In this document: positions 1-64,000 of the stretch, in pieces | How positions within the stretch are numbered: position 1 is the first letter of the stretch | How the letters are laid out: every line of letters begins with the position of its first letter | Source of the DNA: Acidobacteriaceae bacterium | GTDB taxonomy: Bacteria; Acidobacteriota; Terriglobia; Terriglobales; Acidobacteriaceae | Reading direction: 5' to 3' | Length of the DNA: 64,000 bases | NCBI GenBank assembly: GCA_003134815.1 | Contig: PLCO01000033.1 | Span: forward strand, 1 to 64,000 | The notes under the pieces: model-generated | Seen by the model: the letters and a program-made list of their open reading frames with translations, nothing else | What the model was told of the DNA's origin: nothing | Databases searched by the model: none | Position numbers and translations under genes: made by a program

Positions 1-384
1 AACAAGGCCACCGACCAGTGGAATGAGTATCAAGCGCAAAAAATTCGCGACTATGCAACTCAATTGGAATCCGATCTGCTGAGCGTTGTCGCGCTTGACA
101 ACAAAGATGCCACCGCCAAATTGGTCAAGGGCTATGCCGACCACGAGAAGAAGTGGGCAGATGAGTTGAAGCAGGATCAGGCGACTGCCTTGGCGCTGCA
201 AACCAGCGTGGACCAGGGAGAAGCAAAGGCAGACCGTTTCGATCTGGGCGAGGTGTTGCTGGAGATCGGGCTGGTGATCGTGTCGATCACGCTGCTGACG
301 CGGAGCCGCGTCTACTGGCACATAGGTCTTGCAGTTTCGGCGCTGGGCGTGGCGGCGTCAGCCTCGGCTTTCTTTCTGAAGTAG
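1..384 (+). CDS. DUF4337-family membrane protein, 3' part only
   Basis: The frame is open from the first base of the window, so the gene begins upstream and only about 127 C-terminal residues are seen. The visible part starts with a hydrophilic helical stretch (ATDQWNEYQAQKIRDY) that resembles the conserved core of DUF4337 proteins, continues with a charged, probably coiled-coil region, and ends with two hydrophobic helices (roughly LGEVLLEIGLVIVSITLL and HIGLAVSALGVAASASAFF) before a terminal FFLK. This fits a small inner-membrane protein with a cytoplasmic or periplasmic coiled coil. The family has no established function. The internal TTG at 64 is not the true start. Family assignment rests on recalled sequence pattern only. 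Confidence 0.7.
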   Translation, partial: NKATDQWNEYQAQKIRDYATQLESDLLSVVALDNKDATAKLVKGYADHEKKWADELKQDQATALALQTSVDQGEAKADRFDLGEVLLEIGLVIVSITLLTRSRVYWHIGLAVSALGVAASASAFFLK

Positions 385-417
385 CGTTGGGGTGGCCCGT
401 GACGGTTGAGGCGGGCG

Positions 418-1053
418 CTACTTATGCGCCGCAGACTTCATCGAGCCGTTGAAAGAGTCAGGCATCTCTTGAAGCGCTTCGCTCGTTTTAGCAAACAAGC
501 TGTACCACGCGAATGTGGAGGCGAGCTCCTGCTTCATTAGTGATTGGTATGTGTAGTGCCCTTTGAGGGCAAAGACTATGCCGGCGGCGACCTCTCCAAG
601 CACAAATTCTGCTGGGTGGGATGGTCTTGACCCGATGCAATATGAGACGCCAATCCAGCTGGCCCCGAGAACAGCGGCAAGGGCGGTACTCTGAAACGAG
701 AGGATGTAATGCCAAGCACCTCTATTATGGTCGCGAAAGGAGGATGGAAATTCATCGGAATAGAACGTGGTTTCCCAAATTAGAAAGGCCTTTTCGCGAT
801 CGCAGTTCTCAATTCCGTTTTCGGGTGCGATGACGTTCTGAATATGCTTGAGTGCTGGCCTGGATTTGCGTGCAAATCCGCCGGTCATTTCAAAAAGCAG
901 TCGATAGAACTGGTGAATGCCGAAGCCGAGCACGGGCACGGCAACTGCGGCAAGGAATCCACTGACGTCCGTCTTTACCAGTCCCGGGTTTGTGCAGATT
1001 ATAGCGATCGCAAGAACCGCTCCAGGGGCTGAGAACCAAATGAGATTTTCCAC
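418..1053 (-). CDS. Hypothetical membrane protein
   Basis: I do not recognise this 211-residue protein. It appears to have four membrane segments: about residues 5-22, 32-50, 118-140 and 150-166, with a polar central region (about 60-115) rich in charged and aromatic residues. The start is a GTG with a good GGAGAAGG-type ribosome binding site about eight bases upstream. It converges on the DUF4337 gene, with 33 bases between the two stops. No catalytic motif is apparent. It could be a spurious ORF, but the alternation of hydrophobic and polar segments and the ribosome binding site favour a real gene. Confidence 0.5.
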   Translation of the reverse strand: MENLIWFSAPGAVLAIAIICTNPGLVKTDVSGFLAAVAVPVLGFGIHQFYRLLFEMTGGFARKSRPALKHIQNVIAPENGIENCDREKAFLIWETTFYSDEFPSSFRDHNRGAWHYILSFQSTALAAVLGASWIGVSYCIGSRPSHPAEFVLGEVAAGIVFALKGHYTYQSLMKQELASTFAWYSLFAKTSEALQEMPDSFNGSMKSAAHK

Positions 1054-1580
1054 CGCCTTCTCCTCGATTCCATCCTCCGGTCATCTTATCGAACAAGATC
1101 CTTACTACGAATCGCTTGGGTCCCTGGTCCCGGCAGGTTCGGCCCTGAGAAAGCGGAATGCATCACGAGAATCGATGATCCAATGCGTTCCTTGGAATTG
1201 CCTCGGGAACACATGGTATTCTCCACTTTAACGGAGAAACCATGCAAACGCGCGCCAGCCGGGAGTTACCGCAAGCGCCAGCCACGAAGCGCTGGTCGCG
1301 GTCGCGCCCGCAGCGCATGTGCCCTCGGAAACACCTGCGCGTGCTGCCGATCCGCACTCGACCTAGCCTCTTCGGCGGCGATTAGCAACACTCCGCCGAA
1401 GACCCTCGTTTGCGTTGGACCCCAAGCGGGTTCGCAGAAATGAGCGATCCCATTCCCGGGATCCGTGGCTGTGTCGCATCGGAAGCGGAAAATGCGGAGC
1501 AGAAAAACAATCCAGTCTTTCGCGCGCAACCGAGTTTGGCGCCCGGCCACGACAACGGAATCTGTCGAGGAGAAAATTCA
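1054..1580. other. Intergenic region, no gene seen
   Basis: These 527 bases separate the start of the minus-strand membrane protein from the aminotransferase start. Several overlapping short frames exist on both strands but none has family-like sequence; the upstream extension of the aminotransferase frame (from 1410) reads as low-complexity random sequence. The region must hold the two divergent promoters, but I cannot pick a convincing -35/-10 pair. Confidence 0.5.
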
Positions 1581-2987
1581 ATGAGTCAACATGCGATGAA
1601 CAAGCAAGAGATGCATGCGAAGTTTGGACCGAAGCTGGTTGGTCCGCTGCCGGGACCGAAGAGCAGGGCTGCCGTGGAAGCCGATCATCGGCTTATTTCG
1701 CCAAGCTATACGCGGTCATATCCGATGGTGGCCAAGCGCGGGCGTGGAGTTCGCCTGGAGGACCCGGATGGGAACGAATTTCTCGACTTCGCGTCGGGAA
1801 TTGCTGTGGTTTCAACGGGGCACTGTCATCCGGAGGTAGTGGCGGCGATCCAGAAGCAGGCGGCAGAGCTGATCCACATTTCGGGCACCGATTTCTATGA
1901 TGAGCACCTGACGGATCTTGCGGAGCGGTTGTCGGCCGTAGCGCCGATGCCGGGGCCGCACCGGTTTTTCTACGGCAACTCCGGGGCCGAGGCGATTGAG
2001 TGCGCACTGAAGGTGGCGCGCTATCACACGGGACGCCAGCAGATCATCTCGTTCTTCGGCGCATTCCACGGACGCACGATGGGCGCGTTGTCTTTGACCG
2101 GCTCAAAGCCGCAGCAGAAGCGCCGGTTCTCGCCGCTGATGCCTGGCGTGACGCATGTGCGCTATCCGTACGTTTATCGCGGCTGCACCGGCGGGATAGA
2201 AGAGCAGGAGGCGTTCAGCCTGGGCTGCGCACGGTACATCGAGGAGAAGCTGTTCAAGACGATACTGCCGGCCGAAGAAGTGGCCGCGATATTCGTTGAG
2301 CCGATTCAGGGCGAAGGCGGTTTTGTGCCTGCGCCGGCGAATTTTCTGCGCGAGCTGCGCGCAATTTGCAATCGGCATGGGATTCTGCTGGTTGCGGACG
2401 AGGTGCAGTGCGGATGCGGACGCACGGGGAAGTGGTGGGCGATTGAGGAGTCGGGCGTGGAGCCGGACATTGTCTGCATCGCAAAAGGAATCGCGAGCGG
2501 GATGCCGCTGGGCATCTGCATGACGAAGGCCGAGATCATGGATTGGGCGCCGGGGTCACACGCGTCTACATTCGGCGGGAATCCGGTGTCAATTGCGGCG
2601 GCGCTGGCGACGATGAACATTATCGAGCGCGAGGGACTTGCGAACGCCGCGAGCGTAGGAGAGTTCATGCTGGAGCGCTTGCGTGGCTGGACGAAGAGCC
2701 ATCCGCTGGTGGGCGATGTGCGCGGGCGAGGACTGATGATCGGCATCGAGATCGTGAAGGACAAGGCGACGCGAGAACCGGCGGTAGAGCTGCGCAATCG
2801 CATTGAGACGCAGGCATTCGAGCGCGGTTTGGTGATGCTGGGCTGCGGCGAGACTTCGCTGCGGCTCTCGCCCCCGCTGATCGTGAGCAAAGAAGAAGCG
2901 ACCGTCGCGCTCGACATTCTGGAAGATGCGCTGACGTTTGTGGAGAAGGAAGTCGAGCAGGGCATGGCGACGGCTGCGACGGCGTAG
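1581..2987 (+). CDS. Class III PLP-dependent aminotransferase (acetylornithine/4-aminobutyrate type)
   Basis: A 468-residue fold-type I aminotransferase that would transfer an amino group between an omega-amino donor (acetylornithine, ornithine, GABA or similar) and 2-oxoglutarate in the cytoplasm. Visible landmarks are the N-terminal substrate loop (DPDGNEFLDFASGIAVVSTGH), the cofactor phosphate site YGNSGAEAIECALK, the ring-stacking segment FFGAFHGRTMGALSLTGS, the VADEVQCGCGRTGKWW aspartate motif and the Schiff-base lysine in CIAKGIASG, about residue 302. The ATG at 1581 is chosen because it has GAGGAGAA seven bases upstream; the open frame reaches back to 1410 without family-like sequence. 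The sequence fits the 'acetyl ornithine aminotransferase family' group better than dedicated ArgD, and no arginine or GABA genes are nearby, so the substrate is unresolved. Confidence 0.9.
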   Translation: MSQHAMNKQEMHAKFGPKLVGPLPGPKSRAAVEADHRLISPSYTRSYPMVAKRGRGVRLEDPDGNEFLDFASGIAVVSTGHCHPEVVAAIQKQAAELIHISGTDFYDEHLTDLAERLSAVAPMPGPHRFFYGNSGAEAIECALKVARYHTGRQQIISFFGAFHGRTMGALSLTGSKPQQKRRFSPLMPGVTHVRYPYVYRGCTGGIEEQEAFSLGCARYIEEKLFKTILPAEEVAAIFVEPIQGEGGFVPAPANFLRELRAICNRHGILLVADEVQCGCGRTGKWWAIEESGVEPDIVCIAKGIASGMPLGICMTKAEIMDWAPGSHASTFGGNPVSIAAALATMNIIEREGLANAASVGEFMLERLRGWTKSHPLVGDVRGRGLMIGIEIVKDKATREPAVELRNRIETQAFERGLVMLGCGETSLRLSPPLIVSKEEATVALDILEDALTFVEKEVEQGMATAATA

Positions 2988-3118
2988 CGGCGGCGGACTG
3001 TTCGGCAAGCTTGTGCGAATTGCCGGCCGCGAAGCAATGTTATTGCGGAGCGATTTTGCGCGGAGCGATTTGATGTTTCCGGCATTGGGGCCGACAATTG
3101 TTGCCGGTGGGGATGCAG

Positions 3119-3607
3119 ATGGAGCGAACGGCACGCGTGCGAGCAGGAATATTTGACCGAGTGCTGGCGGGCCTGGATTGGGTTGCCGAGCGCCGAGGCC
3201 GGAGCGCAGCCGCACCTGCACATTTGCTTACCGGCATCGAAGGTGAGGACGCGGCCTGTTCGCACTTACTGCGCAACGGTTACATTGTGGTGGCGCGCCG
3301 CTGGTCGGGCGGGAATTTGCGCGGCGATCTGGATTTGATCGCATGGCAGGGATCTCTGCTGTGTTTCATCGAAGTGAAGACACGGACCGCACACGATATG
3401 TCTCCTGCCGAGGCTGCGATTGACACTCAGAAGCGCATAACGCTGCGAAGGCTGGCTCGCCAATATGTGCGCCAGCTACCGGGCGAAACCATTCCGCAAG
3501 CGCGCTTCGACGTCATCAGTGTTTACCTTTTGCCGGGAGAGGCGCCGGAATTTTTCCATTTTGAGAACGCATTTGAATGGGGCGAACGGCGGCCTGAAGC
3601 GCGTTGA
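3119..3607 (+). CDS. yraN: YraN/UPF0102-family PD-(D/E)XK nuclease-fold protein
   Basis: About 162 residues. The core matches the UPF0102 fold: an EDAACSHLLRNGYIVVARRW segment, then GDLDLIAWQGSLLCFIEVKTR, which carries the acidic/lysine cluster (D, E, K) of a PD-(D/E)XK nuclease-like active site, then RRLARQYVRQ and RFDVISVYL. The family is widespread and usually sits near ribosomal or rRNA-processing genes, but its biochemical role is not firmly established; related proteins resemble archaeal Holliday-junction resolvases. The start is uncertain: TTG 3098, ATG 3113 and ATG 3119 are all in frame; 3119 has a GTGGGG purine run at suitable spacing. It lies 131 bases after the aminotransferase, same strand. 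Confidence 0.85.
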   Translation: MERTARVRAGIFDRVLAGLDWVAERRGRSAAAPAHLLTGIEGEDAACSHLLRNGYIVVARRWSGGNLRGDLDLIAWQGSLLCFIEVKTRTAHDMSPAEAAIDTQKRITLRRLARQYVRQLPGETIPQARFDVISVYLLPGEAPEFFHFENAFEWGERRPEAR

Positions 3608-3859
3608 GGTTGACGACGACTCAAAGCAGGGACCCAGTCCAATCAACTCTTTGAGTTGAGTCTGCCGCGACCGGCTTTCCCTTTTCATGAATCAGGGGAG
3701 AACCCTGAGCGACAACAGCGCAGCATTTTGAAGCGGTCGAGTCAGCCCGATGATGGCAAATCCAGCGGCGCGCGTGGCGGAGCAGGGCGCGAATTCCCCT
3801 TTGAAATATATTCGCGGGCGATGCTATGGTTCCACGGATTTCGTGTACGGGTTTACGGA

Positions 3860-3990
3860 TAAATCGAACAATAAATCGGTTTTCCGTTTCGAGCTAAGTT
3901 GTCGCGATTCAGGCAATTAGCCGCTAAATCGGTTTTATTTCAGTGGCGAAGGAAATATGACGCCGATAAAGTGATCGATAAATCGCTTTT
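3860..3990 (+). promoter_or_regulatory. Phased AAATCG(G/C)TTT boxes, LacI-type operator-like
   Basis: Four TAAATCG copies precede the receptor gene: one partial (3860-3866) and three longer ones, AAATCGGTTTT at 3873-3883, AAATCGGTTTT at 3926-3936 and AAATCGCTTTT at 3980-3990. The three full copies are 53 and 54 bases apart, close to five helical turns, so they would lie on one face of the DNA. The AAA-N-CG-N-TTT core with a central CpG resembles operators of LacI/GalR-family regulators. The array ends 25 bases before the -35 element of the promoter at 4016. No LacI-family gene is present in this window, so the regulator is unknown. Confidence 0.5.
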
Positions 3991-4015
3991 TTTGCGGGGG
4001 TAATCAACTTTTCGA

Positions 4016-4045
4016 TTGACAAAGAATCTTTTGGGTGGCTATAGT
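4016..4045 (+). promoter_or_regulatory. Sigma70-type promoter of the TonB-dependent receptor
   Basis: TTGACA (4016-4021) is followed after 18 bases by TATAGT (4040-4045), which is a near-consensus housekeeping promoter. Transcription would start near 4052, giving a leader of about 95 bases with AGGAGGAG just before the ATG at 4146. Confidence 0.65.
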
Positions 4046-4145
4046 TCGTGACGCGTGGAAGAAGCCGTGTGTTTCAACGGCAAAATTCTGTTGCGCTTGG
4101 CTCGAGGGTGCTGCGAGAGCCGAGAACTTTAGGAGGAGACAAGTG

Positions 4146-7100
4146 ATGAATCGAATCGGTCTTACAAGCGTGAGGCTAAGGTGGACGGCGGTTCTGCCGC
4201 TTCTGGTTTTGGCGCTAATGGTTGTCGGCGTGCCGTCAACTGTTAGAGCGCAGGTCACCGCGACGCTTACCGGAACAGTAGAAGACCAGTCAGGCGGCGT
4301 GATTCCTGGAGCCCAGGTAACGCTGACCAACGAAGCAACGAAATTCGCCACAGTGGAGACGAGCAATGGAGTTGGTCTCTACGCGTTTCCATCTCTGACG
4401 CCCGGCACCTACGACATCAGGGCGTCTGCAAAAGGATTTAAAGCCACGGAAATAACCGACATCGTATTAAATGCCGGCGATGTGAAGACGGTTCCCGCCC
4501 TCGATCTGACCGTCGGCGCGGAATCACAAACAGTTACGATTTCCGCAACGTCGGAGATGATTCCCGTCGAGAACGGCGCGCACGTCGACGTGCTGAGCGC
4601 CGCGGATATTGACAATCTCGCGCTCACAGGTCGCGACACTACCGAGCTGCTGAAGGTACTGCCCGGCACGGTTACGACCTCCGGGAGCCTTACGCAGACC
4701 TCCCCAACGTTCAGCGACTTGAACATCACGGTCGATGAAGCGGGAGAAGGAAACGGCTTTTACACCAACGGCTCGATTTACCGTGGCGGCACGTCGATCC
4801 TGGTGGACGGCGCGGAAACGATCGATATTGGCAACATGGCATCGTCGCTTGTGATCATCTCGCCGGAAATGACATCGCAAGTCAGCATGGAGTCCTCAAA
4901 CATGAGCGCCGACCAGCCGTTTGGCCCGTTGGTGATCAGCACGATCAGCAAGTCAGGCAGCGCGAGCTATCACGGCGAAGGCTACTTCAACGCCCGCAAC
5001 AACGTGCTCAACGCCAACGGCTGGCAGCAAAAGAACGTGGGGACTGCGCTGGGACCGCAGAGCTACTACTATCCCGGTGGCGGTATTGGCGGACCGGTTC
5101 CAGGGACGCACAAGCATCTCCTGTTCTGGGGCGGCTACGAAAAGTGGCTACAGAACCAGGGCAATGCCAACATTTTGACGTCCTTCATCCCCACGCCGGA
5201 GATGATGGCCGGCAACTTCTCGACCAACAACGCCGATAACCAGGCGGTATGCCCGAATGGCTTTTTCCAGGGCGCGACTCCCGGAGGCTATGCCGGCAGT
5301 CAGTGGTGCAGTGACTTGGGCGGAGCGGTACTTGCGAACACGGTCAACGGTACATACACTGCGGCGCTACCAACCCCGGCCGCGACCGGAACATTCACTT
5401 CCGGAAGCAACACCTACACCACGGATGCGGGGCAGAGTTTCCCCGCCGGCACCTTGATCGATCCGGGCGCGGCGGTCCTGGCCAAGATCTGGCCCAAGGC
5501 GAACCACGCTCCGAGCGCTAGTGTTTGCAACGGTTGCAACTACTACCAGCCGATCGTGAATATTGACAACGGATGGATCTACCGCGTGCGCATGGATTAC
5601 CTGCTGGGCGACAACACGAAGATTTACGGCAGCTACGAGCAGGCATTCAGCTCAGGGTTCGCGCAAGGCAATGGCGCGCACCTCTACTGGACACCGGGCA
5701 ACGCCATCCCGTTCCCCGGCGGCGGCGAAGTGGAGAACAACTACGGCAAGGTCATGGCCGGCCACATCGTGCATACTTTCAGCGCCACAACGACTAACGA
5801 CTTCCTGGCGGCATGGGCGTTCGGCAGCTATCCGTTCACAACCCCGAACCCGTCGGCGGCGTTCAGGACAACACTGGGCTACACCTACGGCAAGGTATTT
5901 TCTACGTCGGCTTCCAACATTCCCTCGTACAACAGCAATGGAAACATTCCGGATTTCTCGCAGGCTTCGATCTTCGAGAACCCCGTGGGGCATTACGAGG
6001 TGAAGAAGGAAGCCCCGCAATTTGGCGATACGCTCACCAAGGTCTGGGGAGCGCACACCATCAAGATCGGCGGATTCACGCAGACCACGGACAACGTCCA
6101 GAGCTCATTTAACTACCAAGAGACCGGTCTCATGAGCTTCAGCGCCGGCCAACACCCCGACCTGATTGGCACTACCACTACGGGCACACCGATCACCAGC
6201 TCAACGTCGATCGGCGCGTCGTTCAATGGAGTCGCGAACTTCGTCAACGGCCTTCTGAGCGGCTACAGCGAGAACGCCGGTGCACCTATCGGCGATGTGG
6301 CACAACAGTCGACGGCGGGTTTTATTGACGATACGTGGAAGACGACGCGTCGCCTGACGCTGGAACTTGGCATCCGCATGGAGCATGTGGGCCACTGGTA
6401 TGACCGCGACCACATCGGACTCGCGGTATTCTATCCGGGCCGCGTATTGACCGATTACTTTGACGGCAAGTACGCTCCCGGATACTACTGGCACGCGATC
6501 GATGCCGGCGTTCCATTGAGCGGGCAACCCAATCGCTTTGTGTATCCCGACGCCCGGTTCGGCTTGTCCTACGATGTATTCGGCACGGGCAACACAGTGG
6601 TTCGCGGCGGGTGGGGCGTGTATCGTTACGTCACCCAGGTGAACACCGTTGCCAACGGGCAGGCGCAGGGAACCGCGGCAGGTGTGTTGGGGTATGGCCA
6701 GCCTGGCTCTACCGAGCTGCAGATGCGGAATATCGGAAACCAGGCCTTTGTGGCTTGCCCATCCGTACTTCACCCTCCGCCATGCGGCGTGCAAGGCGGC
6801 CAACTCGGCTTGGACGCGAGCAACTACGGCCAGCCGATGACCCAGGCGTACAACCTGACCATCGACCAAAGGTTGCCCTGGAACTCGCAGCTCGAGGTTG
6901 CCTACGTCGGCAGCTCAACCAGCCAGCTTGTGACTGGCGGCCAGGATATCTCGGGCAGCAGCTACACCGAGTATACCAACAGGAACAAGATGCCGATCGG
7001 GGCCTTGTTCCTGCCCGATCCGAAGACTGGCGTAGTCTCCACCAACCCGCAGAACGTTACGGAGAATCCGAACGTCGGAGCACTTACCGAGACGCCGACG

Positions 7101-8090
7101 GGCAACACCCTTGCGGATTACCGTCCGTTAGGATTGGCGTATGGCACCAACGGAACATTCCAGTTGGAAAACGACGCATACTCGAATTACAACGGCCTTC
7201 AGGTTGCATGGGTCAAGACCACCGGACACCTGACGTTCAACCTGAACGGCAGCTGGTCAAAGGCGCTGGGAACGACCCTGCAGCAAGATCCGTTTAGGCA
7301 AGCCGGCAACTATGCACCGACGGCACAGGACCGGCCTCTGGTCTTCAACACGTCCTACACCTACAACAGCGGCACGCTCCATACCGGGAGCAGTCTGGTG
7401 AATGCGTTGGGCGGCGGCTGGACAATCAGCGGCATCTCGACGTGGCAAAAGGGCGGCTACATTCCTGCCAGCACGGTGAACTTCGGCTTCGGCGCGCAGT
7501 ACACCGGTCTGCCGGCGGACACCACAGGCGCGTCCTGCACCAAGGGCGGCACCGTTCCTTACAATGTGAACAACTGCAGCTTTACGTCGGACACGGGAAT
7601 TTCAACGGCTATCGGGGATCCGACGTACTTCGGTACGGACGCGAGTATCCCGATCCGGCCCGTGCTTACCTGCAACCCAACCAGTGGTCTTAAGGGACCG
7701 ACCCAGGTCCTGAATGGCGCCTGCTTCGCAGCTCCGGCGTTAAATGGCGGCGGAACGGCCGTCAGCAAGAATGGCGGTTTCGCGTATCCCTATATGAGTG
7801 CTACGCCGTATTTCGACAACGACCTGGCGCTCTACCGGACGTTCCATGTTTACGAAAAACAGCAGGTCCAGCTCCGGGTCACCGCATCCGACTGGCTGAA
7901 CCATTCCTTGATGACGTTCAACAGTGGCACCCCCACAACGGTGAACTACAACATGGACTACGCCACCAAGACCATCACGCCGCACTTCAACCAAGCCAAC
8001 ACCGGCGCGAACGCGTTTGGTGTGATGACTGTCAAGTCGGCATTACCTTACGCCAGGGTCATCGAACTGGACGTGAAGTACTCCTTCTAA
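4146..8090 (+). CDS. Oar-type TonB-dependent outer-membrane receptor with carboxypeptidase regulatory-like domain
   Basis: A 1314-residue outer-membrane protein. The signal peptide is about residues 1-36 (hydrophobic LLVLALMVVGVPS then VRAQ). It is followed by a carboxypeptidase-regulatory-like beta-sandwich at about 38-115 (TLTGTVEDQSGGVIPGAQVTL; GLYAFPSLTPGTYDIRASAKGF), a plug domain to about 280 (LALTGRDTTELLKVLPG; TSILVDGAE) and a long beta-barrel ending in the aromatic C-terminus KYSF. Such Acidobacterial proteins resemble Myxococcus Oar and are thought to import polymers or oligosaccharides, or to serve in adhesion. The start at 4146 is fixed by AGGAGGAG and the signal peptide; the frame is open from 4035. 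It is monocistronic between its own promoter and a terminator. No SusD-like partner is adjacent, so the substrate is unknown. Confidence 0.88.
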   Translation: MNRIGLTSVRLRWTAVLPLLVLALMVVGVPSTVRAQVTATLTGTVEDQSGGVIPGAQVTLTNEATKFATVETSNGVGLYAFPSLTPGTYDIRASAKGFKATEITDIVLNAGDVKTVPALDLTVGAESQTVTISATSEMIPVENGAHVDVLSAADIDNLALTGRDTTELLKVLPGTVTTSGSLTQTSPTFSDLNITVDEAGEGNGFYTNGSIYRGGTSILVDGAETIDIGNMASSLVIISPEMTSQVSMESSNMSADQPFGPLVISTISKSGSASYHGEGYFNARNNVLNANGWQQKNVGTALGPQSYYYPGGGIGGPVPGTHKHLLFWGGYEKWLQNQGNANILTSFIPTPEMMAGNFSTNNADNQAVCPNGFFQGATPGGYAGSQWCSDLGGAVLANTVNGTYTAALPTPAATGTFTSGSNTYTTDAGQSFPAGTLIDPGAAVLAKIWPKANHAPSASVCNGCNYYQPIVNIDNGWIYRVRMDYLLGDNTKIYGSYEQAFSSGFAQGNGAHLYWTPGNAIPFPGGGEVENNYGKVMAGHIVHTFSATTTNDFLAAWAFGSYPFTTPNPSAAFRTTLGYTYGKVFSTSASNIPSYNSNGNIPDFSQASIFENPVGHYEVKKEAPQFGDTLTKVWGAHTIKIGGFTQTTDNVQSSFNYQETGLMSFSAGQHPDLIGTTTTGTPITSSTSIGASFNGVANFVNGLLSGYSENAGAPIGDVAQQSTAGFIDDTWKTTRRLTLELGIRMEHVGHWYDRDHIGLAVFYPGRVLTDYFDGKYAPGYYWHAIDAGVPLSGQPNRFVYPDARFGLSYDVFGTGNTVVRGGWGVYRYVTQVNTVANGQAQGTAAGVLGYGQPGSTELQMRNIGNQAFVACPSVLHPPPCGVQGGQLGLDASNYGQPMTQAYNLTIDQRLPWNSQLEVAYVGSSTSQLVTGGQDISGSSYTEYTNRNKMPIGALFLPDPKTGVVSTNPQNVTENPNVGALTETPTGNTLADYRPLGLAYGTNGTFQLENDAYSNYNGLQVAWVKTTGHLTFNLNGSWSKALGTTLQQDPFRQAGNYAPTAQDRPLVFNTSYTYNSGTLHTGSSLVNALGGGWTISGISTWQKGGYIPASTVNFGFGAQYTGLPADTTGASCTKGGTVPYNVNNCSFTSDTGISTAIGDPTYFGTDASIPIRPVLTCNPTSGLKGPTQVLNGACFAAPALNGGGTAVSKNGGFAYPYMSATPYFDNDLALYRTFHVYEKQQVQLRVTASDWLNHSLMTFNSGTPTTVNYNMDYATKTITPHFNQANTGANAFGVMTVKSALPYARVIELDVKYSF

Positions 8091-8109
8091 CCACAACTCT
8101 GCAGTTCAG

Positions 8110-8146
8110 CGGGAGGCGGGCTTATCAGCCGCCTCCCGTTTTTTTT
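8110..8146 (+). terminator. Rho-independent terminator after the receptor gene
   Basis: A perfect 10-bp GC-rich stem (CGGGAGGCGG at 8110-8119 pairing with 8129-8138), a 9-base loop and a run of eight T. It starts 20 bases after the receptor stop codon. Confidence 0.9.
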
Positions 8147-8300
8147 GCGGCCAATGGTCAATGGCGTGGGATCGCCGGACGGCGCACGAGGCCGTGCGCG
8201 TTCACACGCCGGCGGCGGCCCGATGTGTCCCCGCCGCAGTATTCGCCAGCTCACTGTGACAAAATGATAAAGTCCGCGCCATGCTGGAGGACATTTCAGG

Positions 8301-10409
8301 ATGTCGCGCCGGCGCGCCAGGTTGGTCATGATCAAGGTTGCCGTTTCAGGTGTTCTTGTCGCGCTTTGTTGTGCTGCTGCCGTTCAGGGGACGCCACAGG
8401 GCGCGCAATCAAGCGGCTCAACGCTGCAGAGCCTTTACGACACCGCTCAGCGATCCCAGAAAACTGGTGACCTGAGTGAGGCTGCGGGAAAGTACCGCGC
8501 ATTTCTTGCCAAAGCGGTTGATGAGCTGGCGAACAGCCATACACAAATTGGCGACTATGCACGGGCTTCCGCTCTATTCGACGAGGCTTTGGCACTGGAT
8601 TCCGACTCGCCGCAGCTGCAACGAGATTATGCGGCTGAGGCGTTGGAGGCCGGGGATCTGAAGCGCGCCGAAACGCTGGCTCGAGGGCTTTTGAATGACT
8701 CCTCGAGTGATTCGACAGGATTGGGGGAGGCCCACCAGATTCTTGGGCGCACGCTGCACAGGATGAACCGCGATCAGGAGGCGAGGAAGGAGCTTGAAAT
8801 GGCGGCCTCGCTCGATCCCAGCGTTGCAAACGAATACGACCTCGCGGTTGTATGTCTGGACCTTGACGACGAGAATTGCGCTGCGCAGATCTTCAGCGGG
8901 CTGGAAGCTTCACTCGGGGACAGCGCCGCACTCCATATGCAGTTTGGCTTAGCTTATGGGAATTCGGACTTTACGCCGCACGCGGTGACGGAGTTCAAGA
9001 AGGTAATTGCGGAAGATCCGCACTATCCTGGAGCGCACTACTCCGTGGCTGCGGCTCTGCTGGCGGCAGGCGAAGACGAGAAGACGCTGCAAGAGGCGGA
9101 GACGGAGCTTAAGCAGGAACTAGCCATCTCTCCGAATGATTTTCTGACCTATGCGGCGCTGGGCAAGATTGAAGCAAGTTATCACAGATATCCAGAAGCC
9201 GAGCGGTACCTGAAGCAAGCCGTCGTGCTGAATGCGAAGAATCCCGATGCCTTTCTTTATCTCGGACAGATGTACTTCGATACGAACCGGCTGACGGAGG
9301 CGGAAGCCGATCTTCACCAGGCCATCAAACTGACGACGGATATTTCGCGGAACCACTATCAAATTCAGAAGGCGCATTTTCTTCTTGGCAGAATTCTGAT
9401 GCAGCAGCATCACGAAGAGGAAGCGCACGCAGAGATGCAGATCGCGCACGCATTCGCGGACAAAGCGCTGTCGAAGGACAAGACCAAACTTGCCGGACTG
9501 CTCGACAATAAGCCTACGAGCGGTGAGAGCGCGGACTCCGGCCTGGACGCCGCAGCCATGGCTCCGGCCGCTCCTCACGCCGCCGATCCTTTGGCGGCCA
9601 GCAAGCAAAAGACATTCGAAAAGCAGCTTACGCCGGCTATCGCGGACAGCTACAACAATCTCGGCGCGATCATGGCCACGCAGACGAATTACGCGGAGGC
9701 ATTGAAATACTTCAAGCGGGCGGGGGAGTGGAGCCCATCTCTTGAAGGGCTGGACTACAATATGGGTCGAGCCGCGTTCATGGCGGCAGACTTCTCAGAA
9801 GCTGTCCCGCCGATTTCCCGCTATGTTCGGTCGCATCCGGGCGATTCGGGCCTCCGCGGTCCGCTGGCCATGAGCCAATTCATGACGCACAATTACCAAG
9901 GTTGCATCGAAGCTCTAAGAGGAGCCGGCGAAGGGACGAAGTCTATTCCGCAAATGCAATTCATCTACGCCGAGTCGCTGGTGAAGACCGGACAAGTCTC
10001 GCTGGGCAAAGCGCGCCTCGAGGGACTGGAAGCAGCGCATCCGGAGATTGCCGAGGTGCATCGCGGGCTGGGAGAAGTGTGGGTGCTTGAAGGCGACTGC
10101 CAAAAGGCCATCGACGAGTTGGACAAGTCCAACCAGCTCAATGGAGCCGATCCGGAAACGCACTACGTTCTTGGCAAGGCCGAGTTGCAGTGCGGAAGCA
10201 CATCGGTTGCGATTGTGGATCTGGAAAAAGCTGTGCGCCTGATGCCGGATGATGCAAGCTACCATCAGGAACTGGCCAGCGCATATGAGCGCGCGTTCAG
10301 GATGGCCGATGCGGAAAAGGAGCGCCGCATTGTTGAGCAGCTCAAGGCTTCACAGACGCCGGCCGTGAAAGCGGGAACGCCAACAGAGGACAAGAGCCCA
10401 AGTCGATAA
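8301..10409 (+). CDS. Exported tetratricopeptide-repeat protein
   Basis: 702 residues, nearly all TPR. A basic N-terminus and hydrophobic core (about 8-28, VMIKVAVSGVLVALCCAAAV) make a signal peptide; a cysteine pair in it leaves a lipoprotein possible but no clean lipobox is seen. About a dozen TPR-like repeats follow in two blocks separated by a low-complexity Ala/Pro linker near residues 400-440 (AAMAPAAPHAADPLAASK). Repeats show the usual W/Y-L-G-x-Y and A-x-P spacing, for example the segments around residues 445-480 (SYNNLGAIMATQTNYAEAL) and 610-640. The ATG at 8301 has GGAGG ten bases upstream; an internal ATG at 8328 is possible. It converges on the CRTAC1 gene with only 15 bases between stops. 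TPR proteins next to CRTAC1 genes recur in Acidobacteria; a scaffold role is inference. Confidence 0.8.
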   Translation: MSRRRARLVMIKVAVSGVLVALCCAAAVQGTPQGAQSSGSTLQSLYDTAQRSQKTGDLSEAAGKYRAFLAKAVDELANSHTQIGDYARASALFDEALALDSDSPQLQRDYAAEALEAGDLKRAETLARGLLNDSSSDSTGLGEAHQILGRTLHRMNRDQEARKELEMAASLDPSVANEYDLAVVCLDLDDENCAAQIFSGLEASLGDSAALHMQFGLAYGNSDFTPHAVTEFKKVIAEDPHYPGAHYSVAAALLAAGEDEKTLQEAETELKQELAISPNDFLTYAALGKIEASYHRYPEAERYLKQAVVLNAKNPDAFLYLGQMYFDTNRLTEAEADLHQAIKLTTDISRNHYQIQKAHFLLGRILMQQHHEEEAHAEMQIAHAFADKALSKDKTKLAGLLDNKPTSGESADSGLDAAAMAPAAPHAADPLAASKQKTFEKQLTPAIADSYNNLGAIMATQTNYAEALKYFKRAGEWSPSLEGLDYNMGRAAFMAADFSEAVPPISRYVRSHPGDSGLRGPLAMSQFMTHNYQGCIEALRGAGEGTKSIPQMQFIYAESLVKTGQVSLGKARLEGLEAAHPEIAEVHRGLGEVWVLEGDCQKAIDELDKSNQLNGADPETHYVLGKAELQCGSTSVAIVDLEKAVRLMPDDASYHQELASAYERAFRMADAEKERRIVEQLKASQTPAVKAGTPTEDKSPSR

Positions 10410-10424
10410 GCGCTCGATGTGAGA

Positions 10425-12230
10425 TCAGTGAACTGGTCCGGCGGGAGGTGTCTTCAGCTTGGGGCGGATCTCATCGGCGGGAACGATTCCGCGGCCCTCG
10501 AGCACTGCGTAAAACTGGTCCGCAGGCAGGCTGCCGATGCGGTCGACGGCTCCGGAAGGCCAGTGGATTTCGACGCTATCAACCTTCGTGGCCGAGCCGA
10601 GACCAAAGTGCAGGCGGAGATCGTTCTGCGAAAGATAGCTTCCTCCGCTGTGAACCTCGTCAGTTTGCGTCATTCCTCCGGCGACAACTTTGACACGAGC
10701 ATTTAGGGCGAGGCGATTCGACTTGGTTCCGGCGAGCTCGAAGCTGACCCAATGGCGTCCAGGAACACCATGATTTTTCAATAACATAGGGCTACCGTCG
10801 AGATTGTTGATCACAACGTCCATGTTGCCGTCGTTAAAGAGGTCCCCGACAGCGAGTCCACGGGAGACCTGCTTTTCTTCCAGGGCTGGCCCGGCCTGAT
10901 CGCTGGCATCGCAAAAGTTCCCGTCGCCCTGATTCATGCTGAGAACCTTTGGCTGGCGATAGCCCGGATCGGAGGGAATCAAGTCGGTTTGGGGATAGAC
11001 ATGCCCGTCAACGGCGATCAGATCGAGCCAGCCGTCGTTATCCAGATCGGCGAAAGCGGTGCCCCATTTGACCCAAGGCAAAGCCGCCATGGCGAGGCCG
11101 GAAGGAAAGGACACCTCGGAGAAATTCCAGTCTCCGTCGTTGCGATAAAGGTCAGGATTTTCGTTCTCAAAGTTCGCGACATAGAGGGAAGGGCGTCCGG
11201 TGTGGTTGTAGTCGCCGACGGCAATGCCCATCGACGCCTGCTCGGAGCCATCATTGCTGAGCGCAGTTCCAGACTCAAACCCGATCTCTTCGAATTTTCC
11301 AGTGCCCAGATTGCGGTAGAGAAACTTCGGCGTCGAGTCATTGGTGAGATAAATGTCGGGACGGCCCGTGTTGTTGAAGTCGGCCCAGATGACTCCGAGG
11401 CCGTAGTAGCCGTGGGGATCGTCCACTCCGGCCTGCTTGGAAACATCGGTAAAAGTTCCATCCCCGTTGTTATGGAAGAGGGAGTCGCCGGCGCCCTTCA
11501 ATCCGCGCGGACCGCACTGCACGGCAACGCCGCGGTACATGCAATAGGCCGAGCTACCAAATTGCGGCAGATCGTTGAGATGGAAGTCGACATAATTTGC
11601 CACCATGAGGTCGACGTAACCATCGCGGTCGTAGTCTCCAAAGGCCGCGCCGGCAGACCAGCGGCCGTCGGCCACGCCTGCTTTAGCGGTGACGTCGGTG
11701 AATGTGCCGTCGCCGTTGTTGTGATAGAGAATGTTTCCGCCGAGACAAGTGATGTACAGATCGGGCCAGCCATCGTTGTCGTAGTCGCCGACCGCGCCGC
11801 CCATCGCCAGGCACGGTTTAGTTAATCCTGCTTTCTGGGTTACGTCAGTAAACGTGCCGTCGTGATTGTTGTGATAGAGAACGCCTAAGCTCGTTTGCCC
11901 CGCCAGCGCCATATCGACGGTCGGCGCATTAGTGAAATAGATGTCGGGCCAGCCGTCGCGATCGTAGTCGAAGATGACCACGCCCCCGGTCATCGATTCG
12001 AAGATAAACTTCTTTTCCTTGGATGAAGTATGGGTAAAGGTGATTCCGGCTTTAGCGGTGATGTCCTCCAATTGCGGTATAGGGCGCTTCGTGCACTTGG
12101 TGAACTTGGCTCCAGGTGGAGGCGGCCCCGTCAAAGGATGCCCCATTCCCTGAGGATGAATCTGTCCAATTGCAAGGAACAGCGGAGCCAGTAGCACAAT
12201 CAGAGTCTTTAACAAGGACTGAACCGTCAT
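10425..12230 (-). CDS. CRTAC1-type FG-GAP/VCBS and ASPIC/UnbV repeat protein
   Basis: 601 residues. After a signal peptide (about 1-23, LLKTLIVLLAPLFLAIG) come roughly seven FG-GAP/VCBS blades, each carrying a calcium-binding DxDxDG-type loop such as FDYDRDGWPDIYF, GDYDNDGWPDLYI and GDYDRDGYVDLMVANY and the phrase LYHNNHDGTFTDVT. The last hundred residues form an ASPIC/UnbV domain (RLALNARVKVVAGG, SGGSYLSQNDLRLHFGLG, VEIHWPSGAVDRI). The fold is an integrin-alpha-like beta-propeller expected outside the cytoplasm. Vertebrate CRTAC1 is an extracellular matrix protein; the bacterial function is not established, and polysaccharide or protein binding is inference. It is a paralogue of the gene at 17281-19152. 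Confidence 0.85.
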   Translation of the reverse strand: MTVQSLLKTLIVLLAPLFLAIGQIHPQGMGHPLTGPPPPGAKFTKCTKRPIPQLEDITAKAGITFTHTSSKEKKFIFESMTGGVVIFDYDRDGWPDIYFTNAPTVDMALAGQTSLGVLYHNNHDGTFTDVTQKAGLTKPCLAMGGAVGDYDNDGWPDLYITCLGGNILYHNNGDGTFTDVTAKAGVADGRWSAGAAFGDYDRDGYVDLMVANYVDFHLNDLPQFGSSAYCMYRGVAVQCGPRGLKGAGDSLFHNNGDGTFTDVSKQAGVDDPHGYYGLGVIWADFNNTGRPDIYLTNDSTPKFLYRNLGTGKFEEIGFESGTALSNDGSEQASMGIAVGDYNHTGRPSLYVANFENENPDLYRNDGDWNFSEVSFPSGLAMAALPWVKWGTAFADLDNDGWLDLIAVDGHVYPQTDLIPSDPGYRQPKVLSMNQGDGNFCDASDQAGPALEEKQVSRGLAVGDLFNDGNMDVVINNLDGSPMLLKNHGVPGRHWVSFELAGTKSNRLALNARVKVVAGGMTQTDEVHSGGSYLSQNDLRLHFGLGSATKVDSVEIHWPSGAVDRIGSLPADQFYAVLEGRGIVPADEIRPKLKTPPAGPVH

Positions 12231-12391
12231 TCCTAAATTTTACCCGACAGCATTCGTGCCGGAGTCGCAGTTTCCGAGGCAGTTTCCGCTGGATTCGAAC
12301 GTGGGAAAAGGGCTGAGATCGCGTGGCTTAGACAGTCAAGTCCGCGGGGGATGCGCTATACTCCAGGGCAGTGCGAAACAGGAGGATCACA

Positions 12392-12913
12392 ATGCGTTTA
12401 CAGGCGATGGCTCGAGTTCTAGCGGGCGCGGCAATCATGGCCGCGCTGGGAGGGTCAGGCTGGGTGGCGGCGCAGTCCGGGGCGAATACCGTACTGCAAC
12501 CGGCCGACCTGGAAAAGCTGTTTCCGGCCACGGTGTTTTACAGTGGGCAGAGCGCGCCAACGCAATTGCGCAACTCCGGTGGCGTAAAGTTCGCCGACGG
12601 CCATTACGTGCTGGCCAGCCTGGTGGACACAAGCGGGTACTCGACGGGAGTGGCGGCGAAGTACCAGGGGTACCTGATCGCCGAAGTTCCGCTGAAGATT
12701 GAAGGGAAGCTTCTGCCTGCGGGCGCGTATGGCTTCGGCTTTCTGGATGGCGATCGGTTTGTGGTGACTGATCTGGGGGGGCATGACGTGCTTACGGCTC
12801 ACTCGGCGAAGGACGCTGACAAGAGCCGGCCCCGCCCCTTAGAGGTGACTGATGCTCCAGCCGGCGGCTACCGCCTTTATGCCGGGCGGAGCTACGTGCA
12901 CTTCAGCCGGTAA
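12392..12913 (+). CDS. Small secreted protein, first of a related pair bracketing a two-component system
   Basis: 173 residues with a clear signal peptide (ARVLAGAAIMAALGG, then WVAAQS). I do not recognise a named family. The mature part has a pattern shared with the protein at 16595-17128: G-H-(Y/F), then (S/A)GYS, KY-x-x-YLI, a P-(L/V)-x-I-x-G-x-x-L stretch and G-x-Y-x-FG, then a short beta-rich tail. The ATG at 12392 is chosen over GTG 12371 because AGGAGG lies seven bases upstream. It is 11 bases before the sensor kinase and the first gene of the four-gene operon. A periplasmic ligand-binding or signal-modulating role for the kinase is inference from position. Confidence 0.7.
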   Translation: MRLQAMARVLAGAAIMAALGGSGWVAAQSGANTVLQPADLEKLFPATVFYSGQSAPTQLRNSGGVKFADGHYVLASLVDTSGYSTGVAAKYQGYLIAEVPLKIEGKLLPAGAYGFGFLDGDRFVVTDLGGHDVLTAHSAKDADKSRPRPLEVTDAPAGGYRLYAGRSYVHFSR

Positions 12914-12924
12914 GGTGAAAGGCT

Positions 12925-15900
12925 GTGGGCTTGCGACAGCCGAATCCAAGCGACAAACGTCATCTGCGGGCTATCGCGAGCAGAAAGCTGCTCCCGAAAA
13001 TCATCTGGTATGCGGCCGCTCTGTTGCTTCTAACCGGGGCGGCGCATACTGCCGCGCTTGAGCCCTCCACACCGCTCGCCAATTATGGCAGGCAGGCATG
13101 GGCCATGGAGAATGGCCTGCCGCAAAATACTGTCCAGGCACTCGCACAAACCAAGGATGGATTCCTCTGGTTAGGCACGGAGGCCGGCTTAGTGCGCTTT
13201 GACGGCGTTGAATTCCAAACATACGATCGCAATTCCACTCCCGCATTGCCGGGCAGCGACATTCGCTGTTTGCTGGCAACCGCGGATGGGGCGCTTTGGA
13301 TTGGAACGAACGCGGGACTGGCGCGGTGGAAGGACGGAGCCGCGAAGACGTTCACGACGCAGGACGGGCTGCCGGCGGACGGGATCCTGACGCTGGGCGA
13401 AAAGGAGGACGGGAAGCTCTGGCTGTGGACCGAAAAAGGCATAGCCCTGCAGGCGGGAGACCGATTCGAGGCGGTGAGAACGGTGGACGCGTTTCCGCAC
13501 ACCACGCTTCCGTCGGCTGGAGAGTATCCAGAAGCGTCAGATGTATTTCTCGCGAAGATGCCAGACGGCGCGTCATTCTTGGGCAGTAGAAGACGTTTAG
13601 CTTCATATCGCCTCGGAATTGGTTCTCCGGGAGACTCAATCGACTTGGAAGTGGGCAAGGAGCTCCCGGGCAGCCGCATTCAAGCGGTTTTTGCCGACAG
13701 ACAGAACGCGCTTTGGATCGGCACAAACGCGGGGCTGGTGAGATGGGCCAAAGGCAACGTGGAGCGCTTTCCGATTACCGATCCTCTTTCGACGGCGTCA
13801 ATTCTCGCGGTGACGGAAGACCGCGAGGGCAATCTGTGGGTCGGGACAGAAACCGGCGGCCTGGATATTCTGCGCGATCAGCGATTCCGGACGATTGACG
13901 CGCGAGACGGGTTGACGTCCGACCGGGTGACGACGATTGTGGAAGACAGCACCGGGACGCTATGGGTGGGGACGCAGGAGGATGGATTGAATGCGCTGCG
14001 GCATGACCCAGGCTCGACCGGCTTGCTTGCCGTGCGCAGCCTTACGGTGAGCAACGGCCTTGCGAGCAACGTGATTCTGTCGCTGGCCGCGGCACCCAAC
14101 GGCGACTTGTGGGTGGGCACGCCGGATGGGATGAATCGGATTCGCGGAAACAAGGTGGACACCTTTACCTCAGCCGATGGGCTACCTGACGATTTTGTGC
14201 GCTCATTGTTGATCGACACCGACGGGTCACTTTGGATCGGCACCAGGCGCGGGTTGACGCACTGGGAAGTGGGTAAGATCGGGTTGAGTAAGTCAGGTTC
14301 CAGCGTGGGAATGGAAACCTACACGAAGGAGAACGGGTTGGGCAGCGATCTGGTGGGCGCAATGGCTCGCGACAGAAGGGGCGACCTGTGGGTGGCGACG
14401 CTGGCCGGGTTGTCGCGGCTGCACGGCAACACGATCTCCAACTTCACGGCTGCGGATGGGCTTTCGAGCAATGTGGTAACGGCACTGCTGCCGCGCGCGG
14501 ATGGGACACTCTTGATTGGGACGCAGGACCACGGTTGGGGCGTCTGGGATGGAAACAGATTCTCCATGGCGACGCAAAACGGAATGGCGCAGACGTCGAT
14601 TCACGCCATTTTGGACGATGGGACGAGGCACCTTTGGTTTGCGACGGGCGACGGCATTGCGCGCTGCGATTCGAGTGAGATGGGGGGAACAGGTTCGGCA
14701 GAGAGTTGTTCGCACTGGATGGAGTTTGGGACCGCAGACGGGCTGCAGAGCAGGGAGACGGCAACCAACAGCCATCCGTCGGCGTGGCGATCGCGCGACG
14801 GGCACTTGTGGTTCGCCACGCCCAAGGGGCTGGTGGAGGTGGACCCGACGCACTTTCCCGTGAACATGCTTCCGCCTCCCGTCGCCCTGGAGAGGCTTCA
14901 GGTGGACGATGTAACGCAGCCACTCAGTGGAGCGGACTCTCGGTTGAGAGTTGCGGCGGGTCGAGTTCATTTTGAGTTCGACTATGCCGGGTTGAGCTTT
15001 ATTGCGCCGCAAAAAGTGCGCTACCGCTACATGCTCGATGGTTTTGACCGCGGCTGGACCGATGCAGGAGCGAGACGCGCCGCCTATTACACGAATATTC
15101 CGCCGGGCCGGTACACGTTCCGCGTGCAAGCGGCGAATAACGATGGAATTTGGAGCACGACCGGCGCGGCGCTCAGCTTCGAGTTGCAGCCGCATTTTTA
15201 TCAGACCCTGTGGTTCTATGCGTTGTTGTTGTTGGCGCTGGCAGGGACGGTCTTGCTGGTGCTCAAGCGGAGATTGTACGTGGCAGAGCGCGAGTTCAAG
15301 GTGGTGCTGGGCGAGCGCAGCCGGATCGCACGCGAGATTCACGATACGCTGGCCCAGGGGTATGTGGGCGTTTCGGTCCAACTGGAGGTTCTGGCGGAGC
15401 TTTTGCGCCAGCGAAAGCTGGAGGATGCGGCCAAACAGCTCGACCAGTCACGCGACTATGTGCGCCACGGGCTGGCTGACGCGCGGCAGTCAATCTGGGC
15501 TTTACGCACACAGGATGCGAGCGAGACGACATTGCCAGTCAAGCTGCGGCGCTTGGCGGAAAGTGCCGGCGGCGATGGGCTGACGGCGCGGTTCAGCCTT
15601 TTCGGGGCTTATCGCCCGCTGCCTGCGGAAACCGAGCGCGAAGTAGCACGCATCGCCCAGGAAGCAATCCACAATGTGAAGAAGCACGCCGGGGCCAGTC
15701 AACTTTCGGTTCAATTGGAGTACCGATCGGAAGCGGTTACGCTCGAGATCAGTGACGATGGACGGGGAGGCGCAGTGGAGCGGAAGGCGGAGACTTCGCC
15801 GGGTCACTTTGGCCTGACTGGGATGCGAGAACGTGCAGCAGCGATCGGCGCGACGCTGGAAGCGAGCAGCGCACCGGGCGAGGGGACTACGATACGGTTG

Positions 15901-15951
15901 AATGTACCGGCGCGAAGTGAAGCGCGCGAACAGGCGGAGGTGAAGCAGTGA
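12925..15951 (+). CDS. Two-component sensor histidine kinase with periplasmic beta-propeller (Reg_prop) and Y_Y_Y domain
   Basis: 1008 residues. Domains in order: N-terminal signal/anchor helix (about 25-45); a periplasmic double propeller of eleven or more two-component-regulator propeller repeats (LWLGTEAGLVRF, LWIGTNAGLARW, LWVGTQEDGL, LWVGTPDGMNRI, LWFATPKGLVEV) to about 650; a Y_Y_Y domain (about 670-745; YRYMLDGFDRGWTDAG, YTFRVQAANNDGIW); a membrane helix near 760-782; a HisKA_3 dimerisation domain with phospho-acceptor His806 (REIHDTLAQG); and a HATPase (EAIHNVKKHA, ISDDGRGG, GHFGLTGMRERA). This is the hybrid-two-component-like sensor plan of Bacteroidetes but with a separate regulator. 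Start GTG follows AAGG; the 3' end overlaps the regulator gene by four bases. The ligand is unknown. Confidence 0.9.
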   Translation: MGLRQPNPSDKRHLRAIASRKLLPKIIWYAAALLLLTGAAHTAALEPSTPLANYGRQAWAMENGLPQNTVQALAQTKDGFLWLGTEAGLVRFDGVEFQTYDRNSTPALPGSDIRCLLATADGALWIGTNAGLARWKDGAAKTFTTQDGLPADGILTLGEKEDGKLWLWTEKGIALQAGDRFEAVRTVDAFPHTTLPSAGEYPEASDVFLAKMPDGASFLGSRRRLASYRLGIGSPGDSIDLEVGKELPGSRIQAVFADRQNALWIGTNAGLVRWAKGNVERFPITDPLSTASILAVTEDREGNLWVGTETGGLDILRDQRFRTIDARDGLTSDRVTTIVEDSTGTLWVGTQEDGLNALRHDPGSTGLLAVRSLTVSNGLASNVILSLAAAPNGDLWVGTPDGMNRIRGNKVDTFTSADGLPDDFVRSLLIDTDGSLWIGTRRGLTHWEVGKIGLSKSGSSVGMETYTKENGLGSDLVGAMARDRRGDLWVATLAGLSRLHGNTISNFTAADGLSSNVVTALLPRADGTLLIGTQDHGWGVWDGNRFSMATQNGMAQTSIHAILDDGTRHLWFATGDGIARCDSSEMGGTGSAESCSHWMEFGTADGLQSRETATNSHPSAWRSRDGHLWFATPKGLVEVDPTHFPVNMLPPPVALERLQVDDVTQPLSGADSRLRVAAGRVHFEFDYAGLSFIAPQKVRYRYMLDGFDRGWTDAGARRAAYYTNIPPGRYTFRVQAANNDGIWSTTGAALSFELQPHFYQTLWFYALLLLALAGTVLLVLKRRLYVAEREFKVVLGERSRIAREIHDTLAQGYVGVSVQLEVLAELLRQRKLEDAAKQLDQSRDYVRHGLADARQSIWALRTQDASETTLPVKLRRLAESAGGDGLTARFSLFGAYRPLPAETEREVARIAQEAIHNVKKHAGASQLSVQLEYRSEAVTLEISDDGRGGAVERKAETSPGHFGLTGMRERAAAIGATLEASSAPGEGTTIRLNVPARSEAREQAEVKQ

Positions 15952-16598
15952 CAACGGAATCGATCCGCGTGCTGGTTGTCGAAGACCACAACGTGGTTCG
16001 CCAGGGGCTGGTGGCGCTGCTGAATGTGGCGGGCGGCCTTGAGGTGGTCGGCGAGGCTGCGGATGGAGTTGAGGCAATCGCTCAGTTTCGCAAGCACCAG
16101 CCGGACATCACGCTGATCGACCTGCGGATGCCAAGGATGAGCGGCGTCGACGTCATCGAGCGCATCCGCATGGAGACGCCCCAGGCCCGGTTCATCGTGC
16201 TGACTACCTACGATGGCGATGAAGACATTTACCGCGCGTTAAAGGCCGGCGCACGGGCTTACCTGCTGAAGGGAATGACGAGCGAAGAACTGATCGGCGC
16301 GATTCGAGCGGTCCACGCAGGGAAGTCGCATATACCGCCGGCGATTGCCGAGAGGCTCGCCGAGCGCATGGGCTCACAGGATCTGACTCCGCGCGAGTTC
16401 GATGTGCTGGAGCAGATCGTATATGGCAAGAGCAATCGGGAGATCGCGGCCGAGCTGGAGGTTTCAGAAGCGACGGTAAAGACACATATCAACAGCCTGC
16501 TAAGCAAACTGGGCGTGACCGACCGTACGCAGGCGGCAACAGCCGCGATCCAACGGGGAATTGTTCCGCTCGAGTCGTTGAGAAAGCCGAAGCAATGA
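15948..16598 (+). CDS. NarL/FixJ-family response regulator
   Basis: 216 residues. The receiver domain (about 5-120) has the acidic pair ED in VVEDHNVVRQG, phosphorylation site Asp58 in ITLIDLRMPRMSG, a threonine in VLTTYDGD and lysine in YLLKGM. A LuxR-type helix-turn-helix occupies about 143-205 (LTPREFDVLEQIVYGKSNREIA, recognition helix VSEATVKTHINSLLSKLGV). It overlaps the kinase by GTGA and the next gene by ATGA, so translation of the three genes is coupled and it is the kinase's cognate regulator. Its target promoters are unknown; autoregulation of the operon is a reasonable guess. Confidence 0.93.
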   Translation: MTTESIRVLVVEDHNVVRQGLVALLNVAGGLEVVGEAADGVEAIAQFRKHQPDITLIDLRMPRMSGVDVIERIRMETPQARFIVLTTYDGDEDIYRALKAGARAYLLKGMTSEELIGAIRAVHAGKSHIPPAIAERLAERMGSQDLTPREFDVLEQIVYGKSNREIAAELEVSEATVKTHINSLLSKLGVTDRTQAATAAIQRGIVPLESLRKPKQ

Positions 16599-17128
16599 CG
16601 ATGAGAACCATGAGAAGCGCGATCGTGTGCGGGGTTTTTCTGCCTGTGCTGGCGCTCGCAGCGCAGGCGCAAAAGAGCGTGTGGCGGCAAGCTACAACGG
16701 CGGAGCTGGCATCGGTGCTGCCGTCGCGGGCGCCGGTCGAAAGCGAGCACATCGAGACGGAGATGCGGACGGCATCAGGGATTGTGGATGAGCACGGGCA
16801 CTTTATCGCAGGCGTGGTGCTGATTACGGCGGGCTATTCCGCAGAGGGCAAGTACTCGCACTACCTGATCGTGCAAGCGCCGGTAGTGATTGGCGGCGTT
16901 CGGCTGAAGCCGGGCGAGTATGCGTTTGGATGGAGCAGGGAAGACGGCGGAGATTTGCTGACCGTGCACTTCAACCAGGCGGCGACGGGAGCGCTGGTGG
17001 GGACCACGGATGCGCACAGGATCGCCGGGTCCAGCAGGGTGGAGAGTTTGCACATCTGGCCGCCGGGCGACAAGTCGCTGATCCAGATCGGGCGGTTTGG
17101 GATTCCTTATAAAGTGGGCGACCGATAG
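16595..17128 (+). CDS. Small secreted protein, second of the related pair in the two-component operon
   Basis: 177 residues with a signal peptide (SAIVCGVFLPVLALAAQAQ). It overlaps the response-regulator stop codon by ATGA, so it belongs to the same operon. The mature domain resembles that of the 12392-12913 protein: a GHF at the position of GHY, AGYS for SGYS, KYSHYLI for KYQGYLI, and GVRLKPGEYAFGW for GKLLPAGAYGFGF. After that the two diverge. No named family or catalytic motif is recognised. Two diverged copies of one secreted fold flanking a periplasmic-propeller sensor suggest accessory ligands, decoys or sensor partners, which is inference. A readout such as gene-specific expression would be needed to separate these. 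Confidence 0.7.
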   Translation: MTMRTMRSAIVCGVFLPVLALAAQAQKSVWRQATTAELASVLPSRAPVESEHIETEMRTASGIVDEHGHFIAGVVLITAGYSAEGKYSHYLIVQAPVVIGGVRLKPGEYAFGWSREDGGDLLTVHFNQAATGALVGTTDAHRIAGSSRVESLHIWPPGDKSLIQIGRFGIPYKVGDR

Positions 17129-17280
17129 AGGAGGGTTGAGAGGCTCCTCACGGGAGTTTGCGAGCCGTCCAAGAGTTATTGCAAGTGGTTTTTATAAGGA
17201 GTTTTTCCCGATCCGGCTCAGCGGCGCACTCCAACTTTTGGTCGATACTTCCCTCGATCCCGCCCCGTATACTTGCTTCC

Positions 17281-19152
17281 ATGTTCGAGTTTCTGCGCAA
17301 TGCCACTCTCTGCGGATTACTGGCGGGGGGGATTCCCGCGTTGGTTTTCGCGCAAGTTACAAATTCTGCCACTCTTCCCTCGGGGCAACAACCCCAACCA
17401 ACTTCCGCGCCCGCCCAAACTCCGTCGCCGGGCGGCATCAGCAGCGGCGCTCCGCCACCGGCCCAGTTCGATGAGCAGCACCGGCCGATCACTGCGGGTG
17501 ACTTTGTGAAAAGCGGGCCGGTGATCTTTGAGGACATATCGGAGAAGGCCGCACTGACTCATTGGACCCACAAGATGGGGACCAAGGAGAAGAAGTACAT
17601 TATCGAGACCAAAGGCGGGGGCATTGGCCTGATCGACTACGACAACGACGGCTGGCTCGACATTTATGTAGTGAACGGCTCGACCTTCGACGCGCTGGAT
17701 GGCAAGGAGACGCCGCCCCACGCGGCGCTGTTCCATAACAATCACGACGGAACCTTTACGGATGTGGCAGCCAAGGCCGGCGTGACGAACGACCGATGGG
17801 GCATCGGCGTGGCCATCGCGGATTATGACAACGACGGCTGGCCGGATATCTACGTGACCAACTGGGGCAAGAACCGCCTGTATCACAACAACCACGACGG
17901 AACGTTTACCGATGTTGCGGAAAAAGCGGGCGTGCAGTTAGGGAATTGGTCGAGTGGCGCCACGTGGGGAGACTATGACGGCGACGGACGCCTGGATTTG
18001 TTTGTTCCGGGCTACGTTCATTTCGACCGCGACCATTTGCCCTCAGGCGGTGAGAATGGTGTCCCCGATACCTTCTGTACCTTCCGCGGAGTGGGAGTGA
18101 TTTGCGGACCAAGAGGGCTCAAGGGTGAGCCAGACCATTTATTCCACAACAACGGCGACGGAACATTTACCGATGTGAGCGAAAAGGCGGGCGTGGCCGA
18201 CAAAGCCGGCTACTACGGGCTCGCCTCACTGTTCGTGGACCTGAATAATGACGGCAAGGTGGATCTGCTGGTGGCCAACGACTCCACGCCAAACTATCTC
18301 TACATCAACAAAGGGGACGGGACGTTTGAGGACGACAGCTACTCGTCGGGTTACGCGCTGGACGAGGCCGGGCGAGAGACTGCGTCGATGGGCATCGCGG
18401 CGGGGGATTTTGAAAACAACGGCAACGAGGACATCTTTAACACGACTTTCTCCGACGACTACAAAGTGCTCTACCGCAATGACGGCGACGCGAACATGAC
18501 GGATGTGAGCTACCAGATGGGCATCGCCGAGATTTCGGTGCCGTTTCTCGGATGGGGCGATGCGTTCCTGGACTATGACAACGACGGGTGGAAGGATTTG
18601 ATGATGGCCGACGGGCACGTTTATCCGCAGGTGGATCAGCACCCGTGGGGGACGAGTTGGGCGGAGCGGCCGATGCTCTTCCACAACATGGGCGGCAAGA
18701 AGTTCGAGGCGGTGCCGGCCGTCGAGGGTTCCGGACTTGCGGACGTTATCGCCGGGCGAGGGATGGCAGAGGGCGATCTCTTTAACGACGGGAAGCTGGA
18801 TGTTGTGATCAACGTGATGGACGGCCACCCAGTGCTTCTGCGTAATGTATCGCCAGATAAGAATCACTGGTTGGAAATGAAGCTGGTGGGAGGGCCGAAG
18901 AGCCCGCGCGACGCGGTGGGGGCCACTGTGTATTTGACGGCCAACAGCATGAGGCAACGCGAAGACGTGCTGAGCGGCGGCAGCTACGCTTCAACCAACG
19001 ATCCAAGACCGCATTTCGGGCTGGGGCAGGCGACCAAAGTCGACGACATCGAAGTGCACTGGCCGAGCGGCAAGGTGGAGCACTTCACCGTTCCGGGGGT
19101 AGATCGCATCGTGACGATCGAAGAGGGGCACGGGGAGGGGTCGGGGAAATAG
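17281..19152 (+). CDS. CRTAC1-type FG-GAP/VCBS and ASPIC/UnbV repeat protein (second copy)
   Basis: 623 residues from the ATG at 17281, which begins a signal peptide (MFEFLRNATLCGLLAGGIPALVFAQ); the open frame from 17158 upstream is not protein-like. A Pro/Gln-rich linker (about 30-60) precedes seven or so FG-GAP blades with calcium loops (IDYDNDGWLDIYVVNG, ADYDNDGWPDIYVTNWG, GDYDGDGRLDLFVPGY) and the phrase LFHNNHDGTFTDVA. The C-terminal ASPIC/UnbV domain is at about 520-615 (SGGSYASTNDPRPHFGLGQ; VEIHWPSGKVEHF-type motif, here IEVHWPSGKVEHF). No ribosome binding site is visible; a TATACT hexamer ends eight bases before the ATG, so the mRNA may be nearly leaderless. It is a paralogue of the 10425-12230 protein. 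Confidence 0.87.
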   Translation: MFEFLRNATLCGLLAGGIPALVFAQVTNSATLPSGQQPQPTSAPAQTPSPGGISSGAPPPAQFDEQHRPITAGDFVKSGPVIFEDISEKAALTHWTHKMGTKEKKYIIETKGGGIGLIDYDNDGWLDIYVVNGSTFDALDGKETPPHAALFHNNHDGTFTDVAAKAGVTNDRWGIGVAIADYDNDGWPDIYVTNWGKNRLYHNNHDGTFTDVAEKAGVQLGNWSSGATWGDYDGDGRLDLFVPGYVHFDRDHLPSGGENGVPDTFCTFRGVGVICGPRGLKGEPDHLFHNNGDGTFTDVSEKAGVADKAGYYGLASLFVDLNNDGKVDLLVANDSTPNYLYINKGDGTFEDDSYSSGYALDEAGRETASMGIAAGDFENNGNEDIFNTTFSDDYKVLYRNDGDANMTDVSYQMGIAEISVPFLGWGDAFLDYDNDGWKDLMMADGHVYPQVDQHPWGTSWAERPMLFHNMGGKKFEAVPAVEGSGLADVIAGRGMAEGDLFNDGKLDVVINVMDGHPVLLRNVSPDKNHWLEMKLVGGPKSPRDAVGATVYLTANSMRQREDVLSGGSYASTNDPRPHFGLGQATKVDDIEVHWPSGKVEHFTVPGVDRIVTIEEGHGEGSGK

Positions 19153-19154
19153 CA

Positions 19155-19202
19155 AGAGAGGTTCCCGGTCAAGATGTTTCTGGTAAGGGAACCTCTCTTT
19201 TT
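19155..19202 (+). terminator. Rho-independent terminator between convergent genes
   Basis: A perfect 12-bp stem (AGAGAGGTTCCC at 19155-19166 with 19187-19198), a 20-base loop and a short T run. It follows the CRTAC1 stop by a few bases. The A-rich left side is weak, so it probably terminates mainly the plus-strand gene, although the receptor gene on the other strand ends 50 bases further on. Confidence 0.8.
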
Positions 19203-19251
19203 GAAGCCGCAACTAAAAACAACCTCACGCGGAATCGCTCGATCCGATGGT

Positions 19252-22200
19252 CTAGAACGAGAGGCGCGCGCTTAATTGAATCTCGCGTCCCGGCGTTGTG
19301 ACCTCAGTGATACTGCCGAAGTTGGCCGTGTTCACGAAGCGGTTGGGTGTTCCAAGGTTGGTGTGATTGAAAGCGTTGAAGAACTCGGCGCGAGCTTCGA
19401 ATCTGGTCTTCTCAGCAAGATTGAAACTGCGGTCCAACGCCAGGTCCATTGTTTGCATTCCGGGGCCATACACTGTGTTGCGGCCGACGTTGCCATATGT
19501 ATAGGCAGGCGGCGCGACGAATGCGTTGGGGTTGAACCATGTGGTCGCGTTCCGGGTGCCCGATGGGAAGATCTTCTGGCCGGTGACATCGGCTCGAATG
19601 GGGTTCTCTCCGACCACGGTTCCGGCATTGGCCGTGTCGCCGAAGACGGAGATGGTCATGGGGAAGCCAGTCTGGACCTGATAGACGAGCGAGCCGAGCC
19701 AGTTGCGGGTGAGTTCCTGAACCAGGAGGTTGGCGCCGACTGCCGATGACGCGTAAATGGCGCTCACGGAGACGCGCTGACGGACATCGCAGCCTGGGCC
19801 CTTCTCTGCATTCAGGTTGTTGTCGTTCTGCGGAATGGCGGCCTCGAACATCGGCGAGCGAAAGTCTGGCGCGTTATCGAGTTCTTTGGCGAAGGTATAG
19901 TTGGCCAGAAAACTGAGGCCGTGTGCGTAGCGGTGCCGAACGTTGACGTAGCCCGCGTCATACCAGCTCTGCGCGGAGTTTTCGAGCAGGTTGATGGTAC
20001 TTAAAGGAGTGAGGTGATCCGTGTTGAACGTGGGGCCCACGGCAACCGTGGACGGGAGAGTGGTGTTGTTTACGAAGCTAACCTTGGGGAACGGCCGCCG
20101 CGGCTGTATCAGGCCGGCCCCGGGCAGCGCATTGTTGATGAGATGCGCGCGCTGTAAGTGGAATCCTCCGGCGCCGAGGTAACCGATCTCGACGGTCGTT
20201 TCAGATCCCAACTGCTTTTCGAGCGATACGCTCCATTGCTGGATGTACTGCGGCGGCGCGTGCAGTTGGAGGGCAGTGAAGCTGGTTACAGTTGTGCCGA
20301 TCACAGGCGAAGGGAAGTTGAGCGAGGTGATCGAGGGAATATAGGGATCGCTCTGCGAGGTCTGGGGGAAGACAAGAGGAACGTTGTGGCGCTGGTTGCA
20401 CCAGGTGTTCATGTCGACCGGAGTGTAGAAGATGCCGTAGGCGATGTGCGCCACAAGGCCCAATCGCGGAATGCTCTGCGCCAGTCCCAGGCGTGGCGCG
20501 AACCTCAGGTGGTTGGCATACATCAGGCCGGCCGGATAGCCGTCCTGACCGCCGATGAAGATCTGGGGCACGCCGTTGGTGATTGCGAGGTTGCTGTTGG
20601 TGTAGTCGATATCGACGAGCGGGCTCATGAACTCATAGCGGAGGCCGTAGGTCAGCGTGGTCGAATTGGTGAGGCGCCAGGCATCTTCCGCGAAGCCGTC
20701 GGCATTCCACTGGCGCAGTTGCATCTTGGGAATGGCGGTGGTCTGCGCCTGGCGGACCGCGGGCAACCCTAGCAGGAAACTGGCGAGGGACGATCCCGTG
20801 GCGCCGTCGTTGAGCGCGTATTGGGTGGTATAGCCGTTGGTGTATTGGTAATAGCCGCGCGATTGCACGAAGGCCAACATCGGCCAGATAAATTTCTGAT
20901 ACACGCCGCCGAATTTGGCGCTGTGGCGGCCCACCTGCCAGTTCAGCGAGTCCCGGCCCTCGGCAAGAGTGTCCCACACTGCCATGGGAGTCGCGAGCCA
21001 GTTGTCGCCAAAGGGCGAATATCCCTGCACGTTGAAGTAAGGTGCGCCCCATTGCTGCGGGTAGCCGACCAGGCCCGTGATGCCGAGCTGGGAGACGATG
21101 TCGTTCTTGTAGGCGCTTTCCGTCGTATGCGTCATGGCCAGACGGGAAAGAGCCAGTGAGGCCAGGTTGACCATGTGCGGCGAGAAAATGTGGGTCCAGG
21201 CCAGGACGCCTTGCTGTGCGAAGTTGTCGTGATTGAAGCCGAAGCCGGGTAGCCCCTGCGGCATAAATCCGTATTCGCTTCCCAGCGAGTAGCGAACGAA
21301 GGCAGTATCGCCGTTGGCGAAGCTGTGATCGACGCGCGCCGTACCCTGGTCGTCGGTCATGCGTTCCTTCAGTGTCTCAAGATAATTGTTCGCGTCGTTG
21401 CCCGCGCCGACCACGGTGGGCTGGCCCATCATGGTCATGCCCCCCATATTCATCGTGTTGGGCAGCGGAGTGTATTTGTTCAGCATGGTCAACGCAGCGA
21501 TCGAGCCTGGCTGGGTTAGCCGGCTGGGCGGAATCACGTTCAGCACTCCGTTGTAGGAAAACTGCTGGCGGATGTTCTGCGGATTCGAAGGGCTCGGCGG
21601 CAAGCTGGGATTGTAGCTGGGGTTTGCCGTTGTGGTATTCGGGTCGTAGATGTTCACGCCGCTCTGGCTGAAATCGCCGGAGTCTTCGGCGGCGGTCGGC
21701 ACCGTGTCGACCATGGTGTCATCTTCAACATGGCGCAGAGCTTCATAGTTTATGAAGAAGAAAGTTTTGCCAGTGAGCTTCATGGGGCCGCCGAGCGAAG
21801 CGCCGAAGTTGTTCTGTACCAGAAAATTCGAACCGCCCATCTGATTGAATGAGTGAGCGTCCATGTCGCCGTTGCGCAGGTACTCGTAAGCAGCGCCGTG
21901 GAAATGGCTCGATCCGGAGCGCGTGACGATGTTGATCTGGCCGCCGCCGGCGCCGCCCATCTCGGCCGAATAGCTTCCGGTCTCGACCTCGAATTCCTGC
22001 ACCGCATCCGGCGAGGGGCTCAGATTCTGGGTGTTGAAGGTCGGGTCAGTGTTGGTGGCCCCGTCCAGCAGAAAGTAATTCGCGTTGGGGCGGCTTCCGC
22101 CGATGCTCACCGCCGAGCGTTGGCCGGGCCGCCAGTAAAGAGCATTCATGTCGCCAGTTGCGGCGCCGTGACTCATGTGAGATCCAGGCACGGTGAGGAC

Positions 22201-22659
22201 CAGGTCAATCAACATACGGCCGTTCAAAGGGAGTGAATCGACCGAGTGCTGATCCACTACTTCGCCCACGCTGGCGTCCTGGGTTTTGAGCAATTCGCCC
22301 GAGGCCTGAACTGTAACACTCTGTTTTTCGGAACCAAGGCTCAATTGCCAGTCGAGTGTGGCCTGCTGGCCCACCTCGAGGTTTACCGATTGGGTGGCTT
22401 GCTTGAATCCGGGATTGTCAACGGTGAGCGTGTATGCGCCCGGCTCCAGGCCCGCGATCTGATAAAGTCCGGTCTCATTGGACACAGCCTCGCGCGTGGC
22501 CCCGGTTCTGCGGCTCAAAACGTGGATCTGCGCTCCTGCAATCGCGCGGTGCTGCGGATCGAGAATCGATCCGCTCACGACGGCGTAATTGCTCTGGGCT
22601 TGAACGGCAAATACAGCCGCGAACAGGCAGGCGAAAATCGGGAAAATCTTTCTGGTCAT
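19252..22659 (-). CDS. Oar-type TonB-dependent outer-membrane receptor with carboxypeptidase regulatory-like domain (second copy)
   Basis: 1135 residues. Signal peptide about 1-21 (IFPIFACLFAAVFAVQAQ); carboxypeptidase-regulatory-like domain about 28-105 (YAVVSGSILDPQHRAIAGAQ; GLYQIAGLEPGAYTLTVDNPGF); plug domain about 110-270 (SLPLNGRMLIDLVLTVPG, YFLLDGATNTDP, GGGQINIVTRSGS); then a long barrel ending QLSARLSF. The plug motifs are closer to canonical Oar-like receptors than those of the first copy, and it is shorter. ATG 22659 is preferred to the in-frame GTG 22665 because AAGGAG lies six bases upstream of it. It is transcribed divergently from the multiheme cytochrome gene. It lacks the AAATCGGTTT array seen upstream of the first receptor, so the two copies are likely regulated differently. 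Confidence 0.88.
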   Translation of the reverse strand: MTRKIFPIFACLFAAVFAVQAQSNYAVVSGSILDPQHRAIAGAQIHVLSRRTGATREAVSNETGLYQIAGLEPGAYTLTVDNPGFKQATQSVNLEVGQQATLDWQLSLGSEKQSVTVQASGELLKTQDASVGEVVDQHSVDSLPLNGRMLIDLVLTVPGSHMSHGAATGDMNALYWRPGQRSAVSIGGSRPNANYFLLDGATNTDPTFNTQNLSPSPDAVQEFEVETGSYSAEMGGAGGGQINIVTRSGSSHFHGAAYEYLRNGDMDAHSFNQMGGSNFLVQNNFGASLGGPMKLTGKTFFFINYEALRHVEDDTMVDTVPTAAEDSGDFSQSGVNIYDPNTTTANPSYNPSLPPSPSNPQNIRQQFSYNGVLNVIPPSRLTQPGSIAALTMLNKYTPLPNTMNMGGMTMMGQPTVVGAGNDANNYLETLKERMTDDQGTARVDHSFANGDTAFVRYSLGSEYGFMPQGLPGFGFNHDNFAQQGVLAWTHIFSPHMVNLASLALSRLAMTHTTESAYKNDIVSQLGITGLVGYPQQWGAPYFNVQGYSPFGDNWLATPMAVWDTLAEGRDSLNWQVGRHSAKFGGVYQKFIWPMLAFVQSRGYYQYTNGYTTQYALNDGATGSSLASFLLGLPAVRQAQTTAIPKMQLRQWNADGFAEDAWRLTNSTTLTYGLRYEFMSPLVDIDYTNSNLAITNGVPQIFIGGQDGYPAGLMYANHLRFAPRLGLAQSIPRLGLVAHIAYGIFYTPVDMNTWCNQRHNVPLVFPQTSQSDPYIPSITSLNFPSPVIGTTVTSFTALQLHAPPQYIQQWSVSLEKQLGSETTVEIGYLGAGGFHLQRAHLINNALPGAGLIQPRRPFPKVSFVNNTTLPSTVAVGPTFNTDHLTPLSTINLLENSAQSWYDAGYVNVRHRYAHGLSFLANYTFAKELDNAPDFRSPMFEAAIPQNDNNLNAEKGPGCDVRQRVSVSAIYASSAVGANLLVQELTRNWLGSLVYQVQTGFPMTISVFGDTANAGTVVGENPIRADVTGQKIFPSGTRNATTWFNPNAFVAPPAYTYGNVGRNTVYGPGMQTMDLALDRSFNLAEKTRFEARAEFFNAFNHTNLGTPNRFVNTANFGSITEVTTPGREIQLSARLSF

Positions 22660-23037
22660 TGGCACTCCTTGGGGGCTCTCCTTAGGGTTGTGGTCATCCG
22701 CCGGATGTGTGCGAGTCGTTTCCGGCCGGACATCGATTCATTGCGCGCAAGGCTCTCGCGTCTTGTGCGTGCGCTGTCGTTGTCAAAAGCAGTTTCAAAA
22801 TGCTGTGGCGCAGGGAAAAGCGGCGGCCGAGCTGTGCTCAGCGCCTAAAAGACCGCTAACTCCAACCAAAATCAGGGGAAGCACTCGATTGGCGTACAGT
22901 TCATCATTAATGACAGATCGTCGTTTGTCTTCGTCTTATAGGAGGATTGCCAGGTCATCCTTTTGGTGGAGGGCGGCCCTATTCCGCTCAAGGGCGGATG
23001 CGGGGTTCGATGGAAAGCTTATAGAATTGCTAGCGGG
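22660..23037. other. Divergent promoter region between receptor and cytochrome genes
   Basis: 378 bases between two divergently transcribed starts. The frame of the cytochrome gene is open back to 22963 but reads without family character there. The sequence includes a moderately AT-rich stretch around 22860-22950. I see no near-consensus promoter, terminator or clear repeat, and no ORF with protein-like sequence. Confidence 0.45.
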
Positions 23038-25263
23038 ATGCTTCCCCAATTTTTCGCTTTTCGAAGTTTGCGCATTCTCAGCATAGTTCTGCTGATGGGC
23101 GTGGTTGTCTGCGCTTTGATGGGGTGGCGAACCCCGGCGGCCCATGCGACGGACGATGCAGCTACCCAGCGATCGCAATACTCGCAGAGCATCGCTTCGC
23201 ATTACAACTTCCGGTTCGGAGCGGATCAGCCCTTTCTTCCTTCCAACGCCACCACCGACACGGGAGAGTTCATCGATCCTCAAAGCTTTCCCACGGCAAA
23301 GTACTGCGGCCATTGCCATCAGGCGGCGTATGCCCAATGGCGCCAGTCGGCACATGCGAATTCATTCCGCGCTCCCTGGTACGTGAAGAATGTGAATCTG
23401 CTGATTAAGGGAAAAGGGATTGAGTATGCCCGCCATTGCGAAGGGTGCCACAATCCCATCGCGCTGACTTCCGGCGCGATGACGCAGAATTCTCCGGTGA
23501 ACAGGAAGTTTGACGGGGACGGCATCACTTGCTCGGTTTGCCATTCTATCCAGAAGGTGGATGCGCGCGGGACTGGAAGTTACATAATAGGCGCGCCCGC
23601 GGTGCTGGTAGATGCCGACGGAAAGCCGATCTACGGCGAAGTTTCAGACAAGGAGATCCTGGCGCATCTCGATCGTCATTCCCAAGCTGTGATGAAAGAT
23701 TTCTATCGCAGTAGCGAGTTTTGCGGCGCGTGCCACAAGGCTGCGTTGCCCAAAATGCTGAATGGCTACAAGTGGCAGCGCGCATTCTTTCTTTCCGACG
23801 AGTGGCAGCAGGCTTCATTCGCGAAGCAGTCGCCGCTCCCCTTCTATGTAAAACCGCAGGTATCCACGTGCCAAACCTGCCACATGGCAGAGGAAGATAT
23901 CGAACAGCCAGACTATGGAGCGCAGACGGGCAAGCTGATGTCGCACCGCTGGCTGGGCGCCAATACAGTGCTATCGAAGTATTACGGCTACGATGAGCAA
24001 CTGCAAAAGACCATCGCCTTTCTGCAGAACGGAGTTCTCAACGTCGATCTCTTCGGAATTGAGCGCAATGGAGGCAAACCGATCGCGCCTCTCGGAGCCG
24101 AACCCTTTGACATTGCTGCTGGAGACGTTTTGACAGTTTCGGTGGTGATCCAAAACAAGGGAATCGGCCACACTCTAGTTCCCGAACAGCGCGACTTTTA
24201 CGAATGCTGGGTTGAGTTCCAGGCCAAGGATGCGGCGGGCAACATTTTGATGGACTCCGGCGCGGTTGGGCCGGACGGTTCGCTCGATCCGACTGCGCAC
24301 AGCTTCACCAATCGGCTGGTGAATGTCCGCGGCACGCTGAACGATCTGCATCAGGTGTGGGACACGCGGGTGATTGCCTATAACAACACCATTCAGTCGG
24401 GCCGCTCGCAGATTGTTCGCTACCAATTCAAGGTCCCGGAAAATGCAACCGGGCCGATTACGATTACGGCCAAGGTCAACTATCGGCGCTTCAACCAGCA
24501 CTTCATCGATTTCGGCATGGGAAAGCACTACGACATGCCCGAAGTGGAGATGACATCGCGCACGCGGAGTCTGGTGCTTGGCTCCAATCCTGCGACGCCG
24601 CCCGATCCTGCGGACAATCCTGCGTGGATGCGATGGAACAACTACGGCATTGGATTGCTGGACGCGCAGCAGTATGCGGAGAGTGCGCGGGCCTTCGAAC
24701 AGGTGATTCAGTTGCGACCGGATTATGCCGATGCCTACACTAATGTCGCCATCGCGGATTTTTCGTGGCAACGCTATGATGATTCGCGAGCCAATCTGGA
24801 TAAGGCGCTGAAACTCTCGCCGCACAATGCTCGCGCGCTGTACTATTTGGCGCTTGTAGAGCGCATTCAGGGGCATCCCGATGCCGCGATCGCTGATTTA
24901 CTCGACGTGATTACGCAGTTCCCGCGCTCGCGTGACGCTCATCGGGAGCTGGGTTTCTCGTTCTATCAGCAGCATAAATATCAAGAGGCTCGAACCGAGT
25001 ACGAGACCGTGCAGTCGATTGATCCCGATGACCTGTCCGCCCATTACATTCTTTCGATCGTCTATCGCCGACTGGGGATGAAAGAAGACGCTGCGCGCGA
25101 AGCCGTAGTCTTTGCCGATCAGAAGGACGATCCGACGGCGAATAGCTATGCGCTCGAGTTCCTCAACAAGCATCCCGAGGTGACATCGGAGAGCGTACCC
25201 TGGCATATTCATAGCAATGTGACTTCAGATGGCAATGCTCATGCCGGCGGGACTGGTCAATGA
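23038..25263 (+). CDS. Pentaheme c-type cytochrome (cytochrome c554-like) with C-terminal TPR domain
   Basis: 741 residues from ATG 23038. A signal/anchor helix spans about 11-30. Five CXXCH heme sites are visible: CGHCH (90-94), CEGCH (134-138), CSVCH (165-169), CGACH (229-233) and CQTCH (278-282), in a layout like cytochrome c554/NapC-type multiheme domains, with additional histidines (SAHANSF, MSHRW) that could be distal ligands. A beta-rich region follows (about 360-520), then four or five TPRs (about 535-690: NNYGIGLLDAQQYAESARAF, LGFSFYQQHKYQEARTEYE). It would act in the periplasm as an electron carrier or oxidoreductase; the substrate is not evident. Its stop overlaps the small cytochrome gene by ATGA, so both are made together. 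TPR fused to multiheme domains is known but not common. Confidence 0.85.
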   Translation: MLPQFFAFRSLRILSIVLLMGVVVCALMGWRTPAAHATDDAATQRSQYSQSIASHYNFRFGADQPFLPSNATTDTGEFIDPQSFPTAKYCGHCHQAAYAQWRQSAHANSFRAPWYVKNVNLLIKGKGIEYARHCEGCHNPIALTSGAMTQNSPVNRKFDGDGITCSVCHSIQKVDARGTGSYIIGAPAVLVDADGKPIYGEVSDKEILAHLDRHSQAVMKDFYRSSEFCGACHKAALPKMLNGYKWQRAFFLSDEWQQASFAKQSPLPFYVKPQVSTCQTCHMAEEDIEQPDYGAQTGKLMSHRWLGANTVLSKYYGYDEQLQKTIAFLQNGVLNVDLFGIERNGGKPIAPLGAEPFDIAAGDVLTVSVVIQNKGIGHTLVPEQRDFYECWVEFQAKDAAGNILMDSGAVGPDGSLDPTAHSFTNRLVNVRGTLNDLHQVWDTRVIAYNNTIQSGRSQIVRYQFKVPENATGPITITAKVNYRRFNQHFIDFGMGKHYDMPEVEMTSRTRSLVLGSNPATPPDPADNPAWMRWNNYGIGLLDAQQYAESARAFEQVIQLRPDYADAYTNVAIADFSWQRYDDSRANLDKALKLSPHNARALYYLALVERIQGHPDAAIADLLDVITQFPRSRDAHRELGFSFYQQHKYQEARTEYETVQSIDPDDLSAHYILSIVYRRLGMKEDAAREAVVFADQKDDPTANSYALEFLNKHPEVTSESVPWHIHSNVTSDGNAHAGGTGQ

Positions 25264-25604
25264 AGTTCCTGCTGTCTTTGGCTGCATTTGTTCTGGCATT
25301 TTCTTCCTTTTCGATTGCTTCTTCCCGCAGCCAAAGGGCGCACGGCGCCGTAGTGTTCAACGAGAGCGGATGCCGGCACTGCCACAGCATAGGAAACGTC
25401 GGCGGACACAAGGGGCCCGATCTGTCGGGAGTGGGAAGAAGGAAATCGAAGGCCGCAATGCGGCAGCAGATCGTCTATGGCAGCAAGGTCATGCCGGCTT
25501 TCGGAGACGATCTTGAGCCGGGCGACCTGAAAGACCTGATTGCTTACCTGAAATCGTGCCGACAGAAACCGGCAAAAACTCAGCCTGTTTCCATCCCAAA
25601 CTGA
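25260..25604 (+). CDS. Small monoheme cytochrome c
   Basis: 114 residues. A signal peptide (FLLSLAAFVLAFSSFSIAS) precedes a class I cytochrome c domain with one CRHCH heme site (38-42), the GPDLSGVG proline/leucine loop and a probable axial Met78 in KVMPAFGDDL, followed by the terminal helix DLKDLIAYLKS. It overlaps the pentaheme cytochrome gene by four bases and is likely the electron acceptor or donor for it in the periplasm. The C-terminal tail is short and polar, so the protein should be soluble. Confidence 0.9.
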   Translation: MKFLLSLAAFVLAFSSFSIASSRSQRAHGAVVFNESGCRHCHSIGNVGGHKGPDLSGVGRRKSKAAMRQQIVYGSKVMPAFGDDLEPGDLKDLIAYLKSCRQKPAKTQPVSIPN

Positions 25605-25658
25605 TATAGCTGGGCGCGAAGGCGCAGCTCCAGCGCCCGGTTTGGCCTTTGGATTCGC

Positions 25659-25904
25659 TCAAAATGTGAAGCTCCCGGAGAACTCCGGGATCGTCGAATC
25701 TGCATCCTGCAGCGATTTAAGTATAGAGTCGGATGAAAATCCAAGGCTCCGAAGCGACCCGTTGCGATAGGACTGCTCTAGCCATTGAGCGGCATCGTGT
25801 TTCTCACCGAGGCCGATCAAATGCAGAGCGAACGCGGCTTGGTGATGCTCCTGTGGAAAAAGCGCAAAGGCTGTGGAAAAGGCGTAAGAAACATCACGCA
25901 GCAA
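25659..25904 (-). pseudogene. Possible remnant of a TPR-type protein C-terminus
   Basis: An 81-residue minus-strand frame. The part AAQWLEQSYRNGSLRSLGFSSDSILKSL resembles the last repeat and tail (WLE-x-A-Y-x-x-x-S-x-x-L-x-x-D-P-x-x-x-x-L) of Acidobacterial winged-helix/TPR proteins. There is no upstream helix-turn-helix or repeat array and no good ribosome binding site, so a decayed 3' fragment is more likely than a gene. Low confidence; it could also be chance. The rest of the 25605-26039 gap holds nothing else I recognise. Confidence 0.25.
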
Positions 25905-26039
25905 CGAAATCGTATGTTAAAAAGTAGTCCTCAGTCTGCATGACTGAATTTGGCAGCCTGATTCGCGGCGGTCGCGGACGTCATTCTGCCTTGCTGACGC
26001 GCCTATTAATATTCAGCCGTAGCATTCAAGGTGATTCCA

Positions 26040-26690
26040 ATGACTGAATCGAGGAGTTCTCTTCCTGCGTTCTGTGCAGAGCAAAGCAGCACTCAGATAG
26101 TCGGCGTTACCCCGGAACGAACCAAGCAAGAGATGCCATGGCATGTCCTGCTTGTACGCTCGAATTTTGAAAGACGAGTCGCGCAGCATCTTACGGTGCG
26201 CGCTGTGGAACACTATTTGCCGTTCTACCAGGAGCGCGTAAAGTGGTCTGACAGAATCGTCGTTACCGAACGGCCGCTCTTCTCTGGATATGTATTCGTC
26301 CGATTCCTGCCTGAATCCAGGATCAAAGTAATCAGCACGCCGGGCGTCGCGCGTTTACTGGGCGACGAGGGTGGAAATCTGGTGAGCAGCGCGGACCTCG
26401 ACAAGATCCGGGAGGGGCTGGCAAGCGGACTCCTGTTGCGTCCTCACCCCAATGTTTCTGTTGGAGCAAGGGTGCGGATCCGCGCCGGTATCTTCGAAGG
26501 CGTCGAGGGAGTAGTGATGGAATTCCGCCAGCAATGCAAGGTGATCATTGCCCTGGCCGCTGTACAGCAGTGCTTTTCGCTTGAGGTTGGGCACGGAGAT
26601 ATCGAAGTCCTGAAGAAGCCTCCCGCCAGGTCCGACCTCTCGTCCAGCGATGCATATCGCTATTGGAACCTGCAGACTGCGAAACCGTAA
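26040..26690 (+). CDS. UpxY-family transcription antiterminator (NusG paralogue)
   Basis: 216 residues. After about 30 unstructured residues comes a NusG N-terminal (NGN) domain (about 32-125: MPWHVLLVRSNFERRVAQHL, VEHYLPFYQERVKW, PLFSGYVFVRF, TPGVARLLG) and a C-terminal KOW-like domain (about 150-200: VSVGARVRIRAGIFEGVEGVV). Specialised NusG paralogues of the UpxY/RfaH/LoaP type bind elongating RNA polymerase and promote read-through of long polysaccharide operons. It lies at the downstream edge of the exopolysaccharide operon and on the opposite strand, whereas UpxY genes normally open their operon, so it would have to act in trans. ATG 26040 and GTG 26031 are both possible starts. A bidirectional hairpin follows. 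Confidence 0.85.
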   Translation: MTESRSSLPAFCAEQSSTQIVGVTPERTKQEMPWHVLLVRSNFERRVAQHLTVRAVEHYLPFYQERVKWSDRIVVTERPLFSGYVFVRFLPESRIKVISTPGVARLLGDEGGNLVSSADLDKIREGLASGLLLRPHPNVSVGARVRIRAGIFEGVEGVVMEFRQQCKVIIALAAVQQCFSLEVGHGDIEVLKKPPARSDLSSSDAYRYWNLQTAKP

Positions 26691-26775
26691 CGCGGCACGA
26701 CATTTCTTTGGCAAGGTTCACGACGCTAGTTAGTCCGCCATTTGGCTTAACGATTAAAAGAGGCGATTAAACGAG

Positions 26776-26819
26776 AAAAAGGCCACGTCGCTCCTTTCAA
26801 GGTGCAACGTGGCCTTTTT
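26776..26819. terminator. Bidirectional rho-independent terminator
   Basis: A 13-bp perfect inverted repeat, AAAAAGGCCACGT (26776-26788) with ACGTGGCCTTTTT (26807-26819), with an 18-base loop. A run of A on the left and T on the right lets it terminate both the UpxY gene and the convergent exopolysaccharide operon. Confidence 0.9.
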
Positions 26820-26931
26820 GTCCAGGACAACTATTTATCGGACTTCTTGGCGATGAGCGTCTTTCGCTTTAGTGTTTTCGGGATTCTCGGAGCGGCATTA
26901 TGTGTTTCAGCAGACCGGCGTGATGAAGAGA

Positions 26932-28767
26932 TTAATCGTGGCTCCCCGCGACTGGTCTGTCGCCGGTGAACTCGGGTACGGTCGCAAACGTATCTTGTCC
27001 GATTCCCTCTCGCTGAAAGACCTTGAGCACCGTCAAACCAAGAATCCTGACGTCGAGCCACAGGCTGCGATGATCAACGTACCAGACGTCGAGAATGAGC
27101 TTCACTTCCCAAGTGAGCTCGTTTCGGCCGTTGACCTGAGCCCATCCGGTCATTCCGGGCTTTACTTCGTGCCGGCGGCTCCGGCACGAGTGGTCGGGCG
27201 GCAGGTATTCATGCAGCAGCGGACGAGGACCCACCAACGCCATGTCGTCACGGAGGACATTCCACAGTTGAGGCAGCTCATCAAGGCTCCAGGCCCGCAA
27301 GAATCGGCCGAGTCGAGTGATGCGGAGCGTGTCGTGTAAAAGCGCTCCTCGGGAATCGCAGTCGTCGGTCATCGTCCGAAATTTAAGAATCGTAAATGGC
27401 TTTTCTCTGAAGCCAATTCTGGTCTGGCGAAGTAAGACTGGATTTCCCAACCGCAACCAAATCAGGCAGGCAAGCACCAAAAAGAGCGGCGACAAGAGGC
27501 AAAGGGCCACAGCAGCGAGACTGCGATCCACGATGTTCTTGAAGATCGAGATCCGAGAGTTACCGGAATACAAGAGGGAAATCGCTCCGTCATGGGGAGA
27601 CCGTAATTGCGAGCGGTAGTAGACCAGGAGCTCGCGCCACAAATCCTCGCGGTGAAAATTCTTCTCCACCCAGCTTCGCCCCGCCGCACCCATTGTGGAG
27701 CGCAATTCTGCATCACCCAGCAGCCGGTCAAGCGCTGAGGCCAGAGCGCCAGCGTCGCCAACGGGAACATGCAAGCCGGTCTCCCCGTCCACGATTGCGT
27801 CCACGGCGCCAGTGGCATTCGTGGTCACCACAGGGACCCCAGCGTACTGAGCCTCAAGAAGAACCGTAGGAAGACCCTCGCGATAAGTAGGCAGGGCCAT
27901 CACATCCATCGCCGGATAGAAGTGCTCTACGTTGTCAACGAATCCGGTATGAATAACGGCAGAGTCGGCCCCGATTCGCGCCCTCAGTTCTTCGGGAACA
28001 GGATCACCGGTCTCAAAATCGCCCACGAGCAGCAGCCGCAAATCAGGATACCGGCTCTGCAGCCGCGTGAAAGCCTCGTATAGTTCTCGAATCCCCTTGT
28101 CGCGCGTCAAACGCCCGACAAAGCCGATCACTGGAGCCTCGGCCGGAATGCGAAGTTCGCATCGCGCCTGCTTTGCTTCGAATTTGGCTTGCGCCCCGGC
28201 TGTATACCGCTCCATTGCGATGCCGTCGGCTGAGCCGTTGCCAATCACCGTGCAGCGAGCCGCGGGCGCTAGCTTTAGCGCGACCGTACGCGCAAGCAAA
28301 CTTGGGCTCACGCAGCGAACACTCTCGGCCGCGTGACATGCAGTCCACTCCGCGGCCATGAGGATCCAGCGCTTAATCCCGGTCGTCGTCTCCAGCCGTA
28401 AGCCATGCAGAAAGTACTGCACATGGGGCACGGCAGCGAGACGCGCGGCAACGGTGCCCAGCAAGCCTGCTTTCGGAGTACTGGCCACAACCACGTCGGG
28501 CCGGATACGCCGAAACAGCCGCCACAAGCGCCACAGAGAAACCAAATCGCGCGCAGGAGAGATCTCGCGCTCCATGGGCACGGTCCAGGGCGTAATCCCT
28601 TTCCGACGCATCGCTTCAAGGCGCGGTCCAGGGCTGCAAATTGCATCCACGTCAAATCCGTTGGCGGCCAGGAATACGCTCTGCCCCTCAAAGAGATTCA
28701 CCGCCATGTCGGAGGTGCCCACGTAGGCGATGCGCGGGCCTGGCCTGTTCCGGACGAAGCTGCTCAT
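26932..28767 (-). CDS. GT4 glycosyltransferase fused to a polyprenyl-phosphate phosphoglycosyltransferase
   Basis: 611 residues with two enzymes in one chain. Residues about 10-395 form a GT-B glycosyltransferase of family 4 (GFVGRLTRDKGIRELYEAF; the donor-binding EGLPTVLLEAQYAGVPVVTT). Residues about 410-600 form a monotopic phosphoglycosyltransferase of the PglC/WcaJ-C type: re-entrant hydrophobic helix (RSLAAVALCLLSPLFLVLACL), FTILKFRTM, the catalytic Asp-Glu pair in SLDELPQLWNV, VGPRPLL and KPGMTGWAQVNGRN. The second domain would attach a sugar-1-phosphate to undecaprenyl phosphate and the first could add the second sugar, so one protein could start the repeat unit. It overlaps the upstream GT2 gene by four bases and is the last gene of the operon. 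Donor sugars cannot be read from sequence. Confidence 0.9.
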   Translation of the reverse strand: MSSFVRNRPGPRIAYVGTSDMAVNLFEGQSVFLAANGFDVDAICSPGPRLEAMRRKGITPWTVPMEREISPARDLVSLWRLWRLFRRIRPDVVVASTPKAGLLGTVAARLAAVPHVQYFLHGLRLETTTGIKRWILMAAEWTACHAAESVRCVSPSLLARTVALKLAPAARCTVIGNGSADGIAMERYTAGAQAKFEAKQARCELRIPAEAPVIGFVGRLTRDKGIRELYEAFTRLQSRYPDLRLLLVGDFETGDPVPEELRARIGADSAVIHTGFVDNVEHFYPAMDVMALPTYREGLPTVLLEAQYAGVPVVTTNATGAVDAIVDGETGLHVPVGDAGALASALDRLLGDAELRSTMGAAGRSWVEKNFHREDLWRELLVYYRSQLRSPHDGAISLLYSGNSRISIFKNIVDRSLAAVALCLLSPLFLVLACLIWLRLGNPVLLRQTRIGFREKPFTILKFRTMTDDCDSRGALLHDTLRITRLGRFLRAWSLDELPQLWNVLRDDMALVGPRPLLHEYLPPDHSCRSRRHEVKPGMTGWAQVNGRNELTWEVKLILDVWYVDHRSLWLDVRILGLTVLKVFQREGIGQDTFATVPEFTGDRPVAGSHD

Positions 28768-29729
28768 GCGGGAGCGTTCTCTCTCTCTTTCGTGTACGAC
28801 AGCGCGCCCACGGATGAATGCAGTTTCCGCTCGACCGGTTCAGAAATCCCGAAAATCTCCTCAACCTTTGAGGCAACTGTCCCGTGGGCCCATTGAAATT
28901 CTTTGAATTCTTCAGACGTAGGGGGTCGAAAACGACGCCGCACGAGCCAGTCGGAGCAGTTAAGTGAGAATGCCCCGCGATGCACCACAGACTTGGCAAA
29001 CACTTTGAGATTGTTAGCTCTGCACTGTAGCGGGAACTTCGCACGGTGCTTCTGGAAAGATTGACGGGCAAAGTGGCTTCCATCCATGAGCTTCTGCAGG
29101 GTGACCGCAGAGTATTCGTTATATGCGTAGAGGTTTCGATTAAGAATGGCGTATCCGTGGTTAAGAATGATTCGCATCAAAAAGTCCATATCCTCAACGA
29201 TCGGGAGCTTCGGATCGAACTTGCAGAGTTTGGCAACTCGCATCCGGATCATTGATGCCGCAAAGGGAAAAGGTGGCGTCCGGAGTCGGGTGATTGGTGG
29301 AAGCACCCGCGAGTTATCGTCTCCGACATTTCCCCGGACGCCGGTCAAATCCCCGGCCCCGTCCAGAATTGCCATTCCCGCGCTCACAATTGCGGCTTCT
29401 GGCTCGGCCTCAAGGAAATCCTGTTCGGTCTTGCATCGCCATGGATACATCCAATCGTCCGCATCAAGCATGCAGAGGTACTCGCCCTGCGCCCGCTCCA
29501 GAGCGAATTGGCGCGCTGCTCCGCGTCCTCGATTTGTGGCGAACCGAAATGCTCGAATTCGCGTGTCGCCCAAGCCAGTCGCAATGGCGGACGAGCCATC
29601 AGTCGATCCATCGTCGACGAAAATGCATTCCCAGTCGTCCGAGGTTTGTGCCAGCAGGGACCCCAAAGCCCACGGGAGAGTTGGTGCTGCGTTGTAGCAC
29701 ACCATCATTACCGAGACTGCGGGTCTCAC
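28764..29729 (-). CDS. GT2-family glycosyltransferase
   Basis: 321 residues with a GT-A fold. The N-terminal domain shows VSVMMVCYNAAPTLPWALGSL, the nucleotide-binding FVDDGSTDGS, RGRGAARQFALE and the DxD-type metal site LDADDWMYP (about residue 92). The C-terminal hundred residues are less conserved and probably set acceptor specificity. It would add a sugar from an activated donor to the growing lipid-linked repeat unit on the cytoplasmic face. It sits between the polymerase gene (121 bases upstream) and the GT4-phosphoglycosyltransferase gene, which it overlaps by ATGA. Confidence 0.88.
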   Translation of the reverse strand: MRPAVSVMMVCYNAAPTLPWALGSLLAQTSDDWECIFVDDGSTDGSSAIATGLGDTRIRAFRFATNRGRGAARQFALERAQGEYLCMLDADDWMYPWRCKTEQDFLEAEPEAAIVSAGMAILDGAGDLTGVRGNVGDDNSRVLPPITRLRTPPFPFAASMIRMRVAKLCKFDPKLPIVEDMDFLMRIILNHGYAILNRNLYAYNEYSAVTLQKLMDGSHFARQSFQKHRAKFPLQCRANNLKVFAKSVVHRGAFSLNCSDWLVRRRFRPPTSEEFKEFQWAHGTVASKVEEIFGISEPVERKLHSSVGALSYTKERENAPA

Positions 29730-29850
29730 TTTGCCCCCAGTGCTGGCATTCCCTGTGACCCCGGCGCGCTGACAAATCGGCTCCGCCCGTGGGCAATGAA
29801 CATCGGATTCTCATTCATGGGATTTGTCTGGCCTTCCCTTCGTTAGCCTG

Positions 29851-31155
29851 CTATTCCGCGCGAAGAATCGGACGGTTGCTCGGGCTGAACTGGGCCGGGC
29901 TCAAAGCCAGAGATTCGGAGGGAGGAGCGAACCACACCTTCACGAACTGCGGGCGCGAGAAACTCGTGCGACACGCGGCGATCATGGCCATTACGAGCCA
30001 CCAGTGCCGCTGGTAGAACACTTCAATTCCCGCCGAGACGCCGAGCATGCCTGCGTGAGCGACGGCAAGGGCAACGATGAGACCTCGTTGAGCTCCTCTG
30101 GAGGAGCGGATGATGGGAATCGCTACTTTGAAGTACCACATTGTCAAGCCGATGACCACAATTGCGCCAACAACACCACACTCCGAAAGAAACCAAAGGT
30201 AGGTGTTATGAATGATGGATCCGTGTTCAAAGAGGAATGTGCCCAGGCCGGTGCCCAGGATGGGGTGGGAGAGAAAACCGCCAAGGGCAACTCCTCCGGA
30301 ATCGATCCGCGATTGGATTGTTTCGGGCCTGATCGACATAGCATAGAAATAGTCGAGGCCTTTATATGCCATGTAAACCAGCAACGTCAGACCAGTCCCG
30401 GCGATAACGACGGCCAACTTCAGACTATGTAAGGGCCGCACGGTGGCGAGGAAAACGAGGGCCGCCGCTAACCCGATCCACGCGCTGCGAGAAAACGTCA
30501 AAACCAGCCCAGCCATAAGCGATGCGCTGATCAAAGGACCTGCAATGCCGCGGAACAACGGCGCTTTGAGCAATGCTGTCACCGCCTGCAGCGCCAATGC
30601 CGTCAGCACGAGCCCTCCGAAGGCGTTCGGGTCGATCAGGAACCCGGCTACCCGCTCGCCGGCGTCATAGTTCAGCCGCGGCATTATGCTCTCCAACGGC
30701 GGCCAGAAAAATCCGGCGATAGCGAGGATGTTCAGGGCGCAAACTGAGGCGACGAATGTGCGTGCGAGCGAGCGAACGGCTGCGGCCGATGACATTTCGC
30801 TTGAAAGCACGCCATAGCTGACCAGCAGCCAGAGAACTCCCAGGAGCTTGTTAACGACGACGTAAGACGTCAGTTCTCCATTCTGTTCAAAACCGACCCA
30901 CGCAGAGAGGATCATCATGGGCAGGAGAGCGGCATGCCAGATGCTCCATGCGCCTTTTCGGAACTGAAGACGACTCGATTGGAAGAGAAGGTAGGCCAAA
31001 AGAAAAAGATCGGACGGCGCGAAATTAAAACCCTCAACGATTTGAAATTGGACCGGCAGGAAAATGACATACAGCGTCAGCAGGAGTGGCACAGCCCCGC
31101 GGCGGGGACTGTTCTCAAGGCTTGTGGGAAAGTAATCGCGTGCTTGAGGTCGCAT
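29851..31155 (-). CDS. O-antigen polymerase/ligase-family membrane protein (Wzy-like)
   Basis: 434 residues with about eleven hydrophobic helices and the O-antigen ligase/Wzy pattern: a large periplasmic loop near residues 275-330 containing GGFLSHPILGTGLGTFLFEHGSIIHNTYLWFLSECG, in pieces HPILGTGLGTF and HNTYLWFLSE, which matches the ligase-superfamily signature (G-x-G-x-x-x-F, then a histidine-led N-x-Y/F-L motif). It probably polymerises repeat units on the periplasmic side. Its ATG overlaps the stop of the flippase-methyltransferase gene by one base (TAATG), a strong coupling sign. Wzy and WaaL-type ligases cannot be separated by sequence alone; operon position favours Wzy. Confidence 0.82.
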   Translation of the reverse strand: MRPQARDYFPTSLENSPRRGAVPLLLTLYVIFLPVQFQIVEGFNFAPSDLFLLAYLLFQSSRLQFRKGAWSIWHAALLPMMILSAWVGFEQNGELTSYVVVNKLLGVLWLLVSYGVLSSEMSSAAAVRSLARTFVASVCALNILAIAGFFWPPLESIMPRLNYDAGERVAGFLIDPNAFGGLVLTALALQAVTALLKAPLFRGIAGPLISASLMAGLVLTFSRSAWIGLAAALVFLATVRPLHSLKLAVVIAGTGLTLLVYMAYKGLDYFYAMSIRPETIQSRIDSGGVALGGFLSHPILGTGLGTFLFEHGSIIHNTYLWFLSECGVVGAIVVIGLTMWYFKVAIPIIRSSRGAQRGLIVALAVAHAGMLGVSAGIEVFYQRHWWLVMAMIAACRTSFSRPQFVKVWFAPPSESLALSPAQFSPSNRPILRAE

Positions 31156-33392
31156 TATTCGTGGACCGGATGCCGAGACAGGAGCGTGCGGGGCGACGGT
31201 ATTTCGGCCTCATGTCCCCGGCGCATCGGTGTTTGAGGAATTGAAAACGTTGGCAAGTGCCGATGGGCAACTTCGTCTCGGGAGCTTGTCGCCGAACGCT
31301 TGCGTAAGATAAGAAGCGAATCGCTAATCATTGGGATTCCGGCGGCAACTAAGATCGGCCTAAGCTCGCGCTCGATTTCCCGCAGGATTGGAACCCTCTT
31401 GTAGTAATCGTGCCCGATGAATCCTGTATGACGTACGACGTCAAATCCCAGCCCTCTGTATTTCGAGTTCAAAGCTTTCGAGGGTGCGCCACACATCGCG
31501 TAGTAAGTGGGGAACTTCTTCTGGCATCCATTTAAGTCTCGCTTGGGTTGAGCGACTCGAATCAAGATATTGGAGACCCAACCAGGCATGAGGCGGTTAA
31601 TCATAAGCGGGAGGTTGTTAGATGAAGCAAAAAAGTGTATTGCATATCCATCCGGCTTCAATGAGGCATGGATGTTTCGGTGGACGCGAAGTGGATCTGG
31701 CGCATGCTCCAGAAACATATGCGAAAATACGAGGTCAAAGCGTTCCTCGCCTACCCTACTGAGGAAGTAATCTAAGGGTGCAGCGACATCCACTTGAATT
31801 TTCTTGTAGTAACCTGGCGCCTTGTCCAGCTCCGTTTCGGAAATGTCAAGAAGTGAATAATCGACTTCACTCTCCTCGATAAACGCGCGGTCGAGCAGCG
31901 GGTTTGCTCCGCCGCCGATGTCGGCCACGGTCTTTCGATGCAGGGTCGTTATTTGCTGCTTTAGAAGGGCCGACCCGCTTTCCCAGCCCGGGAAATTCTC
32001 GAATACATCCAGACGCGGGCCCTCCTCAGCAGGCATAGGGGTCGAGCCGAGCGAGGCTCGCAAAACGGGTCGCAAGACAAAGAGAGAGCCTACCAGTTGA
32101 GTTGCCGCCGCAAGAATGATTGCGAATGCTGCTCCCGTGAGGCCGTGAGCCGGGACCCAGAAGAAGCACGCGGCAGCCGACACCAGCATTACAGCCGTAA
32201 ACAACGCCGGCTGTGGATTGAAGATTCGCGCCGCGGTCATGGCGTTGGCCAGGATCGCCGTTACGCAATAGATGCCGGCCGCGATCATGAGGAGCGTGAA
32301 TACACCTGAGTAGCTTTCGTAGTCAGCCCGGTAAAGCAAACGAAGAACCAGCTTGCCGGCCAGAACCGCAACCAGGAGGCCCGCGACGCCCGGAACTGCG
32401 GCGGCCCCGCAAAGCCTGAGCAGGAGAGAGCGAAATGCCCGGAGTTCGCCCGATGCGTAGAGCGAGGCGAGCCTTGGCGTTGCGGACTGGCCGACAGCGT
32501 TGGTGACGAGGTTTCCGGCAACCATGAGGTAAGCGATGGCTGCGAAGAAACCCAGGGCGCGCGTGCCGGCGTAATGCTCAATGAAGTAACGAGGCACGTT
32601 CAAGATGAGAGAACCGAGCGTCGCCGTGATTCCCAAGGGAATTGAGAGTCGCGTGAGGCGCAGCAACGTGTCCCGAGTGAAGCGGGGAACGGATGGGTGA
32701 TGGCCTGCAGGCAAGGGGCCCGTCGAGCCCGTGCGGGCGAATCTGCGCGCAAGCGAGAAGTCGTATGTGATCAACACCAGGCTCCAGGCCATCGCCAATG
32801 CAGCAGCGCCCATGACCAGTGAGCGCGTGAGGGCTATGGTAATGGCGAAGGCCGCGAGCGAGATGAGGCCCTTCAGCATCATCGAGCGTGCGATGAGGTC
32901 CATTCGTTCATGCCACTGAACGAGGCCATAGACAGCGTCGCTGATCGATTCAGAGCCCTTGGCAAAACCGACCATGACGATCACGGCTGCGATCCAGAAC
33001 GGGTAATGAAACCAGGCGGCAAGGCCGACGATGACGGCGAGGGCCAATGCCGTAGAAAGGATTCTGAGGCCCAGATAATCGGCGAAGGCGAACTGATGGG
33101 ACCTATCTGTCGCCTGAACTGCTCGAAGTTGAAGGCTCGTGAACATGAACACCGGAGCAGTAACGGCGAGCGCAAGCGCGAAACGGCCAACCATTTCGGG
33201 GGAGCCCAGCTTTGCTAATACGACGAGCATGCCCCACTGGCATGCGGCATAAAACACGTTTCCGGCGAAGGTCCAGGAGACGTTGAGCCGCAGTGAGCGC
33301 TCAGCAGCGAGCGGCGCGCCGCCTCGATCCGGTTGTTCCGGACGAGGTTGCGCGTGGGGTTGCGCAAGCGGCAAGATTCCAGGCAATGACAT
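31155..33392 (-). CDS. Wzx-type flippase fused to a SAM-dependent methyltransferase
   Basis: 745 residues in one uninterrupted frame. Residues about 35-445 are a polysaccharide-transporter (MOP/Wzx) membrane domain with twelve or more helices (FAGNVFYAACQWGMLVVLAK at the start; late helices around AAACFFWVPAHGLTGAAFAI). After a linker (about 450-485) comes a class I methyltransferase: VADIGGGANPLL is the SAM glycine loop (about 490), YSLLDISETEL the acidic loop, FDLVFSHMFLEHAPDPLRVHRNIHASLKPDGYA, in pieces DLVFSHMFLEHAPDP and LKPDGY, the motif IV region. The N-terminal half should move lipid-linked repeat units to the periplasm; the soluble half could methylate a sugar before export. I do not know this fusion from standard loci. 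Start ATG 33392; no frameshift or internal start suggests two genes. Confidence 0.85.
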   Translation of the reverse strand: MSLPGILPLAQPHAQPRPEQPDRGGAPLAAERSLRLNVSWTFAGNVFYAACQWGMLVVLAKLGSPEMVGRFALALAVTAPVFMFTSLQLRAVQATDRSHQFAFADYLGLRILSTALALAVIVGLAAWFHYPFWIAAVIVMVGFAKGSESISDAVYGLVQWHERMDLIARSMMLKGLISLAAFAITIALTRSLVMGAAALAMAWSLVLITYDFSLARRFARTGSTGPLPAGHHPSVPRFTRDTLLRLTRLSIPLGITATLGSLILNVPRYFIEHYAGTRALGFFAAIAYLMVAGNLVTNAVGQSATPRLASLYASGELRAFRSLLLRLCGAAAVPGVAGLLVAVLAGKLVLRLLYRADYESYSGVFTLLMIAAGIYCVTAILANAMTAARIFNPQPALFTAVMLVSAAACFFWVPAHGLTGAAFAIILAAATQLVGSLFVLRPVLRASLGSTPMPAEEGPRLDVFENFPGWESGSALLKQQITTLHRKTVADIGGGANPLLDRAFIEESEVDYSLLDISETELDKAPGYYKKIQVDVAAPLDYFLSRVGEERFDLVFSHMFLEHAPDPLRVHRNIHASLKPDGYAIHFFASSNNLPLMINRLMPGWVSNILIRVAQPKRDLNGCQKKFPTYYAMCGAPSKALNSKYRGLGFDVVRHTGFIGHDYYKRVPILREIERELRPILVAAGIPMISDSLLILRKRSATSSRDEVAHRHLPTFSIPQTPMRRGHEAEIPSPRTLLSRHPVHE

Positions 33393-33540
33393 TGGGAGTT
33401 AGTTCGATGCGGCGCAGCTTTGCGGCAGGGGCGGCTGATTCGCAGGGCCGGGCTGATTTGGAAGGCCGCTCAAGGCCGGGCCGGTCAGGGCCGGTCAGGG
33501 CGGCTCCACCCAAGGCGTTCGTGCTTAGGCCTGTTGAAGC

Positions 33541-35817
33541 TCAGTTGAGTGGCGTCGCAGACTTGTAATACTTTGCATAATGCTTGTCGTAGTAGCCGGA
33601 GTACTGGTACGAGTTGGCTGAGGTGTCGTGGTTTACCCGATTGAGGACGACGCCGACAATGTTTGCACGCAGACGGCGCAGGGCTGCGATCACCTCGGCG
33701 ACGGCACGGCGCTTGGTCTCTCCAGCGCGGCCGACAAGAAGCACGCCATCGGCAGCGGCAGCCATCTGAAGGCACTCAGCGAAGCCCAGGAGCGGGGGCG
33801 AGTCCAGGATCACCAGGTCGTAATCCTTGGCAAATTCGTCGAGCAGAGTGGAAAGCCGTGGACCGATCAAGTCGGCAGCGCGGTGAGAGCCCAGACCCGC
33901 AGGAATAAGGCTCAGGTTGGTCGTACCCTCGATTGGAATGACCACTTCCTCCCAGGAGAGTTCGCCGGTAAGAACGTTGGAGAGCCCCGTGTGAGGGTCG
34001 AGGCCGAATTTGGAGTGAAGGCTGGGGTGCCGCAAATCGCCATCGACAAGGAGGGTCTTTTTGCCCCGGTCAGCATTGGCCATGGCAAGGTGAGCCGCAA
34101 GCGTCGTCTTGCCCTCGCCCGGAGTAGCGCTGGTAAGAACGATGGAATGAAGACGGCGCTCGAAGTCTGACAGGAGAATAGTGTTGCGAAGAGTGCGTAT
34201 CGCTTCGTCGAAGCTGGAGACGCCACGGTAATAGCCCTTGCGGTGCCCGTTATGGCCGTTTCCGTTATGGCCGTTACCATTTTGGCCATTCCCGGGCACG
34301 AGCACTGCTGAAGCAACTTCAGGCGCAGTCCTTGGTAACTGAGCTCCGGCGCGATCAACGGGTATCGTGGCGATGACGTCCGCGCCGAGGAACCGGCTGG
34401 CCTCCTCGGGATCGCGAAGAGTGGTATCGAGCGAGTCAAGGACGATGGCGCCGCCGACCGCCAACAGCGTGGAGAACAGGAACGCCAGCACGAGATTGAG
34501 CGGCATGTTGGGAAAGACAGGCTTCAAGGAAGGCCTCGCAACATCGGCGATGCGAATATTGTTGTTCTGAAAGCCGGCGTTGATGTCCGCCTCATGAATC
34601 TTCTTAATCAGCTCGTCGTAGAGCGCTTTATCCGCATCGGCTTCTTGCTTCAATTGCTGATACTGAAAGGAACTGGCATTGACGCGATCCCACTCGGCCT
34701 TGGTCTGGTTGACGGCCGCCTGAAGCATCTGCTCGCGGTTCAGGCTCTCCTGGTACTGAGTCTGCACTCTTTCGGCAATGCTTTGCCGCGTGTCATCGAA
34801 CTGTTTTTCGACCTCAGCCAATTCGGAAGCGGCTTTGCGATACTCGGGGTGACTGGTGCCATAGGTGGCCTTTACCAATGCGAAGTGTTGGCGCGCCTGA
34901 TCCAACGTGTCGTACAGCTTGATCAACGTATCTCCCTGAGTGGATGCCTCGGCGGCTTCCAGGGAGCCGGACTTAATTGCGTTCCATGCCGCTTCAGCGC
35001 GAACACGATCGGTTTGTGCGGTGGTGTAGTCGGTGTTCAACTGAAGGAGCCGCGCCGACAAAATGTTGGTTTTCTCTTCTGGATTGATGACGTCGAGGTC
35101 CTTTTCGAACTGAGCCAGCGCCAAATTCGATTGCTCCATTTTTGCCTTCAGCTCATCGAGTTGCTTCTCCATGAACGTCGACATGCCGGCTGCCGAACGA
35201 ATGCGGAGATCGTAGGTTTGGAGCAGATAGGAGTTGGCGATTGCATTGGCCACGTCCGCGGCAAGATGCGCATCCGGGGAGCGATAGCTGATAAGGAGAA
35301 GATAGGTATTCGGCGAACGGGTCACTCTTAACCGCTTGAGGGTGATCGGCGCTGACGCCAGAAGCTGCTCGCGTTCGGTGGAAGCACTGCTCGTCTGGCC
35401 TTCCAGGTCGAGGAGATGGTATTGTTCAGCGACGGGCCGGAGGACCGCGTCGGATTGAATCAGCTTGATCTGCGTAGCGAGGAATTGATCGGCGTCGTTC
35501 GGGGCTACGAGTCGGGTCGAGTCCTCACCCACTACTTCCGAGGGCGCCTGACGGTCCACATTCACAGTTGCGGTCGATTGATAAATCGGCTGCATTCTGG
35601 CGGACACTACAAAGGTCGCAAGCACGCATGTCGCGATCACTGCAACGATCTTCCAGACGTGCCGGCGGAAAATCCAGAGATAGTGCGACAATGGCACCGC
35701 GGGGGCAGTTGCTTCAACTTCCTCATGCAGGGTAATGGGAGCATAGTAAGCCGGCTGCGTGCCGCGACTCGACAGGTCGGGGTGTAGAACTTCTGTCAAA
35801 TTCAATTGTTTAGGCAT
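33541..35817 (-). CDS. wzc: Polysaccharide co-polymerase with tyrosine autokinase domain (Wzc/BY-kinase)
   Basis: 758 residues. N-terminal Wzz domain with membrane helix near 52-70 (WKIVAVIATCVLATFVVSA), a long periplasmic coiled coil (about 200-410), a GNVR region and second helix near 445-465 (LNLVLAFLFSTLLAVGGAIVL), then a cytoplasmic BY-kinase: Walker A SATPGEGKTTLAAHLA, Walker A' LLVDGDLRHPSL, Walker B LVILDSPPLLG. The C-terminus carries seven tyrosines in about twenty residues (NSYQYSGYYDKHYAKYY), the expected autophosphorylation cluster. A repeated Asn-Gly-His linker (about 515-530, NGNGHNGNGHNGH) joins the two parts. It regulates chain length and export together with the Wza-like protein encoded just upstream. 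Gap to that gene is 18 bases. Confidence 0.93.
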   Translation of the reverse strand: MPKQLNLTEVLHPDLSSRGTQPAYYAPITLHEEVEATAPAVPLSHYLWIFRRHVWKIVAVIATCVLATFVVSARMQPIYQSTATVNVDRQAPSEVVGEDSTRLVAPNDADQFLATQIKLIQSDAVLRPVAEQYHLLDLEGQTSSASTEREQLLASAPITLKRLRVTRSPNTYLLLISYRSPDAHLAADVANAIANSYLLQTYDLRIRSAAGMSTFMEKQLDELKAKMEQSNLALAQFEKDLDVINPEEKTNILSARLLQLNTDYTTAQTDRVRAEAAWNAIKSGSLEAAEASTQGDTLIKLYDTLDQARQHFALVKATYGTSHPEYRKAASELAEVEKQFDDTRQSIAERVQTQYQESLNREQMLQAAVNQTKAEWDRVNASSFQYQQLKQEADADKALYDELIKKIHEADINAGFQNNNIRIADVARPSLKPVFPNMPLNLVLAFLFSTLLAVGGAIVLDSLDTTLRDPEEASRFLGADVIATIPVDRAGAQLPRTAPEVASAVLVPGNGQNGNGHNGNGHNGHRKGYYRGVSSFDEAIRTLRNTILLSDFERRLHSIVLTSATPGEGKTTLAAHLAMANADRGKKTLLVDGDLRHPSLHSKFGLDPHTGLSNVLTGELSWEEVVIPIEGTTNLSLIPAGLGSHRAADLIGPRLSTLLDEFAKDYDLVILDSPPLLGFAECLQMAAAADGVLLVGRAGETKRRAVAEVIAALRRLRANIVGVVLNRVNHDTSANSYQYSGYYDKHYAKYYKSATPLN

Positions 35818-35835
35818 GGGTCCTCTTCAGATGGC

Positions 35836-36816
35836 CTACCGTGCACCGTAATAAATAAAGGCGGCGCCGAGAGCGGTGCCGATCCCCAGGGATGTTTCAA
35901 GGGCTTTCAAGCTGGCCTTGGCTCCCGTCGCGCTGGGAACATAAAGGATGTCGCCCGCCATAAGCGCCACGTCCGGCGATTTGCGATCCATGATCTTCTT
36001 GAGTTCGATAGGTATCTCTTTCCGGCCTTCACCGTCATCATCGGTACGGTAGATGTAAGCCGAGTGCGAGGAAAAGCTGTCCAAGCCCTCCGAAAGTGCG
36101 AGCGCCTTCATGACACTGCTCTCCGAGCCGTCGGTGATGTAGAAAGCGCCGGACTTTTTTACGTCGCCTACAACGAAGATTCGTCCGGCTTCAGGAACCC
36201 GAATCACTTCGCCGCCTTGCAAGCTCAAGTTCAAAGAGAGATTCGATCCGTCGAGAAGTCCGCGCACTGGGATGCGCTGCACCAGCATCGACGGTTTGCC
36301 GTCCGCATCCGGCGCTTGCCGGCTCACAAGAATTTCCGAGCCGGCGTTGTCGGTAAGCCCTTGTGCCCTGGAAAGCGCATCGAGGAGAGTCACGTTTCCG
36401 GTGGCCTGAAACGTAACAGGCATTTTTACCGCGCCGACCACAGTGATTGGATGGCTACGATATTCAACGATAGAAACCGTCACAACCGGGTCCACGAGAA
36501 CATGATCATCGGTCAATGCCGCCGCAACGATTTTTTCCAAATCTGCAGGATAAAGACCGGCCGCATGGAGGGGTTGTTTTACCATCGGCAGCGAGATAAC
36601 GCCTACTGAGCTCACGCGCACAGTTCGGGTCAGTTCAGGAGCATCGTAGACAGTGACGCCAATCAAATCATCGTTACCGATCCTGGCCACAGGGAGATTC
36701 GAAACGTCGCTGAGCGTCGTCGCTCCCCCTCCAACGTGGAGCGGGGCGGGCTCCTGCTGTGCCGAAGCCGCGGCTGCTGCCGCAAGCGCCAGAAACGCAA
36801 ATGCCATCCTTCTCAT
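35836..36816 (-). CDS. wza: Polysaccharide export outer-membrane protein (Wza-like)
   Basis: 326 residues from ATG 36816, which starts a signal peptide (MRRMAFAFLALAAAAAASAQ); the longer frame from 36915 lacks a sensible N-terminus. A Poly_export domain (about 45-130: IGNDDLIGVTVYDAPELTRTV, VGVISLPMVKQPLHAAG) is followed by two SLBB-like domains (about 140-220 and 225-300: ITVVGAVKMPVTFQ, IFVVGDVKKSGAFYI) and a hydrophobic C-terminal stretch (LGIGTALGAAFIYYG). No lipobox cysteine is visible, unlike E. coli Wza. It forms the periplasm/outer-membrane export channel paired with the Wzc-type kinase downstream. Confidence 0.9.
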   Translation of the reverse strand: MRRMAFAFLALAAAAAASAQQEPAPLHVGGGATTLSDVSNLPVARIGNDDLIGVTVYDAPELTRTVRVSSVGVISLPMVKQPLHAAGLYPADLEKIVAAALTDDHVLVDPVVTVSIVEYRSHPITVVGAVKMPVTFQATGNVTLLDALSRAQGLTDNAGSEILVSRQAPDADGKPSMLVQRIPVRGLLDGSNLSLNLSLQGGEVIRVPEAGRIFVVGDVKKSGAFYITDGSESSVMKALALSEGLDSFSSHSAYIYRTDDDGEGRKEIPIELKKIMDRKSPDVALMAGDILYVPSATGAKASLKALETSLGIGTALGAAFIYYGAR

Positions 36817-36911
36817 ATAGGCTCCGTGATGATCAAGGTAGGTGAACGAGCAGTGATCGGAGGTCGGGGATTCAGGCCTCTCTGACATTAATCTCAAGAC
36901 GATCATTAGGA

Positions 36912-37184
36912 TCATTGGGTTGTTGGCGGCTCCGAGGGCAGGAGATGATTCCTTAATTCGTCGATGCGCCGATTGAGGATCTCCATTTGTGCCTGGACCG
37001 CGCCCGTGGGGTCGGTCAAAAGCCGCTCATGGGCAGTCAAGCAGAGAAACAAGCGAATCGCGTTGCGCGCAAGGTCGGAAAGGCTATGAGCATTCGTTAC
37101 CGCCGAAAGACGGCAGAGCCCATCATGCTCTTCTTCCGACAGCCTGATGCTGATCATCCGCGAACGCGGCTTCAGAACTTTCAT
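36912..37184 (-). CDS. Ribbon-helix-helix DNA-binding protein (CopG-like)
   Basis: 90 residues. Residues about 8-48 fit a ribbon-helix-helix: beta strand SRMISIRLSEEEHDGL, helix GLCRLSAVTNAH, turn and second helix SLSDLARNAIRLFL. The remainder is a helical tail with a heptad-like QAQMEILNRRIDELRNHLL that may be a coiled coil. RHH proteins bind DNA as dimers through the strand. It is the first gene of the exopolysaccharide operon, 95 bases before the export gene, so it may control the operon. It is also possible that it is an antitoxin-like orphan; no toxin gene is nearby. Confidence 0.7.
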   Translation of the reverse strand: MKVLKPRSRMISIRLSEEEHDGLCRLSAVTNAHSLSDLARNAIRLFLCLTAHERLLTDPTGAVQAQMEILNRRIDELRNHLLPSEPPTTQ

Positions 37185-37737
37185 GGTGTTGATTGCGGAA
37201 ACGCACGCCTCGAGCGGCGGCGATGGATTTTGGGCAGGCTTCGCACTCTTCAGTCCCAGAAACCTGGAATCCTGAAATGTCTAACATTCTTCTGGAGCCA
37301 TTTTTCCGAATCTAAAGCTCGGATCCGGGAATGGTGCTCTAGTCTTGCCCCAAATGAGCGGTGCAAAGGAATGTAGCACACAATCACGACAGGTGAAAAC
37401 GAAAAAATGTAAGTCAGCTGCATGACGGACGTATTCCCAAAGTTAGCTCAAAGGTAACCATTTTCCTCTTGCGCCGCTGCGGCATTCATCGCGCCGTATG
37501 TGAGGCAGAGGAACTGTACTGTTGCCTTTTGCGCAACTTGCGGTCGTGGGGGAATTCTTGGAATTCACGCAAAGAGAAGACAGCCCAAGGCTGTGGAAAA
37601 ACCTTAAGCTGCACAGACCCGAGCATTGGCCCGAGCTTCGAGCCGAGAACTCAAGGTCACAGTCCATTGCGCTACTTTTTGTCGAATGAAGGTGTTTCCG
37701 TGAGGAGAAGACGTCGGGTGTAGTCGCGAAAGAAAGC
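37185..37737. other. Intergenic region upstream of the exopolysaccharide operon, no gene seen
   Basis: 553 bases between the ribbon-helix-helix gene and the FecR-like gene, both on the minus strand. It should contain the main promoter of the polysaccharide operon. I see no near-consensus promoter, no JUMPstart/ops element (GGCGGTAG-like) and no hairpin with a T run. The 124-residue minus-strand frame at 37443-37817 has low-complexity serine-rich sequence and overlaps the FecR-like gene, so I do not call it. Confidence 0.4.
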
Positions 37738-38589
37738 TCAGCGGCTTGCCGAGGATTTGCCGGATCCGGTCGCAACGATTGCCGCCACCGCAGCGCCGCC
37801 ACCGATGCCAGCCCCAATGAGAACTTTTGCCTGCGTCGTCATCCCCGTGCCCGGGCCTTTGGCGTCCTTGAGATCGATTGAAGTGACGATTACCTGAGCG
37901 ATGCCCGAGGGCGTCTCTGCGGCCTGGAGGAAACCGGAGACTACGACAACTTTGCCAGTGAATCTCTTAAGTTCGTCTCCTGTGACAAGCTGGTACTTCA
38001 CGCCCTGGTCGGTTGTAAGGTAGTAATCGCCATTTTCGAAGGTCACCTTTCCGCCGACTTCGATAGAGGGCGATCCTCCGGGTGCTGCGGTGCTTTGTGT
38101 TGCGGGGAACGAGATCGCCGCGCCGCGGGACACGTGGGCAACCGAAAGGCTCGCATCATCGACAACGCGAAAATCTCCGGCCACGGCAGCGATGTCGACG
38201 GTGTTTGCCGGGCCCAATGACACGATGCCGAGCGCATTCGGTTCAGTGGGAACCACGCGCAGGCCATCTGCTTCGAGGATGAAGGGTGTGCCGAATGTCT
38301 TTAGCTGGGTCTTGCCCTGCAGCAAAACAAGATGATCGCCGTACACCACGCCGTGTGAGTTGATCGCCAGCATGATCTCCGTACCGTTGTCGAGCCGCAA
38401 CGTCGCAGTGGCTTGCCCGGTTTCTACGGTTGTGCCGTTGAAAAGCGTTCCATTACCCCATACCGCGCTACCGTCGACGCGGAAGTCTCCGCGAGCACTG
38501 ACGGTGCCTATCGCACCGGTTGCGCCTGATGCGGATGCGTACGAGAAGGCGACGAAAATCATTGCCAGCAGACAGTTCTTCGCGGCCAT
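37738..38589 (-). CDS. FecR-like secreted or anchored protein
   Basis: 283 residues from ATG 38589, which has AAGGGG ten bases upstream and starts a signal peptide (LLAMIFVAFSYASAS). The first domain (about 25-110) reads like a FecR beta fold: GAIGTVSARGDFRVDGSAV, NGTTVETGQATATLRLDNGTEI. A second beta-rich part has VGGKVTFENGDYYLTTDQGVKY and KVVVVSGFLQ. The C-terminus is a glycine/alanine hydrophobic helix (VLIGAGIGGGAAVAAIVATG) followed by a short basic tail, a common ending in Acidobacterial FecR-domain proteins. It is close to but probably not cotranscribed with the polysaccharide operon, whose first gene lies 553 bases downstream. Function unknown; peptidoglycan or glycan binding is a guess. 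Confidence 0.65.
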   Translation of the reverse strand: MAAKNCLLAMIFVAFSYASASGATGAIGTVSARGDFRVDGSAVWGNGTLFNGTTVETGQATATLRLDNGTEIMLAINSHGVVYGDHLVLLQGKTQLKTFGTPFILEADGLRVVPTEPNALGIVSLGPANTVDIAAVAGDFRVVDDASLSVAHVSRGAAISFPATQSTAAPGGSPSIEVGGKVTFENGDYYLTTDQGVKYQLVTGDELKRFTGKVVVVSGFLQAAETPSGIAQVIVTSIDLKDAKGPGTGMTTQAKVLIGAGIGGGAAVAAIVATGSGKSSASR

Positions 38590-38849
38590 TCTGCGCCCCT
38601 TACTGGGCGGATTCGCACCCTGCCCAATCATCCGTCTCTTATACGCCAAGAAGGATCTGTTTTTCAAGCATCTAATTGATCGGACTGCGTCGGACACCTG
38701 TCATACAAGGACGCACAATCAGGTTGCAATATCGTTTTTGGAATTCAACACAGTCACAGAACATCTGCGGGGCATCTTCCGGGACGATATGCTCAATTGG
38801 CAGTTGCACATCTTTCAGAATTCGAAATCAAGTGATACGCTGGAGGGCC

Positions 38850-40052
38850 GTGACCCGCCTTCAAATCCGATTTCTCGAGATCGCGTGGCGAACTATCGTC
38901 ACCAGTGTTCTTGCATTCGGGATCTGGTGCTCCTGGACGCTGGCCAGGGCGGACTATTTGTTCCGTCTGAATACGCCGGAGTCGGTTCGCGCGGCCATCC
39001 ACCTGGAACCAGACTCGTGGGAATACTATATGCGACTCGCGCTCCTCGATGATGCGCATGCGCAGCAGCTCCTCGAAACAGCAATCAGCCTTGACCCTTA
39101 CAATGCGGAAGCCGACATCGAACTGAGCCTACGCCTTGAAGGCGCCGGCGATTACCGCAAAGCAGAAAAGCTGTTGCTGGACGCTTTTGCAATTGACCGC
39201 ACCTACCTGCCGCGTTGGAGTTTGGCCAACTTCTATTTTCGTCGCAACAACCTGCCAGAATTCTGGACATGGGCCCGGAGTGCAGCAGAGATGCCGTCGG
39301 ACAACGTGCGGCCTTTGTTCGAATTGTGCTGGCATGTATCGTCCGACCCGAGCGAGATTGAGCGAAGGATCGTGAACAACAATCCCGCGCTTATCCGGCA
39401 ATATCTCGATTTTCTTCTCGCCAAAGACCAACTGCCTGCTGCCGCCGAAGTTGCCGATCGCCTCAGCCAGGTCGGAGATCCCACGACGGATGACCCCGAG
39501 ATGTACTCGGTAATCGACCATCTAATCGCGGCCAGGGAAGGAGATGCGGCGAAAGAAGTCTGGAATACTCTTATCGAGAAGCACTGGGTAGTCGCCGATC
39601 CGAGCGTGCCCAACAATCCGAATTTCGCCCGCGACCCACTGCCGGTCGGCTTCGATTGGGCGGTCTTCTCGTACACGGGCCTGCATTCCTGGCCGGGCCC
39701 ATCCGGCCTGGAGACGGAGTTTTCCGGGGCGGAGCCGGAAAACTGCACGATTGCCCAACAAGCTATTGTTCTCCCACCCGGCAATTACGAATTGGAGTAC
39801 TCCTACCGTACCGACCAAATTCTTCCTGAGACGGGGTTAAAGTGGCAAATCATTGCCGCAGGTTCTGAAACGGTGCTGGCGGAGTCCAACGACCTTTCAA
39901 GCGAGACGATGAACCGTGGAAACTTTGAGTTTTCCATCCCACTTGACGCATCGCTCGTTCATCTCCGCCTTCAATACCGTCGGACACTTGGTACGCCGCG
40001 GATTTCGGGCACGCTCGTGATACCGTCAGTCCAAATTCATGCCCGGCCATAG
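38850..40052 (+). CDS. Membrane-anchored TPR-like protein at the exopolysaccharide locus
   Basis: 400 residues from GTG 38850, chosen because GGAGGG lies just upstream and the N-terminus then has one membrane helix (about 12-32, AWRTIVTSVLAFGIWCSWTLA); the frame is open back to 38676 without protein character. TPR-like helices follow (about 55-250: RLALLDDAHAQQLLETAISLDPYNAEADIELSLRLE). The last 120 residues are beta-rich (QQAIVLPPGNYELEYSYRT; LVHLRLQYRRTLGTP), like a carbohydrate-binding jelly-roll. Such proteins occur beside polysaccharide clusters in Acidobacteria. It is divergent from the FecR-like gene and convergent with the second polymerase-like gene. A role in export or assembly is inference. 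Confidence 0.65.
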   Translation: MTRLQIRFLEIAWRTIVTSVLAFGIWCSWTLARADYLFRLNTPESVRAAIHLEPDSWEYYMRLALLDDAHAQQLLETAISLDPYNAEADIELSLRLEGAGDYRKAEKLLLDAFAIDRTYLPRWSLANFYFRRNNLPEFWTWARSAAEMPSDNVRPLFELCWHVSSDPSEIERRIVNNNPALIRQYLDFLLAKDQLPAAAEVADRLSQVGDPTTDDPEMYSVIDHLIAAREGDAAKEVWNTLIEKHWVVADPSVPNNPNFARDPLPVGFDWAVFSYTGLHSWPGPSGLETEFSGAEPENCTIAQQAIVLPPGNYELEYSYRTDQILPETGLKWQIIAAGSETVLAESNDLSSETMNRGNFEFSIPLDASLVHLRLQYRRTLGTPRISGTLVIPSVQIHARP

Positions 40053-40123
40053 CGTGAAATGCCCCGGATCATCGCGCCGGCCGAATGGCAATCCGATCGA
40101 TCGAACTTCCTCCTCGGCGCAAT

Positions 40124-40234
40124 AGCAGTTTCGGAATTGGTGTAGACCGAAAGCAGGCTGCAAAGTGGCATTTTCATCAAGAAAATGCCACCTTTCAACA
40201 CTCTCAAAAAGTCTACGTGGATTCCGAAACTGCT
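40124..40234. repeat. Nested palindromic element, MITE/REP-like
   Basis: A 111-base nested inverted repeat between convergent genes. Outer arms AGCAGTTTCGGAAT (40124-40137) and its exact complement (40221-40234); middle arms GTAGAC (40142-40147) and GTCTAC (40211-40216); inner arms AAGTGGCATTTTC (40163-40175) and GAAAATGCCACTT-like (40181-40193, one mismatch at the end) with a 5-base loop. No long T run follows, so it is not a standard terminator. The architecture suggests a small non-autonomous mobile element or dispersed palindrome. Confidence 0.65.
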
Positions 40235-40292
40235 CTACAATTCCACCACTCGATGCGACTGATCTGGATCAGGAGGACCTGCCGATCAGGGT

Positions 40293-41591
40293 TTACGCCA
40301 ATCCGGGTTTACGCCGATCCGAGGCCCGCGCCATGTAAAGAAGGCCCAGCATTGCAAACATCCAGCCTGAAACCCCTGGCCGCGGAAAAGGATAATCCAC
40401 GCACGCATGGAGCATGACTGCTACTAAGCCCAGGCCCCACGGATGCCGGATTGCCGTCGGGACGGCAGCGGCAAAGGGGATGAACACGAGAAGGAGAAAG
40501 GGAACTCCGCCGTCAGCGGCAAATTCTGCCCAGTCGTCATGGGCGTGGTTCGCATAAAAGGGAAAGTCCTTGATCGCATGTTGTTGGTAGACCTCCGGAA
40601 ATGTTCCCAACCCATATCCCATAAGCGGTCGATGCTTCGCCATATCAATCGCCGAAAGCGTGAATTCAAGCCTTCCGTTATATGGATCGTTTTGTTGAAA
40701 GCGCTCCCAGATTCGCTGCCAGCCCACTACAGATGTGAAGATCGCAGCGAGAAGAGGCACCATAACCAGAGCCATCGCGGATGAGCGGAAGAGCCGGCCC
40801 AGTTTTTTACTTCTTTGGTTTTGACGCCCGTGTTGAATCACTCCGATCGCCAGCATCGCCACTACTTCAGCCGTGCAGAGGATAGCGCCGGTGCGCGATG
40901 CAGAGCCGATCACAGAGGCGTAGAGAATTCCACCGATGAGGGCATATCCCCAGGATCGCCAGCCATCGCGCAGCGCCCACCAAAGGGCAATTGGAAGGCA
41001 TACTTCAATGAATTGCGCGTAGTTATTGTGGTTGGGGAAGGTCGCATATACATCCGGATATCCCGTTGGGAAAATCCAGAGGACGCGTCCCTCTGAGGTG
41101 AAGAGCTGAGTAAGGCAAAGTAGAGCCATCACCGCCGCAAAACAAAAAAAGGCCAGGAGCATCACTTCACGGGCCATGTTGGCGCCAGCGACCGCCTGCG
41201 CAAGGAAGAATACCGCAGCCAAGGCTCCCCAACGCAGGACAGCTTCGCGTGTTTCGAAGGTGGAAGCTGTGGTGTGCGCGAGGATTTGAATGATTCCCCA
41301 AGCCGGAATTAAGTACACAAGCCACGGAGCTACGCCACCAGCCAGGTTTTCGCTCCCCCGCCGGTGGCCAAAAAACAGATATGTTGCGGTGAGGACGAAA
41401 ACACCAATTTGAAAAGATTCGACAGGCCAGAGCGCCTGGACGAAGACGGTGGACGTACTGAAGATGAGTAGTAGAACGAGCGTCGCGCCGGTAGCGATCG
41501 AAGCCCGGCGGCCTTTTGTCCATCCAAGTGTCAATAAAGGGCGCCCATCCCTTGCGATTGCGAGATAGCGCAAGGCGAACATTCGGTCCAT
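40293..41591 (-). CDS. O-antigen ligase/polymerase-family membrane protein (second copy)
   Basis: 432 residues with ten to twelve hydrophobic helices (ATGATLVLLLIFSTSTVFVQAL; LLAFFCFAAVMALLCLTQLF; MALVMVPLLAAIFTSVVGW). The periplasmic loop near residues 315-360 has the ligase-superfamily pattern: HRPLMGYGLGTFPEVYQ and NHAHDDWAEFAADGG, matching the G-x-G-x-x-x-F and H-x-D/N-x-x motifs. It differs clearly from the 29851-31155 protein. It may be a ligase attaching the finished glycan, or a polymerase for a different glycan. The gene stops inside a 16-bp tandem repeat (40291-40322). Confidence 0.8.
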   Translation of the reverse strand: MDRMFALRYLAIARDGRPLLTLGWTKGRRASIATGATLVLLLIFSTSTVFVQALWPVESFQIGVFVLTATYLFFGHRRGSENLAGGVAPWLVYLIPAWGIIQILAHTTASTFETREAVLRWGALAAVFFLAQAVAGANMAREVMLLAFFCFAAVMALLCLTQLFTSEGRVLWIFPTGYPDVYATFPNHNNYAQFIEVCLPIALWWALRDGWRSWGYALIGGILYASVIGSASRTGAILCTAEVVAMLAIGVIQHGRQNQRSKKLGRLFRSSAMALVMVPLLAAIFTSVVGWQRIWERFQQNDPYNGRLEFTLSAIDMAKHRPLMGYGLGTFPEVYQQHAIKDFPFYANHAHDDWAEFAADGGVPFLLLVFIPFAAAVPTAIRHPWGLGLVAVMLHACVDYPFPRPGVSGWMFAMLGLLYMARASDRRKPGLA

Positions 41592-41783
41592 TCTACTTCA
41601 GTTTTTCGACTGCCATAAAAAGTTGGCTCTTCTACGGCGGGCGGATGGCTGGTTGAGATTTGTCGTTGCCCTTCGCCAGGACTCCATGCGTTCGAGAATT
41701 TGAATAGGACGATCGGGCATCTGTCCTGAGAGCAGAAGATCCTCTAATTGGTCCGTTAAGGAGTTGCAATGCGCTGAAAATAA

Positions 41784-41860
41784 TGGTCGGGGCGGAGGGA
41801 TTCGAACCCCCGACCCTCTGCTCCCAAAGCAGATGCGCTACCAGACTGCGCTACGCCCCG
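41784..41860 (-). tRNA. tRNA-Pro (anticodon TGG)
   Basis: 77 bases including an encoded CCA. Acceptor CGGGGCG pairs with CGCCCCG; the anticodon arm CTGCT-TTGGGAG-AGCAG exposes TGG; the T arm contains GGTTCGAATCC. The flanking long frame on the same strand is an artefact of reading through the tRNA. Confidence 0.95.
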
Positions 41861-42174
41861 ATAACCTCTATCGATTGTAACGCGGTTCTTCTTGGCCCTG
41901 AAACTGGTGCGCCAGCCAGATAAGGCTTCGTCGAGCAGAATCTCGAGCTTGCGCAGCGTCTCGTTGCGGAAGATCCAAGCGCCGCGATTCCAGCGGTCAA
42001 TATTGGCGGCGCTCTTCGGCGGAGGATTGGCTGCGCCCTCCGGCGCAGCAGCGGCCGCGCCCGCCTGAGGCGCGGCGCTTGCGGTGGTCGCATCTAGTTC
42101 GCGATGCAGCACTTTCGCTCCTCTTGGGCTGATCTGTGAGGATCTGCTTCGATGCTACAATCGGAAGGGTAGAC
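41861..42174. other. Spacer between tRNA-Pro and tRNA-His with a doubtful small ORF
   Basis: A minus-strand frame from 42112 encodes an Ala/Pro-rich N-terminus and then RWNRGAWIFRNETLRKLEIL, which looks protein-like, but the frame has no stop before tRNA-Pro and its last forty residues translate that tRNA. Either the gene has decayed or the frame is chance. No other element is visible. Confidence 0.35.
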
Positions 42175-42250
42175 GGCGGCTATAGTTCAGCGGCAGAACG
42201 CCTGACTGTGGCTCAGGATGTCGTGGGTTCGATCCCCACTAGCCGCCCCA
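42175..42250 (+). tRNA. tRNA-His (anticodon GTG)
   Basis: 76 bases with encoded CCA. The extra 5' G (42175) opposite C73 is the histidine identity element; acceptor GCGGCTA pairs with TAGCCGC; anticodon arm CCTGA-CTGTGGC-TCAGG exposes GTG; T arm has GGTTCGATCCC. Confidence 0.95.
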
Positions 42251-42267
42251 AAGTCCCCCCAAAAGCC

Positions 42268-42539
42268 TAGAGCCTGCTATTAACTTTCCCACGGGCGGCG
42301 CTGGGAGCCAATTTTTCTCAGCTGGAGGAGCGAGGAGCGATGAATATGGAGTATCTTCGAGCGACAAGCGACAATGAAATGGGGAAAATTGGCCCCAGCC
42401 CGCTGGGTTGCGACGCAAATCAGTCCATACTTCGTTGTCGTCCTCGACTGTGGGCCCGCCACAGCCTTCGGACTCCGCCTCGTCTGGACTGATTTTCGTC
42501 CGCAACGCCGCCGCGCGCGAAAGTTAATAGCAGGCTCTA
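42268..42539. repeat. Branched 272-bp inverted-repeat element downstream of tRNA-His
   Basis: Outer arms of 21 bases are perfectly complementary (42268-42288 with 42519-42539; core AGAGCCTGCTATTAACTTTC) and the match continues imperfectly inward through GGCGGCG/CGCCGCC. Inside are two more stems: A, 42301-42319 with 42381-42398 (CTGGGAGCCAATTTTT with AAAATTGGCCCCAG); and B, 42410-42427 with 42485-42502 (AAATCAGTCCA with TGGACTGATTT as the perfect core), capped by a CTGTGG/CCACAG hairpin (42448-42464). The whole is a closed stem with two arms. It begins 17 bases after tRNA-His and ends 38 bases before the YheT gene. A MITE or a structured RNA are both possible. Confidence 0.7.
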
Positions 42540-42577
42540 AGGATGGTAAGGTCAACTTTCGCATTAAGGGGTAGTTC

Positions 42578-43666
42578 TTGGTAACGCAAGCCGATACGCT
42601 GGTTCAGGATCCGCAGGCGCTCCCAGCCTGGCTGAGCTCGTTTAAGCCGCATCCCTGGCTGACGAGCGGCCACCTGCAAACCATCGTTGGCAATTTCCTG
42701 CCTCGTCCGACTTTTCTGCTGCCCGCCGAAGCGGAAACTGTCGAAGTCGATCCAACCGATGGAAGCCGCGTGCTGTGCCATTGCCATTGGCAACCGGAAG
42801 AGGTGCGTGCCGCGCGGCTGACAGTGGTGCTCGTTCATGGATTGAACGGGTCTTCCAATTCCCGTTATATTCGAGGCGTCGCCGCGCAGGCATGGGCCGC
42901 CGGAATGAACGTGGTACGCATGAACATGCGCAACTGCGGCGATACCGACGAGCTGACGCCTACGCTGTATCACTCCGGAAGGTCTGCCGATGTGGGCGCG
43001 GTGGTTGGCCACTTCACCCGGCGCTTTGGGCTCGAGCGCGTAGCGCTTGTTGGCTACTCCATGGGTGGCAACATGGTGCTCAAGCTGGCCGGCGAGTGGG
43101 GCGCGCGTTCGCCGCTGGTTGCCGTGGCCACGGTGTGTTCGGTTATTGATCTTGCCGCATGTGCCAACGCGCTGCACGCGCCTTCCAACTTCATCTACGA
43201 GCGCCATTTTCTTCATGCGTTGATGCAACACTACCGTCACAAAGCCGAACTGTTTCCCGGTATCTATCGAACCGACGGCATTGGCCCTGTGCGCTCGATC
43301 CGCGAGTTCGACCAGAAGATTGTTGCGCCTTATTGCGGGTTCCGCGATGCCGACGACTATTACCACCGCGCCGCGAGCGCCCGTGTTATCGACCGAATTG
43401 CAGTTCCCACGCTTGTCCTGATCGCGCAGAACGATCCGTTCATACGCATTGTTGCTGAAACGCGCGAGCGTATCCATGCCAACCCGCAAATTGACTTTAT
43501 CGAGCCGCGCCATGGAGGACACTGCGCCTTCCTCAGCCGGCGTTCTGTTGAAGGTGTTCACTGGGCTGAAGCTGCGATTGTCCGTTACCTCCAGAATGTG
43601 ACGGATGGTAACCAACCCCACGGCCGCGCCGCCCGAATCGCCGAATTCGCAGCTACAATAAGGTAG
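42578..43666 (+). CDS. YheT-family alpha/beta hydrolase
   Basis: 362 residues. The N-terminal motif HPWLTSGHLQTIVGNFLPR is diagnostic for the YheT/EMB8 group. The core shows VLVHGLNGSSNSRYIRG (oxyanion hole), MNMRNCGDTD, the nucleophile elbow GYSMGGN (Ser161), an aspartate in LIAQNDPFI and a histidine in PRHGGHCAFL, so the triad looks complete. The family contains carboxylesterase-like enzymes of poorly defined substrate. TTG 42578 is the only nearby start in a good position, with AAGGGG upstream; the protein begins at residue-level with no signal peptide, so it is cytoplasmic or peripheral. Confidence 0.88.
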   Translation: MVTQADTLVQDPQALPAWLSSFKPHPWLTSGHLQTIVGNFLPRPTFLLPAEAETVEVDPTDGSRVLCHCHWQPEEVRAARLTVVLVHGLNGSSNSRYIRGVAAQAWAAGMNVVRMNMRNCGDTDELTPTLYHSGRSADVGAVVGHFTRRFGLERVALVGYSMGGNMVLKLAGEWGARSPLVAVATVCSVIDLAACANALHAPSNFIYERHFLHALMQHYRHKAELFPGIYRTDGIGPVRSIREFDQKIVAPYCGFRDADDYYHRAASARVIDRIAVPTLVLIAQNDPFIRIVAETRERIHANPQIDFIEPRHGGHCAFLSRRSVEGVHWAEAAIVRYLQNVTDGNQPHGRAARIAEFAATIR

Positions 43667-43671
43667 AGCGT

Positions 43672-43748
43672 GGGCGAGTAGCTCAATCGGATAGAGCACC
43701 GGCCTTCTAAGCCGGGGGTTGTGGGTTCGATTCCCGCCTCGCCTACCA
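43672..43748 (+). tRNA. tRNA-Arg (anticodon TCT)
   Basis: 77 bases with encoded CCA. D arm GCTCAATCGGATAGAGC; anticodon arm CCGGC-CTTCTAA-GCCGG exposes TCT; T arm GTGGGTTCGATTCCCGC. It begins five bases after the hydrolase stop codon and stands at the left edge of the accessory region that carries an integrase remnant. Confidence 0.95.
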
Positions 43749-44161
43749 CTTTAGAATCAATAACTTACACAAATCTCTACCTGCCAGGAATAGTACAGTC
43801 CGGGGGTATTTCAGCGCAAGAGGTTTCAGGTCTTTTGCTTCCAGAGCAGCGGAGAACAAAGACAGTGCAGATGGAGTGCCCTAGACCTTTAGCGGGAACT
43901 CGGACCAACATGTCCCTCTCAAGCTGTACGTGCCATACTGGTGGGTCGAAAATCCGGCCTGCGGGGGAGTTCGCTTGAGAGCCTGAAGTCTGAGTACCCA
44001 ACGGAACAGCAGATGCGGGAAATGTACGAGGCGTACAAGAGCGGGAAGCCGGGAGCTATCGCGGAGGTTCTGCGCAAGCGGCAGCAGGAGCGAGCAAAGG
44101 CGGAAGAGGAGAATGCCGAGGGTGGCAGTTGCGCTTACTCGCTCACTGTTCCCCGGTCCTT
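43749..44161. other. Start of accessory region, no supported gene
   Basis: 413 bases right after tRNA-Arg. A plus-strand frame contains EYPTEQQMREMYEAYKSGKPG and a following charged helix, which is protein-like, but it then runs antisense through the next gene and has no clear start, so it may be a fragment of a lost gene. Nothing else is recognised. Confidence 0.4.
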
Positions 44162-44356
44162 CTACTTCTCGATGTCGATCTCCGGATACTTTCGCCGTAC
44201 TGCTGACACCACCGCGGCGTGCTCGGGTTTTCCACTGGACCGGGCCAGGGCATCGCGGGCGTGGGCGGCGTCTTCGATCGGGTAGCGGCGGGTTTCGGGA
44301 AACACGAATTCGTCCTCGGAAAGGTTCTCCCGTTTCGTATTGGTAAGCTTCGTCAT
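44162..44356 (-). CDS. Small DUF6582-type protein
   Basis: 64 residues. The segment FVFPETRRYPIEDAAHARDA then LARSSGKPEHAAVVSAVRRKYP matches a small protein type (DUF6582) found in bacteria and phages, usually as a domain beside prophage or stress genes. The ATG at 44356 has GGAGGA eight bases upstream. Function unknown. Its presence just inside a tRNA-Arg-adjacent accessory region is consistent with mobile DNA. Confidence 0.65.
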   Translation of the reverse strand: MTKLTNTKRENLSEDEFVFPETRRYPIEDAAHARDALARSSGKPEHAAVVSAVRRKYPEIDIEK

Positions 44357-44537
44357 ATTGATTCCTCCGGCCTGGATTCTCCCAGTGTGGTGAATCCTTT
44401 ACCAAGGTTCTGACCGCGTGATTTTCGTGCGTTGCAATTGAGCGCCATCCGATCCCAGGTCCCAAAAGCGGGGCACCCGGCGAAAGCTCTCGATTTGGAA
44501 GTTGTGGCCAGTCTGAAGAAGACGCCGGCTGAGTTGG

Positions 44538-44798
44538 CTAACCGGGAAGTCCTGGGCGGACAATATGCGCAGCTTCTACTTTCTCGCCTTTCCCTGTTTC
44601 CGCTTTGGTAGACTCAGCCGCTGCTGTATCGAGCTGCTCGGAGTGCTTCAGGGCATTCCGAGAGAGCTCGTTAGCCTGCTTGCTGAGTTCGTGAGCGGTT
44701 CGATGATCTGCTTTGCCGTGGGCGACTGCTGCGACGGCGTGGGCGTGGGATGCCAGATTGTGAAGTTCTGCGGCTCGATCGTGCGAACTCTGAGGCAT
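44538..44798 (-). CDS. Small hydrophilic alpha-helical protein
   Basis: 86 residues from ATG 44798 (AAAGGA upstream). The sequence is helical and rich in His, Ala and Glu (SHDRAAELHNLASHAHAVAA, then AHELSKQANELSRNALKHSEQ) with a disordered Lys/Glu tail. Similar His/Ala-rich small proteins occur in Acidobacteria and Proteobacteria without known role; a metal- or stress-related function is a guess. The longer frame from 44912 adds unlikely sequence. Confidence 0.5.
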   Translation of the reverse strand: MPQSSHDRAAELHNLASHAHAVAAVAHGKADHRTAHELSKQANELSRNALKHSEQLDTAAAESTKAETGKGEKVEAAHIVRPGLPG

Positions 44799-44991
44799 GG
44801 AGTTTCCTTTGCTCTGTAGGATGCAAACCATTAGGCCGGAGGTACAAAAAATTGATCGATGCCGGCCAGCTGCTTCCCAAGGTCCAGATTTTAGGACTTG
44901 GGAAGCTCCCAAATCCTGCCAATCAAGGCTGCCGGGAAGTCGCTTGTTGCCAACTGCCCAATGCGCTCATTCAGCACCGCGGCCTTCCGGA

Positions 44992-45309
44992 TCAGTCCCG
45001 GCAAACGCCCAAGCGTCTCTCATTTTCCGGCCCCTGCTCGATCATGAGATCGGGCGATGGTGGCCGACTTTCGAGGACCTGTCGGACCTTCGTGAGCGCA
45101 TTCGAGATTTGGTGTACGTGACGGCGTGATCCGCTGCGGAATTGGGGGAAAGGGAAGGTTGCTTTCTCAGGCCCCAAAAGCGTGACCATCGCGCCCAGCT
45201 CCCGCCGCCACTCCGCCCGGCCCCCTCTCTGCTCTTGCTCCATCACTCCAATGTATCGGGCGGAGCAACGACGGAAGGAGGCGTCGCTTTCAACCCACGC
45301 ATAATCCAT
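44992..45309 (-). CDS. Doubtful hypothetical protein next to the IS element
   Basis: 105 residues, not recognised. The middle (GGRAEWRRELGAMVTLLG) looks protein-like and codon third positions are GC-rich as in neighbouring genes. Its ATG lies 22 bases from the left end of the IS1182 element, so the insertion may have removed its promoter or 5' end. It could be a chance frame. Confidence 0.28.
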   Translation of the reverse strand: MDYAWVESDASFRRCSARYIGVMEQEQRGGRAEWRRELGAMVTLLGPEKATFPFPQFRSGSRRHVHQISNALTKVRQVLESRPPSPDLMIEQGPENERRLGVCRD

Positions 45310-45364
45310 TCACGATTTTTGAAATAGAAAAGCGCGCGGCGAAGCCGCGCTCAGACTGCTGACG

Positions 45365-45397
45365 AACCCCATCATTTTGGTGGGGTTTGTTTTTTTG
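45365..45397 (+). terminator. Inward-facing terminator at the left end of the IS
   Basis: AACCCCA (45365-45371) pairs with TGGGGTT (45381-45387), followed by TGTTTTTTT. Orientation stops plus-strand transcripts entering the element antisense to the transposase. Confidence 0.7.
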
Positions 45398-45412
45398 ATT
45401 TGTATTTCAGGT

Positions 45413-46858
45413 TTAGTCGCGGTTTGCAGTTTCGAGTCGCTGGTAGCGGCGTAGTTGACCTCTGTATGCGGATGCAAGCGCCAGGAGCAGTAAAAAAGGC
45501 GTATGGGCCCCCATTCTGCTCAGCAGCAGGGCGATCTTCTTGATGTTCTGTGCGGTGGCGGCCAACAGGCATTGTTGCTGTACTCGAGTCAGGCCGCGCA
45601 TCCTGGCATAGCGATGTCCGTGCAGTTGTTTGGCGTCGGCGAAGCTGCGTTCCACGGTCTCCTTTCTTCGCTTGTAGATGCGCTTGCCCACTCCATTGAG
45701 CCGGTGCCGATCGATGCGCTCGCGGCTGGACTCCCACACATGCCGCGTCACCACTTTGGTCGAGTTGTTGCTCGCGGTGCACTTGTGCCGCACCGGGCAG
45801 TTGCGGCACTGTTCCGGGTCGGAGTGGTACTGCCGGTAGCCTTCGCGGTTGGTGGTGCGGTAGCTGAGCAGCTGACCGTTGGGGCAGATATAGACATCGA
45901 GCTTTTCGTCGTAGCGATACTCGCGCTTGTAGAAGTAGCCGTCGCGATGGGTCGGAGTACGATAGCCGATCACCCCGTAGATGTTGCGCTCTTCCAGTCC
46001 CTCGGTGATCGCTGCCGCCGCGTAGCCGGCATCCACGCCCACCGCGCGGATATCGAACCCGAACCGCTCCCGCTGCCGGTCCAGCCGGCCCAGGTACGGC
46101 ACCGAGTCATGCACGTTGGCCGGCGTTACATGGGTGTCGGTGATGATGGCGTGGCGTCCATCGACGGTGCGGTGATCGAGATAGAAGAACCCCTTCGGCT
46201 TGCCGTCCCGCACCATGTAACCGGAGTCCCTGTCGGTCCGGCTCACCTTGATTTCCTTCGTCTCCGGCTCTGGATCAGACTGCTTCAGCGGCGCCTTGCC
46301 GTGCGCCGCGCGATCTTCGCCGATGGCTGCTTCCAGAGCCGCCAGATACTGCTGCGGCTTCACCTGAACCTCGGCCAGGTCGTACTTGTTCTTGTTGGCG
46401 GTGGCCTTCAGATGCGTCGAATCGGTGTACAGCACCGACCCCGAGGCCAGGCCCTTGCTCACCGCCAGCAGCACGATCTGGTCGAAGATCTCCTGATAGA
46501 TCGTGCTCTCGGAAAAACGACGGCGGCGATTCTGGCTCAACGTCGAGGCGTCCGGAACCTTGTCGCGCAGCTTCAGACCAAGGAACCAGCGGTAGGCCAC
46601 GTTCACCTCCACCTCCCGCATCAGCTGACGCTCCGAGCGAACTCCGTACAGATAGCCCAGAAGCAAAAGCTTGAACAACACCACCGGTTCCAGCGCCGGG
46701 CGGCCGTTGTTCCCGCAGTAAAGATGCTTCACTCGCTCGTGGATGAAACTAAAATCCACCGCACTGTCGATCTTCCGCAGCAAGTGACCCGATGGAACAA
46801 GAGACTCGACTGAAACCATCTCAAGCTCTTGCTGCTCCGCTTCCCGCTTCTTCAACAT
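45413..46858 (-). CDS. IS1182-family transposase (DDE)
   Basis: 481 residues. The N-terminal DUF772-type domain (about 30-120: HLYCGNNGRPALEPVVLFKL, SERQLMREVEVNVAYRWFLG, DASTLSQNRRRRF) is followed by a DDE nuclease: first Asp in VLYTDSTHLKATANK, second in AVGVDAGYAAAAI, and the Glu in ETVERSFADAKQLHG, then a C-terminal helix region. It is a cytoplasmic cut-and-paste-type enzyme acting on the element's inverted repeats. The frame is intact, so the element may be active. Start ATG 46858. Confidence 0.93.
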   Translation of the reverse strand: MLKKREAEQQELEMVSVESLVPSGHLLRKIDSAVDFSFIHERVKHLYCGNNGRPALEPVVLFKLLLLGYLYGVRSERQLMREVEVNVAYRWFLGLKLRDKVPDASTLSQNRRRRFSESTIYQEIFDQIVLLAVSKGLASGSVLYTDSTHLKATANKNKYDLAEVQVKPQQYLAALEAAIGEDRAAHGKAPLKQSDPEPETKEIKVSRTDRDSGYMVRDGKPKGFFYLDHRTVDGRHAIITDTHVTPANVHDSVPYLGRLDRQRERFGFDIRAVGVDAGYAAAAITEGLEERNIYGVIGYRTPTHRDGYFYKREYRYDEKLDVYICPNGQLLSYRTTNREGYRQYHSDPEQCRNCPVRHKCTASNNSTKVVTRHVWESSRERIDRHRLNGVGKRIYKRRKETVERSFADAKQLHGHRYARMRGLTRVQQQCLLAATAQNIKKIALLLSRMGAHTPFLLLLALASAYRGQLRRYQRLETANRD

Positions 46859-47104
46859 GTCTACAAAATAAATAAGGCTCCCGTGGAAAACGAGAGCCTA
46901 TCTTGATACTTTGTCAGCAGTCTGCGCCCGGCGAAGCCGCGCTCAAATCCACGCCCAAACCCGCTAACGAGATCGCAGGACCCTTGCCGACTTACCATTA
47001 CTAATCTGTCCGAATGCCTCCAACTAACTGACAGCGCTCTCGAAAAGATAGACCAAGGCGAAGATTGCGGTGATGCTGTTTGCCACGGCGAGGAGGCCGT
47101 ACTT

Positions 47105-48064
47105 ATGGCAAAGAGCAAGACAAAGCGCAAACGGACACCCAAGCATGTTCTAAAGCTTCCGGACCTTGAGCAATCCAAGTCAGCCGTATTGAACAGCCTG
47201 ACGTCTCAAAGCTCACAGCGAACCTATGATCATGCCATCAGAGAATTCATCGAATGGTACTGTTCAGAACCCCGGCTCGCCTTCAACAAGACTGTGGTTA
47301 CCCGGTACCGTATATCCCTTGAACAGAGGCACTACGCCTCAACGACGATAAACCTGCGTTTGGCTGCAGTCCGCAGGCTGGCATACGAGGCTGCTGGTTG
47401 CGGTCTGCTCAGTGCAGACCTGGCTGCTGGCATTCGCCGGGTAAAGGGTGCAAAGCGGCTGGGAGTGCCCGTTGGCAATTGGCTCACTTCCGAACAAGGG
47501 AAGCGCCTGTTGTTGACAGCAGACGGCACAAGCCTTCGAGGTAAGCGGGACTATGCGACGTTGGCGATTCTGCTGGGTTGCAGGCTTCGCCGAGCGGAAT
47601 TGACTGCGTTGCGCGTTGAAAACATACAGCAAAGAGAGGAGCACTGGGTTATCGCCGATCTTGTCGGCAAGGGCGGCCATATACGAACCATCCCGGTTCC
47701 GGATTGGGTGAAAGCTGGAATCGACGCTTGGATGACCGCCGCCGGTAAAACAACCGGCACGCTCTTTCGCTCAATCAACAAGGCTGGCAAGATTTGGGGC
47801 ACCGGTTTCAGCCCCAAGGTCATTTGGGGTGTCGTGAAACAGAAAGCAAAAGACTGTGAGATTCCGTCTCTAGCGCCGCATGATCTCCGGAGGACCTGCG
47901 CCCGCCTTTGCCATCAGGCTGGCGGTGAACTGGAGCAGATTCAGTTCCTGCTGGGACACGTCTCCGTGCAAACGACTTAGCGGTATTTGGGCTGCAAACA
48001 GCGTTTCCGCAATGCGGTGAACGATCGAATTGGGTTGGAACCGGACGAGCAGGGATCTCCGTAG
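47105..48064 (+). pseudogene. XerC/D-like tyrosine recombinase interrupted by an amber codon before the catalytic tyrosine
   Basis: The open frame 47105-47980 gives 291 residues: an N-terminal SAM-like core-binding domain (about 20-110: SSQRTYDHAIREFIEWY, STTINLRLAAVRRLAYEA) and a catalytic domain with Arg in LLGCRLRRAELTALR, Lys in GKGGHIRTIPVP, H-x-x-R in PHDLRRTCARLCH and HVS in FLLGHVSVQTT. The next codon is TAG (47978-47980), then CGG TAT TTG GGC in the same frame, restoring RYLG. In the family the usual text is TTERYLG, so a GAG-to-TAG change is likely. Without read-through the nucleophile tyrosine is lost. The frame then continues to a second TAG at 48062. GAGGAGG precedes the ATG by about eight bases. 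Confidence 0.85.
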
Positions 48065-48368
48065 ATCCCAGACCGCTGGCCGACATATTGGCACTGATAC
48101 CTCTGACAATGCCACAACGCTCCGATCCTAAATGCCTCTCTGCTCTTGCCAGGGAAAATGCGACGCGCGCTTGCACTTTTGAGTCAAGCGGGGGCCTGTC
48201 GAATCCAATCGACCGCCTATTCAGATTTGCCAGGCAACCGCACTGAGCACCGTTGAAACTTCGAAGATCGATCGAATGGCCGGCTTGTGATCGAGTGGTG
48301 GTTTCAGATACTCGTTGCGGCAAAGGCTGTCCTGCATTGGATATACTACCTGCTCAGGATTGATTCCC

Positions 48369-48929
48369 ATGAAGCAAGCGGGAGAAATCACCGTGCTTCT
48401 GCGCGATTGGGGCGCCGGGGATCCTGCGGCCGTTGAACAGCTGTTCGAGCTTGTTTACCCTCAACTGAGAAAGATTGCTGGGGCACTGTTTCGAGGGGAA
48501 CATCCAGAGAACCTGTTACAGCCGACCAGCGTGGTGAATGAGCTATTCCTGAAACTGATCCGACAACGCAGCTTGAGATTTGAAGACCGTGAGCACTTCT
48601 ACAGCCTCTCCGCGCGCCTGATGCGCCGGGTTCTGGTCGATCACGCCCGCTCCGAAGGAAGACAGAAGCGCGACGGCGGAATTCCGGTTCCGCTTGATGC
48701 CGATATGGCCTGGATCAAGGCCAGGCCCGCTGAGATGATTGACCTGGATCGCGTACTCGAGGAGCTCGAACAACTGGACGCACGCAAATGCAGGATGGTT
48801 GAACTTCGCTTCTTTCTCGGATTCACGGCGGAGGAGACGGCGGAGTTGCTGAACACATCGAAGGCTACGGTCGATCGGGAGATGAGATTCGTGCGGGGTT
48901 GGTTAAGCGACCGTCTGCAAGCGTCTTAG
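48369..48929 (+). CDS. ECF-type RNA polymerase sigma factor (TIGR02999 group)
   Basis: 186 residues from ATG 48369. Region 2 (about 20-90: AVEQLFELVYPQLRKIAGAL, LLQPTSVVNELFLKL, REHFYSLSARLMRRVLVDHAR) and region 4 (about 125-180: RCRMVELRFF-type, here KCRMVELRFFLGFTAEETAELL, with helix-turn-helix STSK-like NTSKATVDREMRFVRGWL). The LLQPT and LVDHAR signatures mark the TIGR02999 subfamily of Acidobacteria and Planctomycetes. No anti-sigma gene is adjacent; instead a Ser/Thr kinase follows four bases after the stop, which is the usual partner of this group. A TATACT hexamer lies at 48342-48347. Confidence 0.9.
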   Translation: MKQAGEITVLLRDWGAGDPAAVEQLFELVYPQLRKIAGALFRGEHPENLLQPTSVVNELFLKLIRQRSLRFEDREHFYSLSARLMRRVLVDHARSEGRQKRDGGIPVPLDADMAWIKARPAEMIDLDRVLEELEQLDARKCRMVELRFFLGFTAEETAELLNTSKATVDREMRFVRGWLSDRLQAS

Positions 48930-48932
48930 TGC

Positions 48933-51392
48933 GTGACGCAATTTTCCCCTCATTCGCGCCTACCAGAAGAGATGGTCATGGCACAAGACTCCGAGAACTG
49001 GCAGTTGCTTCAAGATTTGTTTCATCTTGCTGAGGCAACCCCCGAAGCTGACCGTGAACGCGTCCTGGCCGAGCAGTGTCCAGATGCAGATCTACGCCGT
49101 CGGGCAATGGATATTTTGAGAGCTTCAGACATTGACGAAGGGGTTGAGACGCCCACCCAAGAGTCCGCGCTGAGCGGCAAGATCGGCCCTTACTCGCTGA
49201 TCCGGCACCTGGGGACCGGCGGCATCGGCGCCGTTTACCTGGTGGAGCGCATGGTGGGCGGCGCTCTGCAGCGGACAGCATTGAAGATGCTGGCGCCGCA
49301 TTCGGCCGGACCGTCGTTTATTGAACGGTTTCATCGCGAGCAGCACATCCTTGCCTCTCTGGATCACCCCAACATAACGCGCATGCTGGATGCAGGCCTG
49401 AGCGAGCGGGGGCAGCCATATCTGGTGATGGAATACGTGGACGGCGCACATCTTGATGAATATTGCGATGCGCACAAGCTGGGAATTGAGGAGCGCCTGC
49501 AACTGTTTCTTCGCGTGTGCGACGCGGTAGCCTACGCGCACCGCAACCTGATTGTGCATCTGGATCTGAAGCCGTCGAATATTCTCGTAACCGCCGACGC
49601 CACGGTGAAGCTGCTGGACTTCGGGACATCGAAATTGATTCAGCTGGACAGCCTGCTTACCACCACCGTTATGGCCACGCCCGCCTACGCGAGTCCGGAA
49701 CAGTTACGCAACGAGCCGGTCACCACGTCTTGCGATATCTATGCGCTGGGCGGGATTCTGTTTGAATTGCTGGCCGGATCCAGACCTGGTCACGGCGCAT
49801 CCGTGGCCGTGATGATTGAACGAGCCATCACGGAGCAGGAGCCGGAGCGTCTCCCGGATGCGATCACCGGCGCGGCGGCAGAGCATCGCGGACTCTCGGA
49901 AAATCGGTTGCGGCAAATGCTGACAGGCGACCTGGCGACCATTGTGCAGAAGTGCCTGAACCCCAGGCCCAGGGATCGCTATTCCTCAGTCGACTCGCTT
50001 AGCGGAGACATTCAGCGCTATCTCGACGGCAGGCCCGTACTCGCTCGCCCGCAAACGGCTCTCTACCGCCTGGGCAAATATGTGCGCCGCCATCGGGCAG
50101 GCGTGGCCGCAACGGTATTCGCGGCCATAGCTCTCGTTGCCAGCCTAGGGTATGGAGAATGGCGTCAACGCCAGGCTCTCCGTGAGGGACAGCGGGCACT
50201 GCGCATGCAGACCTTTATGTACAGTTTGTTCAAATTGGCTAATTCAAATTACACTGGCAAGCCCGCGGCCACCGTGCCTGAGTTTCTAAAACTGGGCGTG
50301 GAGATGCTGCCCGATTACATCAAAGACCCTTCCGACCTGCGCGAGGCTCAGATGGGCCTTGCCGAATCGATGTACGAAAACGGCGATCTGGATAGTGCCC
50401 AGAAGGTTCTCACCCAAACAATTGCCAGCGCAAAAGCGGCAAACGATATACCCGCGGAAGCGGAATCGGAGGCATTCTCTGGAAATATCGCGTACCTGCA
50501 GGGACAGATGAGCACCGGTGAGACGCTTACTTCACATGCGCTGGAACTATCGCGCAAATCCGGCGTTCCCCCTGCCGTCCGCGTTTGGAGCGCAATCTTC
50601 TATGCCTGGAACCGTGAAAATAATGGCTACCGCACCGATGAGAATGTCCGATTGCTGCAGCTCGCGGTAAAGGAGTGCCAGGATAACAACCTCTCTCCGC
50701 GCGAGACTGCCGACGCCACCTATTCGCTCGGCGAAGATCTTGAGCTGCGGGGCCGTCTTGATGAGGCGGAGCAAGCTTTCAACAAGGCTTTGGCGGTCTA
50801 TGACAACGATCCCGCAGCCTTGTGCGAAAAGTCTGACGTTCTTGGAGATCTGGCGTACCTTCACGAAACACGTGGCGATGTTCCTGCGAGTATTCCTCTC
50901 TACCAGCGCGCCTATGACGGATACACGAAGTGTTCTGGAGCGGAGAGCCGCGGAGCTCTCACGGAGCAGGAGTATTGGGCCGGCGCGCTGATGAAGCTTG
51001 GAAGAGCCAATGAAGCCTTATCCATGATGGAGACGGCCATGCCCACATGGAGGAAGATGCTGGGTTCCAGTCCTGACCTTGCGGAGCCGCTTTACTTTCT
51101 CTCCAAAGCGTATGTCGATACCGGGCATTTTGAAGAGGGCGAAAAGGCCGCCGCGGAGTTGGTCGCCGTCCAGGAGGGAAGAGTTGCGCCGACCGACCGG
51201 CGATTTGGGGCATCCCATCTGATCTGGGCGCGCGCACTGGTTGGGCAGCATCGCGACGCGGAAGCATTGCCGCACGCCGTCATCGCGGACAAGTTGCTCG
51301 CCACGGGCGCATTCTCTCCCGGCGCGAAGCAAATGACAGCCGAAGCGCACAAGGTTCTGGCCGACATCCAGTCCAGGCTGGCGGTAAGGTAG
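48933..51392 (+). CDS. Transmembrane Ser/Thr protein kinase with periplasmic TPR region
   Basis: Up to 819 residues. Kinase domain about 85-370: glycine loop GTGGIGAVYLVE (94-105), catalytic Lys118 in TALKML, catalytic loop HLDLKPSN (209-216), DFG (229-231), ASPEQL (253-258) and CDIYALGGILFELLAG. One membrane helix (390-407, GVAATVFAAIALVASLGYG) leads to a C-terminal sensor part with TPR-like repeats. HLD in place of HRD makes it a non-RD kinase. GTG 48933 follows the sigma-factor stop by three bases, but ATG 48972 or 48978 behind AGAAGAG are also plausible. It probably phosphorylates or otherwise controls the cotranscribed ECF sigma factor; targets are unknown. Confidence 0.9.
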   Translation: MTQFSPHSRLPEEMVMAQDSENWQLLQDLFHLAEATPEADRERVLAEQCPDADLRRRAMDILRASDIDEGVETPTQESALSGKIGPYSLIRHLGTGGIGAVYLVERMVGGALQRTALKMLAPHSAGPSFIERFHREQHILASLDHPNITRMLDAGLSERGQPYLVMEYVDGAHLDEYCDAHKLGIEERLQLFLRVCDAVAYAHRNLIVHLDLKPSNILVTADATVKLLDFGTSKLIQLDSLLTTTVMATPAYASPEQLRNEPVTTSCDIYALGGILFELLAGSRPGHGASVAVMIERAITEQEPERLPDAITGAAAEHRGLSENRLRQMLTGDLATIVQKCLNPRPRDRYSSVDSLSGDIQRYLDGRPVLARPQTALYRLGKYVRRHRAGVAATVFAAIALVASLGYGEWRQRQALREGQRALRMQTFMYSLFKLANSNYTGKPAATVPEFLKLGVEMLPDYIKDPSDLREAQMGLAESMYENGDLDSAQKVLTQTIASAKAANDIPAEAESEAFSGNIAYLQGQMSTGETLTSHALELSRKSGVPPAVRVWSAIFYAWNRENNGYRTDENVRLLQLAVKECQDNNLSPRETADATYSLGEDLELRGRLDEAEQAFNKALAVYDNDPAALCEKSDVLGDLAYLHETRGDVPASIPLYQRAYDGYTKCSGAESRGALTEQEYWAGALMKLGRANEALSMMETAMPTWRKMLGSSPDLAEPLYFLSKAYVDTGHFEEGEKAAAELVAVQEGRVAPTDRRFGASHLIWARALVGQHRDAEALPHAVIADKLLATGAFSPGAKQMTAEAHKVLADIQSRLAVR

Positions 51393-51549
51393 TGGTCGCC
51401 CGGCCTTAGTAAGTTGCTTCTGATCTGCGGTATTTCCCAAAGCGCAATAGATTCATATATGATCGGCATCCCCCTTCTTGCAGTCGCACTCGAAAAACGC
51501 TTGACGCATTCTCCCAACGAATAGCGCGATCCACAATAGGAGATTCCCC

Positions 51550-54500
51550 ATGAGCGCACGAACCTCACGCCGCAGCGGCTCTGCCTTTATCCTTTCAGTC
51601 CTGCTTTTCGGCGGGGTATTCTCAGGCAGCGCTCCCCAGCTCCTGGGCCAGACGGCGACCCTCACGAGCTTCGGCGCCTCGAACGTCGATGACTTTACCG
51701 GTTTGATCCAGGCCGGTGATGGAAACTTCTATGGGATATCAACGGGCGGCAACGGTGCCGATTGGGCGTGTCAGGATATTCCCGCCAATAGCTGCACCTA
51801 CATCGACAAAATCACACCAAGTGGAGTAGTCACTCAACTCCATACGTTTGAACGCGCCCCGGGAGACACTACCACTCCATACGACGCCAATCAGCTTATT
51901 GAAGGGAGCGACGGCTTCTTGTATGGCACAACGATCCTAGGAGGCAACGGCTGGGGTTACGGCACCATCTTCAGGCTCACAAACTACGGAGTATTCACAG
52001 TCCTGTACACCTTTCCCGGCGACAAAACCAATGGCCCCACAAACGGCTATTGGCCAGGCCCTTTAACGCAAGGCGAAGATGGCAACTTCTACGGCATTGC
52101 GACGTCGAACAACGGCATTGAGTTTTTCAGCATGACTACCGGCGGTGTCGTTACGATTCTGCACCAGGGGGCGGGAACTGATGGACAGATACTCACCGAT
52201 CCCGAAAACCAAAGGCCCGGATCAGTCTTGCAGGGAAGCGATGGAAACTTCTACACAAATACATCGACCGGTTTCCTACAGTTCACCCCCTCTGGCCAGG
52301 TCACGAATATTCATCCATATCCTGTCAGCGTTTCCTCGTTGAATTTCCCGACCGGTCCCGTGGTTGAAGGCCCTGACTTCAATTACTACGCCACCTCGGC
52401 CTACACCACGCAAGCGCCTGATGGCGAAGCCGGAGACGGTGCGATATACAAACTTTCAACGCTAGGCACCATGCAGACACTCTATACCCTCTCCGGCGGT
52501 ACGGATGGCCACGACCTCAATTCCGATCTCGTCCTGGGGAGCGATGGCAATCTGTACGGAACCACATACTGGGGCGGTAACCTTGCCTGCTCAACTACGC
52601 CCGGAGTCGCCGGTTGCGGAACCATCTTCGAAATTGGAACCTCAGGCGGTTTCCACTCGCTCTATGCCTTCAGCGATACCGCGGCGGACGGAGACCGGCC
52701 CGTAGGCCCACTGGTCCAGGATGGATCGGGCAATTTCAACGGAACAACCTTTGATAATTTCGGGAAGAACATCTTTGTAGCGGCGCTCTCCACACCGATT
52801 CCCGCTGCAATTCAGCTTTCCTTCAATCCCACAACTGTTTCCCCCGGCAATCCGACATTACTCACCTGGAGCGTACTCAACGCCTTCTCGCGCACCATGC
52901 GCCAGTGCCACGCAACCATCCAGGGATATCCCAGCGGCGCTGGCCAGTGGAGCGGTTCGCAACTTGGCGACTTCCCTAACAACGGAAACGTCTACACTGG
53001 CACTGCTCCAATTACCCCTACAGTCGCAGGCACCTACACCTATGCGCTCACCTGCGGCGGCAGGGAGTCAGGATTCGCGACACTGGTGGTGAACGACCAG
53101 CTCAGTGTGCCTGCAACCCTTCCCAACGGCCTGGTAGGCGCAGCCTATGCAAATCCCGTCAACGAATTCAACGGCGTCCCACCTTACACCACCACGGTCA
53201 CCTCCGGCATGCCTCCCCCCGGATTGACGCTGAACCCGGCCACAGGCGTCTTTCAGGGTACGCCAACACAGTTTGGGACATTCACGTTTAGCCTGCAGGT
53301 TACCGACTCCAACTCGCCCAAGGTGACCGCGACTGGAACCACCAGCCTCGTTATTAAATCCAGCCTGGCCATTACTACCGCTGGTCTCCGCAAAGGCTCG
53401 GTTGGCGCCAAATACTCGCAAACTCTCGCAGCAACCGGCGGTGTCCCGCCCTACGTGTGGAGCGTGACCGGGGGCACGCTTCCGAACGGTATCAAGCTCG
53501 CACCCTCCACCGGCATCCTCTCCGGGACGCCAACCCAAGAGCAGGTAGTGAGTATCACTCTACAGGTGGTCGACTCGGAAGGTACGCCCGCTGCCATCTC
53601 TGTCAGCCTCCCATTCGTCATCAATCCTCCCAATCCAATTTCCGCGGTCGAATTCACCCAGTCGATTCAGCAGTACCAGTCCCTCGACGACCTGAATGCC
53701 TCGTTGGCGGCAAACAACGAACCGCCGGTCCCGATCATCGCCAACAAACCCGGCGTCATGCGTATCTACTTCAATGAGGTTCAGAATGTCGAGACTTACA
53801 CGGTTCAGGTGACAGGAGCGATCAACGGCACGCAGACCGACGACATCTTGCCGGGTTGCCCGCCTGAGGATCAGCGTGCCGACGCAGTCCTCTGCACTTC
53901 CATGGACTTCTACTTCATCCCTCCCGTCGGGGTTTGGACGGCCGCTTTGACGGTAACCGACCCTTCGGGCAAAGTGCTTGACACAGAAAACTTCACCATC
54001 AACAGCAGGACCACTCGGTCACTCAATCTGAAGGCAGTCCAGTTGTGCCCGTCGACCAGCTCGTACGGCTGTGGGAATCCGGCCGTGCTGCTCGGATTGA
54101 CTTACCTGGTGGGCACGATGATGCCTGTTCCCAACCCAGTCACGGTACAGGTCACGACCAACAGAATCACCCAATCGAGCACCCAGTTCATGAATGACTG
54201 GAATACTTGGGAAGGCCTTCTCGTCGATAAGGTGGATGACCTCTATCTTCCTGCCGACGCTGCCGCGGATAACGCAGGCAACATGAGAACCAACTACGTC
54301 GGCGTCTATTTGTCGTCATTCACCGATCCGCACGGTGGCGCAGTCTCTGTCTATTCCGGACATGGAACCGTCATTCCAGACATGGCTACACGCCTCGGCG
54401 AGACGAATGCCATCTATTCCACGCTGGCACACGAAACCGGACATACCTTGGGAATGGTTCACACATTGCTTGGTGCTCCCAACGTGGGCGTTAATGGGAC

Positions 54501-57500
54501 AGCTCCAGGGTGCTGGGGTGTGGGCGCTCCGACTCCGGGCAGCCCGGCCAGTGTGGCCTGGCCTTATTCCACGAATTACGTGCAGAGCTCGACAGGCCTC
54601 GAATACGGCTTCAATGTTGTCTTGGAAACGGTCATCGATCCCACCGAGACCTTCGATATCATGAGCTACTGCGTCCCGCGGTGGATCAGCCCGTTCAACT
54701 ACAAGATTGCGATTGCAGGATTGAAGGGCGGCTCAGTCGCATCCCCGTCAGCGACGAGGTCGCCGGGTACGCTTTTGGCAACACCGGCGGCGGCGTCATT
54801 GGCTCCGTCCACGCTCGTGCAAGGATCGTATTGGCAGGTGGGCGGCTCCATCCTGGGCACTTCGGCCACACTTGACCCGATCTTTACGCAAACAATCCAG
54901 GGCTCAACCGACCCCGGCTCCGGAACCTACTCCATTCAGGCTCAGAATGTCTCGGGACAAGCCTTGTACACCCGCTACTTCACCCCCTTAGTCGCCGGAA
55001 CCGAGACAGAAGACGGCGACCACTTCTCCAATCCCGAATTCTCCGAATGGATTCCGGTCACTGAGGGAACCTCCTCAATCGTCGTCCTGGACCCCGACAA
55101 CAATGTTCTTACGAGTCAGCCTCTCACTGGTTCAGCGCCGATCGTCACCATCACGAGTCCCGCGGCCGGCTTCGTCGGTTCAGGGCAACAGGCAATCAGT
55201 TGGACCATCCAGAGCTCCGCGCCAACCCTCACCTCGCGCATCTTCTACTCGACAGACAGTGGAAACACCTGGCAGCAAATCGATGACCTTACCGGTACGA
55301 GCGACACCATCGACTTCAGTACCTTGCCGGGAGCCGCCGCGGCACTCTTGAGGGCGGATGTCTCTGATGGCGCGAACACAGGCAGCGCCACATCGATTCC
55401 GTTCAGCGTGCCAAAGAAAGTTCCGTCCACAATTGTCATCAATGCGCCTCTGAACGGGACCGTCAAGCCGGCGGCAAACCCCGTCTACCTCAGTGGCGCG
55501 GCCTACGACGCCGACGATGGAGTGTTGACTGGTACTGCGTTGCAGTGGACCGACAGCGTTCAGGGCGCACTGGGCAGCGGGCAGTTCCTCCCGGTAACTC
55601 TACAGCCCGGCACACATACGCTCACTCTCACGGCGACTGACTCTGACGGCAACGCTATCACCGCCACCACCACAATCACTTTGGGCGGCGGTCGTCCAAT
55701 TGTTACACTCACCGCAAACACCCTCTCAACGAACTGCTTCAGCGCAACGATCAACGCAACGCCCGGAATCCAGGGCGCGCCGCTATCCGTTGTCCAGTAC
55801 AGCCTCGATGACGGAAACACCTACACGGCGATCCCGTCAGCGCAACTTCCTTACACCTTCCAGGTCCCCGGCTCCGGTACCGTTACGCTGATTGCGGCCG
55901 CGCTCGACGCGAGCGGCCAGGTGGGTGCGCAATCCACCGTGTTGAACCTCGGCACCGGCTGCACCATCACTCCACCGGTAGCCATTACGCCGACAGTGAC
56001 GGTGTCTCCATCTCCATTGAGCATCACGACCACGCAAGCCCTAACGGTGACAATCGGGGTCAGCGGCGGCAGTGGTAATCCCACGCCAACCGGCTCAGTA
56101 ACTCTGACCAGCGGCAGTTACATCTCCGCGGCGACGGCTCTTGTCAGCGGCAGCGCGACGATTACGGTCCCCGCCGGATCGCTGGCCACCACCACAGACA
56201 CGCTGACGGCTACTTACACGCCCGACTCCGCGAGTTCCTCAACTTATAACAGTGCGACAGGATCGAATACGGTCACAGTAACCTCTCCAGCAAAGACCAC
56301 GCCAACGGTAACGGTGTCGCCGTCTCCAACGAGTATCACGTCGACGCAATCGCTGACGGTGACGATCGGCGTCAGCGGCGGCGATAATCCCACACCCACG
56401 GGCTCGGTAACTCTGACCAGCGGGAGTTACACATCCGCGGCGACGACTCTTGTCAGCGGCAGCGCGACGATTTCCGTCCCCGCCGGATCGCTGGCCACCA
56501 GCACTGACACCCTGACCGCTACTTACACGCCCGACTCCGGGAGTTCCTTAACCTATAACAGCGCGATTGGGACGAACTCGGTTACGGTCACTGCCGCAAC
56601 CGTACAAATCACTGTTGGCACCAGCCCCGCGGGCCTCTCCTTCAGCGTGGATGGAACGCCCTACACCACCACGCAAACCCTGAGCTGGACGGTGGGCTCC
56701 AGTCATACGATTGCCACGACGTCACCGCAGACCTCAGCCGGGACGCAGAACACCTTTACTTCCTGGTCCGACGAGGGAGCGCTCTCGCATTCTGTCACCG
56801 CGCCATCAAGTGCAACCAGTTACACGGCGACATTCGCGACTTCCTATCTGCTAACAACCGTAGCAAGTCCAACTGCCGGCGGATCAGTTGCGCCCACGTC
56901 GGGCACTTACTACGCTTCCGGGACGGTGGTGAACCTGACAGCCACGCCTAACTCGGGTTACACCTTCACCAATTGGACGGGCAGCGTGGAGAGTACCAGC
57001 AGCGCTTCCACAACCATCTCCATGAGCGCGCCGGAAAGCGTGACCGCTAACTTCACGGCAGTCGCGACGCCAACCTTTACCGTCAGTTCGTCAACCATGC
57101 CGCAAACCGTGCAACCCGGCGGTTCGGCGCAATACACCATCACCGTCACGGCGCAGAACGGCGCGTTCCCAAGCGCTGTTACGCTCGCCGCCAGCGGGCT
57201 GCCGCCCGGTGCCACGGCTTCGTTCTCGCAGGTGTCAATCACACCCGGCAGCTCATCGGCTAGCTCGACGCTGACCATTCAAACCGCTTCAACAAACGTT
57301 GCGTTGACGAATGGAGGCTCACCATGGCCGCTTGCCGCGCCGGCGCTGGCAGTCATCGGTATGTTCTTCCTTCCCGGCAAGAAGCGCAGACGCTGGATCA
57401 CGCTCGCTGTTTTGGCGCTTGCTTCGCTGGGCGCGTTCTCCGCTCTCACTGCGTGCGGAGGCGGCTTCGGCTTCCGCATGGGTACTGCCGCAACGAATTA

Positions 57501-57570
57501 CTCCATCACCATTACCGGAACTAGCGGCTCGGCACAGCAGTCCACCACCGTGCAGTTGACGGTCGAGTAA
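51550..57570 (+). CDS. Giant secreted protein: GloVer repeats, Ig-like domains and a metzincin-type zinc protease site
   Basis: 2006 residues. Signal peptide about 10-37. Residues 40-420 hold repeated 'choice-of-anchor GloVer' units (LYGTTYWGGN, GTIFRLTNYGVFTVLYTFPG, LVLGSDGNLYGTT). Two putative Ig domains follow (about 520-700: SAKYSQTL-like, here GAKYSQTLAATGGVPPYVW). A zinc-protease core has H961-ETGH-TLGMVH (HExxHxxGxxH) and a probable Met-turn at Met1038 (FDIMSYC). Then come Ig-like domains, two near-identical hundred-residue Big repeats (about 1480-1685), an InlB-like repeat and a C-terminal anchor: two hydrophobic helices split by KKRRR (about 1925-1975) and a short beta tail. Start ATG 51550 has AGGAGA upstream. 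Likely a surface-exposed protease or adhesin; cotranscribed with the beta-barrel gene after 11 bases. Confidence 0.8.
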   Translation: MSARTSRRSGSAFILSVLLFGGVFSGSAPQLLGQTATLTSFGASNVDDFTGLIQAGDGNFYGISTGGNGADWACQDIPANSCTYIDKITPSGVVTQLHTFERAPGDTTTPYDANQLIEGSDGFLYGTTILGGNGWGYGTIFRLTNYGVFTVLYTFPGDKTNGPTNGYWPGPLTQGEDGNFYGIATSNNGIEFFSMTTGGVVTILHQGAGTDGQILTDPENQRPGSVLQGSDGNFYTNTSTGFLQFTPSGQVTNIHPYPVSVSSLNFPTGPVVEGPDFNYYATSAYTTQAPDGEAGDGAIYKLSTLGTMQTLYTLSGGTDGHDLNSDLVLGSDGNLYGTTYWGGNLACSTTPGVAGCGTIFEIGTSGGFHSLYAFSDTAADGDRPVGPLVQDGSGNFNGTTFDNFGKNIFVAALSTPIPAAIQLSFNPTTVSPGNPTLLTWSVLNAFSRTMRQCHATIQGYPSGAGQWSGSQLGDFPNNGNVYTGTAPITPTVAGTYTYALTCGGRESGFATLVVNDQLSVPATLPNGLVGAAYANPVNEFNGVPPYTTTVTSGMPPPGLTLNPATGVFQGTPTQFGTFTFSLQVTDSNSPKVTATGTTSLVIKSSLAITTAGLRKGSVGAKYSQTLAATGGVPPYVWSVTGGTLPNGIKLAPSTGILSGTPTQEQVVSITLQVVDSEGTPAAISVSLPFVINPPNPISAVEFTQSIQQYQSLDDLNASLAANNEPPVPIIANKPGVMRIYFNEVQNVETYTVQVTGAINGTQTDDILPGCPPEDQRADAVLCTSMDFYFIPPVGVWTAALTVTDPSGKVLDTENFTINSRTTRSLNLKAVQLCPSTSSYGCGNPAVLLGLTYLVGTMMPVPNPVTVQVTTNRITQSSTQFMNDWNTWEGLLVDKVDDLYLPADAAADNAGNMRTNYVGVYLSSFTDPHGGAVSVYSGHGTVIPDMATRLGETNAIYSTLAHETGHTLGMVHTLLGAPNVGVNGTAPGCWGVGAPTPGSPASVAWPYSTNYVQSSTGLEYGFNVVLETVIDPTETFDIMSYCVPRWISPFNYKIAIAGLKGGSVASPSATRSPGTLLATPAAASLAPSTLVQGSYWQVGGSILGTSATLDPIFTQTIQGSTDPGSGTYSIQAQNVSGQALYTRYFTPLVAGTETEDGDHFSNPEFSEWIPVTEGTSSIVVLDPDNNVLTSQPLTGSAPIVTITSPAAGFVGSGQQAISWTIQSSAPTLTSRIFYSTDSGNTWQQIDDLTGTSDTIDFSTLPGAAAALLRADVSDGANTGSATSIPFSVPKKVPSTIVINAPLNGTVKPAANPVYLSGAAYDADDGVLTGTALQWTDSVQGALGSGQFLPVTLQPGTHTLTLTATDSDGNAITATTTITLGGGRPIVTLTANTLSTNCFSATINATPGIQGAPLSVVQYSLDDGNTYTAIPSAQLPYTFQVPGSGTVTLIAAALDASGQVGAQSTVLNLGTGCTITPPVAITPTVTVSPSPLSITTTQALTVTIGVSGGSGNPTPTGSVTLTSGSYISAATALVSGSATITVPAGSLATTTDTLTATYTPDSASSSTYNSATGSNTVTVTSPAKTTPTVTVSPSPTSITSTQSLTVTIGVSGGDNPTPTGSVTLTSGSYTSAATTLVSGSATISVPAGSLATSTDTLTATYTPDSGSSLTYNSAIGTNSVTVTAATVQITVGTSPAGLSFSVDGTPYTTTQTLSWTVGSSHTIATTSPQTSAGTQNTFTSWSDEGALSHSVTAPSSATSYTATFATSYLLTTVASPTAGGSVAPTSGTYYASGTVVNLTATPNSGYTFTNWTGSVESTSSASTTISMSAPESVTANFTAVATPTFTVSSSTMPQTVQPGGSAQYTITVTAQNGAFPSAVTLAASGLPPGATASFSQVSITPGSSSASSTLTIQTASTNVALTNGGSPWPLAAPALAVIGMFFLPGKKRRRWITLAVLALASLGAFSALTACGGGFGFRMGTAATNYSITITGTSGSAQQSTTVQLTVE
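55987..56601 (+). repeat. Two tandem ~310-bp coding repeats (Big domains)
   Basis: Copy 1 starts near 55987 and copy 2 near 56299. Long stretches are identical at the DNA level, for example CTTGTCAGCGGCAGCGCGAC and GTCCCCGCCGGATCGCTGGC, and each encodes PTVTVSPSP...PTGSVTLTSGSY...PAGSLAT. Such identity indicates recent duplication or gene conversion. Confidence 0.85.
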
Positions 57571-57581
57571 AAGGAGACCCC

Positions 57582-58187
57582 ATGCGACTCAGGATCAAAG
57601 CCTCATTCGTTCTGTTGTTGACCATCGCCACGATCTCCGCAGCTCAGGCAGTCGCGCAGACTCCCGTTCAGCCGGCAAGCGGCAAGCCGCGCGCCGAACT
57701 CGCTCTCGACTACAGTTATCTGCATAGCAACGCGCCTCCGGGCGGCTGCGGATGCTTCAACCTGAACGGCGGCAGCGCTACCTTCGCATGGCCGCTCATG
57801 TCCGGGCAGTTTGCGCTGGCCGGCGACGTCACCATCGCTCACGCGGGCACTGTCTCCAGCTCCCGCGACAACATCACGTTGAGTACTTTCACCGCGGGAG
57901 GGCGCTATCTTCCGCGTTTAGGCCGCTCATCTCTGCAACCGTTCGGCCAGGTGCTGCTTGGCCTGGCTCACTCCAGCGGGACGCTCGTTCAGGGCTCAAA
58001 TCCGGGAGCGGCCAACGCCGGCGCAGCCTTTGCGGGCATCTTCGGCGGAGGCCTCGACCTGCGCGCGACTCCGCGCTTCTCTATCCGACTCGTCGAAGCC
58101 GACTACCTGCTGACAACATTCGACAACGGAAGCAACAATCACCAGAACAACCTGCGCATCAGCGCCGGAGTCGTCATTCGGTTTTGA
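57582..58187 (+). CDS. Small outer-membrane beta-barrel protein
   Basis: 201 residues. Signal peptide (FVLLLTIATISAAQAVAQ), then alternating hydrophobic strands typical of an eight-stranded barrel: ELALDYSYLHSN, GSATFAWPLMSGQFALAGDV, LSTFTAGGRYLPRLG, PFGQVLLGLAHSS, AAFAGIFGGGLDLRATPRFSI and a final ISAGVVIRF ending in aromatic Phe, the outer-membrane insertion signal. A GGAGACCCC-type ribosome binding site precedes ATG 57582. It follows the giant secreted protein by 11 bases and likely forms an operon with it; it might anchor or export that protein, which is inference. Confidence 0.8.
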   Translation: MRLRIKASFVLLLTIATISAAQAVAQTPVQPASGKPRAELALDYSYLHSNAPPGGCGCFNLNGGSATFAWPLMSGQFALAGDVTIAHAGTVSSSRDNITLSTFTAGGRYLPRLGRSSLQPFGQVLLGLAHSSGTLVQGSNPGAANAGAAFAGIFGGGLDLRATPRFSIRLVEADYLLTTFDNGSNNHQNNLRISAGVVIRF

Positions 58188-59353
58188 GATCAATGACCCC
58201 AGGGAACAGCATCTGTTGTTGCACATTGAACATCGGTTGATGGAGCTTCAACGATTCCGTAGAATGAGGGTTCTCAATTCGAATGCCGGCGATTTCCGAG
58301 AGCTGTTGACGCCGCTTTTTGGACGCCTTGCTGCGGGGTTGGTGGCGCAAAGTTGGCGAGCATCTAGTTTTCTGTTGGTCCCCTGACGCCGAGATGGAAG
58401 TCAATTGGCGAGAACAGGCCAAAGCGCTCAATGAACCCGTCTTAAGCGGCGACCGCATTAGTAATGGTAAACGCCCATGTCGCCATCAACCCCGCCCGTT
58501 TCCCAACGGCCAACACCTCCGTCGTCCCGGCCGCCGTCTATTTTTCTGATCCCTGACACGTGTCCTTTGCGCCCCGTCTTTCTACTCCCAATTGGCTACT
58601 CCTGCCTTTCTGTTCTCCGACCCCTGCTTTTTTGTCAACCCTTCCCTCGCTCCAAATTCCCCGCAACCTCCTGAAAACACTCACCAAAAACTTTTCCCAA
58701 GTTTGCCGATCATTTCCCCCTTCCGGCGCATACTCGTTCCATGATCGCTACACCAACCCATTACCGGATCGTTCGCTCATTCTCGCTCTTGCCAGGCTCC
58801 GTTCAACAACGTATCGCCGTCACGCACATCGTTCCGCTTCAACCCTTTGGCCGACTGCCATTCGGGGAAAAATTAAATCGAGGGATGATTTTCCTCACTC
58901 AGCTGCAAAAACAGCCACTAACTCCTTTGTCATCAACAAAACTATCTCAAAATCCGCATCGATTTTTTGCGATTTTTTGCGATTTTTGTTGGCAAAACGG
59001 CCCAATTTCGACCCAAAACCGCCTGCAGACGGAGTCTTTTCTAGCGCCGCTAACTCCGCTAGCTCCGCCAACGCTGCTGCCTCTACGGAGGTATGGACGA
59101 GGTATAGGCCATCCCGTAGACCCTTTGTCATCAAATATGGAGGTATGGCATACCGGGGGAAGGGGCAGCAGATTCAGAGTTGCTGTCAGGAGGACCGATA
59201 TGGTCAAGGAATGTCGCTTTATCAAGGCCAACGGACATCAAATTTGCCGAAGTTCCTGTCGCAAATTCATTTCGCTCCAACCTCGCGATTTCAACTCCCC
59301 ATCGGCCGGTGATCGACATCCGGTCTCTATTGGGAGACAGGGAAGCAAGCCGA
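58188..59353. other. Long gene-poor region with short repeats
   Basis: 1166 bases with no convincing gene. Two overlapping plus-strand frames (58560-59312 and 58741-59421) are rich in Ser, Pro and Arg without domain-like sequence and run antisense into the DUF1641 gene. Visible structure: a 10-bp tandem CGATTTTTTG (58960-58988, nearly three copies), direct repeats GGAGGTATGG (59087 and 59139) and CTTTGTCATCAA (58925 and 59123). It separates the barrel gene from the convergent formate dehydrogenase operon. A short frame around 58319-58450 (WWRKVGEHLVFCWSPDAEME) may be a gene remnant. Confidence 0.45.
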
Positions 59354-59839
59354 TCAGGATTGCGGGCGATTGGAACGCACGTTTTTCAGTTGATTGCCCA
59401 GAGTTTGGAGGAATCGATTGATGAGCGCGACACTGCTGCGCAACTCCGGTTGACGGAATTCGCTGAGCAGCGCGAGGAGCCCCGGCGGCTTGGTGACTGG
59501 TTTGCGCTCGCTTCCCAGCGTTTCCCCGACCGCGACCGCGATGCACTTGAGCAAGTCGGGGTCGATGGAGCCGAGGATTTGGCCAAGGATCAGCAAATTG
59601 CGGAGCGCACGCGTTCCCTCGGGCGATTTGGCTGCACTTACAGCGTGCTCCAGAATTTCGTCGCTGGCGCTCACGGTTCCGCGGAGCTTTTGCAAAGCTC
59701 CTGCCTGGTGCAGCTCTTCGAGCAGGTCAAACGCGTCGAGCAAGGCCTCCGCGTGTTCCTGCGGAGCTGTTTCGAGACGATCGAGCAGTTCCTTGCGGGG
59801 ATTGCGCGGAGGCAGTTCGAGAGGGATCGGTTGAGCCAT
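59354..59839 (-). CDS. DUF1641 protein of the formate dehydrogenase operon
   Basis: 161 residues from ATG 59839 (GAGAGAAGA upstream). Helical protein with a DUF1641-type pattern: LLDRLETAPQEHAEALLDAF, EELHQAGALQKLRGTVSASD, ILGSIDPDLLKCIAVAVGE, LLALLSEFRQPELR. DUF1641 proteins occur beside molybdopterin formate dehydrogenase alpha subunits in many bacteria; their role (a small subunit, or a membrane-docking or assembly partner) is not settled. It starts 14 bases after the alpha-subunit stop and is the last gene of the operon. Confidence 0.8.
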   Translation of the reverse strand: MAQPIPLELPPRNPRKELLDRLETAPQEHAEALLDAFDLLEELHQAGALQKLRGTVSASDEILEHAVSAAKSPEGTRALRNLLILGQILGSIDPDLLKCIAVAVGETLGSERKPVTKPPGLLALLSEFRQPELRSSVALINRFLQTLGNQLKNVRSNRPQS

Positions 59840-59853
59840 CGTCTTCTCTCCAT

Positions 59854-62796
59854 TTATTTGGTTTGAATCTGAACCAGGCCCCCGGGGGCGCGGTAGTCGC
59901 TGCGTTGCCACTTGCGTTCCACTTCGACTCCTCGCTGTGGTGTGGGATGACCGAAGCGCGAATTCCCGCGCGGAAGCGGAGAGGCGCCGTGAGCATCAAT
60001 CAGCTCCATGCGGACACTTGCCTCTTTATAAGCGGGGGTGCTGGTTACCTTGTCGGCGTCGCTGCTCGTGAGCCGATTCACTTGCTCTTCGACTGAATTC
60101 ATTGGCATGTAAAGCTCCATGCCTTTAACACGATCGGTGACCAGCGCACTGAGGCGCACGTGGCCATAGCGCGAGGTAAGCCGGACGATGCTACCGGTTT
60201 CAATGCCACGATCTTTGGCCAACTCCGGTGAAATCTCTACGAAGGTAGAAGGGACTTTTTCGCGGATTCCTTCTGTCTTGTAGGTCATGTTTCCTTCGTG
60301 AAAGTGTTCCAGGAGGCGCCCATTGTTCAAATGAAGATCGTATGTTGTGTCCTGTTGGTTGCTCGGCTCATTCCAGGCGAGCGGGAAGAATTTTGCTTTT
60401 CCATCGGGCATTTGGAATTGCTTCGTGTAGAGAAGAGGCTGGTCTGAGCCATCCGCGGCGACAGGCCATTGCAGCGATTTGTAGCCTTCCAGGCGCTCGT
60501 ATGTGACACCTGCCATGATGGGCGTTAGCGATGCGATCTCGGCGCAGATTTCCGATGGGTGAGCGTAGTTCCAATTTGCGCCCAGCCGGTTGGCGATCTG
60601 CTGAATGATCTGCCAATCGGGGCGGCTGTCGCCGAGCGGGTCAAACGCTGGATAAAGCCGCTGAATGCGCCGCTCCGTGCTGGTAAATGTGCCGTCCTTT
60701 TCCAGGCTTGGACTGGCGGGCAAAACCACATCCGCGTAGCGGCAAGTTTCAGTGAAAAAAATGTCCTGCATAACAAAGAAATCAAGCTTCGAAAGCGAGT
60801 CAGCGACGTAATTCGCGTTGGAATCGACGAGGCTCATCTCTTCGCCGAAGACATACATCGACTTGAGGCGGCCGTCGTTAATAGCGTCAATCATTTGATG
60901 GTTGTTGAGGCCGGGCTCGGGTGGAAGCGACACATTCCATGCCTGCTCGAATTTTCCGCGAATTTCCGGATCGTCGACTCGCTGGTATCCGGGGAAAAAA
61001 TTCGGCATGGCGCCGTGATCGCTGGCTCCCTGAACATTGTTGTGGCCGCGCAAAGGATAAGCGCCGGTTCCCGGCCGCATGTAATTGCCAGTGGCCAGCA
61101 GTAGGTTGGAGATGGCGGTGGATGTATCAGATCCCGCGATGTGCTGCGTGACCCCCATCGCCCACAGAATGCAAACGCTGCCGGCTTCGGCGATCATGCG
61201 CGCAACTTTGATCAGCGTTTCCTGCGGGAGACCGCAGCGCTCGCTGGCCATTTCCAGCGTGAACGGGTCGAGGCTCTTGATGTAATTCTCAGCTCCGTTA
61301 ACCCACTGTTCGATGAATTCGGTCTTTGCGAGGCCGTTATCGAAGAGGTAGCGCGTGACGGCGGAGAGCCAGATGAGATCGGTGCCGGGTTTGGGATGCA
61401 GGAATACATCGGCGCGCCGCGCCATCTCATGCTCGCGCAGGTCGGCCACGATGAGTTTTTGCCCGTGCAGTTTGTGTGCCCGCTTGACGCGAGTGGCGAG
61501 GACCGGATGGCTCTCCGCGGTGTTACTGCCAATGACAATCACCAGCTCAGCCTTCTCGATGTCACTTATCGATCCGGAATCACCACCGTAGCCAACAGTG
61601 CGCCAGAGCCCGACAGTTGCGGGCGCCTGGCAGTACCGCGAGCAGTTGTCCATATTGTTGGTGCCAATTACCGCGCGGGACAATTTCTGTATCAGGTAGC
61701 TCTCTTCATTGGTGCACTTTGATGAAGAGATGAAAGCGAGCGCATCCGGCCCATTGGCCGCTTTAATTTCAGTGAATCGCCGCGCGATCAGCGACAGCGC
61801 CTCATCCCAGGTGGCTTTGCGAAACTTTCCATCTTCGCGAATCAATGGAGTGGTGAGGCGGTCCTCGCTGTCGACAAATCCCCAACCGAATTTTCCTTTA
61901 ACGCAGGTGGAGACGCCATTGGCGGGCCCCTCGAGTGGCTCAACCTTCAGGATGTGACGGTCGCGCGTCCAGACATCAAAGCTGCAGCCGACGCCGCAAT
62001 AAGTGCATACCGTTTTAGTGCGCTTGACGCGCGAGTCGCGCATGGTGGCTTCAATTTCAGAGAGCGCGAGGATGGGGCCGTCGCCAGTCTCGGGCTCAAT
62101 CGCCTTCACAACGTCGATCATTCCATCAAGCGCGGATTCGGGAAGGGAAGTGAAGTAGCCGGCCTCGCCGAGCATGGAGTTCTCCATGAGGGCGTTGCAG
62201 GGGCAAACCGTGACGCAGTGGCCGCAGGAGACGCAGCTCGATTCGCCTATGGTCGCGCCTCCATCCCAAAGAACACGCGGGTGCTCGTCTTCCCAGCGGA
62301 TGCTGAGGGTTTCATTCACCTGCAGATTCTGGCAGGCCTCAACGCAACGTCCGCAAAGAATGCACTGGTCCGGATCGTACCGGTAGAAGGGGTTGGAAAA
62401 ATCTTTCTTATATGGTTTTGGCTCGAAAGGAGTCTGCTGGTGTTCGATTGCGAGGAGCTTTGTTGTGTTGTGAACCGTGCAGTTGCCATTGTTGTTGTCG
62501 CACACAGTGCAATAGAGCAGGTGATTGCCGAGGATGCGATCGAACGCCTCGCGCTGGGCCGTTGCGGCGCGAGGCGAACCCGTGACGACGACCATTCCGG
62601 CCGATGCGGTTGTACCGCAGGCGCGGACCAGCTTGCCGTCGACCTCAATCATGCAGGTATCGCAAGTTTGGATGGGTCCAAGTTGAGGGTGGTAGCAGAC
62701 CTGAGGAATTGTCACACCCGAGCGGTTGATGACATCGATCAGAGACTCATTCGGTGCGAATGAGTGCATCGTATCATCGATCGTGATCGTCGCCAT
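59854..62796 (-). CDS. fdhA: Molybdopterin formate dehydrogenase, alpha subunit with NuoG-like iron-sulfur N-terminus
   Basis: 980 residues from ATG 62796 (TTG 62805 is also in frame). Order: 2Fe-2S domain with Cys34, 45, 48 and 60; a His-Cys-type cluster site (CTVCDNNNGNCTVH); two 4Fe-4S motifs CILCGRCVEAC and CVSCGHCVTVCPC; the Mo-enzyme 4Fe-4S motif CTYCGVGCSFDVW; the Mo-bis-MGD domains with NNMDNCSRYCQAPATVG, where Cys389 is the expected Mo ligand in place of selenocysteine; and a C-terminal MGD-binding domain (LHLNNGRLLEHFHEGNM; VRLTSRYGHVRL). It would oxidise formate to CO2. The residue after the ligand cysteine is Gln390, whereas E. coli FdhF has His there. No diaphorase or membrane subunit is encoded next to it in this window. 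Confidence 0.9.
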   Translation of the reverse strand: MATITIDDTMHSFAPNESLIDVINRSGVTIPQVCYHPQLGPIQTCDTCMIEVDGKLVRACGTTASAGMVVVTGSPRAATAQREAFDRILGNHLLYCTVCDNNNGNCTVHNTTKLLAIEHQQTPFEPKPYKKDFSNPFYRYDPDQCILCGRCVEACQNLQVNETLSIRWEDEHPRVLWDGGATIGESSCVSCGHCVTVCPCNALMENSMLGEAGYFTSLPESALDGMIDVVKAIEPETGDGPILALSEIEATMRDSRVKRTKTVCTYCGVGCSFDVWTRDRHILKVEPLEGPANGVSTCVKGKFGWGFVDSEDRLTTPLIREDGKFRKATWDEALSLIARRFTEIKAANGPDALAFISSSKCTNEESYLIQKLSRAVIGTNNMDNCSRYCQAPATVGLWRTVGYGGDSGSISDIEKAELVIVIGSNTAESHPVLATRVKRAHKLHGQKLIVADLREHEMARRADVFLHPKPGTDLIWLSAVTRYLFDNGLAKTEFIEQWVNGAENYIKSLDPFTLEMASERCGLPQETLIKVARMIAEAGSVCILWAMGVTQHIAGSDTSTAISNLLLATGNYMRPGTGAYPLRGHNNVQGASDHGAMPNFFPGYQRVDDPEIRGKFEQAWNVSLPPEPGLNNHQMIDAINDGRLKSMYVFGEEMSLVDSNANYVADSLSKLDFFVMQDIFFTETCRYADVVLPASPSLEKDGTFTSTERRIQRLYPAFDPLGDSRPDWQIIQQIANRLGANWNYAHPSEICAEIASLTPIMAGVTYERLEGYKSLQWPVAADGSDQPLLYTKQFQMPDGKAKFFPLAWNEPSNQQDTTYDLHLNNGRLLEHFHEGNMTYKTEGIREKVPSTFVEISPELAKDRGIETGSIVRLTSRYGHVRLSALVTDRVKGMELYMPMNSVEEQVNRLTSSDADKVTSTPAYKEASVRMELIDAHGASPLPRGNSRFGHPTPQRGVEVERKWQRSDYRAPGGLVQIQTK

Positions 62797-62957
62797 AGTC
62801 GGCAAATCCTCAGGGAAGATGGGGAATTGATTCCTGGTTCATGAATCGGATGCTGAAGTGCGCCGCATCGATTATTGCATCTTCTCTCGACCTTCAGCAG
62901 CACGCGGCGATGTAACCAAATAAAGGGAAAGATGCGGGGCACGGCCAGATTGAAGTC

Positions 62958-63797
62958 CTAGTGCCGCATCCGGCAGCGCGACTCGCCGGAATAGATAACG
63001 AAGCGTCGTCCACGCAAAAAGCCGATCAGAGTCAGGTTCAATTCGCGGGCCAATTGCACTGCAAGACTTGAAGGCGCCGAGACCGAAGCAACAACAGGCA
63101 CGCCCGCGGCAATTGCCTTCTGAACGACTTCGAAGCCGCCCCGTCCGCTGACAAGGAGCACATGACTCGAAAGCGGAATCATGCCTTGGAGCAACGCCCA
63201 TCCCACAACTTTGTCGACTGCGTTGTGGCGGCCGATGTCCTCGCGGAGCACAGCCAACTCGCCGGTGGCGTTAAAGAGAGCCGCGGCATGCAATCCGCCG
63301 GTTCGATCGAAGACTGGCTGGGCGGCGCGCAATTGGGCGGGCAGTGAAATGAGCGTCTCGGCGTCTATCGTAAAGCCCGGATCAAGCGGCCGCAGGCCGC
63401 GCGTGCGCACAGCGTCGATGGAGGTTTTGCCGCAAAGCCCGCAGCTTGAATTCGATAGGAAATTCCGTTGCGGTTTGCCGGGCTCGATGATGCCGTCGCG
63501 TAATTCCACATCGATGGTGTTGCAGTCGACGGTGTTGCCGGCTTGCTCGATCGCGGATTCCCGATCGCGGATGGAGATAATTTGATCGCGGTTCTCGATG
63601 AGGCCTTCGGTCCGAAGAAAACCGGTGGCCAACTCGCGGTCGTGGCCCGGAGTGCGCATCGTCACGACCAGCGGTTTGCCGCAGGCGAGGATCTGAAGAG
63701 GCTCTTCAGCGGCGAGATCGTCGCTGCCGCGGCGGATTTGACCGTCGTCCCATTCCGTGACTTGAGTGAGCTCGACACTTCGGAGCGGCGTATTCAT
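62958..63797 (-). CDS. fdhD: FdhD, sulfurtransferase for formate dehydrogenase activation
   Basis: 279 residues. FdhD moves sulfur from a cysteine desulfurase to the molybdenum cofactor of formate dehydrogenase, which is needed for activity. Landmarks: EEPLQILACGKPLVVTMRTPG, ATGFLRTEGLI, the catalytic CGLC pair (Cys119 and Cys122 in NSSCGLCGKTSID), GGLHAAALF, EDIGRHNAVDKVVGW and SGRGGFEVVQKA. ATG 63797 is the only sensible start. It lies 161 bases upstream of the alpha-subunit gene on the same strand, so activation factor and enzyme are probably co-expressed. Confidence 0.93.
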   Translation of the reverse strand: MNTPLRSVELTQVTEWDDGQIRRGSDDLAAEEPLQILACGKPLVVTMRTPGHDRELATGFLRTEGLIENRDQIISIRDRESAIEQAGNTVDCNTIDVELRDGIIEPGKPQRNFLSNSSCGLCGKTSIDAVRTRGLRPLDPGFTIDAETLISLPAQLRAAQPVFDRTGGLHAAALFNATGELAVLREDIGRHNAVDKVVGWALLQGMIPLSSHVLLVSGRGGFEVVQKAIAAGVPVVASVSAPSSLAVQLARELNLTLIGFLRGRRFVIYSGESRCRMRH

Positions 63798-64000
63798 GGA
63801 GCAAACTCGGGGACAACCTCAGCGCGGCGCTCTGAAGCAGCCTGGACGCTACGAATAAGTATAGTGACTGCATTATGATTGGCAGGAAGAGCGGTTCTCC
63901 AGTTCATAGCGGCAAATGGCAGAGTGCGGTGTGGCTCTTATTTTGATAAAAGAGCCACTTTGGCCCATAGGCTTTGTCCGAGGGCTACTGGATAACCGCT
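63798..64000. other. Upstream region of fdhD with a hairpin
   Basis: No gene is visible in the last 203 bases. A perfect 9-bp inverted repeat GTGGCTCTT (63931-63939) and AAGAGCCAC (63950-63958) forms a hairpin about 135 bases before the fdhD start; it may be the terminator or attenuator of a neighbouring gene outside the window. An AGTATA (TATACT on the minus strand) at 63858-63863 could be the fdhD -10 box, without a clear -35. Confidence 0.4.

Follow-up and report, generated by a model that had tools for sequence, protein, structure and literature searches.

A clade of predicted secreted proteins linked to a propeller-type two-component system in Acidobacteria, and its possible role as an accessory subunit

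The window (the whole stretch of 64,000 nucleotides that was analysed) contains four closely packed genes on the forward strand. These are A (12392..12913), a secreted protein of 173 residues assigned to the A clade by pairwise and profile comparison; a sensor histidine kinase of 1008 residues (12925..15951), with a transmembrane segment recognised by eye; a NarL/LuxR-type response regulator of 216 residues (15948..16598), identified by Pfam and profile matches; and B (16595..17128), a secreted protein of 177 residues placed in the B clade by profile comparison. This packing, described in the first-pass annotation, was confirmed from the open reading frames and junctions: A starts with an ATG behind AGGAGG, a gap of 11 bases separates it from the kinase, which starts with GTG, and the kinase/regulator and regulator/B junctions are GTGA and ATGA (4-base overlap), respectively. 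The signal peptides of A and B were judged by eye, and no lipobox was seen by eye in either protein. The intergenic region ahead of A, between divergent genes (12231..12391), contains GCGCTATACTCCAG, which, when upstream sequences were compared among loci, was identical in the window and in L034-L037 and different in L038; this region is likely the operon promoter. No regulator binding motif common to the operon and its neighbours was seen by eye in the upstream regions.

All Pfam matches of the kinase are over the cut-off, with 175.9 bits for Reg_prop (nine stretches), 69.3 for Y_Y_Y, 57.4 for HisKA_3 and 45.1 for HATPase_c, and their arrangement is that of a Reg_prop two-component sensor, i.e., Reg_prop followed by Y_Y_Y outside and the kinase core inside. 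The kinase is not a hybrid of the Bacteroides HTCS type, as it has no Response_reg domain and the regulator (Response_reg and GerE) is a separate gene. The closest PDB relatives of its ectodomain by sequence are 4a2l, 3v9f and 3ott. Its core has matches to MadS, MctS, LiaS, NarQ and NarX, and NarL is the best match of the regulator, all of them far under the curated cut-offs. Propeller kinases are sometimes numerous in Acidobacteriota, with up to 12 ectodomain matches in one genome; the window's genome has two kinases that match the ectodomain query, and a single B.

Upstream of the operon, domain search identified a TPR protein of 702 residues (8301..10409, forward strand) and a CRTAC1-like protein of 601 residues with FG-GAP_3 and UnbV_ASPIC domains, divergent from A (10425..12230, reverse strand). 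Downstream are a second CRTAC1-like protein with the same two domains (17158..19152, forward strand), whose real start is probably about 17281; a TonB-receptor-like outer-membrane beta-barrel of 1137 residues, OMP_b-brl_4 with CarboxypepD_reg (19252..22665, reverse strand); a multihaem cytochrome of 766 residues, Cytochrome_C554 fused to TPR (22963..25263, forward strand); and a small c-type cytochrome of 114 residues (25260..25604, forward strand).

A and B are 31% identical over 100 residues, with a pairwise BLASTP E-value of 3e-13. Inside the window's own genome the match between them has E = 7e-9, the sole other row having E = 2.4. The first-pass annotation had suggested a profile search to see whether both belong to one family; a clean profile comparison of the A clade against the B clade yielded E = 1.6e-16 and a probability of 98.7 over 133 columns. 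The diverged pattern that it had noted in both proteins was likewise borne out, [SA]GYS, KYxxYLI and GxYxFG being largely kept across 26 aligned family members. These values indicate a similarity beyond chance and, at the sequence level, a single homologous family of predicted secreted proteins. Neither A nor B has a match at the Pfam cut-off, and searches with A, B and family members found no model for the family in Pfam or NCBIfam; it is an undescribed family of small secreted proteins of soil Acidobacteria. A phage or defence-system origin was considered and rejected, given zero PADLOC matches and one chance-level PHROG match for A (E 0.39).

The two clades differ in their conserved residues. 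The invariant positions of the A clade include R33, N34, D52, G55, Y56, D114, P122 and Y136 (numbered from window base 12473), and N34, D52 and D114 are each invariant in 38 of 38 A proteins. In B, N34 is absent from 44 of 44 proteins (T in 43, S in one), D52 is absent from all 44 (I or L in every case), and D114 is absent from 43 (I or L in 29, other residues in 14, D in the remaining one), whereas all 44 B proteins have R33. Such a loss of A's invariant polar residues would fit B acting as a decoy or a scaffold.

Structure predictions of A and B are confident and show one mostly-beta domain. Foldseek against the PDB at E<=1e-3 returned 0 of 297 matches for B and 0 of 238 for A, and the best VIA-align matches were 4ae8 for B (Z 3.7, rmsd 3.8, 100 aligned) and 4fr9 for A (Z 4.3, rmsd 3.8, 92 aligned). 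Neither program gave a convincing match to a fold in the PDB (lipocalin, BLIP-like and other beta folds). DUF2911 (PF11138) shares with A and B a local block, IGGxxLPAGxY, and hhalign gives it a probability of 61% for A and 80% for B. The match exceeds reversed (16.0 and 16.6) and column-shuffled (best 17.4 and 25.1) controls; block-shuffled controls reach up to 33.6 for A (real 32.7) and 31.3 for B (real 37.1), so the match is mainly one block. No match to DUF2911 at the Pfam gathering score was found in A, B, 27 A3 members or 26 A2 members, and a sequence search for a DUF2911 relative in the PDB returned none, its best hit (E 0.27, influenza haemagglutinin) being taken as chance. DUF2911 is thus no more than a candidate relative, as the profile similarity rests mostly on a single motif block and comes with no Pfam match.

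Linkage was studied in samples of 200 genomes of the class and 297 of the phylum, and the locus counts (44 for B, 38 for A) exclude matches under 20 bits or under 110 residues as well as identical copies. A kinase or regulator is found within 6 kb of B in 41 of the 44 B loci. With start codons chosen mechanically, B overlaps the regulator by exactly 4 bases (gap -4) in 32 loci, and 40 of the 44 have a gap between -68 and +14. One locus with the kinase-regulator-B operon, L052, belongs to Terracidiphilus gabretensis, a soil relative that is in culture. Among the 200 class genomes, 22 have a strong B match (E<=1e-40) and 23 a close regulator (E<=1e-70), namely the same 22 plus G108, where the adjacent kinase is 30% identical and no B match was found; 15 candidates were scored per genome, and the genomes are related rather than independent events. 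In G191 and G278 B is unlinked, yet a close kinase-regulator pair is present elsewhere in the genome. Outside the class, B is linked to the pair in G207 and G458, and G207 has a second B copy with no pair beside it. Related pairs (kinase 39-40% and regulator 62-63% identical) exist in G268 and G376, of another family outside the class, with A-type matches only and no B, which shows that a kinase of this type can do without B. Relatives of the downstream CRTAC1-like protein of at least 550 bits are present within 20 kb in 26 of the 44 B loci; relatives of the multihaem cytochrome lie near B in 17 and of the small cytochrome c in 16, the loci differing in length. B, exported as judged by eye, is genetically tied to the kinase and regulator, and its sequences define a distinct clade that is linked, and by its junctions apparently translationally coupled in most cases, to the regulator.

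The suggestion that a duplicated secreted fold is tied to one sensor therefore holds for B and fails for A in general, which lies within 6 kb of a kinase or regulator in 8 of 38 A loci. Bracketing of the pair by two related proteins similarly holds widely on the B side and, on the A side, in a small clade only, and the four-gene order was conserved in 5 of 20 loci, all close relatives, and not elsewhere among the 20. A occupies a wider branch than B and is present in 66 of the 200 class genomes, 47 of which have no strong B match; it is missing from three of the 22 B-carrying genomes (G033, G123 and G151), which keep the kinase, regulator and B. In family f1 (41 genomes), 19 have both, four A only, three B only and 15 neither. 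Relative to the kinase and B, A is upstream on the same strand in the window clade and divergent in L111 and L175; six g3 loci (L054-L059) have it in the same cluster, 8-10 kb off, and in other g3 genomes it is far from the pair, L064, L066, L070 and L073 carrying A with no pair. In 7 of 12 genomes a CRTAC1 gene and A are no more than about 10 kb apart, a figure that is not unbiased because the 12 were picked after several linked loci had been seen. The best reading of these sequence distributions is that A is a wider paralogue of B, locally recruited to the operon. As the more widespread A joins B in the window genome and in close relatives of it, B is probably a partner in signalling and A a paralogue of that partner.

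We tentatively propose, at somewhat less than even chances, that kinase, regulator and B make up a propeller-type two-component system, with B as its dedicated extracytoplasmic accessory subunit. B would be exported and produced in proportion to the regulator, would bind the propeller/Y_Y_Y ectodomain and would set the kinase's signalling state. The cue detected by the kinase would be an envelope signal or a nutrient, and a saccharide is one possibility, since the kinase ectodomain is related to that of BT4663, a sensor of heparin/heparan sulphate. The LuxR-type regulator would then control the adjoining CRTAC1, TonB-receptor-like and multihaem-cytochrome genes; control of the CRTAC1/multihaem-cytochrome module by this system is probable. 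In the window clade, A would have been brought under the same promoter, and because it keeps the conserved polar set lost in B, its binding partner is probably a ligand or a protein of the CRTAC1 type.

A shared operon and co-presence also fit a plain co-regulated effector, and B may instead simply belong to the output, as a secreted or envelope protein that is transcribed together with the regulator and serves the CRTAC1/cytochrome/TonB module with no sensing role. The existence of related pairs without B agrees with this, as do the B copies at L104 and L107, which have no adjacent kinase and sit between a barrel like that of the window (25% identity) and a CMD-family protein. We consider it less likely than the accessory role, as B is near the pair more often than near the CRTAC1-like protein or the cytochrome (41 against 26 and 17 of 44 loci, which differ in length). 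ChvE, LuxP and TorT are periplasmic proteins that present ligands, and B, a single secreted domain linked to a kinase with a BT4663-related ectodomain, could in the same manner present a small molecule, e.g., an oligosaccharide, to the propeller; the replacement in B of A's invariant polar positions, the likeliest ligand site, makes this improbable, and the fold searches, which named no fold, speak neither for nor against it.

That same loss would suit an opposed pair, in which A, alone or with a ligand, competes with site-less B for the kinase and the kinase reads the ratio. Although the co-occurrence of A and B in family f1 and the three separate arrangements that bring A near the kinase and B agree with it, G033, G123 and G151 lack a detectable A, few A loci are near the pair, and A is far from it in other g3 genomes, so we regard it as unlikely. 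Equally speculative is a wider version, in which the family is split into A with the invariant polar set and B without it as a lasting third kinase subunit, and the kinase senses free or loaded A, or a CRTAC1 partner, via competition with B, as a self/decoy read-out at the envelope of Acidobacteriota.

This conserved co-transcribed family provides a handle on the kinase signal and on the CRTAC1/multihaem-cytochrome/TonB-receptor-like output, and the presence of the polar set in A and its absence in B offer a clear evolutionary contrast for experiments. In the set of papers searched, none joins 'two component regulator propeller' with Acidobacteria, and no extracytoplasmic partner of a Reg_prop kinase was among the matches listed in the literature searches.

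CpxA-CpxP is a two-component system with a separate extracytoplasmic accessory protein. QseG is reported to bind QseE directly and to activate it (PMC12691602). In both systems the kinase is assisted by an exported protein of its own, as is proposed for B. QseG is an outer-membrane lipoprotein, whereas A and B have no lipobox by eye and no Pfam model, and the Reg_prop/Y_Y_Y ectodomain sets the present kinase apart from both systems. That ectodomain family is shared, by sequence, with the Bacteroides sensors (BT4663, PDB 4a2l; 3v9f; 3ott); however, the names given to 4a2l and 3v9f describe kinase/response-regulator hybrids, while here a HisKA_3 kinase is accompanied by a separate LuxR-type regulator and B. 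The kinase core and regulator are in turn like those of NarL-family systems with HisKA_3 kinases (MadS, NarQ and NarX; NarL), from which the present system differs in its ectodomain and in its additional gene, B.

Four open reading frames on the forward strand, secreted protein A (12392-12913), a propeller histidine kinase of 1008 residues (12925-15951), a LuxR-type regulator (15948-16598) and secreted protein B (16595-17128), are packed as the first-pass annotation had described, with an 11-base A/kinase junction, GTGA between kinase and regulator, and ATGA between regulator and B. The kinase presents Reg_prop, Y_Y_Y, HisKA_3 and HATPase_c domains and the regulator Response_reg and GerE (Pfam); by eye, a transmembrane segment is predicted in the kinase and signal peptides on A and B. 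No Pfam domain above cut-off was found in A or B, nor any match in NCBIfam or PADLOC, and a PHROGs search with both yielded one row, at chance level. Scanning the family sets A3 (n = 27) and A2 (n = 26) yielded three single-member rows (E 0.0032-0.098) and no consistent family.

BLASTP aligns A and B with 31% over 100 residues (E = 3e-13), and searching the window's genome with A returned A itself, B (E = 7e-9) and one more row at E = 2.4. The profile of 38 A-clade proteins matches that of 44 B-clade proteins significantly (probability 98.7, E = 1.6e-16, 133 columns). Judged by sequence, A and B are homologues, and they constitute a new protein family; among the entries listed by literature searches, in a collection short of most subscription journals, none described it. 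Both AlphaFold2 models are confident (pLDDT 90.0 and pTM 0.86 for B, 86.5 and 0.83 for A) and nearly identical in element order, a single short early helix followed by beta strands. Foldseek matched no PDB chain to either model at E <= 1e-3. The fold is left unnamed because the best VIA-align Z values, 3.7 (B) and 4.3 (A), are too low, and such scores do not prove a new fold.

Scanning GTDB genome contigs with B yielded 20 loci, all with kinase and regulator 5' of B on the same strand; A lies 5' of the kinase in only five (L034-L038), the contig being too short to judge at L047 and possibly L051. Taken together, the loci longer than 3.7 kb provided 82 different members of the family (cut-offs of 20 bits and 110 residues, identical copies merged), and their unrooted tree, in which bootstrap is not fully settled, sets 38 A apart from 44 B with support 100/100. 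A kinase or regulator lies within 6 kb of 41/44 B and of 8/38 A. The first-pass annotation was right in what it observed and half right in its interpretation: the duplicated secreted family stands, with B tied to the kinase-regulator pair, but A is not in general tied to the sensor. The eight A are six of the window clade plus L111 and L175, from two genomes of another genus, where A is divergent from the kinase. In genus g3, A shares a cluster with the kinase, 8-10 kb away from it, at L054-L059 (six loci), and in other g3 genomes, e.g., G139, G187 and G191, it is elsewhere. With starts chosen mechanically, the regulator-B gap is -4 in 32 of the 44 B loci and -68 to +14 in 40; it is 1066 in one (L106) and has no value in three.

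The B copies with no kinase or regulator within 6 kb are L065 (G191), L104 (second G207 copy) and L107 (G278), yet G191 and G278 have the pair elsewhere in the genome. The G191 kinase, whose B is at L065, occurs as two ORFs with a 4-base overlap (L167, 7437-8675 and 8672-10594), either a split kinase or a frameshift. At L104 (6501-7817) and L107 (6366-7682), a 438-residue carboxymuconolactone decarboxylase (CMD) family protein adjoins B, on whose other side is a barrel like TBDR1137, the window's 1137-residue outer-membrane protein. L039 (PLKS01000004.1) is labelled Opitutaceae (Verrucomicrobiota) and its B groups with Acidobacteriaceae in the tree, which would reflect either a mislabelled or mixed bin, or transfer.

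The two clades present an interesting paralogue contrast. R33, N34, D52, G55, Y56, G84, G89, D114, P122, Y136 and G138 are invariant in A (38/38), and B shares R33, G55, Y56, G84, G89 and G138 (44/44). Elsewhere, the 44 B have T (43) or S (1) at position 34, I or L at 52 (all), I or L at 114 (29, with D in one, in a gappy part of the alignment), S (39) or P (three) at 122, and Q (41) at 136; W5, E29, E31, Q69 and P132 are constant in B specifically. The simplest inference from these residues is that A kept a polar site which B gave up while gaining other constraints, as would be expected for a paralogue turned protein-binding partner.

Counted over related genomes rather than independent events, a strong B match (E <= 1e-40) is present in 22 of 200 genomes sampled from the window's class, and a close regulator (E <= 1e-70, with 15 candidates scored in each genome) in 23, namely those 22 plus G108, whose adjoining kinase is 30% identical and which has no B match at E <= 0.001. 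A-type proteins (E <= 1.3e-40) occur in 66 of the 200, a wider spread that only suggests the A form is ancestral; in three more, G033, G123 and G151, the A-profile match is due to B alone. The window's family (41 genomes) has both in 19, A only in 4, B only in 3 and neither in 15. Combined-profile matches occur in 28 of the 297 phylum-sample genomes (13 candidates scored per genome); nine of these lie outside the class, and G207, G278 and G458 among the nine have B-type proteins. The related pairs of G268 and G376 show 39-40% identity in the kinase and 62-63% in the regulator, and a direct search of both genomes, with all candidates scored, found A-type and no B-type matches, which is evidence against a strict three-part system. 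In the favoured reading, which has close to an even chance, B would be a dedicated accessory subunit of the propeller two-component system, acting on the kinase's propeller ectodomain; the main rival, that B is simply an output protein, is less likely.

Flanking the operon are two CRTAC1-like proteins, CRTAC1-601 on the left and CRTAC1-664 on the right, both with FG-GAP_3 and UnbV_ASPIC domains. The other flanking genes encode a TPR protein, a barrel of type OMP_b-brl_4 that also has CarboxypepD_reg, a fusion of a multihaem cytochrome with TPR, and a small c-type cytochrome. Within 20 kb of the 44 B, as far as each locus extends, relatives were found of CRTAC1-664 (26), the multihaem cytochrome (17), the small cytochrome (16), A (15), CRTAC1-601 (11) and the barrel (3). 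Outside the class, related kinase-regulator pairs are near barrels as well, that of G376 is near CRTAC1 genes, that of G268 has them about 20 kb away on one contig, and at L108-L110 A adjoins CRTAC1 genes. Given these recurrent neighbours, the regulator's putative regulon is probably the neighbouring CRTAC1/cytochrome/barrel module.

The block at 17158-25604 (CRTAC1-664, cytochrome-TPR fusion, small cytochrome c) recurs by B in several genera, and no described function for it was found in the literature searched. At L180 (8788-16896) and L182 (5786-9724), gene pairs like TPR702, the window's TPR protein, and CRTAC1-601 lie beside barrels, two in G268 and one in G376, with ROK-type regulators close by (by eye); these loci resemble a carbohydrate-use locus. 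The window also contains exopolysaccharide-type genes at 26935-35817 (a sugar transferase with a glycosyltransferase, Polysacc_synt with a methyltransferase, and a Wzz/AAA_31 protein) and, at 51550-57570, a protein of 2006 residues that carries the domains He_PIG and Flg_new_2 (InlB B-repeat).

The arrangement itself is of a known kind, in which an additional exported protein accompanies a two-component system. ChvE, LuxP and TorT are periplasmic ligand-binding proteins that present a small molecule to a sensor. By sequence, the nearest solved relatives of the ectodomain are Bacteroides-type propeller sensors, 4a2l first, whose title names BT4663 and heparin and heparan sulphate sensing, which makes a saccharide a plausible signal for the kinase. 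CpxP and QseG are accessory proteins that act on kinases of other systems (PMC4160245, PMC12691602, PMC8534201), and B would resemble them in its proposed action on a sensor kinase.
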